Assembly: GCF_016862215.1 (NCBI RefSeq)
Contig: NZ_BOMN01000122.1
Coordinates: 1-64,000 of the forward strand
Length of the DNA: 64,000 nt
Direction: 5' to 3'
From: Winogradskya humida
GTDB taxonomy: Bacteria > Actinomycetota > Actinomycetes > Mycobacteriales > Micromonosporaceae
This document shows positions 1-64,000 of this stretch, piece by piece (positions within the stretch are counted from its first letter, which is position 1; every line of letters starts with the position of its first letter). The notes under the pieces are model-generated. The model worked only from the letters and a program-made list of their open reading frames with translations. It was not told the DNA's origin and did not search any database. The translations under genes were made by a program, and so were the position numbers.

Positions 1-55
1 GGCGTACGACAGTTTCAGGCTCCATCACGCCCCCGGAGAACCCATGTGACTACCG

Positions 56-853
56 TCACCGGGAGGGCAGGCCCAGGCGTTCGAGGATTTCGCGGAGGCG
101 GTGGCGGCCGGCCATGGAGGCGGGGCCGGCGAGGCGGGTGAGAACGCGGTCGCTCCAGGTGCCGCGGAGGCCGAAGCGTTCGTTGTAGGCCGATAGTCTC
201 TTGTCGTACGCCTCGATGTGCGCGTCAGCGGCCGGGGCGTCGAACTGCTCGTGGTGCAGGACCGCGGCCTGCGGGAGGCGTGGCTTGACGTCGGCTTCTT
301 CCGTGGGGTCAGGGGTGCCGACGGCCAGCCCGAAGGTCGCCACCGTGCGCGGCGGCAGGCCGAGCTCCGCAGCGATCTCCTCGGGGTGGTTGCGGACCGC
401 GCCGACGAAGACCGAGCCCAGGCCGAGAGACTCCGCGGCAATAACCGCGTTCTGGGCGGCCAACGCAGTGTCGACGAAGCCGATGATGGTGGTTTCGAGG
501 TAGTCCGCGGCTTCGACCTGGGTTCCGGCGCGCTGGGCGAGGCGGTGGGCGCGGCCGAGGTCGGCGACCCAGATCAGGAACAGCGGGGCCTGGGCGACGA
601 AGGACTGGTTGCCGGCCAGCGCGGCCAGGCGGGCCTTGCGGGCGGGGTCCCGGACCGCCACCACGCTCCACGGTTGCAGGTTCGAGGACGTGGCCGCGGA
701 CTGGGCTGCGGCGATCAGCGCGGTGAGTTCGTCGTCGGTCACGTCGCGGGTGGTGAACTTGCGGACCGAACGGCGCTCGAGTTGCAGGCGCAGGACGTCG
801 TTGAGGACGCCGAGGGTGGCCAGCGGGTCGCCGTAGCGGGCGGCGGCGGGCAT
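56..853 (-). CDS. Nitroreductase-family FMN oxidoreductase
   Basis: A 265-residue NAD(P)H-dependent flavoprotein of the nitroreductase fold, closest in layout to NfsA/FRP-type enzymes. The N-terminal LERRSVRKFTTRDV segment is the usual FMN-phosphate binding start, followed by SSNLQPW, and FGLAVGTPD lies in the C-terminal half. It is the last gene of a 12-gene minus-strand operon and its ATG shares one base with the stop of the upstream monooxygenase, implying coupled translation. In that setting it could supply reduced FMN to the two-component monooxygenases, because the operon has no other obvious flavin reductase; this role is inference. The protein has two Met and no Cys. Positions 1-55 downstream of it show nothing I recognise. 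Confidence 0.85.
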   Translation of the reverse strand: MPAAARYGDPLATLGVLNDVLRLQLERRSVRKFTTRDVTDDELTALIAAAQSAATSSNLQPWSVVAVRDPARKARLAALAGNQSFVAQAPLFLIWVADLGRAHRLAQRAGTQVEAADYLETTIIGFVDTALAAQNAVIAAESLGLGSVFVGAVRNHPEEIAAELGLPPRTVATFGLAVGTPDPTEEADVKPRLPQAAVLHHEQFDAPAADAHIEAYDKRLSAYNERFGLRGTWSDRVLTRLAGPASMAGRHRLREILERLGLPSR

Positions 854-2181
854 CAGGCGGCCACCTCGAAAATGCCCTGACGGGCCGGAAGGCCGAGCCG
901 CCCGCGCAGGGTGGGGTGGGGGTATTCCTTCTGGAACAAGCCGTACTCCTGCAGGATCGGGACCACCAGGGTGGCGAAGTTCGGGAGGTCGACGGCGGTG
1001 TCGGCCGGCATGATCGTGAAGCCGTCAGCGGTTCCTGCCTCGAACCACGAGCGTAGGTCGTCGGCGACCTCCTGGGCAGAGCCGACCAGCAGGCGGTGAC
1101 CGGAGCCACCCGCGCCACGCTGGATCAGCTCGCGGGGCGTGCGGGGTGCGTCGGCGATCAGCGCGCGGGTGGAGACGCTGAAACCGGCGGAGAACGTGCT
1201 GCCGGGAACAAGATCCGGGAGGTCCGTGATGCTGATCGGGTCGTCCGGGCCGAAGGAACCAGGGGCCAGACCCAGGTTGGCCAGCAGGGACCCGGTGAGC
1301 GACTCGAGCGGCAGGGTGGCGTAGAGCTCCTGCTCACGGCGGCGGGCCTCAGAAGACGTCGCCGCGACGAGGACCACCACGCCGAGGGACACCTTCACGT
1401 CATCGGGGTGGCGGCCGGCGGCTGCGGCACGGTTGCGGATGTCGTCGCGGAAGGCCACCGCCTTGGCCTGGGTCTGGGCGACGGTGAAGACGACGTCGGC
1501 GTACTGTCCGGCCAGCGAGAGGCCGCCTTCGGAGCCGCCGGCCTGGACGATGACCGGGCGGCCCTGGGGTCCGGCGGGGACGGGGAGCGGGCCGGCGACG
1601 GAGAAGAACTCGCCGTCGTGGTCGACGCGGTGGATGCGGGACGGGTCGGCGTACTGTCCGGACTGTTTGTCGGCGACGATCGCGCCGGGATCCCAGCCGT
1701 CCCAGAGGCGGGTGACGACGTCGAGGAACTCGTGGGCGCGGCGGTAACGGGATTCCCTGTCGGGGTGGGTGGCGCGGCCGAAGTTGGCGGCTGCTGCGGG
1801 CGTACCCGTGGTCACGATGTTGACTGCTGCTCTGCCCTTGGTGACGTGGTCGAGGGCCTGGAAGCGGCGGGCGAGGTTGTAGGGCGAGTTGTAGGTCGTG
1901 GAGCTGGTGATGATCACGCCGAGGTTCGTGGTCGTGGCTGCCACGGCGCCGAGCAGGACCAGCGGGTCGAGGCCGGTGCCGGGGGCCTGTTCGATCTCGC
2001 CGCGCAGGGCGGGGCCGTCGCCCAGGAACACCGCGTCGATCTTCGCGTCCTCGGCGATGCGGGCGAGCCGCTGGAAGTGGTCGATGTCGAGATATGCGTA
2101 CGGGTCGACGTGCGGCAACCGCCACGCGTGCCGGAAGTGACCGGGCGTCATCAGCGACAGGTTCAGGTGGAATCCGGTCAT
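853..2181 (-). CDS. LLM-class flavin monooxygenase, NtaA/SnaA/DszA family
   Basis: A 442-residue FMNH2-dependent monooxygenase of the bacterial luciferase-like superfamily, in the nitrilotriacetate/DszA group. Members use reduced FMN and O2 to oxidise substrates, often breaking C-N or C-S bonds. Family marks in order are [61 protein letters not shown] and [16 protein letters not shown]. The start is the ATG at 2181 that forms an ATGA overlap with the previous gene; the open frame continues upstream but only over another gene. Full family length, three Met and no Cys. Context says sulfur or organonitrogen scavenging, but the substrate cannot be read from sequence. Confidence 0.9.
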
Positions 2182-3239
2182 GAGCGCACCCTCGAATCGG
2201 CGGGATGCCAGCCGAGCAGCGGCGCGAGGTCGCGGGCCCCGGCGGCGAGCAGCCGGCGGTGTTCGGCGAAGTCGGGCACCCCGGGGACGAAACTGATCAG
2301 CAGGTCGGTGATCTCGCGCAGCGCGGGATCGGTGGCGAGTTCGGCGGCCAGGGTCTCGGCGGGGCCGAGCAGCGCGTGGTCGGCCGCGAGGTATTCCTCG
2401 ACGGTCAGGTCCGCGACGTCGCGGCGGGCGGACAGCCAGCTCTGCCAGCGCCGCGCGCCCGGGGTGACGAGCCGGGCCGCCTCGGCCAGGTCCGGGTGCG
2501 GGTAGACGGCCCGTGACACCTGAACCCGGGGTTCGTGGTCGGGGTCGGTCCAGGCCGCGCGGTAGGCGTCGATCCATTCCGCCTGCTGCCTCTGGGCGTC
2601 GCGGACGGTGCCGCCGCGCCATCCGGTCGCGCGGGAGAGCTGCAGGCCGTCCCCGGCCCGGCCCGCTGCGGCTGCGGCTGCGTGGGCGAGGTCCGGGTCG
2701 CCGGTGGTGGCCTGCCAGAGCCTCTCCCGTACGCCCGAGGCCGGCGGATGCAGCACCTCCCCCAAACTGTTCAGCGCCGCCCCGCCGAGCACGTCGTGCA
2801 GCCGCGCCACCGACTCGTCGAAGAGCCGGTGCCGGTCGCCGAGGTCCTTCCCGAACGCCTCCCACGCGCCCGGGAACGGCCCCGATCCCACGCCGAGCTC
2901 GAGCCGCCCACCGCTGAGCGCGTCGAGCGTGGTCGCGTCCTCGGCGACCTTGAGGGGGTCTTCGAGCGGCAGCACGAGCACGCCGGTGCCGAGCCCGATC
3001 CGGTTGGTGTGCTGGGCGATCGCGGCGAGCAGCACCAGCGGCGCCGACACGTGCTCGCGGCCCTGCCGGAAGTGCCGCTGGATGACCCAGCCCGAGTCGT
3101 AACCCAGGTTCTCGGCGATGACGAACAGATCGATCGCTTCCTGGTACGCGCGGGCGGGCGGCAGATCCGCGTCGAGGTGCAGCAGGAATCCCAGCCGGAA
3201 GGGCCGCCCGTCGCGCAGTCCGGCTCCGATGGGGGCCAT
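2178..3239 (-). CDS. LLM-class luciferase-like monooxygenase
   Basis: A 353-residue luciferase-like flavoprotein of a different subgroup from its neighbours. Visible marks are [12 protein letters not shown] near the N-terminus, [18 protein letters not shown], the flavin-proximal [11 protein letters not shown] and a C-terminal half rich in Ala and Arg. It probably acts with reduced flavin supplied by a partner reductase. It overlaps the downstream monooxygenase by four bases (ATGA) and touches the upstream aldo/keto reductase by one base. Apart from the initiator Met the protein contains no Met and no Cys, which is remarkable for 353 residues. The substrate is unknown. Confidence 0.85.
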
Positions 3240-4222
3240 CAGAGCCGCAACCCCGTTCCGTGTACGCCGTACTTGTCGACAACCGCCAGCTCGTCATCGG
3301 TCAGCGGCGCGAAGTCGAGCGCCTTGACGTTGTGGTCGAGTTGCTCCGTCGAACTGGCACCGATCAGCGCGGAGGTCACCTCGGGGCGGCGCAGCACCCA
3401 CTGCAGGGCGAGCTGGGCGAGTGACTGGCCCCGTTGCGCGGCGAGCTTGTTGAGCCCGGTGATCCGCTCGCGATAGGTCTCGTCGATCACGTCCGGTGAC
3501 AGGAACGCGCTGTTCTGCGCCCGTGCCCCGGCGGGGACGCCGTCGAGGTACTTGTCGGTGAGCAGCCCCTGCGCGAGCGGCGAGTAGACGACCAGCCCGA
3601 ACCCGTCCTCCTCGGCGACCTCCAGGAGCCCGGTCAGCTCGGGACGCCGGTCGAAGATCGAGTAGCGGGGCTGGTGGACCAGCAGCGGAACCCCGGCGCG
3701 GCGCAGCAGCCCGGCGATCTCGTGCGCGCGGTCGGCCGGGTAGTTGGAGATGCCGGCGTAGAGCGCCTTGCCCTGCTGCACGGCGGCGGCCAGCGCGCTG
3801 ACCGTCTCGTCGAGGGGCGTGGTGAGGTCGGGGCTGTGGCTGTAGAAGATGTCGACGTAGTCGGTGCCCAGGTCGCGCAGGCTCTGGTCGAGCGAGCCCA
3901 GCAGCGATTTGCGGGACGCGCCGCGCTGGTAGGGCCCGGGGCCGATCGGGTTGCCGGCCTTGGTTGACAGGATCAGTTCGTCACGGTGCGGGGCGAGGTC
4001 GCGTTTGAGCACGGTCCCGAAGAACTGCTGGGCGGCGCGGTGCGGCGGGCCGTACCTGTCCGCATTGTCGAAGTGGGTGATGCCCAGGTCGAACGCGTGC
4101 AGCACGATCTCCCGCTGGGTCTCGTACGCGTAGTCGGTGCCGAACTTCTGCCACAGCCCGAACGAGAACGCGGACAGGTCGAGGCCGGAGCGCCCGGCGC
4201 GGCGGTAGGGCAACAGGGTCAT
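3239..4222 (-). CDS. Aldo/keto reductase (YghZ/MgrA-like)
   Basis: A 327-residue NADPH-dependent aldo/keto reductase with a TIM-barrel, resembling the L-glyceraldehyde-3-phosphate reductase or Kv-beta-like branch. The catalytic tetrad is visible as the Asp and Tyr of [10 protein letters not shown], the Lys of LSTKAGNP and the His of FYSHSPD. It could reduce aldehydes released when sulfonates or sulfones are oxidatively cleaved by the neighbouring monooxygenases; that is inference from context. Its ATG lies at the end of a 29-bp tandem duplication that now separates it from the upstream reductase. The protein has only the initiator Met and no Cys. Confidence 0.88.
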
Positions 4223-4276
4223 CGGGGCAGGCCTTTCAGGCGCAGGGTCATCGGGGCAGGCCTTTCAGGCGCAGGG
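4214..4276. repeat. 29-bp perfect tandem duplication across a stop/start junction
   Basis: Two adjacent copies of a 29-bp unit start at 4214 and 4243, with five further matching bases. Each copy carries an ATGA. In the first (upstream on the minus strand) the TGA ends the 4248-5282 reductase; in the second the ATG starts the 3239-4222 reductase. Without the duplication the two genes would overlap by ATGA like most others in this operon. Confidence 0.95.
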
Positions 4277-5282
4277 CGGACGGCTGCAGGGACGGGGTGT
4301 CGCGGCCGGTGTCACGTTCGAGGAAGTGGGTGCCGGGGTCGACGATCTCGTCGATGCGGTCCAGCACCTCAGGATCAAGATCAACTGCCGAGGCCTTGAG
4401 GTACGCGTCCAGGTGGCTCTGCGTACGCGGCCCGATGATGACGCTGCTGATCGCGGGGTGGTTCAACGCGAACGCCACCGCCAGCTCGACCAGCGTCAGC
4501 CCGTGTTCGTCCGCGAGCGTCGCCAGGGCGTCGGCGGCGGCGAGTTTGCGCTGGTTGCGGTCGAGCGTGATGTCGAAGCGCCCGGGGATCAGCTCGGCGC
4601 GTGCGGACGCGGGCTGCTCGGCGCCGACCCGGTAGCCCCCGGAGAGCCAGCCGGCGGCGAGCGGGCCGTAACTGAGCACGCCCACGCCGTACTTGCGAAC
4701 CACCGGGAAGACTTCCCGTTCGGCGCTACGGACGAGCAGCGAATACGGCAGCTGCTCGGTGTGCGGCGCGGTGAGCCCGTGCTTCTCGGCCAGCCACTGC
4801 GCCTCGACGAGCTGATGCGCAGGGAACACCGACGTGCCGTAGTAGCGGATCTTCCCCTGCCGGATCAGGTCGTCGAGCGTCCGCAGTGTCTCCAGCAGGT
4901 CGGTGCGCGGGTCGGGCCGGTGCGCCTGGTAGAGGTCGAGATGGTCGGTGCCGAGCCGGCGCAGGCTGTCCTCGACGGCGCGGACGATCCAGGCCCGCGA
5001 GTTCCCGGCGTGGCGGGGGTTGTCGCCGACCTGACCGTGGAACTTCGTGGCCAGGAAGACGTCGTCCCGGCGCCCCGCGAGCGCTTTGCCGACGATCTGT
5101 TCCGAGACGCCCTGCGCGTACACGTCGGCGGTGTCCACGGCCGTGAGGCCGGCGTCGAGGGCGGCCTGGATGATCCGGATGCTCTCGGCTTCCTCCTGGT
5201 GCCGGCCGAAGTTCATCGTGCCGAGCGTCAACGGGCTGATCAGGAGTCCCGTGCGCCCGAGAACGCGGTCTGCTGTGCTCAT
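4248..5282 (-). CDS. Aldo/keto reductase
   Basis: A 344-residue aldo/keto reductase, a distant paralogue of the next gene. Tetrad residues appear in VDTADVYAQG (Asp, Tyr), LATKFHG (Lys) and YQAHRPDPR (His); SVIIGPRTQSHLD is the usual C-terminal NADP-phosphate binding stretch. I chose the ATG at 5282 (MSTADRVLG) over the longer frame because the upstream extension is unlike the family and would run into the preceding gene. The last codons (ALRLKGLPR) are encoded in the first copy of the 29-bp duplication. Two Met and no Cys. Probably reduces a carbonyl product of the monooxygenases; substrate unknown. Confidence 0.87.
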   Translation of the reverse strand: MSTADRVLGRTGLLISPLTLGTMNFGRHQEEAESIRIIQAALDAGLTAVDTADVYAQGVSEQIVGKALAGRRDDVFLATKFHGQVGDNPRHAGNSRAWIVRAVEDSLRRLGTDHLDLYQAHRPDPRTDLLETLRTLDDLIRQGKIRYYGTSVFPAHQLVEAQWLAEKHGLTAPHTEQLPYSLLVRSAEREVFPVVRKYGVGVLSYGPLAAGWLSGGYRVGAEQPASARAELIPGRFDITLDRNQRKLAAADALATLADEHGLTLVELAVAFALNHPAISSVIIGPRTQSHLDAYLKASAVDLDPEVLDRIDEIVDPGTHFLERDTGRDTPSLQPSALRLKGLPR

Positions 5283-5290
5283 GGTTCCCC

Positions 5291-6480
5291 TCAGAAGAGT
5301 CCGGTCGTGGGCGGTTCCTCGGCGGTCAGGTGATAGGCACCCGCCACCGCGGCCTTCCACTGCCGGGGGTTGTGGTTGGCGACGGTGCGGGCGTTGCGCC
5401 AGTGCCGGTCGAAGCCGAGATCACGGCCGGTCGCTGAGCCCCCGCCGACGTCGAAGAGCAGTTCCGCGGCGTGCAGCGCGGACTCGATGGCGGTCACGCC
5501 GGTCTGGGCGACGGTCACCGCCGCTCGGGCGCCGGCTTCGCGGGCTGCCGGGCCTTGTTTCTCGCGTACGGCCTGAAGTTCCTCCGCCGCGAGCAGCACG
5601 ACTGAGCGCGCGGCGTGGGCGTGCACGGCGATCCGGCCTACGGTCTCCCGCACGTACGGGTCCTGCACGCTGGTCGCCGCCGTACTGTGCTTGATCGGCC
5701 GGGCCCGCTCCCGCGCGAACACCACCGCATCGTCGAGCGCCGCCGCGGCGATCCCCGCCTCGATCGCCGCGAGATACAACTGGGCGAACGACCCGAGCCA
5801 CGGGCTGTCCAGCCGCGACGTGTCCCGAACGGTCACCTCGTCGGCACCGACCCGCACGTTCACGAGCCGGGTGGTGCCGCTGGCGGTGAGCCGCTGCCCG
5901 ACGGCGTCGAAGTCGTCGAGACGCTGCACCCCGGCCCGGTCCACCGGCACGGTGAAGCTCAGCAGCGTGCCGTCCTCGTCGGTGGCTGTACCGGAGAACC
6001 AGTTCGCGTAGAGGCCCCCGGTCGAGTAGTACTTCTCGCCGTTCACCAGGTACCCGTTCTCCTCACGCCGGATGGTCGTGTGGACGGAACCGCTCGCGCC
6101 GCCGGACCGCTCGTTGCCGGTGCCCGCGAAGAGATCCCCGGCGCGCAGCCGGTGCAGGGTCGTCGCGCGGTGGGGCAGGTCCGGGCGGGACGCGACCTGG
6201 TTGGCGGTCAGGAAGCTGCTGCGCAACGCCTGCGCCACGTTGGAGTCCGCGCGCCCGATCGCGATGATCAGGTCGAACACGTCCCGCAGTCTTCCCCCGG
6301 CGCCGCCGTCGCGGGCGGAGATCCCGGTCAGCGTGATCCGCTGCTCGGCAAGCGCCCGCACGTCCTCGAACGCGTAGGTCCGGGTCCGGTCCCGCTCCGC
6401 CGCGCCCGTCGCCAGCCGGCGCAGGATCGGCTCGACACCGCCCCGGATGTCCTCGACGCTCAGCGTCACCAGCTCGGCGG

Positions 6481-6484
<4 letters not shown>
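5291..6484 (-). CDS. SfnB-family (DszC-like) acyl-CoA dehydrogenase-fold monooxygenase
   Basis: A 397-residue member of the acyl-CoA dehydrogenase fold that matches the SfnB/DszC branch linked to sulfur acquisition rather than fatty-acid oxidation. Segments supporting this are GNERSGGASGS, VNGEKYYSTGGLYANW, QRLTASGTTRLVNVRV and the C-terminal FDRHWRNARTVANHNP, a hallmark of the DszC/SfnB group. These enzymes use reduced flavin and O2 on organosulfur compounds (DszC on dibenzothiophene; SfnB in dimethyl sulfone use). It overlaps the downstream-translated neighbour at 6481 by ATGA and is 8 bases from the next gene. The whole protein has only the initiator Met and no Cys. Confidence 0.88.
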
Positions 6485-7541
<1,057 letters not shown>

Positions 7542-7545
<4 letters not shown>

Positions 7546-8780
7546 GCGGGGATCACCTCTGACTCGGGGAGCAAAGCGGGGACAGCGGGCAGCCCGAGAC
7601 CGAGGTGGTCGCGCAGGGTGGTGCCCTCATACTCGGTGCGGAACAGGCCGCGGCGCTGCAGGACGGGGATGACGTGGTCGGCGAAGTCGTCGAAGCCCGA
7701 CGGCAGGACGTCCGGCATCACGTTGAAGCCGTCCGCCGCGCCGGCGCGGAACCATTGCTCGATGTCGTCGGCGATCTGTTCGGGGGTGCCGGTCACGATG
7801 CGGTGCCCACCGCCGCCGGAGAGTTTCTTGAGCAGCTGCCCGAGCGTCGGGTTGTCCCGGTCGATGATCGCCTTGACGACGCGGTAGAACGTCTGCGAGC
7901 CACCGGCCTGGTCGGGTTCGACGAGCAACGAAGCGGGAATCGGTTCGTCGTCGGACAGCCCGTCGAGGGAGAAGCCGAGTTGACCGGCCAGGCGGCTCCG
8001 GGCGTACGCATCGGGTAACAGGTTGTCGAGCAGTTCCCTGCGCGCCCGGGCCTCGGCCTCGGTGCTGCCCACGACGGTCGAGAGGCCGGGCAGGACCACG
8101 AGTTCGTCGGGGTTGCGGCCGAACGCGGCGGCGCCGTCGCGCAGCTCGGTGCGGAATGCGCGGGCGTGGGCGAGGTCCTGGTCGGCGGAGAAGATGACCT
8201 CGCCGACGCGGGAGGCCAGGCGTTTGCCGTCCGTGGAGCCGCCGGCCTGGACCACGACCGGGCGGCCCTGCGGGGAGAGCAGGCGGGTGCGGGCGGCCCA
8301 CGCGGCGATGACCTGGGTGGCGACGTCGGCGGCGCGTTCGTAGCGGGTGGCGTGTTCGAGTTCGCCGCGGCGGCCGAAGTTGCGGGCGGCGACCGGGCCG
8401 GCGGTGGTGACGACGTTCCAGCCGAAGCGGCCGCCGCTGACGTGGTCGAGGTCGCCGAGGCGGCGGGCGAGCTCGACCGGGTCGTTGTAGGTGGAGGAGA
8501 GCGTACCGATCAGGCCGATCTTCTCGGTCTGCGCGGCGATGCGGGCCAGGACCGTGGTGGGTTCGAGGTTGTTGGCCGTGCGGTGCTTGACGCTCGGGTC
8601 GAGCGACGGGCCGTCGGCCAGGAAGACGGCGTCCAGCTTCGCCTGCTCGGCCTTCTTCGCGATCGACGTGTAGTGGTCGATCGTGTAGCTCGCGGTGCCG
8701 TCGGTGCCCGGGAAGCGCCACGAGCCCCCGAACACGCCCGCGTTGAGAATGTTGACGTTGATGTGCAGCTGACGGGTCAT
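7542..8780 (-). CDS. LLM-class flavin monooxygenase, DszA/NtaA family, internally shortened
   Basis: A 412-residue FMNH2-dependent monooxygenase with FLADGPSLDP, SSTYNDPVELARR, GRFGWNVVTT, ARNFGRRGELEHATRY and PQGRPVVVQAGGSTDG. Compared with the paralogue at 853-2181 it has a clean in-frame loss of about 36 residues between IAAW and SPQGRP. This removes the segment that normally carries DGEFF-V-GPL, which helps shape the active-site insertion. ATG at 8780 overlaps the ATPase gene by ATGA; the longer open frame upstream belongs to other genes. Two Met, no Cys. Probably still folds as a barrel, but substrate range may differ from full-length relatives. Confidence 0.85.
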
Positions 8781-10369
8781 CGCGTACTCCTCAGGTCCCG
8801 GCCGGGGATCGCGTCGAGCAACCGCCGGGTGTAGTCGTGCTGGGGTGCGTGGAAGACCTCCTCGACCGGGCCGGTCTCGACCACGGCACCGTCCTTCATC
8901 ACCGTGACGTCGTCGGCGATCAGCCGGACGACGCCGAGGTCGTGGGTCACGAAGACGTAGCTGAGCCCGGACTCGGCCTGCAGGTCGACGAGCAGCTGCA
9001 GGATCTGCGCCTGCACCGACACGTCGAGCGCGCTGACCGCCTCGTCGAGCACCAGGATCCCGGGGTTCAGCGCGAGGGCCCGGGCGATCGCCACCCGCTG
9101 GCGCTGACCGCCGGAGAGCTGGCCGGGCAGGCGGTTCAGGTAGCTCTCGTCGAGGGCGACCGCTTTCAGCAGTTCCGCTGCGCGGCCTTCGATGGGTACG
9201 CCGAACGCCCGCAACGGTTCCTCGACGAGCCGCCGGACGGTGAAGCGCGGGTCGAGCGACGTGTAGGGGTTCTGGAACACGAACTGCAGGTCGCGGCGGA
9301 TCGTACGGAGCTCGCGGCGGTTCAGGGCGGTCAGCTCGGTGGCGCCCACGTGCACGGTGCCGCTGTCCGCCGTGGTGAAACCGGCCAGGATCCCCGCGAG
9401 GGTGGACTTGCCGGCGCCGGACTCGCCGACGATGGCGTGCGTGGTTCCCTTGCGTACCACCAGGTCCGCGGTTTTCAGGGCGTGGACGTGTTTGTAGGAC
9501 TTGGACAGCGCGCGCGCTTCGAGGGCGACCAGGCCGGTGGCGCTGGTGTTGTCGCGCAGGCGGCCGTGGTGCTGGGCCGGGGAGGCGGCGAGCAGGCGGC
9601 GGGTGTAGTCGTCGGTGGGCTGGTCCAGGATCTGCCGGACCGGGCCGTGCTCGACGATCTCGCCGGCGCGCATGACCAGGATCCGGTCGGCGCGTTCCAG
9701 GGCGACACCCAGGTCGTGGGTCACCAGCAGGATCCCGATGCCGAGGCGTTCGCGCAGCCCGGCCAGGTGGTCGAGGATGACCTTCTGGACGGTGACGTCG
9801 AGGGCGCTGGTCGGCTCGTCCGCCACGATGATCTTCGGGTGACCGGCGAGCGCGATGGCGATCAGGGCGCGCTGTTTCATGCCGCCGCTGAGCTCGTGCG
9901 GGAACTGCTGGAACACCCGCTCGGCGTCCTGCAGGCCCGCGGTGCGCAGGCTCTCCAGCGCAGCCGCGCGGTAGTCGGCCGCAGTGCCGGGGCGGGGTGC
10001 GTTGAACCGGACGGCCTCGATGACCTGGTGGCCGATGCGTTTGGTCGGGTTCAAGGAGGTGTTCGGGTCCTGGGGGATGAAACCGACGTAGTTTCCGCGT
10101 ACGCGTGCCATGCGCTTGTCGTTCCACCCGGTGACCTCGACGCCCGAATAGGCGATCGAGCCGGACCTGCGCCGGGCGACGGGTGGGAGAAGCCCGAGCG
10201 CGCCCTGGACCAGCGTCGTCTTGCCGGAGCCGGATTCCCCCACCAGCGCGACCAGCTCGCCCGGTTCGACGTGCAGGCTCACACCGCGGACCGCGGGTGT
10301 CCACCGCCGACGCCCGGCCGGGTAGTCGATGGCGAGATCGGTGATCCGGAGCAGGGGGTCGTGGGTCAC
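8777..10369 (-). CDS. Dipeptide/organosulfur-type ABC transporter, fused double ATPase
   Basis: A 530-residue protein with two complete ABC ATPase domains in one chain, equivalent to DppD plus DppF. The first half has Walker A GESGSGKTT, signature LSGGMKQR and Walker B IIVADEPTSALD. The second has GESGAGKST, LSGGQRQR and ILVLDEAVSALD, so the second Walker B ends DEA rather than DEP. Each half carries the DYTRRLLA-type C-terminal motif of Opp/Dpp ATPases. The start is the GTG at 10369, which overlaps the permease stop as GTGA; the longer frame is out of family. It powers the permease pair encoded just upstream. Confidence 0.9.
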   Translation of the reverse strand: MTHDPLLRITDLAIDYPAGRRRWTPAVRGVSLHVEPGELVALVGESGSGKTTLVQGALGLLPPVARRRSGSIAYSGVEVTGWNDKRMARVRGNYVGFIPQDPNTSLNPTKRIGHQVIEAVRFNAPRPGTAADYRAAALESLRTAGLQDAERVFQQFPHELSGGMKQRALIAIALAGHPKIIVADEPTSALDVTVQKVILDHLAGLRERLGIGILLVTHDLGVALERADRILVMRAGEIVEHGPVRQILDQPTDDYTRRLLAASPAQHHGRLRDNTSATGLVALEARALSKSYKHVHALKTADLVVRKGTTHAIVGESGAGKSTLAGILAGFTTADSGTVHVGATELTALNRRELRTIRRDLQFVFQNPYTSLDPRFTVRRLVEEPLRAFGVPIEGRAAELLKAVALDESYLNRLPGQLSGGQRQRVAIARALALNPGILVLDEAVSALDVSVQAQILQLLVDLQAESGLSYVFVTHDLGVVRLIADDVTVMKDGAVVETGPVEEVFHAPQHDYTRRLLDAIPGRDLRSTR

Positions 10370-11175
10370 CGGCTGTGCTCCTTCCGGAACGAGGTGCTGA
10401 TGCGGTGGGTGGCGATGACCACGACCGCGAGGGCGACCCCGGGCAGGATCGAGGCCCAGGGATGTACGGCGACGTAGTCCCGGCCCTCCGCGACGAGCAG
10501 TCCCCATTCGGGTTGCGGGGGCGGGGCGCCGTAGCCGAGGAAGCCGAGCGACGCGACGGCGAGGACCGCGGTGCCCACCTCGAGGGCGGCCAGCGCGACC
10601 ACGGAGCTGAGCGAGTTCGGGACGACGTGGCGGAGCATGACGCCGATCCGGCCGACGCCGAGGCCGTACGCCGCCCGTACGTAGTCCTGATGCACGACCG
10701 ACAGCACTTGCGCCCGCATCACCCGTGCGAACGACGCGATCGACGAGACGCCGACGGCCAGGGCGATGTTGTTGGTGGAGTAGCCGAGCACCGACACGAC
10801 CACCATCGCGAGCAGCAGGCTGGGGATCGCCAGGAACACGTCCACCACCCGCATGATCGCGGTGTCGGCGATGCCCCCGCTGAACCCGGCGATCAGCCCG
10901 ACGGCGGTGCCGATGCCGAACGCGATGACCACGGCCAGCAGCGTGGCCGTCAGCGTGGTGTGCGCGCCGTAGACGCTGCGGGCGAACAGGTCGCGGCCCA
11001 GCCGGTCGGTGCCGAACCAGTGCTCGGCGCTCGGTGGCGCGAAGCTCGCGGCGGTGTCCCCGGCGTACGGGCTGTACGACGTGAACAACTGCGGGGCGAC
11101 GGCCCAGCCGATGACGACGAGCACCACGAGCCACGCTAGGAGCAGGACCGGTTGCTGCAGCCGGCGGGTGATCAT
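10366..11175 (-). CDS. DppC-like ABC transporter permease
   Basis: A 269-residue inner-membrane permease with an N-terminal membrane anchor, HWFGTDRLGRDLFARSVYGA (the DppC-type N-domain motif), about six hydrophobic segments and the EAA-like loop ARVMRAQ to RIGVMLRHVVPNS. It pairs with the 11172-12119 permease and the double ATPase to import a peptide-sized or organosulfur ligand captured by the 12124-13839 binding protein. The ATG at 11175 gives an ATGA overlap with the previous gene; a longer open frame exists but overlaps coding sequence. Five Met, no Cys. Confidence 0.9.
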   Translation of the reverse strand: MITRRLQQPVLLLAWLVVLVVIGWAVAPQLFTSYSPYAGDTAASFAPPSAEHWFGTDRLGRDLFARSVYGAHTTLTATLLAVVIAFGIGTAVGLIAGFSGGIADTAIMRVVDVFLAIPSLLLAMVVVSVLGYSTNNIALAVGVSSIASFARVMRAQVLSVVHQDYVRAAYGLGVGRIGVMLRHVVPNSLSSVVALAALEVGTAVLAVASLGFLGYGAPPPQPEWGLLVAEGRDYVAVHPWASILPGVALAVVVIATHRISTSFRKEHSR

Positions 11176-12119
11176 TTCTGCGCCTCCACAACCGCGCGCA
11201 TCCGCGGATCCAGCAGGGGATATATCAGATCCACGAACAGATTGATGAGAGCGAAGCTGACCGCGACGAACACGACGATGCCCTGGACGAGGGGTACGTC
11301 GAGGGTGTTGATCGCGTTCTGGGTCAGCCGGCCGATGCCCTTGCGGGCGAACACCGTCTCGGTGATGACCGAGCCCGCGATCAGGTTGCCGAACGTGATG
11401 CCCGCGATCGTCAGCGCCGGCAGGCTGGCGTTGCGCAGCACGTCGCGCAGGATGATGCCGCCGCGGGTGGCGCCCTTCGCCCAGCTCGTCGTGACGTACC
11501 CGGAATGGAACTCGGTCGCGAAGCTGCGGACCAGCAGTTGCGCGATCGGCCCGGCCACCGGGATGGCGAGGGTGATCAGCGGCAGCACGATGCTGCGTGG
11601 CCCGTCGTCGCCGAACGCCGGAAACCAGCCCAGCTTGAACGAGAACACCTGCAGGATCAGGATGCCGGAGAGGAACACCGGCACCGACACCGCGCCCGAC
11701 GGCAGGGCCTCCACCACGTTGCGCACCCAGGCGCGCCGGGTCGAGGTGGCGACGAGCGCGATGCCGACGGCGGCGAGCACCGCCAGCACCAGCGCTCCCG
11801 CCGACAGCAGCAGGGTTTCGGGCAGTACGTCGAGGATCGCCGAGGCGACCGGCCGGCCGGACTGCACCGAGCTGCCGAAGTCGCCGGTCAGCGCGTGGCC
11901 GAGGCGGTCGGCGTACTGCAGGAGCACGGGCTTGTTGAAGCCGTAGTTGTCCGCGACCTGCTCGCGCACCTCCGGCGGCACGGTGTTGAGCTCGGTGGGA
12001 TCGAAGAGCAGGTCCACCGGGTTCGCCGGGAGCACGAAGAGCAGGACGAACGTGAGGGTGAACGCGGCCCACACCACGAACGCGGCCCGGCCGGTCTTCA
12101 GCGCGACATACCGCAGCAC
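11172..12119 (-). CDS. DppB-like ABC transporter permease
   Basis: A 315-residue DppB-type permease: an N-terminal transmembrane helix, a periplasmic loop containing LLQYADRLGHALTGDFG, then hydrophobic segments with LPALTIAGITFGNLIAGSV and the terminal LIYPLLDPRMR typical of DppB/GsiC. It starts at a GTG (12119), four bases after the stop of the binding-protein gene. Two Met and no Cys, low even for a polytopic membrane protein. Forms the membrane channel with the adjacent DppC-like subunit. Confidence 0.9.
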   Translation of the reverse strand: MLRYVALKTGRAAFVVWAAFTLTFVLLFVLPANPVDLLFDPTELNTVPPEVREQVADNYGFNKPVLLQYADRLGHALTGDFGSSVQSGRPVASAILDVLPETLLLSAGALVLAVLAAVGIALVATSTRRAWVRNVVEALPSGAVSVPVFLSGILILQVFSFKLGWFPAFGDDGPRSIVLPLITLAIPVAGPIAQLLVRSFATEFHSGYVTTSWAKGATRGGIILRDVLRNASLPALTIAGITFGNLIAGSVITETVFARKGIGRLTQNAINTLDVPLVQGIVVFVAVSFALINLFVDLIYPLLDPRMRAVVEAQK

Positions 12120-12123
12120 GATG

Positions 12124-13839
12124 TTACTTCCCGTCGCTCTTCCAGGCGTCCACGAAGTGGTTCCGGGACTGGGCGTCGAAGATGATGCCGTGGACGTAGT
12201 CCGCGTGCGCGATCACCTGTGCCGGGTTGTAGATCGGGCTGACCAGGGCGTACTTCTCGAGCAGTAGATCCTGGGCGGCCTTGGCTGCGGCCTTGCGCTC
12301 GGCCGGGTCGAGGGTGAGCTCGAGCTTGCCCAGCGTCGCCGAGACCTCGGCCACGTCGATCCCGGTGGAGTCGGCGGTCAGGAACGAGGCATTACCGAGC
12401 TGCGGACCGTACGCGAGATTGAGCACTGCCGGATCGTTGCGTGAGCGGTTCGCGGCGGTGATGTTCCAGTCGGTCTTCGCCTTGGCCACCTGTGCCGTGT
12501 AGTCCGGGATCGGGACCACGGAGAGCTGCAGGTCGATGCCGATCTTCGTGAGGTCCTGCTGGACCGACTCGTACGCCGGCTTGTTGACCACGAGGTTGCT
12601 GATGCCGAGCAGCTTGACCGTCAGCCGCTTGCCGTCCTTGGCGCGGATGCCGTCCGGGCCGGGCACCCAGCCGGCGGCGTCGAGCAGCGCCTTGGCCTGC
12701 TCCGGGTCGTACTTCAGTACCGAGCCGCTGTAGTCGGCGTATCCGGAGACCGACGGCGCGAGCACCGAGGTCGCCACGGAGTAGGAGTCGGTGAGCACGG
12801 TCTTGGTGATCGCGTCGCGGTCCCAGCCGAGCTGGATCGCCTTGCGGACGGCGATGTCGTTGGTGGGGAACAGCTGCGAGTTGAAGTTGAAGAAGATGGA
12901 CGTGCCGGAGACGCCGCGGCTGATGATCGTAAAACCCTTGTCGGCCAGGGGCTTCTCGTCGGTGGTGCCGACGTCGAGGGTGGCGTCGATCGTGCCGGAC
13001 ACCAGCGATCCGGTGCGGACGCTGGCCTCGGGGATGGTGTTGAACACGATCCGGTCCAGGTAGGCCTCACCCTGGTGCTTGATCGAGGCGGGCGCCCAGT
13101 GGTAGCCGGCCCGCTTCACCAGGACGGTCTTGACCTGCTGTTCCCAGGACTCGTAGACGAACGGCCCGGTGCCGATGATCTTCTTCGGGTCGGCGCGCTC
13201 GGCCGAGCTCAGCTTCAGCGTCGACAGGGACAGGAAGCCGGGCTGCGCGTTCGCGGTGAACGAGGACGCCTGCAGGAAACTGGCCAGGGGCTTGGCGAAC
13301 CGTACGACCGCCGTGTACTGGTCCGGCGTATCGGTGCCGAGATACCCCGGGAGCAGCGACGCGCCGTTCGGGTTGATGCCCAGCTTCTGGTCGCCGTGCA
13401 CGTACTGGTCGAAGTTCGCCTTGACGACCGCCGCGTCGAACGGCGTGCCGTCACTGAACGTCACGTCCTTGCGCAGGTGGAACGTGAACTGCGTCAGCTC
13501 CTTGTTGTACTCCCAGGACTGCGCGAGCCACGGCGTGATCTCGCCGGTGTCCGGGTCCTGCCAGGTCAGCTTGTCGGTGATGTTGTTGCCGATCAGCGAT
13601 TCGGCGTAGTTGGTGCCCCACTGCGGGTCGGGGCTGCGCTGGTAGTCGATGAGCGCGAACTGCAGCGTGCCGCCGCGGACGGGTGTCCCGTCGTCCGAGG
13701 CCTCCGCGCTGCTGCCGCCTCGTCCCACGGCGAGCCCGATGCCCGCGACCAGGAGGACGGCAACCGCGGCGCCCGCTATCCAGGGCCACTTGCGACGGGT
13801 GGGTGCGCTCTGCTCGATGGAGCTTCGAAGGTCTGACAT
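12124..13839 (-). CDS. Family-5 ABC substrate-binding protein with a membrane anchor instead of a lipobox
   Basis: A 571-residue extracytoplasmic solute-binding protein of the peptide/nickel (SBP_bac_5) family: GGTLQFALIDYQRSPDPQ, FHLRKDVTFSDGTPFDAAVVKANFD (shown here by position, roughly residues 120-145) and RKAIQLGWDRDAI. The N-terminus is charged, then has a single hydrophobic helix WIAGAAVAVLLVAGIGLAVG, with no Cys after it. It is therefore probably tethered by a signal anchor or released, not lipid-modified like the other binding proteins here. I prefer ATG 13839, which has a GAGAG ribosome site, to the in-frame GTG 21 bases upstream. The mature protein has no Met beyond the start and no Cys. 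First gene of operon A. Confidence 0.88.
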   Translation of the reverse strand: MSDLRSSIEQSAPTRRKWPWIAGAAVAVLLVAGIGLAVGRGGSSAEASDDGTPVRGGTLQFALIDYQRSPDPQWGTNYAESLIGNNITDKLTWQDPDTGEITPWLAQSWEYNKELTQFTFHLRKDVTFSDGTPFDAAVVKANFDQYVHGDQKLGINPNGASLLPGYLGTDTPDQYTAVVRFAKPLASFLQASSFTANAQPGFLSLSTLKLSSAERADPKKIIGTGPFVYESWEQQVKTVLVKRAGYHWAPASIKHQGEAYLDRIVFNTIPEASVRTGSLVSGTIDATLDVGTTDEKPLADKGFTIISRGVSGTSIFFNFNSQLFPTNDIAVRKAIQLGWDRDAITKTVLTDSYSVATSVLAPSVSGYADYSGSVLKYDPEQAKALLDAAGWVPGPDGIRAKDGKRLTVKLLGISNLVVNKPAYESVQQDLTKIGIDLQLSVVPIPDYTAQVAKAKTDWNITAANRSRNDPAVLNLAYGPQLGNASFLTADSTGIDVAEVSATLGKLELTLDPAERKAAAKAAQDLLLEKYALVSPIYNPAQVIAHADYVHGIIFDAQSRNHFVDAWKSDGK

Positions 13840-13908
13840 GCCGATTCTCTCAATCTTCACTGTTGCCTACGTCAGATCTAGCTGTAGAACTGAGCATTCT
13901 ATACATTG

Positions 13909-13925
13909 GCTATATAGCCGATAGG
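13909..13925. promoter_or_regulatory. Candidate sulfur-regulon operator (variant GCTA-N9-TAGG)
   Basis: GCTATATAGCCGATAGG lies in the 99-bp divergent region between operon A and the 13939 monooxygenase. It matches seven of the eight fixed positions of the CCTA-N9-TAGG element found at three other promoters in the window. The 12-bp perfect palindrome GGCTATATAGCC at 13908-13919 overlaps it. Binding factor unknown. Confidence 0.5.
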
Positions 13926-13938
13926 ATATGAGGGTTAC

Positions 13939-15015
13939 ATGAGTGACGAAGCTGCAAACGAGTTCCTCTGGTACATCCCGAACCAGGTCGAGCCGGGCCA
14001 TCGCGGGGACGACGTGGTCACGGATCACAACACCCTGGACACCCTCACCGGCCACGCCCTCGCGCTGGAGAAACACGGGTGGGGCGGGGCGCTGATCGGG
14101 ACCGGCTGGGGGCGGCCCGACACGTTCACCGTCGCCACCGCGCTGGCCGCCCGGACGACGACGTTCCAGCCGCTGATCGCGGTGCGGCCCGGGTACTGGC
14201 GGCCGGCGAACTTCGCGTCGGCGGCGGCGAGCCTCGATCACCTCAGCGGCGGGCGCGTACTGATCAATATCGTGTCGGGGAAGGACAATCTCGCGGCGTA
14301 TGGCGACAGCGAGGGTGACCAGGCCCACCGCTACGCGCGTACGAAGGAGTTCCTCCAGCTCGTCCGCAGATTGTGGACCGAGGAGAACGTCACGTATCAC
14401 GGCGAGCACTTCGGGGTCACCGGCTCGACCGTGGTCCCCCGGCCGGTCGTGCGCGGCGCGCGCAGGCATCCGCGGCTCTACTTCGGCGGGGCTTCCGAGG
14501 CGGCTGAGCGGGTGGCTGCTGCCGAGGCTGACGTTCAGCTGTTCTGGGGTGAGCCGCTGGACGGCGTACGCGAAAGGATCGAAAGGCTGACAGCGCTCAG
14601 CGCCGAACTCGGCCGGGAGCATGCCCCGCTGGAGTTCGGGCTGCGGATCACCACGGTGGTCCGGGAGACGTCCGAGCAGGCCTGGTCCGATGCCGAGGCG
14701 AAGGTCGCGGAGATGGCGAAGGGCGTCGGCCGGACCCCGCCCGACCAGGCCCGGCGCGCCGCGGTCGGCCAGCAGCGGCTGCTCGACCTGACATCCCGCG
14801 GCGAGGTGCTGGACGACAACCTCTACACGGCGCCCGGCAAGTTCGGGGGCGGGGGCGCCGGCACCACGTGGCTGGTCGGCTCGGCCAAGGAGGTGGCATC
14901 GTCGCTACGGCGCTACCAGGAGCTGGGCATCACGCACTTCATCCTCTCCGACACGCCTTACCTGCCGGAGATCGAGCGCCAGGGCGAGCAGCTGTTGCCG
15001 CTATTGAGGGGCTGA
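13939..15015 (+). CDS. ssuD: SsuD-like alkanesulfonate monooxygenase (LLM class)
   Basis: A 358-residue FMNH2-dependent monooxygenase of the SsuD/MsuD type, which releases sulfite from alkanesulfonates. SsuD-like blocks in order are EFLWYIPNQ, a TGWGRPDTFTVATALAA stretch, RVLINIVSGKD, RLYFGGASEAAERVAA, VQLFWGEPLDGVRERIE, AVGQQRLLDL and GGGGAGTTWLVGSAKEV. The ATG is preceded by AGGG at a normal distance. It is divergent from operon A, sharing an operator-like site, and its last 15 bases overlap the convergent gene at 15001. Two Met and no Cys. Reduced FMN probably comes from the SsuE-like reductase at 37520 or the nitroreductase at 56. Confidence 0.88.
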   Translation: MSDEAANEFLWYIPNQVEPGHRGDDVVTDHNTLDTLTGHALALEKHGWGGALIGTGWGRPDTFTVATALAARTTTFQPLIAVRPGYWRPANFASAAASLDHLSGGRVLINIVSGKDNLAAYGDSEGDQAHRYARTKEFLQLVRRLWTEENVTYHGEHFGVTGSTVVPRPVVRGARRHPRLYFGGASEAAERVAAAEADVQLFWGEPLDGVRERIERLTALSAELGREHAPLEFGLRITTVVRETSEQAWSDAEAKVAEMAKGVGRTPPDQARRAAVGQQRLLDLTSRGEVLDDNLYTAPGKFGGGGAGTTWLVGSAKEVASSLRRYQELGITHFILSDTPYLPEIERQGEQLLPLLRG

Positions 15016-16377
15016 GAAGCGGTAACGCGCGGCGGGGTGGTCGTCCCGGACCCGGGTCACCCCGCCGCCGTGGAAGTGCTCCCGCAGCGTCGAGCCCTCG
15101 TAGTCACGCCAGACCAGGCCACGGCGCTGCAGCTCGGGCACGACCAGATCGGTGAAGTCGCGGAACGTCACCGGCGGCACCGGGTCGGCGATGTTGAACC
15201 CGTCGATCCCCGCCTCGTCGACCCAGCGCTCCAGCTCGTCGGCGACCGTCGCGGGACTGCCGGCGATCACCGGGCCCCCACCGCCCACGCCGACGAACTC
15301 GGCGATCGCGCGCGGCGTCCAGCGCCGGTCCGGGTCGAGCGTGGTGAACAGCTCGACCATGCCGCGGATGCCGTCGGTCTCCACGTATTCCAGGGGCTTG
15401 TCGAGGTCCAGCGCCGACAGGTCGATGTGCATGAGCGCACTCCAGCGGGCCAAAGCGCCCTCTACACTGGCGTAGGACTGGTAATCCGCGAGCTTCGCCT
15501 GTGCCTGCGCGTCCGTCTCGGCCACGATCACCGTGGCGATCGCGAAGAACTTGAGCGAGCGGGGATCGCGGCCCTCGGCGGCGGCCCGCTCGCGGACATC
15601 GGTGACCAGGCCGCGCGCCATCGACGGCAGATAGGTCGACAGGAACACGCCCTCCGCGTGCCGGGCGGCGAACGCGCGCCCGACCGGGGACGTCCCGGCC
15701 TGGTAGATCACCGGGGTGCGCTGCACACCCGGCTCGGACAACGCGATGCCCGGCACCCGGTAGTACGTGCCCTCGTGCGCGACCGGCCGTACCCGTGCGG
15801 GGTCGACGAAGATGCCTTCGGGAGAGCGGACCACCGCGTCGTCGGCCCAGCTCGATTCCCACAACTTGTAGACGACGTCCATGAACTCCTCGGCGACCGC
15901 GTACCGCTGGTCGTGCGGGAGCTGAGTGGTCAGGCCGAGGTTGCGGGCCGCGCTGTCCAGGGCCGAGGTGACGACGTTCCACCCGATCCGGCCGCCGGTC
16001 AGGTGATCGAGGGTGGTCATCTTGCGGGCGAAGGAGTAGGGCTGCTCGTACGTCGACGACACCGTCACGGAGAACCCGAGATGCTCGGTGACCGCCGCCA
16101 TCGCGCTGATCGCCAGCAGCGGATCATCGGTCGGCGTCTGGATGCCGTCCCGCAACGCCGCGTCGACGCTGCCCTGATAGACCTCGAGCGGCCCGAGCGC
16201 GTCCGCGATGAACAACGCGTCGAACCGCCCGCGCTCCAGGATCCGCGCGGTCTCGGTCCAGTAGCTCAGCTCCCGGTAGCGGTGCGCCTGGCTGTCCGGG
16301 TGCCGCCACAACCCGATCGCCGTATGCCCGACCGTGGACTGCCGCAACCCGTTCAACCGGATCCGCTCGCCGCTCAT
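15001..16377 (-). CDS. LLM-class flavin monooxygenase, NtaA/SnaA/DszA family
   Basis: A 458-residue FMNH2-dependent monooxygenase, full family length. Motifs are FDALFIADALGPL, SSTYEQPYSFARK, GRIGWNVVTS, RNLGLTTQLPHDQRY, VYKLWESSW, HEGTYYRVPGIAL and RTPVIYQAGTSPVGR. The start codon has a strong GGAGGG ribosome site six bases away. It lies 25 bases after the small kinase gene in the same direction, so it ends operon B; its 3' end overlaps the convergent SsuD-like gene. Seven Met and no Cys. Substrate unknown; the importer encoded upstream presumably delivers it. Confidence 0.88.
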   Translation of the reverse strand: MSGERIRLNGLRQSTVGHTAIGLWRHPDSQAHRYRELSYWTETARILERGRFDALFIADALGPLEVYQGSVDAALRDGIQTPTDDPLLAISAMAAVTEHLGFSVTVSSTYEQPYSFARKMTTLDHLTGGRIGWNVVTSALDSAARNLGLTTQLPHDQRYAVAEEFMDVVYKLWESSWADDAVVRSPEGIFVDPARVRPVAHEGTYYRVPGIALSEPGVQRTPVIYQAGTSPVGRAFAARHAEGVFLSTYLPSMARGLVTDVRERAAAEGRDPRSLKFFAIATVIVAETDAQAQAKLADYQSYASVEGALARWSALMHIDLSALDLDKPLEYVETDGIRGMVELFTTLDPDRRWTPRAIAEFVGVGGGGPVIAGSPATVADELERWVDEAGIDGFNIADPVPPVTFRDFTDLVVPELQRRGLVWRDYEGSTLREHFHGGGVTRVRDDHPAARYRFSAPQ

Positions 16378-16402
16378 TGCTTCCCTCCGCCACTCATGAT
16401 GA

Positions 16403-16897
16403 TCAGCCGTTCTCGATGATCAGATCTGCCTGCCCGCGCACGTCGTTCGCCGCGTAGAAGGCGTCCTCCTGCCGGGCCCAGCGCTCCCAGTGCGGCGCAT
16501 AGGTGTCACCGTCCCGGGCCATGGCCCGCTCGCGCCGCACATCCGCAGAAGCCTCGATCCAGATCAGCCCGCTCCGGTACGCCGTGAGCACGTCAGCCCC
16601 GCACCCGACGCCCTCGACCACGAGGCGCTCCGTGGCGGGCACCTCATGCCACGCGCCGGGACGATCCCCCGCCCAGTCCCACAGTCGCCACCGTGCGGGC
16701 TCCCCCGCGGCGAGCGGCACCAGCACCTGCTCGTGCAGCACGGTCACCGCCGCCTGCAACCCGTCCCACCCGGGATAGATCTCATCCATCCGGATCAGCG
16801 TCGCGCCCAGCCCCGCCGCAATCGTGGCGGCAAAACGCGACTTCCCGGACCCCGACCGCCCCTCGACCGCCAGCACGCGGAGATCTCCTACGCTCAC
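16403..16897 (-). CDS. Small P-loop NTPase/kinase (uridine-kinase-like)
   Basis: A 164-residue nucleotide-binding protein with Walker A EGRSGSGKS at residues 10-18, RMDEIYPGWDGL where uridine/nucleoside kinases have their substrate-base Asp, and RRERAMARDG as a probable lid. It resembles the ATP-binding proteins annotated as uridine kinase-like in actinomycetes. The start is the GTG at 16897 overlapping the preceding stop as GTGA. In this operon it might phosphorylate an imported heterocycle or alcohol, but nothing specific supports that. Confidence 0.7.
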   Translation of the reverse strand: MSVGDLRVLAVEGRSGSGKSRFAATIAAGLGATLIRMDEIYPGWDGLQAAVTVLHEQVLVPLAAGEPARWRLWDWAGDRPGAWHEVPATERLVVEGVGCGADVLTAYRSGLIWIEASADVRRERAMARDGDTYAPHWERWARQEDAFYAANDVRGQADLIIENG

Positions 16898-18240
16898 CAC
16901 CGCTCGACGACCCGGCTCGGCGTGATCCGCAGAACCACCCGATCCGCTTCTTCGGCCGCGTCGCCGCGCACGTGGTCCTTCCGGGTGTACCGCTGCGCGA
17001 GCGTGTCGACCAGGCTGCTCGCATCCTCGTCGGTGACCCGTGCGGTGCCACGGATCTCGACATAGCGGGTGGGCCGGTCCCGGTCGTAGATCAGCACGGT
17101 CACCCTCGGATCGCGCCGGATGTTGGCCGCTTTCCGCCGCCCGCCCTTGGTCGCCATCACCAGCTCGTCGCCGTCCCGCCCGACCCACATCACGGACAGC
17201 TGAGCGACACCATTCGGCTCGGTGGTCGACAGCACCGCGAACTCAGGCCGATCCAGCAACTCCCGCACCCCCTCACTAAACCGCACAACCACCCCGGGAT
17301 CGGCCAACTCCGCGCCGAGCGTCGCCGGGCCGGGCGATTCTGGGCCGGGCGATTCTGGGCCGGGCGATTCTGGGTTGGGGGCGGCCGGTTCGGGGCCGAG
17401 GGTGAGCGGCAGGCCGGGGTCGGCGGACCACTCCTCCAGGGAGCCGTCGTAGAGGGCCACGTCGTCGCGGCCCAGCACCGCGAGGGCCAGGGCGACACCC
17501 GCGGCCGAGATGCCGCTGCCGCAGTAGAGCCACACCGGCTGTGGATCGGCGAGCAGCCCGGACAGTGCCTCGGTCAACGGCTCTGCGGGCAGCAGGCGGC
17601 CGTCCGGGCCGGACAGTGAGCGGGCCGGCAGGTTCCCGCTGCCGGGGATGTGGCCGCGGCGGGAGTACCGGGTAGGAACGTCGCCGCGGTAGGCCTCCGG
17701 GTTCAGCGCGCACAGCACGGTCGCGTCGACGTCACCCGCGATCCACGCCTCCAGGTCACCACGCTCGATCCACCGCTCCGGACGGGGGCGCGCCGTGAGT
17801 CTCCCGGCGGGAGGCTCCGGCGCCGGCCCTGATGCGATGGGCAGTCCGGCTTCGCGCCAGGCTGCCAGGCCGCCGTCGAGGACCTGGGCAGGCACGCCGA
17901 TCGAGGTGAGGAGCCACCACAGCCGGGCGGCCCAGATGCCGCCGGCGCTGTCGTAGGCCACGACCGGGACGCCGTCCGTGACGCCGAGGCGGGCCAACGA
18001 CGCCGCGAGCACCGAAGGCTCCGGGTGGGCGAAGTGCGAGGGGGCGGCCGGGTCGCTGAGGTCGTTGAGCAGGTCGGCGTGGCGGGAGCCCGGGATATGC
18101 GCGGTGAGCCAGCCTTCGTAGCCGGTGGTCGCGCGGTGGTCGCCGTCGAACCCGGGTGCGGGGAGGGTGACCGTGGCGTCGAGGATCAGGAGCTCACGGC
18201 GTACTGAAAGCTGCTCGGTCGTGATCAACGGGCCGGTCAT
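16894..18240 (-). CDS. Tandem rhodanese fused to a PPOX-type flavin/F420 domain
   Basis: A 448-residue fusion. Residues 1 to about 285 form two rhodanese modules as in thiosulfate/mercaptopyruvate sulfurtransferases: HIPGSRHADLLNDLSDP in the first, and the active-site loop WLYCGSGISAAG in the second. CGSG fits the mercaptopyruvate type better than CRKG. After a linker of three ESPGP repeats (DNA 17327-17371), the C-terminal 130 residues are a pyridoxamine-phosphate-oxidase-like split barrel (FAVLSTTEPNGVAQLSVMWV, RRDPRVTVLIYDRDRP), the fold of F420- or flavin-dependent reductases. It would handle persulfide sulfur and a redox step in one chain. The fusion is unusual to me. Overlaps both neighbours by 4 bases. 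Confidence 0.82.
   Translation of the reverse strand: MTGPLITTEQLSVRRELLILDATVTLPAPGFDGDHRATTGYEGWLTAHIPGSRHADLLNDLSDPAAPSHFAHPEPSVLAASLARLGVTDGVPVVAYDSAGGIWAARLWWLLTSIGVPAQVLDGGLAAWREAGLPIASGPAPEPPAGRLTARPRPERWIERGDLEAWIAGDVDATVLCALNPEAYRGDVPTRYSRRGHIPGSGNLPARSLSGPDGRLLPAEPLTEALSGLLADPQPVWLYCGSGISAAGVALALAVLGRDDVALYDGSLEEWSADPGLPLTLGPEPAAPNPESPGPESPGPESPGPATLGAELADPGVVVRFSEGVRELLDRPEFAVLSTTEPNGVAQLSVMWVGRDGDELVMATKGGRRKAANIRRDPRVTVLIYDRDRPTRYVEIRGTARVTDEDASSLVDTLAQRYTRKDHVRGDAAEEADRVVLRITPSRVVERW
17327..17371. repeat. 15-bp x3 perfect tandem repeat in the fusion linker
   Basis: Three copies of gggccgggcgattct encode the (ESPGP)3 linker between the rhodanese and PPOX domains. The period is a multiple of three, so copy-number change would preserve the frame. 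Confidence 0.95.
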
Positions 18241-19133
18241 CGCGGCACCGCCGTGCGCCAGTCGAAGTCCGCGGGGAGGATGCCGGCGGTGGCGAGCCAG
18301 TCGGTGTAGGGGTCCATGAGGTCGGGGCGGATCTCGCCCCAGCTGCCGTCGTGCCACCAGGTGGGCGCGATGAGCTCGAGGGAGCGGGCGAGGACGGGCC
18401 GGGGGAAGTATGGGATGACGCGGTCGAGGATCTCCAGGGTGCCGGCCGGGTCGTCGGTTGCCGCGCGGAAGCCGCGCTCGGTGACCTCGAGGAACGTGGC
18501 GATCACGCCGGGGTCGTCGGCGAGCGCGGGGCCGGTGCCGAGCAGGTAGCTGTGGTACGGCGGGGCGCCGATGTCGTCGACCGGCCAGATGATGCGCTCC
18601 TCGCCGGGGAGGTCCGCGAACAGGGCGTCCCAGGCCCAGTAGCCGCCGAACGTGGCGTCGATCCCGCCGGCGGCGATGTCGTCGACGCTGAGCTCGCGGT
18701 GGCCGCTGTCGACCAGGATGACCGCGTCCGGGTCTCCGCCGTCGGCCGCGACCAGGTGGCGGACCATGGCCACGCCGCGCGGGGTCGGGTTGAGGGCGAG
18801 GCGTTTGCCGGCCAGGTCGCGGGGGCGGGTGATGCCGCGGCCGGTGACGCTCTGGATGGTCTCCATGCCGCGGTGGTTGATCGAGGCGACCGCCTGAAGG
18901 GGCTGGCCCTCGGCGCGGCGGACGAGCAGGCGGTTGGTCGGGAAGACGCCGAAGTGGACCTCGCCGCGCAGGAGGTGTTCGAGGGTGTCACCGCGCAGGG
19001 CGTCGAAGACGGTGAGTTCGACGTCCAGGCCGGCGTCGGCGTACCAGCCGTTGCGGGAGGCCACGTAGAAGCCGGCGGCGTTGGGCCAGGGGTGGAAGTA
19101 CTCGAGCATCACGCGTACGTGGGTGGCGGTCAT
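18237..19133 (-). CDS. NMT1/THI5-like solute-binding-fold protein without signal peptide
   Basis: A 298-residue protein of the NMT1/THI5-like fold used by SsuA, TauA and ThiY binding proteins: YFHPWPNAAGFYVASRNGWY at residues 12-31, DLAGKRLALNPTPRG, and an IDATFGGYW stretch. It starts directly MTATHVRVML with no hydrophobic leader and no lipobox Cys, so it should stay in the cytoplasm. The same operon already has an exported binding protein of this fold at 20621. It may be an enzyme (THI5 itself is catalytic), a ligand-handling protein or a binding protein exported by an unseen route. ATGA overlaps at both ends. Confidence 0.75.
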   Translation of the reverse strand: MTATHVRVMLEYFHPWPNAAGFYVASRNGWYADAGLDVELTVFDALRGDTLEHLLRGEVHFGVFPTNRLLVRRAEGQPLQAVASINHRGMETIQSVTGRGITRPRDLAGKRLALNPTPRGVAMVRHLVAADGGDPDAVILVDSGHRELSVDDIAAGGIDATFGGYWAWDALFADLPGEERIIWPVDDIGAPPYHSYLLGTGPALADDPGVIATFLEVTERGFRAATDDPAGTLEILDRVIPYFPRPVLARSLELIAPTWWHDGSWGEIRPDLMDPYTDWLATAGILPADFDWRTAVPR

Positions 19134-19885
19134 CGGGGGCTCGCAGTCAGCAGGTCGGTCAGCCTGCGGCGCAAGCGGACGAAGGTGGGATCGTCGACCA
19201 CCTCGGCACGGCGGGGGCGCTCGAACGGCACCTCGACGCGTTCCAGGACGGTCGCCGGGCGGCGGGTGAAGACGTAGACGGTGTCGGAGAGCAGCAGGGC
19301 CTCTTCGATGTTGTGGGTGACGAAGAGGATCGAGCGGCGGTCCTGCTCCCAGATGTCGAGCAGCCAGCGGTGCATCTCGGCGCGCAGCATCGCGTCGAGC
19401 GCGCTGAACGGCTCGTCGAGGCAGATCAGGTCGCGACCGGCGAGCAGGGCGCGCAGGAACGCGACGCGCTGCTGCATGCCGCCGGAGAGCTCGTGCGGGT
19501 ACGAGCGGGCGAAGCCGTCAAGGCCCACTTTCGCCAGCCAGTCACGGGCCTGGGGGCGGGTGCCGCGTTTCGGGGCGCCGCCGATCTCCCGGGCCAGGAC
19601 GACGTTGTCCTCGATGGTCCGCCACGGCAGCAGCGCGGGTGCCTGGGGCATGTAGCCGATCAGGCCGCGGCGGCCGTTGGCGTGGGCGCCGTCGATGCCG
19701 ATGGTCCCGGTGGCCGGGGTCAGCAACCCGCCGATGAGGTGGAACAGCGTGCTCTTACCGCTGCCGGACGGCCCGACGATGGAGACGAACTCGCCTTTGC
19801 CGACGCGCAGCGAGATGTCCTCGAGCACGTGCAGGTCGCCGTAGGAGTGCGACAGGCCGGTGATGTCCAGAGCGGTGTCAGCCAC
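19130..19885 (-). CDS. SsuB/TauB/ThiZ-type ABC transporter ATPase
   Basis: A 251-residue single-domain ABC ATPase: Walker A GPSGSGKST, Q-loop MPQAPALLPWRTIEDNV, signature LSGGMQQRV, Walker B LICLDEPFSALDA and H-loop FVTHNIEEALLL. The LLPWRT-DNV and HNIEEAL patterns are those of nitrate/sulfonate/taurine/pyrimidine importers. It energises the permease encoded next to it. Overlaps the upstream permease by 8 bases and the downstream gene by 4. Confidence 0.9.
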   Translation of the reverse strand: MADTALDITGLSHSYGDLHVLEDISLRVGKGEFVSIVGPSGSGKSTLFHLIGGLLTPATGTIGIDGAHANGRRGLIGYMPQAPALLPWRTIEDNVVLAREIGGAPKRGTRPQARDWLAKVGLDGFARSYPHELSGGMQQRVAFLRALLAGRDLICLDEPFSALDAMLRAEMHRWLLDIWEQDRRSILFVTHNIEEALLLSDTVYVFTRRPATVLERVEVPFERPRRAEVVDDPTFVRLRRRLTDLLTASPR

Positions 19886-20624
19886 GGGACCTCCTCCCCT
19901 TCACGGTCAGCTTCTCGACGAGCAGGACCAGGCCGAAGACCGCCAGGGCCAGCAGGACCACGATGGCGATGGCCACGAACATGCGGTCCGCCCGGAACGC
20001 CGACTTCTGGATGATCATGTAACGGCCGATGCCGACGTCGCTGCCGAGCCACTCGGAGATGATCGCGCCGAAGACGCTGTAGGTCGCGGCGATCTTCAGG
20101 CCGGAGAACATCGCGGGCAGCGCGGCCGGCCACTGCAGCTTGGTGAACAGCTGGCGCCGGTTCGCGCCGCTCATCAGCAGGTAGTCGGCGATCAGCGCGT
20201 CGCTGCGGCCGAGCCCGTCCAGGGTGGCGACCGCGACCGGGAAGAAGCAGACCAGCACGATCACCACGATCTTCGGGGCCAGCCCGAACCCGAGCCAGAC
20301 GACCAGCAGCGGCGCGATCGCGATCGTCGGGATGTTCTGGCTGGTGACCAGCAGCGGGTACAGCGCGGCCCGCAGCAGCGGGACGAGGTGCAGCACCACG
20401 GCGACCAGCAGCCCGATCACCACGCCCGCGGTGAAGCCGAGCAGCGTCAGCTTCGTGGTCGCGAGCGTATGGGTGATCAGGGAGTCCCGCTGGTCCGCGG
20501 CGGCTGCCAGCACATCCGTCGGGCTGGGCAGCAACCAGGAATCAATTCCCGAGATCGCGGTGTACGCCTGCCAGCCGGCGAGGATGGCCAGCACCGCGAT
20601 CACGGGGGCGACCTTGCGGATCAC
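19878..20624 (-). CDS. SsuC/ThiX-type ABC transporter permease
   Basis: A 248-residue permease with about six transmembrane segments and the EAA loop around SDALIADYLLMSGANRRQLF. It is of the family that serves sulfonate, taurine and formylaminopyrimidine importers (VTSQNIPTIAIAPLLVVWLG is characteristic; positions about 90-110). GTG start at 20624 overlaps the upstream stop as GTGA. Works with the 19130 ATPase and the 20621 lipoprotein. Confidence 0.9.
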   Translation of the reverse strand: MIRKVAPVIAVLAILAGWQAYTAISGIDSWLLPSPTDVLAAAADQRDSLITHTLATTKLTLLGFTAGVVIGLLVAVVLHLVPLLRAALYPLLVTSQNIPTIAIAPLLVVWLGFGLAPKIVVIVLVCFFPVAVATLDGLGRSDALIADYLLMSGANRRQLFTKLQWPAALPAMFSGLKIAATYSVFGAIISEWLGSDVGIGRYMIIQKSAFRADRMFVAIAIVVLLALAVFGLVLLVEKLTVKGRRSRG

Positions 20625-21658
20625 GGCAGGAAATCATTGGTGTAGGCCTTCGTCGCGTCGACCTTCGTGGTGAGGACCTTCTGGTCGAGCAGCCACTGGG
20701 AGAAGTTCGTCCACACCTCGGGCTTCTGCTCACCCCAGCGCGCGGCGTCGTCCTGATACTTCGGGCTCAACCAGGCCTGGCTCTTGCCGACCAGGTCCTT
20801 GTCGAGGTCGGGGGCGGCGGCGAGCAGGATCGAGGCGGCGTCGGCGGGGTTCTTCGCGGCGTAGCCGTAGCCCTCGGAGGCGGCCGCCACGAACGACTTC
20901 ACCAGCTCGGGATCCTGCGAGATGCGCTTCTCGTTCGTGATCAGGATCGGGGTGTAGAAGTCCAGCGCGGGGTTGTAGTCCTTGACGTACTGGATGTTGA
21001 CGGGAGCGTTGCGCAGCTCCGCCTCGATACCGGTCCAGCCGTAGAAGATCCACTCGAAGTCGATGCCCTTCTTCGTGGCCGCGAAGAAGTCGGCGTCCCC
21101 GACGTTCACCGTCTTGATCGCCGACGCGTCGCCACCGTCGGCCTGGACGATCGACTTGAGCAGCGGCTCCTCGATCGCGCCCCCGAACCCGCCGTACGTC
21201 TTGCCCGCGTACTGCGCCGGCCGGGTCAGCCCGCGGTCCTTGGGCGACGCGAACCCGGACGTGTTGTGCTGGATCACCGCGGCGACCGACACGAGCGGGG
21301 CGCCCTGCGCCCGGGCCTGGGTCAGCGCCTCCTGCGCGCTGACCGCGAACGGGATCTTGTCCGCGGCGACGAGCGTGCCCGGGTCGGCGTCACCGGGCTG
21401 CACGATCTCGACCTCGAGGCCGTGCGCCTTGAAGTAACCCTTGGACTGGGCGACGTACAGGCCGGTGTGGTTGGTGTTGGGGGTCCAGTCCAGGGCGACC
21501 TGAATCTTGCGAAGACCACCACCGCTGCCGGCCGCCTCGTCCTTGTCGTCGGTACCGCCACAGGCGGCCACGGCGAGGGCGACGGAGGCGGTCGCGGCGG
21601 CGATGAGGGCACGACGACGCGTGAAGGGACTGGTCAGAGAGGTAACGGTGCTGGTCAC
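20621..21658 (-). CDS. ThiY/SsuA-like ABC substrate-binding lipoprotein
   Basis: A 345-residue binding lipoprotein. The leader has Arg-Arg-Arg (PFTRRRALIAAATAS) and the lipobox VAAC, so it is lipid-anchored and possibly Tat-exported. The mature protein opens with ALDWTPNTNHTGLYVAQSKG, the signature of ThiY/RibY/THI5-like pyrimidine or flavin precursor binders; sulfonate binders are close relatives. I chose the GTG at 21658 because the upstream extension is leaderless and unlike a signal peptide. First gene of operon B; no thiamine riboswitch is visible in the short leader, so a pyrimidine role is not confirmed. Confidence 0.85.
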   Translation of the reverse strand: MTSTVTSLTSPFTRRRALIAAATASVALAVAACGGTDDKDEAAGSGGGLRKIQVALDWTPNTNHTGLYVAQSKGYFKAHGLEVEIVQPGDADPGTLVAADKIPFAVSAQEALTQARAQGAPLVSVAAVIQHNTSGFASPKDRGLTRPAQYAGKTYGGFGGAIEEPLLKSIVQADGGDASAIKTVNVGDADFFAATKKGIDFEWIFYGWTGIEAELRNAPVNIQYVKDYNPALDFYTPILITNEKRISQDPELVKSFVAAASEGYGYAAKNPADAASILLAAAPDLDKDLVGKSQAWLSPKYQDDAARWGEQKPEVWTNFSQWLLDQKVLTTKVDATKAYTNDFLP

Positions 21659-21773
21659 GACGGCAACGTACGGGAAACGACCTGGGCCCGCCAAGCCTCG
21701 GTGGCCCGCATTACATAGTTTTCCCACATGCTAGGCAGGAATTGCTCTGAGCAGCAACGATAGGGTTCAGTGC

Positions 21774-22778
21774 ATGATCCAATTGCGCTTCCTCTCGGGG
21801 CCGGACATCGACTCGCTGGGCATCGGGCCGGCCGAGGTCATCACCGCGGTGCAAGGGGCGGTCGACGCGCACGGGCGCGGGCTGACCGTCTTCGAGCCCA
21901 GGACCCATCTCGTGCCGGACAACGGCGGTGCGGGGCACTTCAACGTCCTGCGCGGGCACGTCAGCACCCTCGGCGAGCACGGTCTCAGCGGCGTCAAGGT
22001 CGTGGGCGACTTCGTCGACAACTTTCAGTACGGGCTCCCGAGCGAACTGGCCCTGATCACGGTGTACGACCCGACGACCGGCGTCCCGCTCGCGATCATG
22101 GACGCGACCTGGATCACCGAGGCCCGGACCGGCGCGATGACCGCGGTCGGCGCCACATTCCTCGCCCGCCCCGACTCGCGGATCCTCGGCCACGTCGGCG
22201 CGCGGGGCACGGCGTTCTCCAACGTCACCATGCTCGACAGCCTCTTCCCGCTCGACGAGATCCGGGTGACCAGCCGCCGCCCCGAATCCCGCGAGGCATT
22301 CGCCGCCCAGCTGCGCGCGGTGACGGACACGCCGGTGCGGGCCGTGGACACCGCCGCGGAGGCGTTCGAGGGCGCGGACATCCTCGTCGAGGCGTCCCGG
22401 TTGCAGGAACCCCAGCCCCTGCTGCGTACGGCTGCTGTGAAGCCCGGCGCGTTCGTCGTACCGTACGGAACGATCAGCGCTGTGGAACTTGATCTGCTCG
22501 ACGTCATGGACAAGGTGGTCGTCGACGACTGGAGCGAGTCGCGCTCCGGGCGTTTCGGGGCGCTGCGCGCGCACGTCGACACCGGCAGGCTCAGCGAGAA
22601 GACGCTCTACGCCCAGATCGGCGAGATCGTCACGGGCCGCAAACCGGGCCGCGAGCACCCGGACGAGCGGATCCTCTACTGGCACCGCGGTCTGTCCATC
22701 CTCGATGTCGCGGTGGCGCACCTGATCCTCACCCGCGCCGAGGCCGCCGACACCGGCACACTCTTGCGGTACCGATGA
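21774..22778 (+). CDS. Ornithine cyclodeaminase/mu-crystallin family protein
   Basis: A 334-residue NAD(P)-dependent enzyme of the ornithine cyclodeaminase/mu-crystallin family. SGVKVVGDFVDN, PLAIMDATWITEARTGAMTAVGA (residues about 105-130) and the nucleotide-binding HVGARGTAFSNV are in family order. Relatives deaminate ornithine or reduce ketimines, or act as opine-type dehydrogenases. It heads operon C and overlaps the ammonia-lyase homologue by ATGA, suggesting that the two act on one amine or amino-acid intermediate. The 115-bp gap to the divergent operon B holds a small GCTC-T-GAGC inverted repeat near 21744 and promoter-like AT-rich sequence. Confidence 0.82.
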   Translation: MIQLRFLSGPDIDSLGIGPAEVITAVQGAVDAHGRGLTVFEPRTHLVPDNGGAGHFNVLRGHVSTLGEHGLSGVKVVGDFVDNFQYGLPSELALITVYDPTTGVPLAIMDATWITEARTGAMTAVGATFLARPDSRILGHVGARGTAFSNVTMLDSLFPLDEIRVTSRRPESREAFAAQLRAVTDTPVRAVDTAAEAFEGADILVEASRLQEPQPLLRTAAVKPGAFVVPYGTISAVELDLLDVMDKVVVDDWSESRSGRFGALRAHVDTGRLSEKTLYAQIGEIVTGRKPGREHPDERILYWHRGLSILDVAVAHLILTRAEAADTGTLLRYR

Positions 22779-24235
22779 GAACGGTGATCCTGCACCGGGC
22801 CGGCAAGCTCGACCGCGCCGTGATCGAGCAGCTCGCCCGGGGCACGTGCCGGGTCGAGCTCAGCCCGGCACTGATCGCCGAGCTCACCGCGAACCGCCGG
22901 GCCGTGCTCGCGGACCTGGACGGCGACCAGCCGGTCTACGGGGTCAACACCGGGATGGGAGCGATGGCGGGCGTACGCCTGGACGCCGACGCCCAGGCCC
23001 GGCACCAGGACACGCTGATGTCCGGGCGGGCCGTGGGCTCGGCGCCGTGGCTGCGACGGGACGAGGCCCGGGCGTTGCTCGCCGCACGGCTGCGTACGTT
23101 CCTGCATCCCGCCGCGGGCGTCTCCGCCGAGCTGTGCCGGAGCCTGATCGACCTGTTGAACCACGACGTGATCCCGGCGATCCCCGCCCGGGGCAGCGGC
23201 GCCGCCGGCGAGATCATCCCCCTCGCCCACACCGGCGCCGCCCTGCTCGGCACCGGCCAGGTGCTCGACGCCGCCGGCCACGCGACCGGCGCCGCCCCCG
23301 CCCTCAAAGCGGCCGGGTTGAGTCCGCGCTCGTTCGGCGCCAAGGAGGGCGTCGCGTTCCTGGAGGGCGTGCCCGGCCTGACCGGCCTCGCGGTGCTGCA
23401 CGCCGCCGCCGTCCGGACCCTGCTGACCCAGCAGATCGTCGTGGCGGCCGCGGCGCACGTCGTGGTCGGCGCGAGCCCCGATCCGCTGCACCCGGCGCTG
23501 GCCGACAGCGACGAGCTCCGTACCGTCCTGGCCGCCCTGCTGGAGCTGCGCGGCACCGGCCCGGCACGGGAGCTGCAGGCACCGGTGTCGTTCCGGGTCA
23601 CCGCGCCCGCCCTGGCCATGGCACTGCGTGCGGTCGCGGCGCTGGAGGCCGCCGCCGACCGCGCCCTGACCGCGATCACCGACTCCCCCGCGCACCTCGA
23701 CGGCCGGTTCGTCGGCACCGCGGGCTTCGCGGGCACCGACCTGGCCGCGACGGCGGGCGCGCTGACCACCGCCCTCGCGCACCTGGCCGACCTGGGCACG
23801 GCCCGCCTGCACCGGATTCTGGACCCGGCGGTCACCGGGCTGCCCCGCCAGCTGTCGGACTCCCCCGGCCTGCACGCCGGGATGGCCGCCGTGCACAAGC
23901 GGGCCGTGGGCGTCACGCATCGGCTGCGGCGTTTCACGCTGCCCGCGCTGGGTGGCGCGATGGAGACGTCACTGGGACAGGAGGACGTGCAGAGCTTCGG
24001 GTTCGAGGCTGCCGAGTGTCTGGGCGAGGCGGTGACCGGGCTGCGGGACGTGCTGGCGTGCGAGCTGCTGGGCGTACACCAGGCATTCCTTCTCGATGCC
24101 CGGGAGGCACCCTTCGGTGAGATCGCCGCGGCCCTGCCTCCCGGCACCGGCGACCGGCCGTTCGGACGCGACCTCGATCGGATCATCGGCCTGCTCGAAG
24201 GAGGTTCGTTGACACTCCATGTCATCACTGCGTAG
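22775..24235 (+). CDS. Histidine/aromatic ammonia-lyase homologue lacking the MIO serine
   Basis: A 486-residue protein of the HAL/PAL fold. The N-terminal catalytic Tyr loop is intact (VYGVNTGMG, Tyr55). The cofactor loop, normally Ala-Ser-Gly before DLAPLAH, reads AAGEIIPLAH with Ala143-Ala144-Gly145, so the Ser needed for methylidene-imidazolone is missing. The normal NGTQ-type segment is AKEGVAFLEGV, and the QDPYSLR segment is LQAPVSFR, keeping the Arg but not the Tyr. MIO chemistry is therefore unlikely. MIO-free members are known (ergothionase removes trimethylamine from ergothioneine), so another elimination is possible. ATGA-coupled to the ornithine-cyclodeaminase-like gene. Confidence 0.85.
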   Translation: MRTVILHRAGKLDRAVIEQLARGTCRVELSPALIAELTANRRAVLADLDGDQPVYGVNTGMGAMAGVRLDADAQARHQDTLMSGRAVGSAPWLRRDEARALLAARLRTFLHPAAGVSAELCRSLIDLLNHDVIPAIPARGSGAAGEIIPLAHTGAALLGTGQVLDAAGHATGAAPALKAAGLSPRSFGAKEGVAFLEGVPGLTGLAVLHAAAVRTLLTQQIVVAAAAHVVVGASPDPLHPALADSDELRTVLAALLELRGTGPARELQAPVSFRVTAPALAMALRAVAALEAAADRALTAITDSPAHLDGRFVGTAGFAGTDLAATAGALTTALAHLADLGTARLHRILDPAVTGLPRQLSDSPGLHAGMAAVHKRAVGVTHRLRRFTLPALGGAMETSLGQEDVQSFGFEAAECLGEAVTGLRDVLACELLGVHQAFLLDAREAPFGEIAAALPPGTGDRPFGRDLDRIIGLLEGGSLTLHVITA

Positions 24236-24287
24236 AGTGACGGCATAGCGTGTCATCGGACGCGCTCGCAGCAGGGGAGACAGCGTC

Positions 24288-25352
24288 ATGGGTGCAGAGA
24301 TCTGGGTTCTCGGCGGCACCGGCCGCAGCGGCCGTGCCATCGCGGCCGAACTGAGCCGGCGCGGGCTCACCCCCGTGCTGGTGGGCAGGGACGCGGACCG
24401 CCTGACCACCGCCGCGCGGGCGACCGGCAGCGGGACCCTGGTCACCGCGTCGGTCGGCGCCACCGCCACGGAGATCCGGCGGCTGCACCCCGCGGTGGTC
24501 ATCAACACGGTCGGGCCGTTCACCACGACCGCCGGGCCGCTCATCGACGCCTGTCTGGCAGCCGGCAGCCACTACCTCGACCTGGCCAACGACATCACCG
24601 CGGTGGGCGCCACGCTCGACCGCAACGACGCGGCGGCAGCCGCCGGGCGCACCCTCGTCACCGGCGCCGGATTCGGCGTGACCGCCACCGAGAGCGTCGT
24701 CGTGAAACTGTGCGAGGGCCGCCCCGCGCCGCTGCGGATCCGGGTCGACATGGTGCCCTCCCTGGCGATGGAGGCGGGCACCATCGGCGAGGCCCTGGCC
24801 GGCACGATCCTCGGCGACCCGAATGAGCTCGCGGGCGGCCAGATCACCGACGGCCGCCTCGCGCCCGCCCGGATCGGCGGCGACCCGCTGCGCCTCACCC
24901 TGCCGGACGGCTCCGAGGTGACCACGGCGGTCATGCCGCTCGGCGAGGTGCTCGCGGCGCAGCGGGCGAGCGGCGCCCGCAACGTGCTCTCGGCCTCCAG
25001 CGAAGTACCGTCGGGGACGCTCGTCCGCGCGGTGATGCCGGCCGCGATGGTCATGCTGAAATGGGCGCCGGCCCGGTCGTTCGCCCAGCGCCGCCTCGCC
25101 GGGGTGCAGGTGAAGGCGAAGGACAAGCCCCGCGAGCATTCCTGGGGGCACGCGGTCGCGACCTGGGACGACGGCGAGACCCGGGAGGGGTGGCTGCGGG
25201 TGGGCGAGGCTCAGGAGTACACCGGAGCCGTCCCCGCCGAGGTCACCCTCCGGCTGCTGAACGGCGAGGGCCGGCCGGGCGCGTACACCCCGGCCGCCCT
25301 TTTCGGCACCACCCTCGCCGAGTCGTGCGGTGGCGAGTATCTGATGTCCTGA
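24288..25352 (+). CDS. Saccharopine-dehydrogenase-like NAD(P)-binding protein
   Basis: A 354-residue protein with an N-terminal Rossmann fold (IWVLGGTGRSGRAIAAEL, GxGxxG type), VVINTVGPFTTTAGPLIDAC and SHYLDLANDI, which together mark the saccharopine dehydrogenase-like/trans-acting reductase family. A GGGGAGA ribosome site precedes the ATG. It lies 52 bases downstream of the ammonia-lyase homologue in the same direction, so it probably belongs to operon C. Exact reaction unknown; the family includes reductases and carbon-nitrogen bond dehydrogenases. Confidence 0.78.
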   Translation: MGAEIWVLGGTGRSGRAIAAELSRRGLTPVLVGRDADRLTTAARATGSGTLVTASVGATATEIRRLHPAVVINTVGPFTTTAGPLIDACLAAGSHYLDLANDITAVGATLDRNDAAAAAGRTLVTGAGFGVTATESVVVKLCEGRPAPLRIRVDMVPSLAMEAGTIGEALAGTILGDPNELAGGQITDGRLAPARIGGDPLRLTLPDGSEVTTAVMPLGEVLAAQRASGARNVLSASSEVPSGTLVRAVMPAAMVMLKWAPARSFAQRRLAGVQVKAKDKPREHSWGHAVATWDDGETREGWLRVGEAQEYTGAVPAEVTLRLLNGEGRPGAYTPAALFGTTLAESCGGEYLMS

Positions 25353-25365
25353 GCCGCGGCGACCG

Positions 25366-25424
25366 AGTTGTCGCAGCCACGCCGCGTGGCTAGATGTTGC
25401 GCCGGACACCGGCACGCGACAACT
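25366..25424. repeat. 9-bp perfect inverted repeat flanking the hairpin
   Basis: AGTTGTCGC (25366-25374) is matched by GCGACAACT (25416-25424) across a 41-bp loop that contains the smaller hairpin. It sits between operon C and a regulator remnant; it could be part of a terminator or a relic of a rearrangement. Confidence 0.5.
25376..25390 (+). terminator. Candidate hairpin after operon C
   Basis: GCCACGCCGCGTGGC is a perfect 7-bp inverted repeat around one base (6-bp stem with a 3-nt loop), 23 bases after the stop of the 24288 gene. There is no T-tract, as is common in high-GC actinomycetes. Confidence 0.4.
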
Positions 25425-25558
25425 TTCTGCGCGGAGCTGGCCGCACTCGCCTGGAAGATCGCCTTTGACCGCTGGCCAACCCGGCCACCACCGAGGGCTT
25501 CGGCGAGCTGGCCCGTCAAGCATTCACCGAGGTCCGAGCAGCCGGCGCTCTCTGCTGA
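25425..25558 (+). pseudogene. C-terminal remnant of a TetR-type regulator
   Basis: Conceptual translation gives ELAALAWKIAFDRW and then, after a one-base frame change at about 25474, NPATTEGFGELARQAF and TEVRAAGALC before a stop at 25556-25558. This is what the last 45 residues of a TetR/AcrR regulator look like. Restoring one G in the tggccaac stretch would give a continuous frame. The DNA-binding half is absent upstream. Lies between operon C and the convergent 25563 gene. Confidence 0.55.
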
Positions 25559-25562
25559 CCGC

Positions 25563-27017
25563 CTAGGCTGCGACGGCCGCCAGTTCGGGGAGCAGGGCGG
25601 CCGCGCGTTCGAGGTCGGTGCCGAGGGGGCGGTCTTCGAAGCTGGGGTCCAGGGATGCCGCTGCGATTTCGAAGGCTCGGCGGACGGGGCCGTCGGTGAG
25701 GCGCCCCGGGGCCATGCGGAGGGCGCGGACGGCGGCGACCAGTTCTGCGGCGAGCAGGGTCGGGGCGTAGTGGGACATTCTGCGCAGGGAGCGGGCGCCC
25801 TGGGTGGCGAAGCTGGCGTGTTCCTCGAGGCCGAGGGAGATGGTCAGGGTGCCGGCCGCGACGGGCTGCATGCCGACGCGGATCTCGGTGAGGAGGTCCT
25901 GGACCACGTACTCGCTGATCATCAGGCCGGAGCTGCCCACCGGGCCGCCCGCCAGGAACGCGCGCAGACCGGTCAGGTCGGGGCGCATCAGCAGGCCGAG
26001 CCGAGCCGATGACAGGGACAGGACGGGCAGAAACGTTCCGCGTACGGCGTCCAGGCTGGACGCCAGCGTCGCGGTGTGGAACTGCCCGTGATGATGGACA
26101 CCGTCCGCGGTGATCAGCGGGTTCTCGACAGCCGCATTGAGCTCCGCCGTCAGCACGTCGTGCAGCGCGCCGACGGCATGCACGGCGGGTGCGGCGACCT
26201 GGGGCAGGACCCGCAGCCCGAACGGGTCCTGGATACGAGCGGGCGCCCCGGATCCGGCCACCAGCCAGCGGAGCATCCCCGCGACCTCGACCTGCCCGGG
26301 ATGCGCGCGGGCATGATGGACGACAGCCTCGTACGCTCCCGGATTGCCCTGTAATGCAAGAAATGTCAGCGCGGCGATGACCGTGGAGGCGCGCAGCTGG
26401 GTGTGGACGCGGTCGAGGGCGAGCACCGCAGTCGCGACGGTCAGCGCGCTGGAGCTGATCATCGGGAGGGCGTCCGTGGCGTCGATCGTGGTGACCGGGC
26501 CGGGTCCGTAACGCCAGGGGCGTTCGCCGGCGAGGGTGAGGCCCAGTTCGGCGAGGGCGGCCAGGTCGGCCGTGCCGATGGCACCCCAGGAGTGCAGGGT
26601 GGGTACGGCACCCGAGCGCACCGCCTCGGCGAGGGCGTCGGTGACCCGGCGGGAGATGCCCGAGCCGCCCGCGAGGATCTGGTTGAGCCGGACGGTCATC
26701 GCCGCGCGGGCGGTCACGTCGTCCTCGACCGGGCCGGTCGCCGCGCAGTGGCTGCGCAGGAGCCGCAGGCCATGGTCAAGATCGTCGCCGGTACTCTCGT
26801 GCCGGTTGGCGCCGACGCCGGTGTTGGCGCCGTAGACAGCGCCGCGGGCCCGGGCGTCGTCCAGCGCGGCGTGCCGGTCGCCGATGCGGCTCAGCGCCAT
26901 GGGGTCGACCTCGATGCCCGCCACACCGGAGGCGACGGCGAGCAGGCCGTCCGTCGTCAAAGTCTGCCCGTCGAGGCGGACCACCGTGTCTTCGCTGGTC
27001 ACCTGTTGACACCCCAT
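25563..27017 (-). CDS. Ammonia-lyase-fold protein lacking the MIO triad (ergothionase candidate)
   Basis: A 484-residue HAL/PAL-fold protein. The Tyr loop is kept (VYGANTGVG, Tyr62) and the C-terminal GLEEHASF retains the catalytic-Glu region. The MIO-forming Ala-Ser-Gly is replaced by Gly148-Thr149-Ala150 (GAIGTADLAALAE). The LINGT Asn region is PMISSSALT, and QDPYSLR is IQDPFGLR, keeping Gln and Arg but with Phe for Tyr. It therefore probably does not make MIO. It is divergent, 42 bases apart, from an OpuC-type importer of the class that carries betaines and ergothioneine, which suggests elimination of trimethylamine from an imported betaine such as ergothioneine. An alternative start is GTG 27002. 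Confidence 0.8.
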   Translation of the reverse strand: MGCQQVTSEDTVVRLDGQTLTTDGLLAVASGVAGIEVDPMALSRIGDRHAALDDARARGAVYGANTGVGANRHESTGDDLDHGLRLLRSHCAATGPVEDDVTARAAMTVRLNQILAGGSGISRRVTDALAEAVRSGAVPTLHSWGAIGTADLAALAELGLTLAGERPWRYGPGPVTTIDATDALPMISSSALTVATAVLALDRVHTQLRASTVIAALTFLALQGNPGAYEAVVHHARAHPGQVEVAGMLRWLVAGSGAPARIQDPFGLRVLPQVAAPAVHAVGALHDVLTAELNAAVENPLITADGVHHHGQFHTATLASSLDAVRGTFLPVLSLSSARLGLLMRPDLTGLRAFLAGGPVGSSGLMISEYVVQDLLTEIRVGMQPVAAGTLTISLGLEEHASFATQGARSLRRMSHYAPTLLAAELVAAVRALRMAPGRLTDGPVRRAFEIAAASLDPSFEDRPLGTDLERAAALLPELAAVAA

Positions 27018-27059
27018 TCACTACACCGGAAGTATGAATAAAGATCTTCAGGAGGTTCC

Positions 27060-28052
27060 ATGATCACATTCGAAGACGTGGTGAAGGTCTATCCAGGCGG
27101 CAGCACCGCGGTAGATCATCTCTCGCTCGAGCTGCCCACCGGCAAGACCACCGTGCTGGTCGGGCCGTCCGGCTGCGGCAAGACCACCTCGCTCCGGATG
27201 ATCAACCGGATGGTACGGCCCACGTCGGGCCGGGTACTGATCGACGGGCGCGACGTGGCGGAGCAGGACGAGGCCCTGCTGCGCCGGGGCATCGGCTATG
27301 TCATCCAGCACGCCGGGCTCTTCCCGCACCGCACGGTGCTGGACAACGTCGCGACGGTGCCGATGCTGCTCGGGCGTACCCGTAAGCAGGCCCGGACCGA
27401 CGCGCTGGGCCTGCTGGAACGGGTCGGCCTGTCCGCGGAGTTCGCCAAGCGCTACCCCGCCCAGCTCTCCGGCGGGCAGCAGCAGCGCGTCGGCGTGGCC
27501 CGCGCGCTGGCCGCCGACCCGCCGATCATGGTGATGGACGAGCCGTTCAGCGCGGTCGACCCGGTGGTCCGGGAGGGGCTGCACCGCGAGTTCCTGCGGC
27601 TGCAGAAGGACCTGGGCAAGACGATCGCGATGGTGACGCACGACATCGACGAGGCGATCAAGCTCGGCGACGTGGTCGCCATCTTCCGCCAGGGTGGCCG
27701 GCTCGCCCAGGTCGGCACGCCGCGGGAGGTGCTCGCGAACCCCGCCGACGACTTCGTGGCCGAGTTCGTGGGCCGCGACCGCGGGCTGCGCAGCCTCTCC
27801 TTCGAGTCCGCCGCCGACCTGCCCGTACGCCCATTGTCCGAGGTCGGCGATCTGGAGCTCGACGACGCCGGGCGCCCGGTGGGCTACGGCAGCTTCACCC
27901 GCGCCGACTCGCTGCGGCTGGTGACCGACCTGGCGATCATCTCCCCGGCCGGCATCGCGGTCCGGGTCGACGCCGAGGGCGTGGCCGACGGGATCGTGCG
28001 CCACCACGACCTCGTCGACCACCTGGCCGCCCGGCGCCGCGAGCAGCCGTGA
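27060..28052 (+). CDS. OpuCA/ProV-type ABC ATPase for quaternary-ammonium uptake
   Basis: A 330-residue ATPase: Walker A GPSGCGKTT, signature LSGGQQQRVGVARAL, Walker B IMVMDEPFSAVDP and H-loop MVTHDIDEAIKLGD. The IDEAIKLGD and GRDRGLRSL patterns are those of OpuCA/osmoprotectant ATPases. About 80 residues follow the ATPase core, shorter than a full CBS pair. The ATG has a strong AGGAGGT ribosome site; a perfect TTGACA lies at 27006-27011 upstream, with a poorly placed -10. First gene of operon D. Confidence 0.9.
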   Translation: MITFEDVVKVYPGGSTAVDHLSLELPTGKTTVLVGPSGCGKTTSLRMINRMVRPTSGRVLIDGRDVAEQDEALLRRGIGYVIQHAGLFPHRTVLDNVATVPMLLGRTRKQARTDALGLLERVGLSAEFAKRYPAQLSGGQQQRVGVARALAADPPIMVMDEPFSAVDPVVREGLHREFLRLQKDLGKTIAMVTHDIDEAIKLGDVVAIFRQGGRLAQVGTPREVLANPADDFVAEFVGRDRGLRSLSFESAADLPVRPLSEVGDLELDDAGRPVGYGSFTRADSLRLVTDLAIISPAGIAVRVDAEGVADGIVRHHDLVDHLAARRREQP

Positions 28053-28684
28053 TCACCTATCTGTCCAACAACACCGACGTCATCCTGGCCGCGCTGCGTC
28101 AGCACATCGTGCTCGCGCTGCTGCCGGTGCTCATCGGGTTCGCCGTCGCACTGCCGATCGGCTACCTCGGTGTCCGGTTCCCCCGGGTCTACCACCCGCT
28201 GGTCAACGTCTGCGGGGTGCTGTATTCGATCCCGTCGCTGGCGCTGTTCGTGTTCCTGCCGGTGATCCTCGGCACGAAGATCCTCTCGCCGCTGAACATC
28301 GTGGTCGCGCTGAGCATCTACACGGTGGCGCTGCTGGCCAGGACCGTGGCCGACGGGCTGCGCTCAGTCGACGAGCTGGTCACCCAGTCCGCGACCGCGA
28401 TGGGCTACCGCCGGTTCCGGCGCCTGGTCGACGTCGAGCTCCCGGTGGCGCTGCCGGTGATCCTTGCCGGGCTGCGCGCGGCGACCGTGGCCAACATCAG
28501 CCTGGTCAGCGTCGGTGCCCTGATCGGCGTCGGCGGGCTCGGGCAGCTGTTCACCCGCGGCTTCCAGCTGTTCTACCTCGAGCCCATCCTGGTCGGCATC
28601 ATCGCTTCGATCGCGCTCGCGGCGGTCGCCGACCTCGCCATCGTGCTCGTGCAGCGCCTGATCACCCCGTGGAGTCGCGTGTGA
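28049..28684 (+). CDS. OpuCB-type ABC permease
   Basis: A 211-residue permease of the betaine/carnitine/choline family, five or six transmembrane segments, with LIGVGGLGQLFTRGFQ and LRSVDELVTQSATAMGYRRF as the EAA loop. GTG start overlaps the ATPase stop as GTGA. Pairs with the next permease to form the channel. Confidence 0.9.
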   Translation: MITYLSNNTDVILAALRQHIVLALLPVLIGFAVALPIGYLGVRFPRVYHPLVNVCGVLYSIPSLALFVFLPVILGTKILSPLNIVVALSIYTVALLARTVADGLRSVDELVTQSATAMGYRRFRRLVDVELPVALPVILAGLRAATVANISLVSVGALIGVGGLGQLFTRGFQLFYLEPILVGIIASIALAAVADLAIVLVQRLITPWSRV

Positions 28685-29352
28685 ACCTCTCCTATCTGTT
28701 CGACGCGGCGCACTGGGATCCCACGCTGTCCGGCGGCATCCCCCAGCTGATCCTGTCCCACCTGGGATATGTCGCGCTGGCGCTGCTCATCGGCACGGTC
28801 ATCGCGCTGCCCGCGGGGCTCTACATCGGGCACACCGGGCGCGGCTCGTTCCTGGCCATCAACGCGGGCAACGCGGGCCGGTCACTGCCCACGCTGGGTC
28901 TGCTGATGCTCATGGTCACGTTGCTCGGGCTCGGGCTCACACCCGTACTCATCGCCCTGAGCGTGCTGGTCATCCCTCCGGTCCTGACCTCCGCGTACGC
29001 GGGAATGCGCAGCCTGGACCAGCGGGTCGTCGACGCCGCCCGGGGCATGGGCATGCGCCCCTGGCAGGTCCTCACCCGCGTCGAGCTGCCCATGGCCCTG
29101 CCCGTGCTGATGAGCGGGTTCCGCAGCGCCGCGCTCCAGGTCGTCGCGACGGCGACCGTCGCCGCGGCGGTGGGCCTCAGCGGTCTCGGCCGGCTGCTCA
29201 TCGACGGCCTGGCCGTCAACGACTATTCCCGAGTGCTGGCCGGCGCCATCGTCGTCGCGGTGCTGGCGGTCGGGCTCGATCTGCTGCTCGCACTGGTGCA
29301 GCGCTGGGTCGTATCCCCCGGCCTGAATCCCTCTCCGAAAGGTCCTTCATGA
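28681..29352 (+). CDS. OpuCD-type ABC permease
   Basis: A 223-residue second permease with the ALIGTVIALPAGLYIGHTGR and RSLDQRVVDAARGMGMRPWQ features of the family and AVGLSGLGRLLIDGL. I chose the GTG at 28681, which overlaps the previous stop as GTGA and has GGAG six bases upstream, over an in-frame GTG four codons earlier. Partner of the 28049 permease. Confidence 0.88.
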   Translation: MNLSYLFDAAHWDPTLSGGIPQLILSHLGYVALALLIGTVIALPAGLYIGHTGRGSFLAINAGNAGRSLPTLGLLMLMVTLLGLGLTPVLIALSVLVIPPVLTSAYAGMRSLDQRVVDAARGMGMRPWQVLTRVELPMALPVLMSGFRSAALQVVATATVAAAVGLSGLGRLLIDGLAVNDYSRVLAGAIVVAVLAVGLDLLLALVQRWVVSPGLNPSPKGPS

Positions 29353-30278
29353 CACGCATACGCCTGATCGGTGCGGCGATCGCCGCGCTGACGACGATCG
29401 CCCTCACCGGCTGCGGCGCCGGTGACGACCCGCTGAAGGACGACGCCGGTTCCGCGTCGTCGGCGCCGGGAAGCATCACCATCGGCTCGGCCAACTTCGC
29501 CGAGAGCGAGCTGCTCGCCGAGATCTACGCCCAGGCCCTCGAGGCCAAGCAGGTGAAGGTCAAGCGGACGTTCAACATCGGCGCCCGCGAGCTGTACCTC
29601 AAGGCGCTGCAGGACAAGTCGATCGACCTGCTCCCCGAGTACAACGGGGCCCTGCTCGCCGCGCTGGCCACCGGTGGCGCGCCCGAGGGCGTCAGCTCGC
29701 CGACCGACGTACTCGCCGCGCTCAAGAAGGTGCTGCCCGCCGGCACCGAGGTGCTGGAGCAGTCCGCCGCCGAGGACAAGGACACCCTCAGCGTCACCCA
29801 GGAGACCGCGACCAAGTTCAGCCTGAAGACCATCGACGACCTCAAGCCGGTGGCCGGTCAGCTCACCGTCGGCGCCGGGCCGGAGTGGGCCGAGCGCTAC
29901 CAGGGGCTCAAGGGCCTCGAGAGCCTGTACGGCGTGAAGTTCAAGGAGTTCAAGCCGCTCGACGCCGGTGGCCCGCTCACCGTCAAGGCGCTGACCGGTG
30001 GCGACATCGACGTCGGCAACGTGTTCTCCACGGACTCCGCGATCACCACGAACAAGCTCGTCGTGCTGGCGGACCCGAAGAACCTCTACACCGCGGAGAA
30101 CGTGCTGCCGCTGATCCGCTCCGAGGCGAACAACCCCACCGTCAGCGGGGCACTGAACGCGGTCTCGGCGAAGCTGACCACCGAGAACCTCACCACCTAC
30201 CTGGCCAAGGTGCAGGTCGACAAGCAGGACACCGCGGCGGTCGCCAAGGCGTTCCTGACCGAGAACGGCCTGGTCTGA
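29349..30278 (+). CDS. OpuCC-type glycine-betaine-family binding lipoprotein
   Basis: A 309-residue binding lipoprotein. Lipobox ALTGC at the end of the leader; mature part starts with ITIGSANFAESELLAEIYAQ and contains DLLPEYNGALLAAL, the hallmarks of the OpuAC/OpuC (QAT) family that binds trimethylammonium compounds. It is a separate protein; in the described ergothioneine importer EgtU the binding domain is fused to the permease. Ligand could be glycine betaine, choline, carnitine or ergothioneine. ATGA overlap with the permease; ends 4 bases from the convergent ssuC. Confidence 0.88.
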   Translation: MTRIRLIGAAIAALTTIALTGCGAGDDPLKDDAGSASSAPGSITIGSANFAESELLAEIYAQALEAKQVKVKRTFNIGARELYLKALQDKSIDLLPEYNGALLAALATGGAPEGVSSPTDVLAALKKVLPAGTEVLEQSAAEDKDTLSVTQETATKFSLKTIDDLKPVAGQLTVGAGPEWAERYQGLKGLESLYGVKFKEFKPLDAGGPLTVKALTGGDIDVGNVFSTDSAITTNKLVVLADPKNLYTAENVLPLIRSEANNPTVSGALNAVSAKLTTENLTTYLAKVQVDKQDTAAVAKAFLTENGLV

Positions 30279-30281
30279 GTC

Positions 30282-31031
30282 TCAGCGGCGCGCGGCGAGC
30301 AGGCGCCACCCGGCCAGTCCGAGCAGGGTGTCGCTGAGCTTGCCGAGCGCCGCGAGCAGGACTATCGCCAGGAGCATCACGTCGGTGCGGCCGGTGTTCT
30401 GACTGTCGATCAGCAGGAAGCCGAGCCCCATCGACGAGGCGATCAGCTCCGCGGCGACCAGGAAGAGCCACCCCTGGGCGAGACCCAGCCGCAACCCCGA
30501 CAGGATGGACGGGGTTGCGGCTGGGAACAGGACAGTGCCGATCAGCCGTACGCCCGAACGCCCGTAAGCCCGCCCCACCTCGACCAGCTGCGGGTCGACA
30601 TGCGCGAGCGCCGCCGACACGGTCGAATACACCGGGAAGAACGCCCCGATCGCCACCAGCACGATCTTCGGTGTCTCCCCGATCCCGAGCCACAGCAGCA
30701 GCAACGGCACCCACGCCAGTGACGGCACCGCGCGGAGCGCCTGGATGGTCGGCGACAGTGCGGCGTTCGCGGCGCGGGACAGCCCGACCAGCGCGCCGAG
30801 CGCCAGCCCACCGCCCGCCCCGAACGCGAAGCCGATCAGGACCCGCTGCGTGCTGATCGCCAGGTGGTGCCAGAGCTCCCCGCGCCCGGCCAGCTCGCCG
30901 AACGCGGCCACCACCTCGCCGGGCGGCGGCAACTGCGCCTCCGAGTAGACCCCGGAACCCGCCAGCAGCTGCCAGCTTCCCAGCAACGCCAACGGTACGA
31001 CGATGCCGAGCGCGCCCCGGGGCACGCTCAC
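30282..31031 (-). CDS. ssuC: SsuC-like aliphatic sulfonate ABC permease
   Basis: A 249-residue permease of the sulfonate/nitrate/taurine type, with RAVPSLAWVPLLLLWLGIG and HVDPQLVEVGRAYG (EAA loop) and about six hydrophobic segments. The GTG start overlaps the ssuA stop as GTGA; the longer open frame is out of family. Last gene of the ssuBAC operon and convergent with operon D. Confidence 0.85.
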   Translation of the reverse strand: MSVPRGALGIVVPLALLGSWQLLAGSGVYSEAQLPPPGEVVAAFGELAGRGELWHHLAISTQRVLIGFAFGAGGGLALGALVGLSRAANAALSPTIQALRAVPSLAWVPLLLLWLGIGETPKIVLVAIGAFFPVYSTVSAALAHVDPQLVEVGRAYGRSGVRLIGTVLFPAATPSILSGLRLGLAQGWLFLVAAELIASSMGLGFLLIDSQNTGRTDVMLLAIVLLAALGKLSDTLLGLAGWRLLAARR

Positions 31032-32020
31032 GTGGTGCTCCGCGCGGTCGCGTACTTCGGTTCGAGCAGCGTGTCGAGCGCCGTCCGGGCCGACTCCTCG
31101 CTCTTGACGTTGCCGTCCGCGATCAGCACCGGGAGGATCTTCTCGAACACGGCGCGCTGGGCGTCCCCGGGGACCGGGTCGACGTCGAGGCGGGTGCGCG
31201 TGGTCAGCACGAGCTTGGCGACGGCCGGGGAGATCTTCGCGTCGCGGGCGTACAACTCGACTGCCTGATCGGGGTTGGCCTGGATCCATGTGCGGGCCCG
31301 TTCGTAGGCGTTGACCACCGCTTGGGCCAGCTCGGGATGCGCGGCGAGAAAGGACTCGCGGGCATTGAGTACGCCGTACGAGTTGAACGCCACGTTGCGG
31401 TAGATCAGTTTCGAGCCTGCATCGGTCTCGCTGTGCGCCATCAGCGGGTCCAGCCCGGCCCACGCGTCGACCTGCCCCCGTTCGAGCGCGGTCTTCCCGT
31501 CGGCGTGCTGCAGGTTCACCACCGTGACGTCGGCCGGTTTCAGCCCCGCCTCGTCGAGCGCCCGCAGCAGGAAGAAGTACGGATCCGTGCCCTTGGTCGC
31601 CGCGATCTTCCTGCCGCGCAGCCCCGCCACCGAGGTGATCGGCGAGCCCTTCGGCACGACGACGGCGGCCCACTCCGGCTGGCTGAAGACGCTGATCGTC
31701 CTGATCGGCGTACCGTTGGCCCGGGCCACCAGCGCGGCCGCGCCCGCGGTCGAGCCGACGTCCAGAGCGTCGGCTCGCAGGCCCTCATTGGCCTTGTTGC
31801 TGCCCGCGGAGAGCTGCCAGGTGACCGTCACGCCCTTGGCCGCGAGGTCGGTCTCGAGCCATTTCTGCTCGCGCAGGACCAGGCTCGCGGGGTTGTAGTA
31901 GGCGTAGTCAAGGCGCAGCGTCGTCGTCTTTGCGGCCGCCGGCTCGTCCTCACCCTGGACGCAGCCGGTCAACAGGGTGAGAGACAACGCCGCGGCCACG
32001 GCGAAACGTACGGTCCTCAT
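31028..32020 (-). CDS. ssuA: SsuA-like aliphatic sulfonate binding lipoprotein
   Basis: A 330-residue lipoprotein with leader MRTVRFAVAAALSLTLLTGC, so the lipid Cys is residue 20. The mature chain has the SsuA-type order LRLDYAYYNPASLVLREQKW, VTWQLSAGSNKANEGL, DVGSTAGAAALVARA and GRKIAATKGTDPYFFLLRAL. It captures alkanesulfonates or relatives for the adjacent permease and ATPase. ATGA-coupled to ssuB. Confidence 0.87.
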   Translation of the reverse strand: MRTVRFAVAAALSLTLLTGCVQGEDEPAAAKTTTLRLDYAYYNPASLVLREQKWLETDLAAKGVTVTWQLSAGSNKANEGLRADALDVGSTAGAAALVARANGTPIRTISVFSQPEWAAVVVPKGSPITSVAGLRGRKIAATKGTDPYFFLLRALDEAGLKPADVTVVNLQHADGKTALERGQVDAWAGLDPLMAHSETDAGSKLIYRNVAFNSYGVLNARESFLAAHPELAQAVVNAYERARTWIQANPDQAVELYARDAKISPAVAKLVLTTRTRLDVDPVPGDAQRAVFEKILPVLIADGNVKSEESARTALDTLLEPKYATARSTT

Positions 32021-32817
32021 GGTTGCGTCCTTCCGTGGACTGTCGGTGTTCCTACTCCGAGCTCGGCCAGCAGCTCGACACGCAGTTCGGCCAGTACCGG
32101 GTCGGCGCGGTCCCGCGGCCGGGCACCCGGAACAGCGATCACCGACCGGATGGTGGCGGCTTTGCCCGTGACGCCGAGCAGCACGACGCGATCGGCGAGG
32201 TGCAGTGCCTCGTCCACGTCATGGGTGACCAGCAGGACCGTGGTCCCGGCCGTACGCTGCACATCGACCAGCAGGTCCTGCATGCGCAGCCGGGTCAGCG
32301 CGTCGAGCGCGGCGAACGGCTCGTCGAGCAGCAGGACGCCGGGGCGCCGGGCCAGGGCGCGGGCCAGCGCTGCCCGTTGCGCCATGCCGCCGGAGAGCTG
32401 ACGCGGGCGGTGCCGGGCGAAGTCGCGGAGCCCGACCACGTCGAGCCAGTGTTCGACCTCGGTGCGGGCCTGCTCGCCGGTGACCCCGCGCGGGAGCCCG
32501 AACGCGACGTTGCGGTGCAGCGTGCGCCAGGGCATCAGCCGCGGCTCCTGGAAGACGACGGCGCAGCGGGGCTCGAACCGGCGCACCGGCCGGCCGTCGA
32601 CCGAAAGTGATCCCTCACCGGTCGTCTCGAGACCACCGGCCATCCGCAGCAGCGTGGACTTGCCGCACCCGGACGGGCCGAGCACCGCGATCACCTCGCC
32701 TGCGGCGACGCTGAGGTCGATACCGGTCAGCACGGGCCGGCCGCGTCCATTCACGACGAAGTCCTTGCCCACGCGCGAGAAGTCCAGACCGGCCGGTCCC
32801 GGCAACGACGACGACAT
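32017..32817 (-). CDS. ssuB: SsuB-like aliphatic sulfonate ABC ATPase
   Basis: A 266-residue ATPase: Walker A GPSGCGKST, Q-loop VFQEPRLMPWRTLHRNV, signature LSGGMAQRAALARAL, Walker B VLLLDEPFAALDA and H-loop LVTHDVDEALHLAD, the exact pattern of SsuB. First gene of its operon; the CCTA-N9-TAGG element lies 22 bases upstream of its ATG, which fits control by sulfur supply. Confidence 0.9.
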   Translation of the reverse strand: MSSSLPGPAGLDFSRVGKDFVVNGRGRPVLTGIDLSVAAGEVIAVLGPSGCGKSTLLRMAGGLETTGEGSLSVDGRPVRRFEPRCAVVFQEPRLMPWRTLHRNVAFGLPRGVTGEQARTEVEHWLDVVGLRDFARHRPRQLSGGMAQRAALARALARRPGVLLLDEPFAALDALTRLRMQDLLVDVQRTAGTTVLLVTHDVDEALHLADRVVLLGVTGKAATIRSVIAVPGARPRDRADPVLAELRVELLAELGVGTPTVHGRTQP

Positions 32818-32838
32818 GCCCGCATGTTAGCTAGTATT

Positions 32839-32855
32839 CCTACAGGTTTACTAGG
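32839..32855. promoter_or_regulatory. CCTA-N9-TAGG candidate operator upstream of ssuB
   Basis: CCTACAGGTTTACTAGG, an exact copy of the 17-bp pattern shared with 38175 and 43753. It lies just upstream of the probable -10 region of ssuBAC, a position suited to repression. Confidence 0.6.
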
Positions 32856-32990
32856 CTTGGCCGCCGGCCCTGCCAGGCCGCCGGGTGAACCACGGGCATC
32901 GCATTGATGACTTCGCAACATTCCGGGTGTGATTTTGAGATAATTTCCGGGAAAGCGAAATCGAGCCGGCCGAGATCGATCTTCAAACGT

Positions 32991-33019
32991 TTGACGCCCC
33001 CTGCCGGGTGCTATACCTT
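32991..33019 (+). promoter_or_regulatory. Probable promoter of the oxygenase-ArgG operon
   Basis: TTGACG, 17-bp spacer, TACCTT (TANNNT). It would start transcription near 33026 and leave a leader of roughly 155 nt before the GTG at 33183. Confidence 0.5.
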
Positions 33020-33072
33020 TCCGATGGAAGGCACGGGGTGTGCGGACCCATCACCTCTTCTTGCTCCCGATC

Positions 33073-33086
33073 TTGATCATGATCAA
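33073..33086. promoter_or_regulatory. 14-bp perfect palindrome in the leader
   Basis: TTGATCATGATCAA is self-complementary over all 14 bases, downstream of the predicted promoter and upstream of the oxygenase start. Candidate operator. Confidence 0.45.
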
Positions 33087-33182
33087 TCGCGGGCGTCCGC
33101 ATACCGATCTCACCCATCGCTGTGCTGCTGCGCGCCTGCGCCATTATCGGCACCATCGTGCGCTGCGATGAATGGGGGAACC

Positions 33183-33930
33183 GTGCTCCGAGAAGATCGC
33201 GAGACCAGATCCATCGATGCCCGGATAGAACGGCATCTGGCCGAGCGGGTCGACGGCGAGCAGCATTGGATGGCCCGCAAGTCGCTCTACGAGACCGGCT
33301 TCGCCCTGGTGTCCTATGTGCTCCCGCAGGACGTCAAGGAACGCCTCGACGAGGAGATGGCCGCGCTCATCGACGCGCAGTCGATCCGCCGTGACATGCG
33401 ATTCGCCCAGACCGGCAACAGCCCCCGCAAGATGCGCAACGTCTCCGCGGCGGACATCCACCAGCACAACGGCCCGGTCCGCGAGCTCTACGACTCCGCC
33501 GCACTGCGTGGCGCGCTCTCGGCCGTGGCCGGTGAGGACGTCCTCACCTGCCCGTACGCGCCGGAGCACTACGTGATCACGCATCTGGAACGGCCCGGCG
33601 ACACCCACGGATGGCATTGGGACGACTACAGTTTCGGCGTCATCTACGTCGCCGAGGTGCCCGACGTCGAGCTCGGCGGATTTGTGCAGACGGTGCCCAA
33701 CACCGTCTGGGACAAAACCAATCCCCGCGTTTTCCAGAACCTCGTCGACAATCCGATTGTTTCCTATTCGCTGCGCCCCGGCGATATGTATCTCCTGCGC
33801 ACCGACACCACTTTGCACCGCGTCCACCCGGTGGAGACCGGTGGCCGCCGCACCATTGTCAACATGGCCTTCGCCGCCGCCCGTGATCTGTCCAAGGAGA
33901 TCGACCACGAGACGATGGAGGAGCTGTTCC

Positions 33931-33938
<8 letters not shown>
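33183..33938 (+). CDS. Fe(II)/2-oxoglutarate-dependent oxygenase (HalD/BesD-like, HxD type)
   Basis: About 251 residues. The core holds GWHWDDYSFGVIYVAEVP with a His145-Trp-Asp147 metal pair, a distal His in TTLHRVHPV (His212) and an Arg about ten residues on in RRTIVNMAF for 2-oxoglutarate. The layout resembles the small soluble amino-acid hydroxylase/halogenase group (BesD/HalD), but Asp in place of the halogenase Gly predicts hydroxylation. I prefer GTG 33183, preceded by GGGGGA, to ATG 33168, which has no ribosome site. Overlaps argG by 8 bases, so the oxidised product is probably linked to the ArgG reaction. Confidence 0.75.
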
Positions 33939-35138
<1,200 letters not shown>

Positions 35139-35142
<4 letters not shown>

Positions 35143-36059
35143 GGATCGTCTTCTTCGGGTACGGCGTGCTCGGCGCGGTGGCCCTGGACGGGCTGCTCGC
35201 CGCGCACACCGTGGCCCTGGTCATCACGCACCCGGCCGACTTCAGCGGTCTCGGCGAGCCCGACGTGCAGGAGCTCGCGGAGCGGCACGGCCTGCCGGTG
35301 GTGCTGTCGGCGTTCGGCGCCGAGCCGGACCTCGCGGACCGGATCCGGGCGGCGGCACCCGACCTGGTCGTGTCCACGAACTGGCGCACCCGGCTGCCGG
35401 CGGACCTGCTGTCGCTGGCCCCGCTCGGCGCGCTGAACGTCCACGACGCGCTGCTGCCGAAGTATTCCGGGTTCGGCGCGATCAACTGGGCGATCCGCAA
35501 CGGCGAGGCGGAGACCGGTGTGACGGTGCACGTCATGGAACCGGACTTCGACTCCGGCCCCGTGATGGCGCGCACGGTGGTGCCGATCGGCCCCGACGAG
35601 CTGGCCGGCGACCTGTACGACCGGGTCACCGCCGCGTACGTGCCGACGTTGAACGCGGCGATCGAGGCACGGGCCGGAGGGTCGACCGGCACGCCGCAGG
35701 ACCCGTCGGCGCGGACCTTCTACCACCGGATCGGCGCCGCCGACGTGCGGATCGACTGGACGCTGCCGAGCCTGGCGGCGTACGCGCTGGTGCGGGCGCA
35801 GTCGGACCCGTACGTCAACGCGTGGACCACGTACGACGGTGACGAGGTCCACGTGAAGGCCGCCCGGATGCCGGAGTCGGCCATCTGCGGCACGCCCGGC
35901 CGGCTGATCCGGCGGACGGGTGACGGCGTGACCGTCGGCTGCGGACCCGTGGGCGCACCCGGCTCGCGGGGCCTCGTGCTGCTGACCGTTCAGCCCGCCG
36001 GGTCGGGCGAGCTACCGGCCGCCGACTACTTCAAACGGATGGGCGGATACCTGCTGTAG
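35139..36059 (+). CDS. Methionyl-tRNA-formyltransferase-like small-molecule formyltransferase
   Basis: A 306-residue 10-formyl-tetrahydrofolate-dependent formyltransferase. The N-terminal domain has VFFGYGVLGAVALDGLL, the catalytic block LNVHDALLPKYSGFGAINWA (Asn, His) and GVTVHVMEPDFDSGPV (Asp); an FMT-type C-terminal barrel follows from YHRIGAADVRIDW. It lacks the RxxRxxG features expected for tRNA binding as far as I can see and is ATGA-coupled to argG. It more likely formylates an amino group of the pathway product, as ArnA- or amino-sugar-type formyltransferases do. Confidence 0.8.
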
Positions 36060-36120
36060 CACGGCGTACGACCTCGAGAGCACTTTCAGGCACAGGTAAT
36101 CGGCAGGAGACCGCTTCGCG

Positions 36121-37464
36121 ATGGCCACACCCGTCACCTCCACCACCTCGTTGACCCGCTCGTTGCGGGCCCCCGGGCTGATCGTGCACTACGTCAGCTC
36201 GGTGATCGGTGTCGGCGTACTGATCATCCCCGGGCACGCGGCGGAGGCGGCCGGCCCGCTCTCGCTGGTGGCCTGGCTGTTACTGATCGTCTACTCGTAC
36301 CCGTTCGCGCTGATCTTCGCGCGGCTGTCCATGCTGTACCCGACGAGCCGGGGCATCCCGGAGTTCATCGAGCGCGCGTTCGGGCGCCGGCCCGCGCAGA
36401 TCTCGTCGGTCTTCCTTGTCCTGACGCTGCTGGTGGCCAACCCGGTGCTCGGTCTCGCCGCCATCCGTTACCTCTTCACGATCTGGGACCCGGACCCGAG
36501 CAACCTGACCGTCATCGGGTACGGCTTCCTGGTCGTCCTCGCCTCGATCCTGTTCAACCTGCTCGGCATCAAGGTCAGCACGCGACTGCAGGCGACCCTG
36601 CTCACGGTGCTCGTCGCGTTCCTCGTCGTGGTCATCGCGGTGTCGTTGCCGCACGCCGAGCCCGCCAACCTGACCCCGTTCGCCCCGCACGGCTGGGGCG
36701 CGCTCGGCTCCGCGCTGATCATCTGCTTCTTCGGCTTCATCGGCTGGGAGAACGCCGCCCCGGTCGCCGAGGAGGTCGTGGACCCGCCGCGGACGTTCCC
36801 CCGGGCCATCTTCCTGGCCGTGTTCCTGGTCGGCGCGCTCTACTTCCTCATGGCCGTCACGGTCATCCTGGTCGTGCCCGCCGACGTCGCGAGCGGCGAG
36901 CAGATCACCGCGTTCACCACGCTGCTGAAGATCGCCTCGGGGCAGAGCATCGCGATCGTCGGCAACATCGTCGCCGTGGTGCTGCTCATCCTCGCGACGA
37001 ACGCCTGGGTCCTCGGCACGTCCCGGGTCATCTACGCCACCGCCCGCGACGGACTGCTCCCGGCGGCGCTGACCAGGGTGTCGCGGCGCAACGGGGTGCC
37101 GTACGGCGCGCTGCTGTTCCTGATCCCCGGTTACGGCGTCTTCCTGGGCATCCTCGCGCTCACCGGGCGCGACGAGACCCTGATCATCACCGCGTCGTCG
37201 GCGGCGTTCCTGCTCATCTTCCTGGTGACGTTCCTGGCCGCCCGCAAGCTGCTGGTCGGCCGCGGGATCCGCGCCCTGAACATGACGATCATCGTGGTCA
37301 CGGTCGTCATCATCCCGTTCTTCCGCGACAGCCTGCTCTACGCCGTGGCGTTCTTCCTGATCGCGTTCCTGCTCATCACCATGCGGGGCAGGACCACCAC
37401 CCCCGAGGCCGAGGAACCGAGCGCGGAGGAACCGAGCACCGAGGAGGTGAGCAGCCGTGACTGA
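36121..37464 (+). CDS. APC-superfamily amino acid transporter
   Basis: A 447-residue amino acid/polyamine/organocation transporter with about 12 hydrophobic helices. SSVIGVGVLIIPGHAAEAAGP in the first helix is the APC substrate motif (the G-V-G-V-L stretch), and FFGFIGWENAAPVAEEVVDP lies in helix 6. The C-terminal tail is Glu/Pro/Ser-rich with repeated EEPS. It follows the formyltransferase by 61 bases and may export the cassette's product or import its precursor. GGAG lies about 12 bases upstream of the ATG. Confidence 0.85.
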   Translation: MATPVTSTTSLTRSLRAPGLIVHYVSSVIGVGVLIIPGHAAEAAGPLSLVAWLLLIVYSYPFALIFARLSMLYPTSRGIPEFIERAFGRRPAQISSVFLVLTLLVANPVLGLAAIRYLFTIWDPDPSNLTVIGYGFLVVLASILFNLLGIKVSTRLQATLLTVLVAFLVVVIAVSLPHAEPANLTPFAPHGWGALGSALIICFFGFIGWENAAPVAEEVVDPPRTFPRAIFLAVFLVGALYFLMAVTVILVVPADVASGEQITAFTTLLKIASGQSIAIVGNIVAVVLLILATNAWVLGTSRVIYATARDGLLPAALTRVSRRNGVPYGALLFLIPGYGVFLGILALTGRDETLIITASSAAFLLIFLVTFLAARKLLVGRGIRALNMTIIVVTVVIIPFFRDSLLYAVAFFLIAFLLITMRGRTTTPEAEEPSAEEPSTEEVSSRD

Positions 37465-37489
37465 GCTGCCGAGCCCGATCAGCGCCTGA
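37457..37489 (+). other. Ten-codon ORF with near-perfect Shine-Dalgarno at the operon end
   Basis: GTG at 37457, inside the last codons of the transporter, is preceded six bases upstream by GGAGGTGA, the best ribosome site in the window. The frame reads MTELPSPISA and stops. It could be the truncated start of a lost gene, a real mini-peptide or chance. Part of the following hairpin overlaps it. Confidence 0.35.
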
Positions 37490-37529
37490 CGCGCCCGGGC
37501 TCCCGGTTCAGCGCGTACGTCAGACGCTG
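37480..37529. terminator. Bidirectional hairpin between convergent genes
   Basis: CAGCGCCTGACG (37480-37491) pairs with CGTCAGACGCTG (37518-37529), 11 of 12 matches, around a loop containing a second GC-rich stem (GAGCCCG/CGGGCTC, 37471-37502, alternative pairing). It spans the ends of the transporter and the FMN reductase genes. No T-tract. Confidence 0.5.
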
Positions 37530-38002
37530 ATCGCGGCGGCGTACTGGTCGGCGACGCCGGTGAGGTCGGCCATCTCGGTCTCGATCGCGGTCAGCCCGAA
37601 GTCGACGACGTCCGCCCCCAGCTCGCGCAGCAGCCGCGCGAGGAACGCCTCGGTGGCGTCGGCCTGCGACTGGAACGTGGCGGTCACGACGGGCACGGCG
37701 ACGACCCCCGCGAGGGCGTTGGCCGGCAACTGGTCCAGGAACGCCTTGAGCGCCCCGGAATACGAGCCCTGATAGGTCGGCGTCGCCACGATGAGCAGCG
37801 TCGCCCCCTGCACGTCCGCCAGCGCATGGCCCGTCCGGTCGTCCCCCGGGACGAGCAGGGCGGGCCCGAGCTCGGCGATGTCGACCAGGGCCACGGTGCA
37901 GCGCTTTCCGGGCCCGGCCAGCCGTTCCCCGACGGCCCGGGCGAGCTGCAACGTCCTCGACCCCGGACGCGGATGCCCGCAGATCACTACGACGTCCGTC
38001 AT
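37520..38002 (-). CDS. SsuE/MsuE-type NADPH-dependent FMN reductase
   Basis: A 160-residue flavodoxin-fold reductase: ICGHPRPGSRTLQLARAV binds FMN phosphate, and TPTYQGSYSGALKAFLDQLP is the SsuE-type substrate and tetramer segment. It reduces free FMN for two-component LLM monooxygenases, of which this window has several. I chose the ATG at 38002 with AGGAAG upstream; an extension of 13 residues is open but not conserved-looking. Divergent from the DUF1684/ABC operon. Confidence 0.85.
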   Translation of the reverse strand: MTDVVVICGHPRPGSRTLQLARAVGERLAGPGKRCTVALVDIAELGPALLVPGDDRTGHALADVQGATLLIVATPTYQGSYSGALKAFLDQLPANALAGVVAVPVVTATFQSQADATEAFLARLLRELGADVVDFGLTAIETEMADLTGVADQYAAAISV

Positions 38003-38154
38003 CAGCACTTCCTTCCGGTCGCCATCTCCCTTCCCCATCATGCGGCCCCATGCCCCGAATGACCATCCGTCAATTCGTCCTTACCGAAAGTCACCAATAA
38101 GCGGATGGTGCGCGGTAAAGCCATATTCCGATCACCGCAGGCCTGTGACCAGGG

Positions 38155-38169
38155 CAACCTTGGATAGCA
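38155..38169 (+). promoter_or_regulatory. Shared -35-region element
   Basis: CAACCTTGGATAGCA, identical at 14 of 15 positions to 43728-43742. TTGGAT is a plausible -35. It lies 5 bases before the CCTA-N9-TAGG site. Confidence 0.5.
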
Positions 38170-38174
38170 GTAAA

Positions 38175-38191
38175 CCTATGGAATCTATAGG
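38175..38191. promoter_or_regulatory. CCTA-N9-TAGG candidate operator upstream of the DUF1684/ABC operon
   Basis: CCTATGGAATCTATAGG, arms CCTAT/ATAGG around seven bases, ending nine bases before the ATG at 38201. It should block or steer transcription of operon 38201-43696. Confidence 0.62.
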
Positions 38192-38200
38192 GTTTGAGCC

Positions 38201-38878
38201 ATGACACAGGTTCTGGCGGTGGATGAGCACGCGGCGTGGCGGCAGAGGCGGCGGCGCGCGGTCACCGCGCCCACGGGAAATCTGGCGCTGGTCGAGACCC
38301 GCTGGGATGCCGACGACCCCGAGGCCGCGCTCGCCGGGCAGCCGGCCACCGTGACGGCCACGCGGTTGAAGCGGCACAATCCGCTCACCGGTGCCGAGGA
38401 GCGCGGGATCCGGCTGTGGGACGCCGATTCGGCTGCCATCCGTGACTTCCAGGGCATCGACACGTACGCGTATGACCCGGCCTGGGTCCTCGAAGCCCGT
38501 TACACCGAGGTGCCGGACGTCCGGAAAGTGCCGTTCCAGCACGCGCAGGATGCCGGTTTCACCCGTGATCTTCCGGTTCCCGGCGACCTGCACCTCACGC
38601 TCGCGGGCCAGGACTACACGCTGAACGCCTTCGACGACGACGGCCCACTGCTGCTGGTCTTCGGCGACCCGACCAACGGCAAGGAGACGTACGGTTCCGG
38701 CCGGTTCCTCTTCGTCGATCGCGTCGCCGGCACGGATCGGGCGATCCTCGACTTCAACCGGGCGTTCGTCCCGCCGTGCGGCTTCTCGGAGCACTACAAC
38801 TGCCCGATGCCGCCGCCGCAGAACCGCCTCGCGGTCCCGGTAGAGGCCGGCGAGAAGCTCGCACTGTTCAACCACTGA
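38201..38878 (+). CDS. DUF1684 family protein
   Basis: A 225-residue cytosolic protein of the DUF1684 family. The C-terminal signature LDFNRAFVPPCGFSEHYNCP followed by MPPPQNRL is the conserved core of that family, which often sits in sulfur-utilisation operons of actinobacteria and has no proven reaction that I know. It is the first gene of the operon, directly behind the candidate operator, and 24 bases before the binding-protein gene. Confidence 0.85.
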   Translation: MTQVLAVDEHAAWRQRRRRAVTAPTGNLALVETRWDADDPEAALAGQPATVTATRLKRHNPLTGAEERGIRLWDADSAAIRDFQGIDTYAYDPAWVLEARYTEVPDVRKVPFQHAQDAGFTRDLPVPGDLHLTLAGQDYTLNAFDDDGPLLLVFGDPTNGKETYGSGRFLFVDRVAGTDRAILDFNRAFVPPCGFSEHYNCPMPPPQNRLAVPVEAGEKLALFNH

Positions 38879-38902
38879 AACCCCTGAAAGAAGACATAAC
38901 CC

Positions 38903-40408
38903 GTGAAAACAATGTTGCGTACGCTCGCAGCGGTCACCGCTCTCGGCCTGGCCGGGGCGCTCGCCGCGTGCGGCGGGGGTGACGACGACGCGACGCCCAA
39001 GGACAGCGCGGCGGCGGTCATCCAGGTCGGTTCGGTCTACGAGCCGCAGAACCTCGACAACACCGCCGGCGGTGGCCAGGGCGTGACCGAGGCGCTGAAC
39101 GGCAACGTCTACGAGGGGCTGTTCAAGCTCACCGACACCGGCACGGTCGAGCCGCTGCTGGCCAAGGAGCAGAAGGTCAGCGATGACGGCCTGACCTACA
39201 CGTTCACCCTGCGCGACGGCGTCAAGTTCCACTCCGGCAAGGCGCTGACCTCGGCGGACGTCAAGGCGAGCATCGAGCGGGTGACGGCGGAGAATTCCAA
39301 GTCGGCCCGCAAGAGCAACCTCGCGGTGATCAAGACGATCACCACGCCGGACGACGCGACCGTGGTCGTGCAGCTGTCGGCGCGGTCCATCTCGTTCGTC
39401 TACAACCTGAGCTACATCTGGGTCGTCAACGCGGCGGCGAAGGACCTCACCACGACCGCGGACGGCACCGGGCCCTACAAGCTCGGCGAGTGGAAGCGCG
39501 GTTCCACGCTGAGCCTGACCAGGTTCGACGGCTACTGGGGCACGCCCGCGAAGAACGCCGGCGTCGTCTTCCATTACTTCACCGACGCCACGGCATTGAA
39601 CAACGCCCTGCTCACCAACGCCGTCGACGTGGTCACCGGCGAGCAGAGCCCGGACGCCCTCGCGCAGTTCACGAGCAACACCGCGTACAAGGTGAACAAC
39701 GGCAAGGGAACCACCAAGCTGCTGCTCGCGTTCAACGACAAGGTCGCGCCGTTCGACAAGCCGGCCGTGCGCCAGGCGATCAGCGCGGCGATCGACGACA
39801 AGAAGCTGCTGACCTCGATCTGGGGCGACTACGGCACCCCGATCGGCTCGATGGTCCCGCCGACCGATCCCTGGTACGAGGACCTGACCTCGGTCAACGC
39901 GTACGACCCGGCGGTGGCCAAGCAGAAGCTCGCCGAGGCGGGGCTGCCGAACGGCTTCTCGTTCACGCTGGACACCCCGAGCTACGACCCGCACCCGACC
40001 GCGGCGACGTTCATCAAGTCGGAGCTTGCCAAGGTCGGCGTCACGGTGAACATCAACACGATCACCGCCGACGAGTGGTACACGAAGGTCTACCAGAAGC
40101 GCGACTTCCAGGCGACGATGCAGGAGCACGTCAACGATCGTGACGTGGTCTGGTACGGCGATCCCGATTTCTACTGGGGTTACAGCAACCCGCAGGTCAC
40201 GGCGTGGATCAAGCAGGCCGAGGAAGCGAAGACGACCGACGAGCAGACGGCGTTGCTCAAGCAGGCCAACAAGCAGATCGCGCAGGACGCGGCGAGCGAC
40301 TGGCTCTACCTCTACCCGCAGATCGTGGTCGCCTCGTCGAAGCTGTCCGGCTATCCGGTGAACGGGCTCAACGCTCAGTTCTTCGCGTACGACATCGTCA
40401 AGAACTGA
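38903..40408 (+). CDS. Family-5 ABC substrate-binding lipoprotein
   Basis: A 501-residue peptide/organosulfur binding protein. The leader MKTMLRTLAAVTALGLAGAL ends in lipobox AAC. The mature protein shows LDNTAGGGQGVTEALNGNVYEGL, FTLRDGVKFHSGKALTSADV (in the usual family-5 positions near residue 105) and AISAAIDDKKLL. Start at GTG 38903; ATG 38912 is possible. Partner of the four following genes. Unlike the operon A binding protein it keeps the lipid-anchor Cys. Confidence 0.88.
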   Translation: MKTMLRTLAAVTALGLAGALAACGGGDDDATPKDSAAAVIQVGSVYEPQNLDNTAGGGQGVTEALNGNVYEGLFKLTDTGTVEPLLAKEQKVSDDGLTYTFTLRDGVKFHSGKALTSADVKASIERVTAENSKSARKSNLAVIKTITTPDDATVVVQLSARSISFVYNLSYIWVVNAAAKDLTTTADGTGPYKLGEWKRGSTLSLTRFDGYWGTPAKNAGVVFHYFTDATALNNALLTNAVDVVTGEQSPDALAQFTSNTAYKVNNGKGTTKLLLAFNDKVAPFDKPAVRQAISAAIDDKKLLTSIWGDYGTPIGSMVPPTDPWYEDLTSVNAYDPAVAKQKLAEAGLPNGFSFTLDTPSYDPHPTAATFIKSELAKVGVTVNINTITADEWYTKVYQKRDFQATMQEHVNDRDVVWYGDPDFYWGYSNPQVTAWIKQAEEAKTTDEQTALLKQANKQIAQDAASDWLYLYPQIVVASSKLSGYPVNGLNAQFFAYDIVKN

Positions 40409-40421
40409 TGGTCCTGATCTG

Positions 40422-41378
40422 ATGCTCTCCTACCTGCTGCGACGGACGGCGATCCTGATCGGGTCGCTCGTCCTCGCCGCGGTGGCACTGTTCGTGCTGT
40501 TGCGGCTCCTGCCGGGCGACCCGGCCAACGCTCTGCTCCCGGTGGGCGCGACCCCCGAGCAGATCGAGGCCGCCCGGCGGGAGCTGGGCACGGACGCGTC
40601 GCTCCCGGCCCAGTTCCTGAACTGGCTGCACGACGTGGTCACGCTGGACCTGGGCAAATCTTTGATCAGCACGCTGCCCGTCGGCCCGGAGATCACCGCC
40701 CGGCTCCCGGTCACCGTGCCGCTGACACTGGCCGCGTTCGTGCTGGCGGTGCTGATCGCGGTGCCGGTCGGTGTGCTCGCCGCGGCCCGCGCCGGCCGCT
40801 GGTACGGCCCGGTGCTCAACGCGGTCGCCCAGCTCGGCATCGCGGTCCCCGCGTTCTGGGTGGGACTGCTGCTCATCACGGCGTTCGCACTGCGCCTGCG
40901 GATCCTCCCGGCGGGTGGCTTCCCGCCGGACGGCTGGGCCGATCCTGGCACGGCGATCGAGTCGCTGGTCCTGCCGGTCGTGACGGTCGCGCTGGTCATG
41001 TCCGCCTCCCTGATCAGGTACGTGCGGAGCGCCACCCTGGGTGTCCTCGGCGCCGACTATCTGCGTACGGCACGCGCGCTGGGCTCCTCGCCCGCGCAGG
41101 CGTTCTGGCGGCACGGGCTGCGCAATGCCGCCGTACCCGTGATCGCGGTCCTGGCCATGGAACTTGCCACCACGTTCCTCGGCGCGGTCGTGGTGGAGAG
41201 CGTCTTCGCGCTGCCCGGCCTCGGCAGCCTGCTCGTCCGCGGGATCAGCCAGCACGACTACCCGGTGGTCCAGGGCGTCATGCTGGTCAGCACGGCCACC
41301 GTGCTCGTCGTCGGATTCCTCGGCGATCTCGCGCAGCGGCTCGTGGACCCCCGGCTTCGGCATCCGGGCGCGTCATGA
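40422..41378 (+). CDS. DppB-like ABC permease
   Basis: A 318-residue DppB/GsiC-type permease with N-terminal LFVLLRLLPGDPANALLPVG, LRTARALGSSPAQAFWRHGL as EAA loop and terminal QRLVDPRLRHP. ATGA overlap with the next permease. Four Met and no Cys. Confidence 0.9.
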   Translation: MLSYLLRRTAILIGSLVLAAVALFVLLRLLPGDPANALLPVGATPEQIEAARRELGTDASLPAQFLNWLHDVVTLDLGKSLISTLPVGPEITARLPVTVPLTLAAFVLAVLIAVPVGVLAAARAGRWYGPVLNAVAQLGIAVPAFWVGLLLITAFALRLRILPAGGFPPDGWADPGTAIESLVLPVVTVALVMSASLIRYVRSATLGVLGADYLRTARALGSSPAQAFWRHGLRNAAVPVIAVLAMELATTFLGAVVVESVFALPGLGSLLVRGISQHDYPVVQGVMLVSTATVLVVGFLGDLAQRLVDPRLRHPGAS

Positions 41379-42178
41379 GTAAACGACTGCACCTCTACAT
41401 CGGGCTCGTCCTGGTGCTGATCGTTGCCGGTGCGGTGCTCGTGTCGTACCTGTGGCTGCCTTTCGCCCCGGACGACACCTCCGGCGGCCGGCTGGCTCCG
41501 CCGGGCGGTGACCACCTGCTCGGCACCGACAAACTGGGCCGTGACCTGCTCACCCAGCTGTTGATCGGCGGCCGGATCGCCCTCGGTACGGCCCTGGGCG
41601 CGGTCGCCGTCGGCGGGGTGCTCGGGCTGGGCGCGGGTCTGCTCGCCGGGTTCGCGACCCGCTGGCTCGACGACGCGGCCGCGGTGGTGCTCGACATCCT
41701 GATCGCGTTCCCCACACTGCTGCTGGCGATGCTGATCGTCGCCGGAACGGGTGCGTCGCTGGGCACCGCGATCCTCGCAATCGGGCTGGCCATGGCCGCG
41801 ATCGTCGCCCGGCTCGTCCGGGTGCTGGTCAAACAGGTCCTCGGCCGCGACTACATCACCGCCGCGCGGGTCGCCGGGGTCTCCTGGCCGCGCATCGTGC
41901 TCAGCCACGTGCTGCCCAACATCGCACCCGTGCTGCTGGTCAACCTGGCGTTGCAGGCCGGGCTCGCGGTGCTGGCCGAGGCGAGCCTGTCCTACCTGGG
42001 CCTCGGCACGCCACCGCCCAACGCGTCCTGGGGACGGATGCTGTTCGAGGCCCAGGCCACCGTACTGACCTCCCCCGTCGCCGCCATAGCCCCCGGCCTC
42101 GCCCTCGTCACCCTCGTCATCGGCATGAACCTCACCGCCGACGGCCTGCGCCTGGGAGTTTCCGATGCTGACCGTTGA
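41375..42178 (+). CDS. DppC-like ABC permease
   Basis: A 267-residue DppC-type permease. LLGTDKLGRDLLTQLLIGGR is the N-domain motif and GRDYITAARVAGVSWPRIV the EAA loop, with SYLGLGTPPPNASWGRML near the C-terminus. Overlaps the following ATPase gene by 14 bases. Confidence 0.9.
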   Translation: MSKRLHLYIGLVLVLIVAGAVLVSYLWLPFAPDDTSGGRLAPPGGDHLLGTDKLGRDLLTQLLIGGRIALGTALGAVAVGGVLGLGAGLLAGFATRWLDDAAAVVLDILIAFPTLLLAMLIVAGTGASLGTAILAIGLAMAAIVARLVRVLVKQVLGRDYITAARVAGVSWPRIVLSHVLPNIAPVLLVNLALQAGLAVLAEASLSYLGLGTPPPNASWGRMLFEAQATVLTSPVAAIAPGLALVTLVIGMNLTADGLRLGVSDADR

Positions 42179-42956
42179 CAGGCTCACCATCCGCAACCGG
42201 GCAGGGCGGGCGCTGGTCGAGGACGTGTCGTTCAGCGTCGGACCCGGCGACCGCGCCGGCCTGATCGGCGAGTCCGGCTCCGGCAAGTCCCTGACCGCGC
42301 TCGCCGTCATCGGACTGCTCCCGCCCGGCCTCACGGCCACCGGTGAGGTCCGGCTCGGCGACACCTCCATGATCAAGGGACAGGAAAAGCTGCGGACACG
42401 CGTACGCGGCAAGGTCGTCGCCACCGTCTTCCAGGAGCCGCTCACCGCGCTGGACCCGCTGATGCCCGCGGGCCGCCAGATCGCCGAGCCGATCCGCCGG
42501 TTCCGGAGCCTGCGTGGCACCGCGTTGCGTGACGCCGTGCACGCGGCACTCGACGAGGTCCGGCTCACCGACACCGACCGGATCGCGCGCTCCTACCCGC
42601 ACGAGCTCTCCGGCGGGCAGCGTCAACGGGTCGCGATCGCGATGGCGCTCGCCTGCCGCCCGCAGCTGCTGGTCGCCGACGAGCCGACCACCGCGCTCGA
42701 CGTCACCGTGCAGGCCGAGATCCTCGACCTGCTCGACCGGCTCGTCGACACGCACGGCACCGCGCTGCTGTTCATCACGCACGACCTGCCGGTGGCCGCC
42801 CGCGTCGCCCGCCACACCCACGTGCTGCGCGAGGGCCGCATCGTCGAGTCGGCACCGATCGCCGACCTGCTCGCCCGGCCCGCGCACCCGTACACCCGCA
42901 CCCTCGTCGACAGCGCCCGCCGCTTCGACGCCGCCCTGGGAAGGCACCTCTCATGA
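42165..42956 (+). CDS. DppD-like ABC ATPase
   Basis: A 263-residue ATPase: Walker A GESGSGKSLT, signature LSGGQRQRVAIAMAL, Walker B LLVADEPTTALDV, H-loop FITHDLPVAARVA, C-terminal HPYTRTLVDSA of the Opp/Dpp family. ATGA overlap with the next ATPase. Confidence 0.9.
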   Translation: MLTVDRLTIRNRAGRALVEDVSFSVGPGDRAGLIGESGSGKSLTALAVIGLLPPGLTATGEVRLGDTSMIKGQEKLRTRVRGKVVATVFQEPLTALDPLMPAGRQIAEPIRRFRSLRGTALRDAVHAALDEVRLTDTDRIARSYPHELSGGQRQRVAIAMALACRPQLLVADEPTTALDVTVQAEILDLLDRLVDTHGTALLFITHDLPVAARVARHTHVLREGRIVESAPIADLLARPAHPYTRTLVDSARRFDAALGRHLS

Positions 42957-43696
42957 CCTCCCCTGCTCTCCTTTCAGCCGACCACGTCGGGTACTCCTAC
43001 CGCGGTGGCTCCCCGGCCCTCACCGACGTGTCCCTCGCCGTGCACGCCGGCGACAATGTCGCCCTGGTCGGTGAGTCCGGCGCCGGCAAAACCACCCTGC
43101 TCCGGCTCCTGCTCGGACTCACCACCCCCACCACCGGCACCATTGCGTACGCGGGGAGCCCGCTCACCCGCCGGAATCTGCGCGACTACCGCCGGGCGGT
43201 CCAGGCGGTGTTCCAGGACCCGTACTCCTCGCTCGACCCCCGCCACCGCGTCGGCCGCATCGTCGCGGAACCGTTGCGCGGCCTCGGCCTCGGCACGGAC
43301 CCCACCCGGGTGGCGGCAGCGCTCGACGCGGTCGGCCTCCCCGCCGACGCCACCACCCGCTACCCCCACGAATTCTCCGGCGGCCAACGACAACGCATCG
43401 CGATCGCCCGCGCCATCGTCTGCGACCCCAAGGTCCTCCTGGCCGACGAACCGGTCAGCGCCCTCGACCTGACCACCCGCGTCCGCATCGTCGACCTGCT
43501 GGCCTCCCTCTGCGCCGACCGCGACCTCACGATCCTGCTGGTCTCCCACGACCTCGGCGTGGTCGCCGAACTCTGCACCCACACCGCCGTCCTCGAACAC
43601 GGCCGCATCGTCGAACAGGGCCCCACCCGCACCGTCCTGGGCGCTCCCTCCCACCCCTACACACGCCGCCTGCTCCAGAGCGTCCCCCGCCTCTGA
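42953..43696 (+). CDS. DppF-like ABC ATPase
   Basis: A 247-residue second ATPase: Walker A GESGAGKTTL, VQAVFQDPYSSLDPRHRVG, signature FSGGQRQRIAIARAI, Walker B VLLADEPVSALDL, H-loop LVSHDLGVVAEL and HPYTRRLLQS. Three Cys, in contrast to operon A. Last gene of this importer. Confidence 0.9.
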   Translation: MTSPALLSADHVGYSYRGGSPALTDVSLAVHAGDNVALVGESGAGKTTLLRLLLGLTTPTTGTIAYAGSPLTRRNLRDYRRAVQAVFQDPYSSLDPRHRVGRIVAEPLRGLGLGTDPTRVAAALDAVGLPADATTRYPHEFSGGQRQRIAIARAIVCDPKVLLADEPVSALDLTTRVRIVDLLASLCADRDLTILLVSHDLGVVAELCTHTAVLEHGRIVEQGPTRTVLGAPSHPYTRRLLQSVPRL

Positions 43697-43707
43697 TAAG
43701 CATTCGC

Positions 43708-43728
43708 GATCGGCATCGATCGCCGATC
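43708..43728 (+). terminator. Hairpin after the ABC operon
   Basis: GATCGGC and GCCGATC pair over a 7-base loop, 12 bases after the DppF-like stop. It abuts the -35-like element of the next gene. Confidence 0.4.
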
Positions 43729-43742
43729 AACCTTGGACAGCA
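43728..43742 (+). promoter_or_regulatory. Shared -35-region element
   Basis: CAACCTTGGACAGCA, matching 14 of 15 bases of 38155-38169; TTGGAC is a plausible -35. Confidence 0.5.
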
Positions 43743-43752
43743 CCCGGCATCG

Positions 43753-43769
43753 CCTACTAGTTTGGTAGG
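43753..43769. promoter_or_regulatory. CCTA-N9-TAGG candidate operator upstream of the 43808 monooxygenase
   Basis: CCTACTAGTTTGGTAGG, exact pattern, 38 bases upstream of the ATG and just downstream of the shared -35-like element, so it should overlap the core promoter. Confidence 0.62.
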
Positions 43770-43807
43770 TGTTGTAGGAGATTTGTAGCGCTGCCGAGAG
43801 GAACACC

Positions 43808-45001
43808 ATGACGTCCTTCGATCCGACGATCCCGCAGACCGCAGCCCCGGACGTGGAGTTCATCAGCCTCTCGCACCTGAACCCGTCCACCGAGCTCAAC
43901 CCGGTCCCGTCCCGCGGCATCGACCTGCCGTACTTCCGCAAGTACGTGCAGTCGCTCGAAGACGGCGGCTACGACTACACCCTGCTGCCCTACGGCTCGG
44001 GCAGCGCCGACTCGTTCGTCACGGCGAGCGCCGTGGGCGCGCTCACCGAGCGCATCAAGCCGATCGTCGCGCTGCGCCCCAACACCACGCTCCCGACCGT
44101 CGGCGCGCAGAAGCTCGCCACGCTCGACCAGCTGACCGAGGGCCGCGCGGTCGTCCACCTCATCTCCGGCGGCAGCGACGTCGAGCAGGCCCGCCAGGGC
44201 GACTACCTGCCGAAGAACAAGCGCTACGCCCGCACCTCGGAATACATCGACATCCTGCGCAGGTCGTGGACCGAGCCGGCCCCGTTCGACCACGACGGCG
44301 AGTTCTACAAGTTCGACGGCTTCGGCCCCGGCTTCGCCCCCTACGAATCCCCCATCCCGATCTCCATCGGCGGCCAGTCCGACGAGGCGTTCGAGATCGG
44401 CGGCGCGAAGGCCGACATCTTCAGCTTCTGGGGCGAACCCCTCGACGACCTCCGCAGCGAGATCGACCGCGTCCACGGCATCGCCCGCGCCGCCGGCCGC
44501 ACCACGCTGCCCCGGATCTGGGTCACCTTCCGCCCGATCATCGCCAAGACCGACGAACTGGCCTGGCAGAAGGCCCACGAATACGTCGCGAAGGTCGCCG
44601 AGACCCACCGCAAGGCCCCCCGCCTCGGCGGCGCTGCCCCCCAGAACGTCGGCTCCCAGCGCGCCCTGAACTTCGCCGACCGCTCCGAACTCTACGACCG
44701 CGCCCTCTGGACCAAGACCGCCGCGGTAACCAACGCCGCCGGAGCCTCCACCGCCCTGGTCGGCTCCCCCGAAACAGTCGCCGCCGCCATCCTCGACTAC
44801 GTCGACCGCGGCGCCTCCCTGGTCTCGATCCGCGGCTACGACACCCTCACCGACGCCATCGACTACGGCAAGTACGTCCTCCCCCTGGTCCGCCAGGAGA
44901 TCGCCCACCGCAAGGCCACCGGCCAACGAGGCACCCTCCAGGCCGACCACCTCGGCAACCACGGCCCGGACTACGCCCGCTACGCCACCGCCCAGTCCTG
45001 A
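43808..45001 (+). CDS. SsuD-like LLM flavin monooxygenase
   Basis: A 397-residue FMNH2-dependent monooxygenase of the alkanesulfonate/dimethylsulfone group: VEFISLSHLNPST, ALRPNTTLPTVGAQKLATLD, RAVVHLISGGSDVEQ, NKRYARTSEYIDILRRSW, PISIGGQSDEAFEIGG, DIFSFWGEPLDDLRSEID and the C-terminal GASTALVGSPETVAA. A GAGAGGAA ribosome site precedes the ATG. It has its own operator-like promoter and a strong terminator, so it is probably monocistronic. No Met beyond the start and no Cys in 397 residues. Confidence 0.87.
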   Translation: MTSFDPTIPQTAAPDVEFISLSHLNPSTELNPVPSRGIDLPYFRKYVQSLEDGGYDYTLLPYGSGSADSFVTASAVGALTERIKPIVALRPNTTLPTVGAQKLATLDQLTEGRAVVHLISGGSDVEQARQGDYLPKNKRYARTSEYIDILRRSWTEPAPFDHDGEFYKFDGFGPGFAPYESPIPISIGGQSDEAFEIGGAKADIFSFWGEPLDDLRSEIDRVHGIARAAGRTTLPRIWVTFRPIIAKTDELAWQKAHEYVAKVAETHRKAPRLGGAAPQNVGSQRALNFADRSELYDRALWTKTAAVTNAAGASTALVGSPETVAAAILDYVDRGASLVSIRGYDTLTDAIDYGKYVLPLVRQEIAHRKATGQRGTLQADHLGNHGPDYARYATAQS

Positions 45002-45007
45002 CCCACC

Positions 45008-45041
45008 GCCGGGACGCTGCGGGTTGGTGCAGCGTCCCGGC
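45008..45041 (+). terminator. Strong hairpin terminator
   Basis: A perfect 13-bp stem, GCCGGGACGCTGC with GCAGCGTCCCGGC, around the loop GGGTTGGT, starts 7 bases after the monooxygenase stop. Confidence 0.8.
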
Positions 45042-45044
45042 CCC

Positions 45045-45662
45045 TCATGGCTGGTCGGCCGGCCGGATGACGATCTCGTTGACGGCGACCCGGCGGGGAT
45101 TGGTGACTATGTAAGCGATCGCGGCGGCAATGTCCTCCGCATGCAGCGCCTCGACCTTGCCGAACGCGGCGGTGAAATCGGCGTCGGAGTTTGCCCTTCT
45201 GATCGAACAGCTCACTCTCGGTACGCCCCGGCTCGACAACCGAGAACCGCAGACCCCGCGTGGTGAACTCCTGCCGCCACGCCTCGGTCGCACCGGTGAC
45301 GACGTCCGCCACCGAGCGCGTGCCGTCCCCCACTGGCGAGCAGGTGCGGCAGCGCTGCCCTCGTCACGTACATGAGGCCACGCAGGTTGATGTCGACCAT
45401 CCGGTCCCATTCCCCGAGCAGCGCCTCCTCGGAGGGCCCGTTGAGCATCACCCCCGCGGCGTTGACGAGCGTGTCGAGACGTCCGAGCGTACGAGTCGTC
45501 GTGTCCACCGCTTCCGCAGCGGCCGCCGCGCCGGTCAGATCGGCCGGGACCACCAGGGCGGTTCCGCCGATCTCCCGGATCTGCCGCGCGGTCTGCTCGA
45601 GCCGATCGGTGCGACGGGCGGCCACAGAGACGGCGGCACCGTCCGCCGCCAACCACGCGGCC
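45045..45662 (-). pseudogene. Decayed short-chain dehydrogenase/reductase
   Basis: Fragments of an SDR occur in three minus-strand frames: AADGAAVSVAARRTDRLE to LVNAAGVMLNGPSEEALL and NLRGLMYVTRAALPHL (about 45350-45660), then EAWRQEFTTRGLRFSVVEPG (about 45220-45290), then FTAAFGKVEALHAEDIAAAI and VAVNEIVIRPADQP (45045-45190). The N-terminal GxxxGxG cofactor loop is gone and the YxxxK segment between the first two frames is deleted. At least two frameshifts. Not translatable as an enzyme. Confidence 0.75.
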
Positions 45663-45845
45663 CGCATCCTGCTCACGGACTTCGACGCGCTCCCCACAGC
45701 CGACCGCAACATCGCACGCTGGCTGTTCCTGGACCCTTCGACCCGCACGCGCTACCCCCGATGGGAGCAGGTCGCCGCACCCACCGCGGCTGCCCTGCGC
45801 GCCAACCACGACCCGCGCGTGCACGACGACACCCTCGACCGCGAA
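45663..45845 (+). pseudogene. Fragment of a MmyB-type regulator ligand domain
   Basis: RILLTDFDALPTADRNIARW and LFLDPSTRTRYPRWEQVA are typical of the C-terminal domain of MmyB-like XRE regulators, but the helix-turn-helix half and the end are missing. It abuts the SDR remnant head to head, suggesting a former regulator/SDR pair joined by a deletion. Compare the intact homologue at 51922. Confidence 0.6.
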
Positions 45846-45877
45846 GCTGCGACTGCTCCTCACGCAGAGCGCTGTCC

Positions 45878-45883
45878 TAGGAT
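45878..45883 (+). promoter_or_regulatory. -10 element of a probable leaderless transcript
   Basis: TAGGAT ends six bases before the ATG at 45890, the spacing expected when transcription starts on the start codon. Confidence 0.45.
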
Positions 45884-45889
45884 CCTTGA

Positions 45890-46276
45890 ATGGGGACTCC
45901 GGCGGCAGAGGTTGAGCGGTATCTGGTCGGGTTGGAGCATCCGTTGAAGGACGGGGTGCTTCAGCTCCGGGAGGCGATCCTGGCTTCCGGCACGGCGATC
46001 ACCGAGCATGTGAAGTGGAATGCGCCGAGTTTCTGTTACGACGGCGAGGACCGGGTGACGTTCCGGCTGCAGCCACGTGGGCGGCTGCAGCTGATCTTTC
46101 ATCGCGGGGTGAAGGTGAGGGCGGACAGCGCGGGGTTCGTGTTCGATGATCCGACGGGGCTGATGACCTGGGCCTCGCCCGATCGCGCGGTCATCGATTT
46201 TCCCGATCTTGACGCGGTGGCCGCCCGGCGGGCGCAGGTGGTCGAGCTGGTCGAGCGCTGGGTGCTGACGCGGTGA
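45890..46276 (+). CDS. DUF1801 (YdhG/YdeI-like) family protein
   Basis: A 128-residue protein: LKDGVLQLREAILASG, ITEHVKWNAPSFCYDGEDRV and LQLIFHRGVKV are the DUF1801 core (the W-N/G-x-P-x-F/Y motif). Function not established for the family as far as I know; structures are alpha/beta and resemble small ligand-binding proteins. Probably leaderless. Overlaps the next gene as GTGA. Confidence 0.8.
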   Translation: MGTPAAEVERYLVGLEHPLKDGVLQLREAILASGTAITEHVKWNAPSFCYDGEDRVTFRLQPRGRLQLIFHRGVKVRADSAGFVFDDPTGLMTWASPDRAVIDFPDLDAVAARRAQVVELVERWVLTR

Positions 46277-46572
46277 GCCCGTGCACGGTCACCGTCTGCC
46301 GGGGCAGTTTCTGCGGCAAACCGGACCGCATCGCCGACATCCCCGGGGTACGCACCAGCAGCTGCCTCGATGCCTGTTCGCAGGCCACCGTCGTGGTGGT
46401 CCAGCCGTCGGCCGCCGGGCGTGCGGCGGGCGGCAGGCCGGTGTGGCTCGGGCTGGTCAACGACGAGTTCGTCGCCGACGACATCGCCGCCTGGGTGCGG
46501 GCCGGAGGGCCCGGGGTCGCGGAGCCGCCGGCGGTGCTCGACCTCTACGTCGTCACCCGCCCCGCGGCCTGA
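46273..46572 (+). CDS. Small thioredoxin-like (2Fe-2S) ferredoxin-domain protein
   Basis: A 99-residue Cys-rich protein: Cys4, Cys9 and Cys14 (CTVTVCRGSFCG), then Cys31 and Cys35 (SCLDACSQATVVVVQPS). The spacing and the later RPVWLGLVNDEFVADDIAAW match the small (2Fe-2S) ferredoxin-domain proteins of actinobacteria with a thioredoxin-like fold. It probably transfers electrons or senses iron/redox state. GTG start overlapping the DUF1801 stop. Confidence 0.7.
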   Translation: MSPCTVTVCRGSFCGKPDRIADIPGVRTSSCLDACSQATVVVVQPSAAGRAAGGRPVWLGLVNDEFVADDIAAWVRAGGPGVAEPPAVLDLYVVTRPAA

Positions 46573-46587
46573 CACCCGGGCTGGGCC

Positions 46588-46593
46588 TACCCT
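46588..46593 (+). promoter_or_regulatory. -10 element of a probable leaderless transcript
   Basis: TACCCT (TANNNT) ends seven bases before ATG 46601 and one base before ATG 46595. The first spacing favours 46601 as a leaderless start. Confidence 0.4.
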
Positions 46594-46600
46594 GATGGCC

Positions 46601-47110
46601 ATGAGATTGACGCGGGTTTCGACCGGCACCGGGGCGAACGTCTCGCTGGAGTTCGCCGACGGCTCGGTGGAGGTCCGGGAGATCTCGGCGGCCCACCAGC
46701 GGGCGGCACGGATCTGCGGCGGGTCGCTGGTCGGTGCGTTCGGGCTGGCCGCCGTGGGCGCCAATGCCGGCGCGCGCGGGATTCGTGTGTTGCCCACGGT
46801 GATGTGGATCCTCGCCCTGGTCGTGCTGGTCGCCGGGGCCGGCGGGGCGGGTGCCTGGCTGCTCTGGTCGGCGGCACGCAAGCGGGGCAGCGACCGGGTG
46901 ACCATCACCGCCGCCGAGGTCAGCGCCGCGAGGAGCGAGGTGAGCGACGGGGTGGTCACCGTCTCCGTGACCACGGTCGACGGGCAGAGCCGGTCCTTCA
47001 GCGCGGCGGGCCACGTGGGCTCGATGCTGGCGACGGAGTTCGGCCGGCTGGTCAGCCCGGAGGGGGTCCCCGACCCGGGCCCGGTCGAAGAAGAGCACAC
47101 CGCGTTGTGA
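46601..47110 (+). CDS. Small membrane protein of unknown function
   Basis: A 169-residue protein with a cytosolic N-domain (RLTRVSTGTGANVSLEF), two hydrophobic helices (ICGGSLVGAFGLAAVGANAG and VMWILALVVLVAGAGGAGAW) and a C-terminal beta-rich domain ending in an acidic tail. I do not recognise a family. Convergent with the large kinase gene, 28 bases apart. Confidence 0.6.
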   Translation: MRLTRVSTGTGANVSLEFADGSVEVREISAAHQRAARICGGSLVGAFGLAAVGANAGARGIRVLPTVMWILALVVLVAGAGGAGAWLLWSAARKRGSDRVTITAAEVSAARSEVSDGVVTVSVTTVDGQSRSFSAAGHVGSMLATEFGRLVSPEGVPDPGPVEEEHTAL

Positions 47111-47138
47111 TGGTGAACCCTTCCGCCGCTCGGTGTGG

Positions 47139-50100
47139 TCAGGGGCTGACGCGGGTGGCGACCCGGTTGCGGCCGGCTTCCTTCGCCGCGTAGAGGTGGG
47201 CGTCGGCGGCCTCGAGCAGGTCGTCGGGAGCCTGGCCGGTGAGCGGATCGCCCGAGGCGACGCCGATGCTGACCGTGACGTGGCCGCGGGGTGCGGACTC
47301 GTGCGGCTCGCGGAGGGCGTCGACGGCGGCGCGGATGCGTTCCGCCACCGATAGGGCCGTCGCCTCGTCGGCGTTGGCCAGGATGACGGCGAACTCCTCC
47401 CCGCCGTACCGGGCCGCGACGTCGGACTCGCGGACGTTCGCGCTGATCGTCCGGGCGACGAGGCGCAGGCAACGGTCGCCTGCCCGGTGGCCGTACCTGT
47501 CGTTGTAGAGCTTGAAGTGATCCACGTCGATCATGGCGACCGCGGCGGGCCGGGCACCCAGGCTCTCCTCGAGGCGGCGGCGGTTGGGCAGGCCGGTGAG
47601 CGGGTCCGTGACGGCGAGGATCTCCAGCTTGGTGTTGGCCTCCGCGAGGGCCTGGGTACGGTCGGCGACCTTGCGTTCGAGGGCCGCGTAGAGCAGCGCG
47701 TTGTTCACCGACACGCTCAGCTGCCCGGCCAGCAGCGTCACCGTCTCGAGGCGGTTCAGGCCGAACGCGCCCCGGCTGTCGCCGTTCTCCAGCAACAGGA
47801 TCGCGGTCGGCTCACCGCCGGTCAGGACCGGCACGGCCAACAGAGCCAGCAGATCGACCGTACGCAGGACAGGGTCCGCTGCGAAGCGCTCGTCGCGGGT
47901 CGCGTCGTCGACGAGCAGCGGCTTGCGGGTGCGCTCGACATAGCGGACCACGGTCGACGGGAACGATCCGGCGTCGGGCAGGAACCACTCGCCGCTTTCC
48001 GCGTCCTTCAGGATCAGGCGGGCGGCGGTGGCCCCGGTGAGCCCGCGCAGCAGCTCGTTGACCTGCTCGGTCAGCCGGTCGATGCGGGTCTCCGAGCTGA
48101 TCGCCTGGCTGACCCGCAGCACGGCGAGCAGGTCGACGGTCTGCGCCGACACGTTGCCCGACGAGGACCGGCCGGACGGCGGGGTGACCTCGCCGTCGTC
48201 CAGGAAGGGGAACTCGTGGCGCAACGCGTCGACCTTGCGGGCCGCTCCCCACTGCTCGTACCGGCGGGCGGCTTCGCGGAGCATCATCAGGCCGCCGTGC
48301 TCGATGCCGTTCGCCAGCAGGAACCGGGCGCGGCGCTCGGCGATCAGGGCGCGGTGCCAGGGACGTTGCCGGCTCTCGACGTCGTATCCGGCCGCGTCGA
48401 ACGCGCGGGCGGCCGCCGCGAAGTCCTCGGTGATCCAGGCGCGTTCCGCCCGCAGCCAGGAGTCGAGGTGGCCGTAGTTGCCGGGGGCGTCCGCCGCCCG
48501 GCCCGCCACCCAGGCGTACCCGCGGTCGAACTCGGCGAGCAGGCCCGCACGATCGCCGGGGGCGGCCGCGCGGGCCTGGTCGGCGAAGTTCAGGGTCTGC
48601 ACGAGCTGGATGAGCAGTGTCACAGCGGTAGCGGCGACGGACCGGATCCGCGCGAAGGCCTGCGGGGCGTGCCGGGCCACCGCTGCGGGGTCACGCAGGA
48701 TCAGCGCGGTGAACGCGTGCAACGTGTGGAAGTAGGCCACGGCCTGCTCGTTGCCCGCCATCTCGGGCGGGTGGTCCTCCTGGCCGAACAGCGCCGACGG
48801 GCCACGGCTGAGCGTCTCGGCGACGGCCCGGTGCGAGTGCAGCACCTGTGCCATCTGCTCGTTGCCGGTGCCGGCCGCGAACGCGAGCCCCCGGTCGGCG
48901 TCGGCCTGGTAACCGGCCAGGTCGGCGTGCTCCAGCAGGATCACGCTGATCGCGTACCAGGTGAAGCCGGCCGCGAAGACGTCGCCCGTGCCGACCTGAC
49001 GCTCGTGGGCGATGCGGGCGTGGCGGAGCACGTCGGGCAGCGGCTCGAACCACGGTGCCGCGGTGAGCGCGTGCAGGAAACGGACGAAGGAGGCGTCGGG
49101 TTCGGCACCCATCGCCTCGCTGACGGTGAGCATCCGGCTGACCACGTCGTACCCGGTGCGGTAGCCCCCGCCCTGGGCGTCCATGACCAGCATGGCGTTG
49201 GCGATCGTGCCGGCGAGCTCCGGGGACGGCCCGCTCGCCGTCCAGATCCGGGTGGCGGTGACGATCATCCAGTGCACGATCGGCGAGCCGACGAAGTAGG
49301 CCGCGGCCAGGAGCCGGCCCATCAACGCGCCGGCCGCGGCGACGACGGGGTCGGTGTTGCGGCCGCGGCGCAGATCCTCCTCGGCGCTCCCGTCCCGCGA
49401 CCAGGCGGCCATCTCGGCGCCGACGTCCGAGAACTGCGCGGCGAGCCGGGCGGCGTCCGGGACCGGATAGCCCAGCTGGGCAAGCGCCGCGCAGCCGACC
49501 GCCAGGGCGTCGTGGGGGCGGCTCTGCATGATGAGCGAACTGGCCTGCACCAGCGCCGCCCTGGCGCGGATCAGCGGATCGGGGCAGTCCTCACCGATGC
49601 TGCGATACAGCTCCTCGGCATCGCCGAACCGGCCGAGTGCGAGCAGGACCTCCTGCCGCTCGGCGTCGATCGGCCACCGCGCGGGCGGATCGGCGAGGCC
49701 GGCAGCCGCGTCGAGGAAACGCTCCGCCACCGGATAGTTGCCCAGCCGGCGACTGTGCACGGCAGCTTCCCGGAGCAGCCCCGACACCCGGTACGCCTCC
49801 GTCGCCGACGCGATAGCCGGCAGCGCGGCCAGGTACTGCTCTGCCGCGACCACGCCGTACCCCGGGCGGCCGGCCAGTCGCCGGGCCGCTCGCAGGTGCC
49901 GGGCGAAGCGGACCCGCGGGGACATGCCGTCGTAGACCGCCTGGCGGATCTGGTCGTGGCGGAAACGCAGGATCGCGCCGTCGAGCAGCAGCATTCCCGC
50001 CTCGAGAGCCGGCCGCAGGACCTCCAGGGCATCACCGGACCGGTCGCCGATCAGCTCCAGGGCTTCCACGTCGATGTCGCCGCTGAGACACGACAGGATC

Positions 50101-51869
50101 TCCACGAGCGTACGCGAGGGCCGGGGCAGCGTCCTGACCTGCGCGGAGAGCAGCGCCCCGACGTCCGCCGGACGGCTCGCCCGAGGGTCGAACCGCCAGC
50201 CGCCGTCGCCGGGGAGCAGGGCCCCGCCGCGCCGCAACGCGTTGACGAGCTCGACGGTCGCGAACGGGTTGCCGCCGGTGTGCGTACTGATCAGCTCGGT
50301 GAGCTCGTCGATCCGATCGACCGGGCCCCGCAGCATCTCCAGGGTCAGCTCCCGGATCCCGGTGTCGGACAGCTCGCTCAGGCACAGATGCTGCGGCGGA
50401 TCCGGGCGCCAGCGCCAGCGGGACAGCACCGCGTCCAGCGGGTGGGTGGCGTCGACCTCGGCGTCGCGGTAGGCCACGACGATCAGGACACCCGGCAGGT
50501 CCGCGTTCGTGACCAGGTCGTCGAGGAACGCGACCGGCCCGGCATGCGCCCACTGCAGGTCGTCGACGACCAGCACGAGCGGGCGCCGGGGGTCGGCGAT
50601 CACCCGTAGGGTCTGCTTGCCGGCCTCGTTCAGCCGGGCCTGGGCGTGCGCGGGATCGGCGGCACCGGTCTCCGGTGGCACGTCGAGCAGCGCCGCGAAC
50701 CCGGGCGTCACGGCCGCCATCAGGCCGGCGCCGGCCCCGAGCACGGCACGCAACCGGTCCCGGAACCACAGCATCGCGGCGTCGGGCTCGGCGAGCAGCA
50801 TCCGGGCGAGCCCGCGGAACACCTGCCGGACCCCGTCGGCGTCGGGGTCCTGCCGGTACTGGTCGTACTTGCCGCTGACGAACCAGCCGCCCGCCGCCGT
50901 GACCAGCGGGCGCAGCTCGTCGATCAGGGCGGTCTTCCCCACGCCGGACGCGCCGCTGACCAGCACCGTGGCGCCGGCACCCAGGATCGCGCCGCCGAGC
51001 GCCGCACCGAGGGCCGCCACCGCCTGCTCCCGCCCCACCAGCCGCGACGGCGCGGCCAGCTGCCACGGGAAATCCCGCTCGCCGAGCGGGAACGCCGCCT
51101 CCGCGCGGTCCCGCAGCCGGATCAGGTCGTGGCGCACCCCCTCGGCACTCTGGTAGCGGCGCTCCGGGTCCTTCTCCAGCAGCCGGCAGATGATCGCGCC
51201 GAGCATCGCGGGCAGCGCCGGGACCAGGGCGGACGGCGGCTCAGGGGTCCGGGTCAGATGGTCCCGGATCAGCTGCAGCGGGTCACCCGCCCCGAACGGC
51301 GGCCGGCCCACGGCCAGTTCGTACAGGGTGGCGCCCAGGGCGTACAGGTCGGCGCGCTGGTCCACGGGCCAGCCGGTCCGGCCGGTCTGCTCCGGCGCCA
51401 GATACGCGAGGGTGCCACTGATGTCGGTGTGATGGGTGAAGCTTGGCCGCTCCACCGGGTACGTGCCGGCCAGGTCGTAGTCGATCAGCACCGGCGCCCG
51501 GTCCGGGCCGGTCAGCATGATGTTCGCCGGGTTGACATCCTTGTGGATGACACCCCGGTCGTGCAGGGCGGCGATGATCTGCGCGACACCGATCCCGAGG
51601 CGGACCACCTCACCGGCCCCGGCCGGCCCGCGCGGGCACGCGACCAGCTCACGGTCCCTGACGATCAGCGCCCGGGTCTCGTCGTCGACCCCGACCAGCT
51701 CCGGCACTCCCGGCAGCCCGGAGATCCGCCGCAGCACCGACGCCTCGTGCCGCAACCGCCGCAACGAGTCCGGCCCGGACAACTCCTTGCGCACGAGCCC
51801 CGCCCCGTCGGGCGAGCGGAACCGGATCACCCGGGTCCGGTCGCTCGCGAACAGCATGGTCTCGCCCAT
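47139..51869 (-). CDS. Hybrid Ser/Thr kinase - AAA ATPase - GAF - diguanylate cyclase
   Basis: A 1,576-residue signalling protein. Residues 1-270 form a protein-kinase domain (Lys28, Glu42, catalytic loop IHKDVNPANI with Asp111/Asn116, and DYD for DFG at 130-132). About 280-620 is a NACHT/MalT-like ATPase with Walker A VSGASGVGKT (Lys312) and VLVVDDLQWAH. A long helical TPR-like middle follows, then a GAF domain. The C-terminal GGDEF has the active GGEEF at 1489-1493 and the inhibitory RxxD (RESD) at 1480-1483, so c-di-GMP synthesis with product inhibition is expected. The start is ATG 51869 with GGAGG upstream. The architecture matches kinase/ATPase/GAF/histidine-kinase hybrids, with the histidine kinase replaced. 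Confidence 0.87.
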   Translation of the reverse strand: MGETMLFASDRTRVIRFRSPDGAGLVRKELSGPDSLRRLRHEASVLRRISGLPGVPELVGVDDETRALIVRDRELVACPRGPAGAGEVVRLGIGVAQIIAALHDRGVIHKDVNPANIMLTGPDRAPVLIDYDLAGTYPVERPSFTHHTDISGTLAYLAPEQTGRTGWPVDQRADLYALGATLYELAVGRPPFGAGDPLQLIRDHLTRTPEPPSALVPALPAMLGAIICRLLEKDPERRYQSAEGVRHDLIRLRDRAEAAFPLGERDFPWQLAAPSRLVGREQAVAALGAALGGAILGAGATVLVSGASGVGKTALIDELRPLVTAAGGWFVSGKYDQYRQDPDADGVRQVFRGLARMLLAEPDAAMLWFRDRLRAVLGAGAGLMAAVTPGFAALLDVPPETGAADPAHAQARLNEAGKQTLRVIADPRRPLVLVVDDLQWAHAGPVAFLDDLVTNADLPGVLIVVAYRDAEVDATHPLDAVLSRWRWRPDPPQHLCLSELSDTGIRELTLEMLRGPVDRIDELTELISTHTGGNPFATVELVNALRRGGALLPGDGGWRFDPRASRPADVGALLSAQVRTLPRPSRTLVEILSCLSGDIDVEALELIGDRSGDALEVLRPALEAGMLLLDGAILRFRHDQIRQAVYDGMSPRVRFARHLRAARRLAGRPGYGVVAAEQYLAALPAIASATEAYRVSGLLREAAVHSRRLGNYPVAERFLDAAAGLADPPARWPIDAERQEVLLALGRFGDAEELYRSIGEDCPDPLIRARAALVQASSLIMQSRPHDALAVGCAALAQLGYPVPDAARLAAQFSDVGAEMAAWSRDGSAEEDLRRGRNTDPVVAAAGALMGRLLAAAYFVGSPIVHWMIVTATRIWTASGPSPELAGTIANAMLVMDAQGGGYRTGYDVVSRMLTVSEAMGAEPDASFVRFLHALTAAPWFEPLPDVLRHARIAHERQVGTGDVFAAGFTWYAISVILLEHADLAGYQADADRGLAFAAGTGNEQMAQVLHSHRAVAETLSRGPSALFGQEDHPPEMAGNEQAVAYFHTLHAFTALILRDPAAVARHAPQAFARIRSVAATAVTLLIQLVQTLNFADQARAAAPGDRAGLLAEFDRGYAWVAGRAADAPGNYGHLDSWLRAERAWITEDFAAAARAFDAAGYDVESRQRPWHRALIAERRARFLLANGIEHGGLMMLREAARRYEQWGAARKVDALRHEFPFLDDGEVTPPSGRSSSGNVSAQTVDLLAVLRVSQAISSETRIDRLTEQVNELLRGLTGATAARLILKDAESGEWFLPDAGSFPSTVVRYVERTRKPLLVDDATRDERFAADPVLRTVDLLALLAVPVLTGGEPTAILLLENGDSRGAFGLNRLETVTLLAGQLSVSVNNALLYAALERKVADRTQALAEANTKLEILAVTDPLTGLPNRRRLEESLGARPAAVAMIDVDHFKLYNDRYGHRAGDRCLRLVARTISANVRESDVAARYGGEEFAVILANADEATALSVAERIRAAVDALREPHESAPRGHVTVSIGVASGDPLTGQAPDDLLEAADAHLYAAKEAGRNRVATRVSP

Positions 51870-51921
51870 GTGCAATGTCCTCCCTGCTCCCGTTCGGCAG
51901 GCGCGGGCGAACATTGAGCGG

Positions 51922-52797
51922 TCAGAGAATCCCGGCGGCGCTCTCGTGGTGTCCCCGCGCGGTCCAGCTGGCCAGGAGCCGGAGCTTGTCCTCCGACGGC
52001 GAGCCCGGCTCGGCGGTGTAGGTCGTCAGCAGCTGGCCCCCGTCGTCGGTGGGCAGCTCCAGCGAGCAGTACGCCAGCTCGAGCAGCCCGGCGTCGGGGT
52101 GCCGGAACGCCTTGGTCCCCCGGTTGCGCAGCAGAATGTCGTGAGCGGCCCACCGGGTGCGGAACTCGGGGCTGACCGTCGACAGCTCCCCGACAAGCGC
52201 CCGCAGGTCCCGGTCACACGGGTTGCGCCCGGCATCGGCGCGCAGCAGGGAGACGATCGTGGTGGCCGCCGTCTCCCAGTCGGCGTAGAAGTCGTGCGCG
52301 CCCGGGTCGAGGAAGTGATACCGCGCGAGGTTGCCGTTCCCGCTCAGCACGGGAGCGTAGAGCGCCCGCCCGAGAGCGTTGCTGGCCAGCACATCCCAGC
52401 GCCCGTTCGTCACGAACGCCGGTGACATCGTCATCGCATCCAGCATCCACAGCACCTGCGGCGCGAGCTCAACCGGTCGCGACCGCCGCGGGCACCCCTT
52501 CTCCGCCGGCCGCGCCACCCGCGCCAGGTCCGACAGGTACGTCTTCTCCTCCGCGTCGAGCTGCAACGCCCGCGCGACCGCGTTCAGCACCTCGTCGGAC
52601 ACACCCGCGATGTGCCCCTTCTCCAGCCGCGTGTACCACTCGGTACTCACCCCCGCGAGCACGGCCACCTCCTCCCGCCGCAACCCGGGAACCCTGCGCC
52701 TGGTGCCGGCGGGCAGCCCGACCTGCGCCGGGCTCAGCCTCGCCCGCCGGCTCGCCAGAAAATCACGGACATCCGCCCGCGTGTCGTTCTTCGTCAC
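51922..52797 (-). CDS. XRE-family regulator with MmyB-like ligand domain
   Basis: A 291-residue regulator. The N-terminal helix-turn-helix includes LRREEVAVLAGVSTEWYTRL; the C-terminal MmyB-like domain has SNALGRALYAPVL, DPGAHDFYADWETAATTIVS and LLRADAGRNPCDRDLRALVG. Such regulators usually control an adjacent dehydrogenase. The alcohol dehydrogenase at 52867 is 69 bases upstream in the same direction, so the two may be cotranscribed. Confidence 0.88.
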   Translation of the reverse strand: MTKNDTRADVRDFLASRRARLSPAQVGLPAGTRRRVPGLRREEVAVLAGVSTEWYTRLEKGHIAGVSDEVLNAVARALQLDAEEKTYLSDLARVARPAEKGCPRRSRPVELAPQVLWMLDAMTMSPAFVTNGRWDVLASNALGRALYAPVLSGNGNLARYHFLDPGAHDFYADWETAATTIVSLLRADAGRNPCDRDLRALVGELSTVSPEFRTRWAAHDILLRNRGTKAFRHPDAGLLELAYCSLELPTDDGGQLLTTYTAEPGSPSEDKLRLLASWTARGHHESAAGIL

Positions 52798-52866
52798 CCC
52801 TCCACGGTACGAGGTCCCCCGCCGGCCAAGGGGGTCGCGTTTCTACCCCCTCGACCGGCGTCTGAA

Positions 52867-53904
52867 TCAGGAGTTAACGAGCACTTTGAGGCTTTTGCGG
52901 TCGGCCATGTCGCGGTAGCCGGCCGGGACGCCCGCCAGGTTCGTGGTGACGTCGAAGACCTTGCCGGGCTGCAGGCTGCCGTCAAGAACCTCGGGCAACA
53001 GCTCGTTGATGTACGCGCGGGTCGGCGCGGCGCCGCCCGTCAGCCGGACGCCGCGGAAGAACAGGCTGCCGATGCCGACGGGTGCCTCCTCGTACTGCGG
53101 AACGCCGACGCGGCTGATGGTGCCGCCACCGCGGACAATGCCGACGGCCTGGTCGTACGCGGTGCGCGTACCCACAGCTTCGAGAACGATCGGCGTGCCG
53201 TGACCGCCCGTCAGAGCCCGCACGGCCTCGATGCCTTCCGCCCCGCGATCGGCGACGACGTCGGTCGCCCCGAACTCCCGCCCCAGATCGGTACGCGCCT
53301 TGTGCCGCCCCATCAGAATGATCCGCTCAGCCCCGAGCCGCTTCGCCGACAGTACGGCCAGCAGCCCCACCGCCCCGTCCCCGATCACGGCGACGGTGCT
53401 ACCGGCCGTGACGCCGCCGGAAACCGCGGCGTGATGCCCTGTCCCGAACACGTCGGAGAGAGTGAGCAGCGACGGCACCAGAGCCGGGTCGGCGGTGGCC
53501 GGAATCGTGACCAGGGTGCCGTCGGCGAACGGAACCCGGACCGCCTCGGCCTGACCGCCTTCGTCAGGCTGCAGATCCCACATGCTCCCGTGTACGCACG
53601 ACGCGTACAAACCCTCCTTGCAGAACTCGCACGTGCCGTCGGAGATCAGCCAGGGCGCAACGACCAGATCCCCCTTCTTGACGGTGCTGACCTGCGACCC
53701 GATGTCCTCGACAACACCGACGAACTCGTGACCCATCCGCGCCGGCCCCGTGCCGTGGGGCATGGTGGCGTACGGCCACAGGTCGGACCCGCAGATGCAG
53801 GACGCCGTCACCCGCACGAGAGCATCGGTCGGCAGCTTGACGACGGAATCGGGAACGTTCTCGACGCGGACATCGCCGGCGCCGTACATAAAGGTTGCTC
53901 GCAT
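52867..53904 (-). CDS. Zinc-dependent alcohol dehydrogenase family protein
   Basis: A 345-residue medium-chain dehydrogenase: catalytic-zinc segments CICGSDLW and RMGHEFVGVVEDIG, structural-zinc loop DGTCEFCKEGLYASC (the first of the usual four Cys is Asp), and NAD(P) loop VAVIGDGAVGLLAVL. It oxidises alcohols or reduces aldehydes; substrate unknown. I chose the ATG at 53904 (MRATFMYGAG), the usual family N-terminus, over ATG 53913; neither has a clear ribosome site. Confidence 0.87.
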   Translation of the reverse strand: MRATFMYGAGDVRVENVPDSVVKLPTDALVRVTASCICGSDLWPYATMPHGTGPARMGHEFVGVVEDIGSQVSTVKKGDLVVAPWLISDGTCEFCKEGLYASCVHGSMWDLQPDEGGQAEAVRVPFADGTLVTIPATADPALVPSLLTLSDVFGTGHHAAVSGGVTAGSTVAVIGDGAVGLLAVLSAKRLGAERIILMGRHKARTDLGREFGATDVVADRGAEGIEAVRALTGGHGTPIVLEAVGTRTAYDQAVGIVRGGGTISRVGVPQYEEAPVGIGSLFFRGVRLTGGAAPTRAYINELLPEVLDGSLQPGKVFDVTTNLAGVPAGYRDMADRKSLKVLVNS

Positions 53905-54046
53905 GCGGTCCATGCAAGCCGCCCGGCGGCCGGACGGACAGGTCGCACTTATAGGGGCAGAACGAGCACCCCCTAACCTGCGCGAAGCCGGCAGGATCCG
54001 CACCGTGCCACGGCCCCGGCAACGCCGCAACCGGGTTGCCGGGCGG

Positions 54047-54967
54047 TCAGAACGTGGCGATCGGGTTGACCGGGCTGCCGGAGGTGCCGGCGAGGCGGAC
54101 CGGGGCGACGGCGAGGTGGAAGTCCCACTGGGCGAGCTCGGCGGCCGTTGTCGCGCATGCTTCCAGGTCGCAGTTGTCGAGCAACCACAGGCCCATCGCG
54201 ACGAGGCCGACGGTGTGGACGGGCATCAGGATGTCGGCGTACCCGGATGGTTGGACGTCCTGGGGTGTGTCGGCGGCGATGAGGGCGACCTGCCGGTCCT
54301 GGAGCCAGGGGAGACAGGACGCGTGCCATCCTGCCTGCGCGAGATGCCTGGCACGGCCACAGCCGGTCCGCAGCAGTACGGCGTCGCCGGGCCCCACTCG
54401 CACACCCTGGCGGCGCTCGGCCTCCTCCAGATCCTCGGGGAACACGCCCTGCCCCGGTTCCAGCGCCGGCACGTTGCGAGCCCGCGCCACGTCGAGCAGA
54501 ACCCCACGCGTGACGATCCCGTCCGCCGCCGCCGTGACAGCCGCCCACGACGACCCCGTTGCCGTGTCCACCAGCGAATGTGACCACCCGTTGTACGTCC
54601 TGCCGTCCCAGAAGATGTGGCACGGCGAGTCGAGGTGGGTGATCGTGTTGCCGTGGAACGTGATCGCGAGCTTCTCCGACGAGAAACCCCACCGACGGTC
54701 GGCATGGAAGGCCGCCGGCATGTTCTCGCCACCGGGCATGTCGGCGGCACACGGGCACGTCGTCGTCGACCGCTCCATGTCCCCCGGCACGCCGACCTCC
54801 CACGCACAGGACACACTCCTGCCGTGCCGCACGGATCGCGCCGCCGCCACCCGGACGTCGTCGGTGATGTGGTTCAGGGTGCCGCGCTCATCGTCGTCAC
54901 CCCACCGCCCCCAGTTCGACAACGTCTCGAAGTACCCGAACACGTCGTCCTGCGTCGGCATCGTCAT
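54047..54967 (-). CDS. Cyclase-family (kynurenine-formamidase-like) metal hydrolase
   Basis: A 306-residue hydrolase of the cyclase family. The metal motif HxDxPxH appears as THLDSPCHIF, with FHGNTITHLD before it, and LRTGCGRARHL plus DILMPVHTVGLVAMG later, all in family order. Relatives hydrolyse formamides or cyclise polyketides. ATG 54967 gives MTMPTQDDV. Stands alone between the alcohol dehydrogenase and a DUF1963 gene, all on the minus strand. Confidence 0.85.
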   Translation of the reverse strand: MTMPTQDDVFGYFETLSNWGRWGDDDERGTLNHITDDVRVAAARSVRHGRSVSCAWEVGVPGDMERSTTTCPCAADMPGGENMPAAFHADRRWGFSSEKLAITFHGNTITHLDSPCHIFWDGRTYNGWSHSLVDTATGSSWAAVTAAADGIVTRGVLLDVARARNVPALEPGQGVFPEDLEEAERRQGVRVGPGDAVLLRTGCGRARHLAQAGWHASCLPWLQDRQVALIAADTPQDVQPSGYADILMPVHTVGLVAMGLWLLDNCDLEACATTAAELAQWDFHLAVAPVRLAGTSGSPVNPIATF

Positions 54968-54995
54968 CGGATCCCCGCTCGGTAGTGGGTCTGGT

Positions 54996-55607
54996 TCAGC
55001 ATTGCCAGAGGAAGGCTGCGGTCGAGCAGGGGGCGCAGTGAAAGGCGTAGCCGCAGCCTCCGCCGCCGAAGTTGGCTGAGGTTCGGTGGTTGTGGCCCTC
55101 CTCGAGCTGAACGACGAACGCCATCGGGCGGTTACAGCCGTCGCACACCGGCGTCTCGTCGCTCTGGAGCCACAGGGGCCGGCCGCCGATCTGACCGAGT
55201 ACTTCGCGCTTCGGCCGGCCCGTTCGCTTGTGCCAGTCGTCCGCAGCATCCAGGTAGTCCCCGGTAGGAAGCTCTTCGTAGTCGACCGCGCAGGTCTCGT
55301 CCAGTGCGGTGACGCCATCGTCGGCAGGTGGGACGGGGAAATGGACGGCGTCGGCGCCGAACACGTACGCGTGATTGCCTCCGGCGGTGGCGTCCCATTC
55401 TTCGCACAGGCCGGGGTCGTTCTGGCACATGAAGATCGACAGAAGACCGGCGTCGGCGAGGCTCACCTGGGCCACGAACTGCATGGGCCCGTCGCATTCG
55501 GCGCACAGGGGCCAGGTGAAATCGGCGGGGACGTGCGGGACGCCGCCCGTGCGGGTTCCGGGTGCGTCCGCGGCGGCCGGTCCGGCGTACGTCATCAGCG
55601 TGACCAC
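54996..55607 (-). CDS. DUF1963 (YwqG-like) Cys-pair protein
   Basis: A 203-residue protein with three CxxC-type pairs: LCAECDGPMQFVAQVSL, VCDGCNRPMAFVVQLEEG and CGYAFHCAPC, suggesting bound zinc. The duplicated CxxCxxPMxFVxQ unit is the DUF1963/YwqG pattern. Start at GTG 55607; a TATCCT -10 ends six bases upstream, so the mRNA is probably leaderless. Function unknown. Confidence 0.75.
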   Translation of the reverse strand: MVTLMTYAGPAAADAPGTRTGGVPHVPADFTWPLCAECDGPMQFVAQVSLADAGLLSIFMCQNDPGLCEEWDATAGGNHAYVFGADAVHFPVPPADDGVTALDETCAVDYEELPTGDYLDAADDWHKRTGRPKREVLGQIGGRPLWLQSDETPVCDGCNRPMAFVVQLEEGHNHRTSANFGGGGCGYAFHCAPCSTAAFLWQC

Positions 55608-55699
55608 GCGAGCAGGATACGGAAGGTGTCAGCCGGTGGGGTGGAGGACCACGGCGTACAGGTCGCGGGGGCCCGGTTCGTGGACGTTGCCGCCGGAGC

Positions 55700-56557
55700 T
55701 CATGCCGGTCCTCCGGGAGATGCGGCCGGGGCGGCGGCGGTGCTGGAGCGGTGGAGGATGCGGATCGGGGGGCCGGGGTGGTCGCGCGGGGGCGCGCCGT
55801 GCAGCGCCTCCAGCACCGCGCGCCCCAAGGTCAGGCCGTGTTCGTGGACGTCGATGCTCAGCGCGGACAGTGGTGGGACGGCCAGTTCGCACAGCGGGGA
55901 GTCGTCGCAGGCGAGGAGGCTGACGTCGCCGGGGACCGGGGTGCCGCTGCGGATCAGTTCCTGCTGGGCGGCGACGGCCATGACGTCGTTGTCGAAGATG
56001 ACCGCGGTGGGTGCGGGGGTGGCGGCCAGCAGCTCGCGGGCGCCGCGGATGCCCGCTGAAGCGCTGTAGTCCGCCTCGACGATGCGTACCGTGACGCCGT
56101 GCTCCTTCCCCGCGCGGAGCATGGCCGATGAACGCTCGGCGGTGTGCACCAGGTCGGCGGGACCACTGACGCGGCCGACGGTGGTGTGCCCGAGCGAGGC
56201 CAGGAGCTGCATCGCCGCGGTCATGGCGCCGGCGTCGTCGGTGACGACCTTGTGGAAGACGTGGTCGTCGTGGCGGCCGGCCAGGACGGCGGTCAGGCCG
56301 AGCGAGGCGAGCCGGCCCGGGCGAACATCGCAGGGTACGAGGTTCACGACGACAACCGCTTCGACCGTGTGGTCCTGGGCCCACCGCTCGTACGTCGCCA
56401 GTTCCGCGTCGAGGTCCGGGACGACGAGGAGCAGGACCGTGGTGGAGAACGGGGCCAGGGCCTCCTCCATGCCCGTGATGAGCTCCATGAAGAACGGCTC
56501 GACGCCGAGGCGGGCGGCGTTGCCGGTCAGGACGAGGCCGATCAGGCCGTCAGGCAC
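55700..56557 (-). CDS. LacI-type sugar-binding domain protein lacking the DNA-binding domain
   Basis: A 285-residue protein that begins directly with the periplasmic-binding-fold part of a LacI regulator: IGLVLTGNAARLGVEPFFME, GRHDDHVFHKVVTDDAGAMT, LGHTTVGRVSGPADLVHTAE and FDNDVMAVAAQQELIRSG. The roughly 55-residue helix-turn-helix and hinge are absent, and the sequence just upstream is the mannosidase coding region, which it overlaps by 16 bases. It starts at GTG 56557. It may bind a sugar without binding DNA, or be a truncated regulator. Confidence 0.75.
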   Translation of the reverse strand: MPDGLIGLVLTGNAARLGVEPFFMELITGMEEALAPFSTTVLLLVVPDLDAELATYERWAQDHTVEAVVVVNLVPCDVRPGRLASLGLTAVLAGRHDDHVFHKVVTDDAGAMTAAMQLLASLGHTTVGRVSGPADLVHTAERSSAMLRAGKEHGVTVRIVEADYSASAGIRGARELLAATPAPTAVIFDNDVMAVAAQQELIRSGTPVPGDVSLLACDDSPLCELAVPPLSALSIDVHEHGLTLGRAVLEALHGAPPRDHPGPPIRILHRSSTAAAPAASPGGPA

Positions 56558-58977
56558 GTGCGGAGCACCTCCGGGTCGAGGAAGCGTTTCGGGTCCACGT
56601 CGGCGGTGGTGGTGACCGTGAACGTGTGGCTCTCGCCGGGGAGCAGGTCGATGAGCAGGTCGTCGACGACGGCGTCGGGGGCGACCCGGTCGGCGAGCAG
56701 CGCGATGTCGTGGGCGAACGAGGACGCGGTCACGGTGACCGAGTATCCGCCTTCGGCCGCGGCTGCGGTGGCGGACAGCGCGTTCGGGTCGTAGGCGATC
56801 GCGAAGTCCTCGGCGGACAGGTGGGTGGCGCGAAGACCGTCCGCGTCGGCGACGATGAGGTCGGAAAGGGCCGCGGAAGCCACCTGAACAGATCGCGGCG
56901 GCACCAACACCTCAACCCGCTCATCCGCGTGCACCACCCCGGCGAAGTCCGCGTGGCGTAAACGAACAGAGGCGGGCCACGGGGTGTCGGTGTCATTGAC
57001 CACCGCGAGCACGGGTACGCCGTCCCGCTGCACAAATCCGAGCAGTCGCGGGGCGTACGCGCGGCGCAGCGCATACCACGCCGGTTTGCGCCGCCCGGAC
57101 CCGTCGACGACCGCCCACGAGGTCACCGGCCAGCAGTCGTTGAGCTGCCACAGGATGCTGCCCATCGTGCGGGGGGCGTGGGAGCGCAGATGCTGGACGG
57201 CGTACGTGGTGGCGCGGGCCTGATTGAGCTGGGTCGCCCAGTGCCAGTCGGCGAAGTCCCCGGGCACCCGCGCGTGGTGTGCCAGGCCCCGGTTGAGTTT
57301 CCCGTTGCCGTCGGCGGCCTTCTGGTGCAGCAGGAACGCAGGTGATTCCTGATGCAGATCCTCGTCGGAAAGAGCCGCGGTCAGCGTCGACCACGTAGGT
57401 GGTGCCTGCCAGCCGAACTCCGAGCAGAACCGCGGGACGTTGCGGTCGTGCCAGGTGTAGTCCTCGCGGTTCCAGGCGTCCCACTCGTGCCGGGTGCCGT
57501 GCGCGGCGTCGTTGGGGTGCACCACTTCCGGGTCGAAGCCGGGGCTCGACGGGCTGCCGGGGTGGTACGGCCGGGTCGGGTCCAGCTCGGCCAGCAGCGC
57601 CGGGAAGTCCTCGTAGTAGTAGCGCGCACCCCACGTCGCATCGCCGAGCCGGCTCTTCCAGTTCCAGTCCTCGTGACCCCAGATGTTCTCGTTGCCGCCG
57701 TTCCAGATCGCGAGCGACGCGTGCGAGCTGAGCCGCACGATGTTGTCCCGGGCCTCGGCGAGGATCTCCGTGCGCAGCGGCTCCTCCTCGGCGTACGCCG
57801 CGCAGGCCAGCAGGAAGTCCTGCCAGACCAGGATGCCGCGCTCGTCGCAGACGTCGTAGAAGTCGTCGGCCTCGTAGATGCCGCCGCCCCAGATCCGCAG
57901 CAGGTTGGCATTGGCCTCGACCGCCCGATCGACGGCCGCCGCGTAGTCCGCGCGGGTCAGGCGGGTCAGCAGGTGATCCTCGGGAATCCAGTTGAGCCCC
58001 TTCACGAACACCGGCTGCCCGTTGACCACCAGCGCGAACCGGGTGCCGTCGGCGTCCGGCGTCTCGTCCAGGCGCACAGACCGGAAACCGACCTTCCTGG
58101 AGTACGCGTCCAGAGCCCCACCATCCCCGTCGTGCAACTCGACCGTCACGGTGGACAGGGGCTGAGCGCCGTACCCCGCGGGCCACCACACCTCCGCGTC
58201 CGGGACGGCCACCTCCACCACGCCCTCGTCAGCGTCCGCCGCCAGCCGCAGAGTGACCGCGGGCCGATCGCCGGCAGTGACGGAAACAAGCAACTCACCC
58301 GCCGCCCCGAACCCGGAACGCTCAACGGAAACGTGCACAGCGAGCCGCCCCGTACGCCCGTCGTCGTCCAGCGTGGCGAGCGGCCGCACCTCGGCGAGCC
58401 GCGCCACCCGCCAGCGCTCCAGCCGCACGGGCCGCCAGATCCCCGCGGTCTGCAGGTCGGGCCCCCAGTCCCAGCCGAAACTGCACGCCATCTTCCGCAC
58501 GGCGTTGAAAGGATGACCGTACGCCCGGGGCCGCTCCCCCAACTGCCGCTGCATCTGCTCCGCGTAGTTCAGCGCCGACGTGAACCGAACCGTCAACGGC
58601 ACCGCAGCCCCGGTGATCAGCCGGCGAACATCGAAGCGGTACCCCCGGTGCATGTTCGCTGTCCGTCCGAGCAGCGTGTTGTCCATCTCGACGGCCGCCA
58701 CGGTGTCCAACCCGTCAAAAACCAGATCGATCCGCTCATCCGCCGCCGCGGGCGTAGCCGTCACGGTCGTGTCGTAACGCCACGAGGCGCGGTGCGCCCA
58801 GACCAGCTCCGCCTCGTTCATCCCGTCGTAGGGGTCAGGGATGAGACCGGCCGCGAGCAGATCCGTGTGTACGGTCCCCGGCACCGCAGCCGGCACGGTC
58901 ACCCCGGTTATCCCGGCGGGCACCGGCCCCCCGTCCGCCCGCAGCGTCCACCCCTCGTGCAGGTCGGTTCGGATCAT
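56542..58977 (-). CDS. GH2 beta-mannosidase
   Basis: An 811-residue glycoside hydrolase family 2 enzyme that removes terminal mannose from beta-manno-oligosaccharides. Jelly-roll N-domain, then WDWGPDLQTAGIWRPVRLE, the TIM barrel with acid/base Glu430 in WNGGNENIWG and nucleophile Glu520 in RFCSEFGWQ, and a C-terminal beta domain. No signal peptide, so it acts on imported sugars. ATG 58977 has GGAG nine bases upstream; the longer frame crosses the operator region. Confidence 0.9.
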   Translation of the reverse strand: MIRTDLHEGWTLRADGGPVPAGITGVTVPAAVPGTVHTDLLAAGLIPDPYDGMNEAELVWAHRASWRYDTTVTATPAAADERIDLVFDGLDTVAAVEMDNTLLGRTANMHRGYRFDVRRLITGAAVPLTVRFTSALNYAEQMQRQLGERPRAYGHPFNAVRKMACSFGWDWGPDLQTAGIWRPVRLERWRVARLAEVRPLATLDDDGRTGRLAVHVSVERSGFGAAGELLVSVTAGDRPAVTLRLAADADEGVVEVAVPDAEVWWPAGYGAQPLSTVTVELHDGDGGALDAYSRKVGFRSVRLDETPDADGTRFALVVNGQPVFVKGLNWIPEDHLLTRLTRADYAAAVDRAVEANANLLRIWGGGIYEADDFYDVCDERGILVWQDFLLACAAYAEEEPLRTEILAEARDNIVRLSSHASLAIWNGGNENIWGHEDWNWKSRLGDATWGARYYYEDFPALLAELDPTRPYHPGSPSSPGFDPEVVHPNDAAHGTRHEWDAWNREDYTWHDRNVPRFCSEFGWQAPPTWSTLTAALSDEDLHQESPAFLLHQKAADGNGKLNRGLAHHARVPGDFADWHWATQLNQARATTYAVQHLRSHAPRTMGSILWQLNDCWPVTSWAVVDGSGRRKPAWYALRRAYAPRLLGFVQRDGVPVLAVVNDTDTPWPASVRLRHADFAGVVHADERVEVLVPPRSVQVASAALSDLIVADADGLRATHLSAEDFAIAYDPNALSATAAAAEGGYSVTVTASSFAHDIALLADRVAPDAVVDDLLIDLLPGESHTFTVTTTADVDPKRFLDPEVLRTCLTA

Positions 58978-58992
58978 GTCGGATCGCTCCTG

Positions 58993-59029
58993 TCGGTAAG
59001 GGACCGATAACATTCTTAAGCAACTGAAG
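58993..59029. promoter_or_regulatory. Paired 15-bp inverted repeats in the mannosidase/galactosidase promoter region
   Basis: TCGGTAAGGGACCGA (58993-59007, perfect arms, 5-base spacer) and CTTAAGCAACTGAAG (59015-59029, one mismatch, 5-base spacer) have centres 22 bp apart, about two helical turns, between the divergent genes. The second resembles ROK-type operators. A ROK regulator is encoded at 61292. Confidence 0.55.
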
Positions 59030-59069
59030 TTTCTCGTCAACGCCCGTCACCGACCAGCCAGGGGGCACC

Positions 59070-61295
59070 ATGTCGCGCTTCATCCACCTGACTGCGGCCG
59101 GGGTGAGCGTGCTGCTCGACTGCGGCGGCCCCGGCCTCCCTGAGATCGTGCACTGGGGAGCCGCCCTGGGTGCGGCAACCCCGGAACAGCTCGCCGGCCT
59201 CGCCCTCGCCGCGGCACCCCAGCCGATCGGCTTCTCGATCGACGGCGCCCCGCCCGTGTCCATCATCCCCGAGCAGTCCTCGGGCTGGCTGGGCCGCCCG
59301 GGCCTCTCCGGCCACCGCGACGGCCGCGCCTGGTCCCCGCACTTCACCGTCACCGACCTGAGCACCGAAGGCGGCCGGGTATCAGTCGAGGCAGCTGACG
59401 AAACCGCGGCGTTGCACCTTCAGCTGGAGCTCGAGCTGCACCCCAGCGGCGTCCTCCGCACCCGGGCGACCCTGACCAGCACCACCCCGGGCACCTACTG
59501 GCTGGACGATCTCCTGCTCTTCCTCCCGGTCCCCGAGACCACGACGGAACTGCTCGACTTCACCGGCCACCACCTCAAGGAACGCTCCCCCCAGCGCACA
59601 CCCTTCTCCCACGGCCTGCGCATGCGCGAGAACCGCACCGGCCGCACCGGCTACGACTCGGCGTACCTCCTCTGCGCGGGCACCCCCGGTTTCGCCAGCC
59701 GCACCGGCCAGGTCTGGGGCATCCACACCGCATTCTCCGGCGGCGCCCGCACCCTCGCCGAGCGCACCTATCACGGCCGTTCCGCGCTCGGCGGCGGCGA
59801 GTTGCTGCTTCCCGGCGAGATCGGTCTGGCCGAAGGCGACTCGTACACCACGCCCTGGCTCTACGGCTGCCACAGCGACACCGGCCTCGACGGCATCTCC
59901 GGCCGCTTCCACACGATGCTGCGCGCCCGCCCCCAGCACCCGCGCACCCCACGCCCGGTGGTCGTGAACACCTGGGAAGCGGTCTACTTCGATCACGACC
60001 TCGACCGCCTGACCGAGCTGGCGCAGCGGGCGGCGGAGGTCGGCGCGGAGCGGTTCGTACTCGACGACGGCTGGTTCGGGTCCCGCCGCGACGACACCTC
60101 CGGGCTCGGGGACTGGACGGTCTCCCACGACGTGTGGCCGGACGGGTTGCGGCCGCTGATCGACGTGGTGCGCGGGCTGGGGATGGAGTTCGGGCTGTGG
60201 GTCGAGCCCGAGATGGTCAACCCCGACTCCGACCTGGCCCGCGCGCACCCGGACTGGATGATGGCGGCGGGTGACCGGCTACCCCCACCGGCGCGGTCCC
60301 AGCAGGTGCTCGATCTCGCCAACCCCGGGGCGTACGAGTACATCCGGGATCACCTCGCAGCGCTGTTGCGGGACAACGACATCGCGTACCTCAAATGGGA
60401 TCACAACCGCGACCTCGTCGACGCCGGGCATCCGCACAGCGGGCGGCCCGGGGTGCACGACCAGACCCTTGCGCTCTACCGGCTGCTGGACGAGCTGCGG
60501 GCCGCATTTCCGCACGTCGAGATCGAGTCGTGCTCGTCGGGTGGCGGGCGGGTGGATCTGGAGATCCTGGCGCGTACGGATCGGGTGTGGGCCTCGGACT
60601 GTATCGACGCGCACGAGCGGCTCGCGATCCAGCGGTGGACGAGTCTGCTCGTACCGCTGGAACTGATCGGGTCGCACGTGGGCGCCGAGCGTTCGCACAC
60701 GACCCGCCGGGCGTTGCCGCTGGACATGCGGGCGGGATCGGCGATCTGGGGTCATTTCGGGATCGAGTGGGATCTGACCCGCGCGGAACCGGCGGAGCGG
60801 GAGCGGCTGGCCGGGTGGGTGGCGCTGTACAAGGAGGTGCGCGGTCTGCTGCACAGCGGGGTTCTGGTGCACGCGGATCTGGCCGATCCGGCGTACGCCG
60901 TGACAGGTGTGGTGGCGGCGGACCGGTCGGACGCGCTCTACGCGATCATCGCGTCGGCGACCAGCGACTCGTACCCGCCGGGGATCGCGGGTCTGCCGGG
61001 GCTCGACCCGGACCTGGAGTACCACGTGCGGCCGCAGCCTCCCGGTGATGTCCCGGACGGGAACGCCGCGGCGTGGGGTGCGGCACTTCCCTGGTGTACG
61101 CCGCGAGGGGTGACGCTGACCGGTCGTATGCTGGGCGCCGCCGGCCTGCGGATGCCGGTTCTCTATCCCGATCGCGTCCTGCTCGTGCGGGTGACGGCGA
61201 CAGACAGGGTGACGGCGACAGACAGGGTGACAGCGGCAGACAGGGTGACAGCGGCAGACAGGGTGACGGCGACAGACGGGACGGTGGCCGCGTGA
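59070..61295 (+). CDS. GH36 alpha-galactosidase
   Basis: A 741-residue family 36 alpha-galactosidase. FVLDDGWFG, LWVEPEMVNPDSDLARAHPDW, nucleophile Asp444 in YLKWDHNRD, ESCSSGGGRVD and acid/base Asp510 in WASDCIDAHERL follow the family order. No signal peptide, so cytosolic. It removes galactose side chains from imported oligosaccharides. The last about 33 residues are an RVTATD/RVTAAD repeat from an 18-bp DNA repeat and are unlikely to be part of the fold. Confidence 0.9.
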   Translation: MSRFIHLTAAGVSVLLDCGGPGLPEIVHWGAALGAATPEQLAGLALAAAPQPIGFSIDGAPPVSIIPEQSSGWLGRPGLSGHRDGRAWSPHFTVTDLSTEGGRVSVEAADETAALHLQLELELHPSGVLRTRATLTSTTPGTYWLDDLLLFLPVPETTTELLDFTGHHLKERSPQRTPFSHGLRMRENRTGRTGYDSAYLLCAGTPGFASRTGQVWGIHTAFSGGARTLAERTYHGRSALGGGELLLPGEIGLAEGDSYTTPWLYGCHSDTGLDGISGRFHTMLRARPQHPRTPRPVVVNTWEAVYFDHDLDRLTELAQRAAEVGAERFVLDDGWFGSRRDDTSGLGDWTVSHDVWPDGLRPLIDVVRGLGMEFGLWVEPEMVNPDSDLARAHPDWMMAAGDRLPPPARSQQVLDLANPGAYEYIRDHLAALLRDNDIAYLKWDHNRDLVDAGHPHSGRPGVHDQTLALYRLLDELRAAFPHVEIESCSSGGGRVDLEILARTDRVWASDCIDAHERLAIQRWTSLLVPLELIGSHVGAERSHTTRRALPLDMRAGSAIWGHFGIEWDLTRAEPAERERLAGWVALYKEVRGLLHSGVLVHADLADPAYAVTGVVAADRSDALYAIIASATSDSYPPGIAGLPGLDPDLEYHVRPQPPGDVPDGNAAAWGAALPWCTPRGVTLTGRMLGAAGLRMPVLYPDRVLLVRVTATDRVTATDRVTAADRVTAADRVTATDGTVAA
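61191..61280. repeat. 18-bp x5 tandem repeat at the GH36 3' end
   Basis: Five units based on gtgacggcgacagacagg, ending 11 bases before the ROK start codon. The period is divisible by three, so the frame is kept. Confidence 0.95.
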
Positions 61296-62452
61296 GTGAC
61301 GCCGCGGTGCGACCACGCCGCCGGGGTGCCCGGGAGCGCGTCCTGGACGCGATCCGGGCCGCCGAGCCGCTGAGCCGGGTCGAGCTGGCCACGATGACCG
61401 GGCTCACCGAGGCGGCCGTGTCGATGACCGTCCGGCGGCTGCTCGACGAGGGCATCGTGGTGGAGTCCGGGCTGGCGCCGACCGCCGGGAAGCCACGCCG
61501 GCTGCTGCGCCTCGATCCGGCCGCCCGCATCGCCGTGGGTGTCTACCTCGACGAGGACACCACGACCTACGTGCTCACCGGGCAGACCGGCGGGGTGCTG
61601 TCCCGCCTGGCCCGCCCGGCGCCCGGCTCCGCGGACCCGGAAACCCTGAGCCGCCAGGTGCTCGCCGACGTGGAGCTGCTCTTCACCGGCGCCGGGGTGG
61701 AACGCGAGCGCTGCCTGGGGGTCGGGGTGGTCTGGCCGGGACCGCCGGGTGCCACCGCCCAAGATTTGGGTACGCGTCTCAGCGCCGCGACCGGCTGGCC
61801 CGTCCTCGTGGAGAACGACGCGACGGCGGCGGCCGTGGGTGAGTACTGGGTGGCCCGGGTCGGCCCGGAGCAGGGGTTCGCGGCGCTCTACATGGGCAGC
61901 GGCATCGGCGCGGGGATCGTGCTGGAGGGCCGGGCCATGCGCGGCGGCCGCGGCAACGCCGGCGAGTTCGGCCACGTGTGCGTCCAGGTCGACGGGCCGG
62001 AATGCGTGTGCGGCAGCCGCGGCTGTCTCGAAGCCCTCGCCGGGCCGCGGACCGTGGTCGCCGCCGCGCTCGCCGACCCGGTCGCGGTGGCCGAGGCGGG
62101 TCTCGACCCCGCCGAGCCGCGCCGCAGTGTCATCGCGGATTTCGCCGCTGTGGCCCGGGCAGCGCGCGCCGACGCACCGCGTTGCCGGGCGCTGCTGGAG
62201 GATTCCGCGCGATACGTTGCCGCGGCAGCGGAATCCGTGCTCAACCTGCTCGACATCGATCTGGTCGTGCTGACCGGGCCGGGCTTCGCGGCGGCGTCCT
62301 TTGTGTACGGACCAGCCATCATGCGCCGGGTCGCGGTCGCGGATCGCCTTACCTGGCAGCGATCCGTGACCGTGACCGTCTCACTGGCGGCCGCCACGGC
62401 CTCGGCAACCGGCGCGGCGGCCCTGGTGCTGCAATCACACCTGAGCCGCTGA
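61292..62452 (+). CDS. ROK-family sugar-responsive regulator
   Basis: A 386-residue ROK repressor: N-terminal winged helix (LSRVELATMTGLTEAAVSMT), ATP/sugar-kinase-like domain with NDATAAAVGEYW, GSGIGAGIVLEGRAMRG and the zinc signature GHVCV plus CVCGSRGCLEAL. The GTG start overlaps the galactosidase stop. It probably controls the divergent glycosidase promoters through the inverted repeats at 58993-59029. Confidence 0.88.
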   Translation: MSDAAVRPRRRGARERVLDAIRAAEPLSRVELATMTGLTEAAVSMTVRRLLDEGIVVESGLAPTAGKPRRLLRLDPAARIAVGVYLDEDTTTYVLTGQTGGVLSRLARPAPGSADPETLSRQVLADVELLFTGAGVERERCLGVGVVWPGPPGATAQDLGTRLSAATGWPVLVENDATAAAVGEYWVARVGPEQGFAALYMGSGIGAGIVLEGRAMRGGRGNAGEFGHVCVQVDGPECVCGSRGCLEALAGPRTVVAAALADPVAVAEAGLDPAEPRRSVIADFAAVARAARADAPRCRALLEDSARYVAAAAESVLNLLDIDLVVLTGPGFAAASFVYGPAIMRRVAVADRLTWQRSVTVTVSLAAATASATGAAALVLQSHLSR

Positions 62453-62460
62453 CCGAAAGA

Positions 62461-62525
62461 CGCCGCCGGCCGGAAGGCGCCGCCGGCCGGAAGGCGCCGC
62501 CGGCCGGAGGACGCCGCCGGCCGGG
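62461..62525. repeat. 17-bp x3.8 GC-rich tandem repeat between convergent genes
   Basis: Units of cgccgccggccggaagg begin at 62461, 62478 and 62495, with a partial copy at 62512. Each holds the palindrome CCGGCCGG and can form strong hairpins, so it may act as a terminator between the ROK gene and the convergent ATPase genes. Confidence 0.9.
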
Positions 62526-62564
62526 TGCTGAGAGGTCACAGCTCAGCCGCTGACGGCGTACACA

Positions 62565-63347
62565 TCAGGGTTGCAGGTTCTTGATCCGGCGCTCGGGGTT
62601 GGGTGCGGCCTCGGCCAGCAGCTTGGTGTATTCGTGGCGGGGGTTGATGATGACGTCGTCGGCGGGGCCGCGTTCGACGATGCGGCCCTGGTACATCACG
62701 AGGATGTCGTCCGAGAAGTGCCGCGCGGTGGCGAGGTCGTGGGTGATGTAGAGGACGGCGAGCTGCTCCTCGCGTTGCAGGTCGGCCAGCAGGTTCAGCA
62801 CGCCGAGCCGGATCGAGACGTCCAACATGGACACCGGCTCGTCGGCGATGAGGATTCCCGGTTCGGGGGCGAGCGCGCGGGCGATGGCGACGCGTTGCCG
62901 CTGACCGCCGGAGAGCTCGTGCGGGCGGCGTCGTGCGACCTCCTCTGCGGGGGTCAGCCGGACCCTTTCGAGCAGGTGCAGCACGCGTTCGCGTACCTGT
63001 GGGCCCGTCAGCTCGCGATGATGCAACCGGACCGGGCGTTCCAGATGATGACCGACGCTGTGAAAGGGATTCAGGGAAGCATAGGGATCCTGAAAGACCA
63101 TCTGCACGGTACGCCGATAGGCCGCAGCCGCAGCCCCCCGCCGCGCAACGGGCTCGCCGTCGACGAGGATCTGCCCGGACGTGGGCCGTTCGAGCTGGAG
63201 CAGCAGCTTGGCGATCGTCGACTTGCCGCTGCCGCTCTGCCCGACGAGGGCCGTGGTGCGCCCGGGTTCCAGGGTGAAGCTGACGTCGTCGACGGCCACG
63301 AACTTGCGGTACCTCTTGCCGAGGCCGCGAGCCTCTACTGTGGTCAC
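62565..63347 (-). CDS. Opp/Dpp-type ABC ATPase (DppF-like)
   Basis: A 260-residue ATPase: Walker A GQSGSGKSTI, QMVFQDPYASLNPFHSVGHH, signature LSGGQRQRVAIARAL, Walker B ILIADEPVSMLDV, H-loop YITHDLATARHFS and RHEYTKLLAEA. GTG start overlaps the upstream ATPase stop. Given the glycosidases next door, the importer may carry manno-oligosaccharides, as some Opp-type systems do; this is inference. Confidence 0.88.
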   Translation of the reverse strand: MTTVEARGLGKRYRKFVAVDDVSFTLEPGRTTALVGQSGSGKSTIAKLLLQLERPTSGQILVDGEPVARRGAAAAAYRRTVQMVFQDPYASLNPFHSVGHHLERPVRLHHRELTGPQVRERVLHLLERVRLTPAEEVARRRPHELSGGQRQRVAIARALAPEPGILIADEPVSMLDVSIRLGVLNLLADLQREEQLAVLYITHDLATARHFSDDILVMYQGRIVERGPADDVIINPRHEYTKLLAEAAPNPERRIKNLQP

Positions 63348-64000
63348 GAGACTGTCCCCCGCACGAAGGAACCCCGGTCCCCGGTGAGACTGGGGAAGGA
63401 CGCCAGCAGTTTCTTGGTGTATTCGTGACGCGGCTCGGTGTAGAGCTGCAACGCACCGGCAAGCTCGACGATCTCGCCGGCGCGCATGACCGCGATCCGG
63501 TCGCTGATCTCCAGCAGCAGCGGCAGGTCGTGGGTGATGAAGATGACCGCGAAGCCGAGCTCGTCGCGCAGCCGGGTGAGCTCCCGCAGGATCTCGCGCT
63601 GCACCACCACGTCGAGCGCGGTCGTCGGCTCATCCATGATCATGACCTGGGGTTCCAGGGCCATCGCCATCGCGATCATCACCCGCTGCCGCATGCCCCC
63701 GGACAGCTCGTGCGGATACGCCGACAGCCGCGATCGGTCCACGCCGACCCGTTCGAGCAGGTCCCCGCAGCGCCGGCGGCGTTCCTTCCTGTTCATCTTC
63801 GGCCGGTGCGTCGTGAAGATGTCCTCGATCTGGTCGCGGATCGAGATGACCGGGTTCAGGGAGTTCATGGCCCCCTGGAAAACCATCGAGATCGTGTCCC
63901 ATCGGTACGCCCGGAGCTGCTCGGCGCCGAGTTCGTTCCAGTCGACGGGTGCACCGTCGCGAGGGTGGAACACCGCGCGTCCCGAGACGATGGACGCCGG
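63344..64000 (-). CDS. Opp/Dpp-type ABC ATPase (DppD-like), 5' end outside the window
   Basis: The last 218 residues of a DppD-like ATPase; the Walker A and start lie beyond 64000. Visible are SMVFQGAMNSLNPVISIRDQ, signature LSGGMRQRVMIAMAM, Walker B VMIMDEPTTALDV, H-loop FITHDLPLLLEIS and RHEYTKKLLASFP. The permeases and binding protein of this importer should lie further to the right. Confidence 0.87.
   Translation of the reverse strand, partial: PASIVSGRAVFHPRDGAPVDWNELGAEQLRAYRWDTISMVFQGAMNSLNPVISIRDQIEDIFTTHRPKMNRKERRRRCGDLLERVGVDRSRLSAYPHELSGGMRQRVMIAMAMALEPQVMIMDEPTTALDVVVQREILRELTRLRDELGFAVIFITHDLPLLLEISDRIAVMRAGEIVELAGALQLYTEPRHEYTKKLLASFPSLTGDRGSFVRGTVS

What the first reader, a model, noticed from the sequence alone, without database searches (positions are those of the whole stretch)
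56..13839. An operon of proteins almost free of methionine and cysteine
Hand count over the 12 proteins of operon A (about 4,580 residues): one Cys, and 26 Met of which 12 are start codons. The SfnB-like enzyme (397 aa), one LLM enzyme (353 aa), one aldo/keto reductase (327 aa) and the binding protein (571 aa) have no Met beyond the start and no Cys. The nearby SsuD-like protein at 43808 (397 aa) is the same. Genes not tied to sulfur scavenging here, such as argG or the alcohol dehydrogenase, are not depleted. Sulfur-starvation proteins with low sulfur content are known, but depletion across a whole 12-gene unit including transporters is extreme. It suggests the operon is expressed heavily when sulfur is scarce.
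Basis: partly seen in the sequence, partly recalled or inferred. Interest (0 to 1): 0.85.

Follow-up and report, generated by a model that had tools for sequence, protein, structure and literature searches.

The report
Sulfur-scavenging operon nearly free of sulfur
A twelve-gene bacterial operon that looks built to scavenge sulfur from organic compounds encodes proteins that themselves contain almost no sulfur, and its relatives keep it that way, as expected if it is made when sulfur runs out.

Summary
The 12 proteins of operon A hold 14 non-start Met and 1 Cys in 4,567 residues: 0.33%, against 2.05% for 544 sampled genes of the genome. No other amino acid departs beyond 0.82-1.22x. EF-Tu, EF-G, RpoB and sulfate-assimilation genes are not depleted. 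LLM and aldo/keto-reductase paralogues are mostly normal; the SfnB-like family is low nearly everywhere, so it is a weak control. Among same-genus orthologues, Met/Cys occurs in 10 of 1,622 variable columns, against 97 of 1,445 in control genes. The promoter has a one-mismatch CCTAT-N7-ATAGG site; exact sites in this genome all lie between genes, 11 of 16 beside binding-protein, LLM or sulfur-metabolism genes. Best explanation: an organosulfur import and C-S cleavage operon purged of sulfur because it is made during sulfur starvation. Sulfur sparing is already known (PMC8557817), so this is an unusually complete new member of a known kind. Expression and substrate are untested.

The parts
12124..13839 (-). 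SBP: family-5 substrate-binding protein (TIGR04028-like), 571 aa, 0 Met beyond start, 0 Cys; no lipobox Cys, hydrophobic N-terminal segment instead
11172..12119 (-). DppB/NikB-type permease, 315 aa, 1 Met
10366..11175 (-). DppC/NikC-type permease, 269 aa, 4 Met, all invariant in the orthologues aligned
8777..10369 (-). fused DppD-DppF ATPase, 530 aa, 4 Met, all invariant in the orthologues aligned
7542..8780 (-). NtaA/DmoA-family LLM monooxygenase, 412 aa, 1 Met
   Evidence: TIGR03860 391.8 bits, cutoff 279.7
6481..7545 (-). diverged NtaA-like LLM, 354 aa, 1 Cys (the only Cys of the operon); no Pfam match
   Evidence: TIGR03860 102.9 bits, below cutoff
5291..6484 (-). SfnB/DszC-like flavin monooxygenase of acyl-CoA dehydrogenase fold, 397 aa, no Met/Cys
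4248..5282 (-). aldo/keto reductase 2, 344 aa, 1 Met
3239..4222 (-). aldo/keto reductase 1, 327 aa, no Met/Cys
2178..3239 (-). LLM monooxygenase, TIGR04027 (KPN_01858)-like, 353 aa, no Met/Cys
853..2181 (-). NtaA/DmoA-family LLM monooxygenase, 442 aa, 2 Met
56..853 (-). nitroreductase-family protein (flavin reductase role inferred), 265 aa, 1 Met; contig begins at window base 1
13939..15015 (+). divergent SsuD-like LLM monooxygenase, 358 aa, 1 Met (invariant in 6 sequences), shares the operon's promoter region
13909..13925 (-). promoter-region site CCTATCGGCTATATAGC, one mismatch from the CCTAT-N7-ATAGG palindrome
38175..38191 (+). exact CCTATGGAATCTATAGG site upstream of the 38201-45001 transporter/SsuD run
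43753..43769 (+). exact CCTACTAGTTTGGTAGG site 55 bp upstream of the SsuD-like gene
43808..45001 (+). SsuD-like LLM monooxygenase, 397 aa, no Met/Cys

Best explanation
Operon A is an organosulfur-scavenging unit of the genome's sulfur-limitation response. A membrane-anchored binding protein and a Dpp-type ABC importer bring in a sulfur compound; an SfnB/DszC-like monooxygenase and several FMN-dependent LLM monooxygenases, fed by the nitroreductase-family protein, oxidise the sulfur and break C-S bonds to release sulfite; the aldo/keto reductases deal with the carbonyl leftovers. Because these proteins are made when Met and Cys are scarce, selection has removed Met and Cys and keeps them from returning; most of the Met that remain sit at positions invariant among orthologues. 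DppC and the ATPase are purged least, which could reflect fewer copies or tighter constraint. Shown by computation: the depletion, its specificity for Met and Cys, its conservation among orthologues, its absence from EF-Tu/EF-G/RpoB and sulfate-assimilation genes, the promoter motif. Inferred: induction by sulfur limitation, substrate, reaction order, and selection for sulfur economy as the cause.
For: Depletion against the genome sample and against LLM and AKR paralogues (p = 0.0043 and 0.011). Only Cys (0.03x) and Met (0.23x) are depleted; the other 18 amino acids lie at 0.82-1.22x. Orthologous operons in seven same-genus genomes (one partial) are equally poor, mostly with normal genes beside them; Met/Cys in 10 of 1,622 variable columns against 97 of 1,445 in 16 control genes, Fisher p = 3.4e-22, and Met in 2 of 305 against 28 of 294 columns that vary among L/I/V/F; with the controls cut to 5 sequences it is still 72 of 1,297. 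Similar operons in named Nocardia, Gordonia, Rhodococcus and Streptosporangiaceae records are mostly low too. A second own cluster of like architecture (C13) is low, and so are LLMs and binding protein of a third (C147). EF-Tu 3.54%, EF-G 3.73%, RpoB 2.97%; CysD/CysN-like, CysH-like and sulfite-reductase-like genes 2.1-3.95% (names from sequence starts, position). Motif: 16 of 16 sites intergenic against 2 of 14 for the reversed pattern; median Met+Cys of the 19 downstream runs 1.03%; 11 of 16 beside binding-protein, LLM or sulfur-metabolism genes. Published sulfur sparing in Rhodococcus IGTS8 (PMC8557817, section 11 read).
Against: No expression or substrate data for this organism. SfnB-like relatives are low almost everywhere (0.00-1.07% in 22 relatives and the own paralogue), so part of the signal may be inherited; sequences at 2-3% exist (L262, L276, L304), so the fold tolerates Met/Cys. 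In 8 of 79 named loci the SfnB-like gene, and in 12 of 79 its gene run, is not lower than the rest of the locus. Proteins with no evident sulfur role can be low: a glycine-betaine-type binding protein in the window has 0 Met and 1 Cys, and several short ribosomal proteins have none. Of 8 residual Met tested (DppC, DppDF), Met is the majority residue in paralogues at only 2, so 'only indispensable Met remain' is not shown. The exact motif is absent from all 80 named loci, P. lichenicola's included; it is not more frequent than the reversed pattern (16 against 14); 5 of 16 sites have no clear sulfur link (C62, C88, C101:53046 with an AlkZ-like gene at 3.05%, C144, C147:22737); below the top few hits motif score does not predict low sulfur. 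Column counts ignore shared ancestry.
Confidence: 0.85

Rival explanations
1. Met and Cys are avoided because flavin monooxygenases leak peroxide and these side chains oxidise easily.
For: Six of the eight enzymes are flavin-type by family (four LLM or LLM-like, SfnB-like, nitroreductase).
Against: The binding protein and DppB, not flavin enzymes, are as poor; other oxidation-prone residues are not depleted to match (Trp 0.82x, Tyr 1.08x, His 1.13x); most other LLM-family proteins scored are normal.
Confidence: 0.05
2. The proteins are simply very abundant and the cell saves costly amino acids in any abundant protein.
For: SfnB-like, LLM and binding proteins could be abundant when induced (inference); several short ribosomal proteins have no Met/Cys.
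Against: EF-Tu, EF-G and RpoB of the same genome are at 3.0-3.7% and the two ribosomal-region stretches at 2.35 and 2.08% overall; Trp, also costly (recalled), falls only to 0.82x.
Confidence: 0.04
3. Ancestry, not present selection: the families were already poor in Met/Cys and the operon inherited this.
Against: LLM and AKR paralogues are mostly normal; among same-genus orthologues with mean identities of 59-86% per gene, variable columns still avoid Met/Cys.
Confidence: 0.05
4. A DNA-level effect (base composition or avoidance of ATG/TGC/TGT words).
For: ATG is also rarer out of frame (ratios 0.48-0.92).
Against: In-frame ratios are far lower (ATG 0.22, TGC/TGT 0.03) while out-of-frame TGC/TGT is 0.61-1.18; GC3 is ordinary (0.920 against 0.902).
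Confidence: 0.01

Closest known systems
Sulfur-sparing, sulfur-starvation proteins (Rhodococcus qingshengii IGTS8, PMC8557817; E. coli, yeast and cyanobacterial examples recalled)
   Same: Proteins that acquire organic sulfur have few or no Met/Cys, while CysK, sulfite reductase and APS reductase have more (section 11 of PMC8557817); the own genome shows a similar split.
   Different: Here a 12-gene unit including the importer is affected, conservation among orthologues was measured, and a promoter motif was found; expression was not measured.
TIGR04028/TIGR04027 (KPN_01854/KPN_01858) transporter and LLM operons
   Same: Binding protein and one LLM match these models best (349.6 and 218.1 bits); the one Erwinia plasmid operon of this kind examined is also low, 0.00-0.96% per gene.
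   Different: Both score below the curated cut-offs; the Erwinia operon has alkylhydroperoxidase and VOC genes in place of SfnB-like, NtaA-like and AKR genes.
sfn/dsz and ssu systems (SfnB, DszC, SfnG, SsuD)
   Same: Same enzyme types: SfnB/DszC-like and LLM monooxygenases with a nitroreductase-family protein.
   Different: SfnB-like protein 263.3 bits against a cut-off of 430.9; SsuD-like proteins far below the alkanesulfonate-monooxygenase cut-off; Dpp-type instead of Ssu-type importer.

Membership tests
Sulfur-sparing (S-poor, sulfur-starvation) proteins | Met+Cys content well below the proteome | tested here: met
   0.33% against 2.05% of 544 sampled genes
Sulfur-sparing (S-poor, sulfur-starvation) proteins | Low against same-family proteins: LLM and AKR | tested here: met
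   LLM p = 0.0043, AKR p = 0.011, operon genes against those outside the contig
Sulfur-sparing (S-poor, sulfur-starvation) proteins | Low against same-family proteins: binding protein and SfnB-like enzyme | tested here: inconclusive
   SBP p = 0.082; SfnB-like family low nearly everywhere; nitroreductase, permeases and ATPase had no full family control
Sulfur-sparing (S-poor, sulfur-starvation) proteins | Not explained by high expression alone | tested here: met
   EF-Tu, EF-G, RpoB not depleted, though several short ribosomal proteins have no Met/Cys
Sulfur-sparing (S-poor, sulfur-starvation) proteins | Induced by sulfur limitation | not testable with these tools
   Only indirect: promoter motif
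SfnB family (TIGR04022) | Score above 430.9 bits | tested here: not met
   263.3 bits
TIGR04028 binding protein | Score above 468.5 bits | tested here: not met
   349.6 bits
TIGR04027 LLM | Score above 412.9 bits | tested here: not met
   218.1 bits
NtaA/DmoA family (TIGR03860) | Score above 279.7 bits | tested here: met
   853-2160: 445.2; 7542-8720: 391.8 bits (stretches as given); 6481-7545 only 102.9, not met
Alkanesulfonate monooxygenase SsuD (TIGR03565) | Score above 518.2 bits | tested here: not met
   13939-15015: 233.5; 43808-45001: 185.5 bits

The most novel reading that the evidence does not exclude
The whole unit, membrane parts included, is held nearly sulfur-free by selection to the point that the binding protein has given up the lipobox cysteine of Gram-positive binding proteins and is held by an N-terminal membrane segment instead. 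The composition acts as a readable mark of a sulfur-limitation regulon driven from a CCTAT-N7-ATAGG operator, and it assigns the orphan TIGR04028/TIGR04027 systems, in Gammaproteobacteria too, to organosulfur acquisition.
Probability: 0.45. Interest if true: 0.7.

Novelty: new member of a known kind. Interest (0 to 1): 0.52.

Why it matters
It is a clean case of selection, as far as sequence can show it, acting on the elemental make-up of proteins, with family, expression and orthologue controls. It turns composition into a tool: gene clusters low in Met and Cys against family-matched controls point to sulfur-scavenging roles for uncharacterised transporters and monooxygenases, and the motif offers a testable regulon in a genus of soil actinomycetes. 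It does not by itself overturn existing ideas.

Tried and rejected

One search scored paralogues on the wrong strand for minus-strand matches; it is discarded and replaced. In one search, 54 of 74 LLM matches were scored: 4 short pieces were skipped and 16 were left out of my typed list, one of them (C92:117069, 0.83%) long enough and in a stretch I held; adding it moves the median from 1.66 to 1.65%. 30 of 50 AKR matches were scored. One search stopped after the control genes because of a script error; its control totals were carried by hand into. Controls had 7-8 sequences and operon genes 5-8, so one search repeated the controls with 5 to 7 sequences; the contrast held.

DNA-level and oxidation explanations were tested and disfavoured. 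A general link between motif score and low sulfur was not found below the strongest sites, and the exact motif was not found in 80 named relatives, so it is offered as a feature of this genus only. The number of motif sites (16) is not above the reversed control (14); the evidence is their placement. The palindrome was itself read from hits of a matrix made from operon A sites, so the later ranking of operon A with a matrix from the 16 exact sites is not fully independent; and several loci scanned had been chosen for their SfnB-like genes.

No structure prediction was run, since family models named the folds. The regulator and the substrate were not pursued.

Papers: PMC8557817 passages and section 11; PMC7661421 and PMC11852219 passages; other papers only search listings. 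Sulfur-poor starvation proteins in E. coli, yeast and cyanobacteria are recalled. One search on the names of the TIGR04028/04027 families listed one paper, on Klebsiella iron limitation, not opened. Searches showed no title or abstract reporting a whole S-depleted operon with its importer; this covers that open-licence library only and rests on listings.
Full report
Observation. The 12 minus-strand genes of operon A were recalled with a codon-usage gene caller and named with Pfam and NCBIfam. The genome sample (544 genes kept of 693) has 2.05% Met+Cys; the operon has 0.33%. Chance is excluded by three measures: Poisson P = 6.5e-24 and a minimum of 0.97% in 100,000 random 12-gene sets, and a minimum of 1.43% in 120 windows of consecutive genes.

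Specificity. Against the sample, Cys is at 0.03x and Met at 0.23x, and the other amino acids run from 0.82x (Trp) to 1.22x (Gln) (with the longer start of the binding protein). In-frame ATG and TGC/TGT are depleted far more than the same words in other frames, although out-of-frame ATG is also reduced (0.48-0.92x), and GC3 is ordinary. EF-Tu, EF-G and RpoB (named from sequence starts beside the S12 gene) carry 3.0-3.7%, and the two ribosomal-region stretches 2.35 and 2.08% overall, though several short ribosomal proteins have none. So high expression as such does not do this. Genes that look like sulfate activation, PAPS/APS reduction and sulfite reduction carry 2.1-3.95% (the two reductase-family matches, other names from sequence starts and position, recalled). 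The depletion therefore marks organosulfur scavenging rather than sulfur metabolism in general.

Family-matched controls. In the own genome, LLM matches (54 of 74 scored) have a median of 1.66%, AKR matches (30 of 50) 1.76%, family-5 binding proteins (17 of 17) 1.26%. The three scored LLM domains of operon A are at 0.00%, the AKRs at 0.00 and 0.34%, the binding protein at 0.00%. Of the 10 other LLM matches below 0.6%, two are in the window (13963, 43913), four in a C13 cluster at about 191-200 kb with a Dpp-type importer, two in a C147 cluster at about 16-19 kb, and two elsewhere (C125, C41). In the C147 cluster the permease (1.2%) and ATPase (3.2%) are not low. Exceptions of 2-3% show that the fold tolerates both residues. 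Over 79 named loci the gene run holding the SfnB-like gene has a median of 0.92% against 1.83% for the rest; it is lower in 67 of 79.

Conservation. Orthologous operons were found in seven same-genus genomes, one of them partial; one shares contig length and position with the record of Paractinoplanes lichenicola, so the window comes from an Actinoplanes/Paractinoplanes species (inferred). Poor operon genes mostly border on normal neighbours. Across 12 alignments of 5-8 sequences, Met/Cys appears in 10 of 1,622 variable columns and 11 of 2,823 invariant ones; in 16 control genes from another region of the same genomes the figures are 97 of 1,445 and 58 of 2,361. With controls cut to 7, 6 or 5 sequences they are 93 of 1,421, 85 of 1,386 and 72 of 1,297. 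Met is nearly absent where residues vary among L, I, V and F (2 of 305 against 28 of 294 columns). Of eight invariant Met tested in DppC and the ATPase, Met is also the majority residue in paralogues at two. Columns were counted as independent, so the p-values are optimistic.

Gradient. In operon A and its orthologues DppC keeps 4-5 Met and the ATPase 4, while the binding protein, AKR1, the SfnB-like enzyme and two LLMs keep none or one. Over loci collected around SfnB-like genes, medians were 0.45% for related enzymes (329), 0.74% for ATPase relatives (16), 1.10% for binding proteins (46), 1.36% for permeases (84) and 1.82% for other genes (974). Binding proteins are not lower than ATPases there, so a copy-number explanation is only a possibility.

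Binding protein. All seven sequences looked at (own plus six) lack a lipobox Cys and begin with a basic stretch followed by a hydrophobic segment, while 13 of the other 16 family-5 binding proteins of the genome have a Cys within the first 40 residues behind a signal-like stretch (read by eye). Anchoring by the segment is inferred.

Promoter motif. Upstream regions of operon A orthologues share an AT-rich element. A matrix from seven of these sites found similar sites, often upstream of S-poor clusters, from which the palindrome CCTAT-N7-ATAGG was read. In the own genome CCTAY-N7-RTAGG occurs 16 times, all intergenic, 15 with a gene start within 400 bp downstream; the reversed pattern occurs 14 times, 2 intergenic. 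The 19 downstream runs have a median of 1.03%. Eleven of 16 sites lie beside binding-protein, LLM or sulfur-metabolism genes (cysteine dioxygenase with rhodanese, sulfotransferase, molybdopterin oxidoreductase beside an LLM); whether the C14 and C21 binding proteins carry sulfur compounds is unknown. The other five (C62, C88, C101:53046, C144, C147:22737) have no clear link. A matrix from the 16 sites, none of them in operon A, puts the operon's divergent promoters, which share one site, 3rd and 4th of 1,114 other genes; first is the window's ssu-type ABC operon and second an LLM gene. Since the pattern grew out of operon A sites, this is a consistency check rather than an independent proof. 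Of six orthologues checked, four contain an exact match, one has a mismatch and one (checked upstream of its leading LLM gene) has none. The exact motif was not seen in 80 named loci.

Beyond the genus. Partial or rearranged relatives of the operon occur in Nocardia, Gordonia, Rhodococcus zopfii and a Streptosporangiaceae genome, mostly poor in Met/Cys, the last less so in its transporter (1.3-2.0%). One Erwinia plasmid operon with TIGR04028 and TIGR04027 genes has 0.00% in the binding protein, 0.35 and 0.96% in the permeases, 0.19% in the ATPase and 0.58% in the LLM; a sugar-binding-protein gene nearby is also low (0.57%). In a Variovorax plasmid the TIGR04027 gene (0.55%) lies near a CysB-family regulator gene. 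This suggests that these uncharacterised systems serve sulfur acquisition as well.

Literature. Rhodococcus qingshengii IGTS8 grown on dibenzothiophene shows sulfur sparing, with acquisition enzymes low in Met and Cys and sulfate-reduction enzymes less so (PMC8557817, section 11). SfnB, NtaA/DmoA-type and LLM genes or proteins rise in Gordonia strains on organic sulfur (passages of PMC11852219 and PMC7661421); their orthology to operon A was not tested. The principle is therefore known; the completeness over an importer operon, the orthologue test and the motif are what this case adds.

Noticed in passing
window 33168-33938: A Halogenase D (HalD, PF23169) family gene directly upstream of argG (33931-35142, named from its sequence start) and 35139-36059; possibly an amino-acid halogenase cluster.
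   Followed up: no
window 16894-18240: One gene matches both a 3-mercaptopyruvate sulfurtransferase model and an F420-dependent PPOX-class oxidoreductase model, apparently a fusion, near SsuA-like binding proteins.
   Followed up: no
window 29349-30278: A glycine-betaine-type binding protein with no Met beyond the start and one Cys, although no sulfur role is expected.
   Followed up: no
L122 9921-11141: In one orthologous operon an opposite-strand gene with 2.72% Met+Cys sits between two operon genes, standing out by composition.
   Followed up: no
L326 3941-12019: Erwinia plasmid operon TIGR04028/permeases/ATPase/TIGR04027/alkylhydroperoxidase/VOC, all low in Met/Cys.
   Followed up: partly
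L225 7504-9462: A sulfotransferase gene with a motif site upstream and a next gene at 0.35% Met+Cys.
   Followed up: partly
window 1: The contig begins at window base 1, 55 bases past the stop of the nitroreductase gene, so the operon may continue beyond it.
   Followed up: partly
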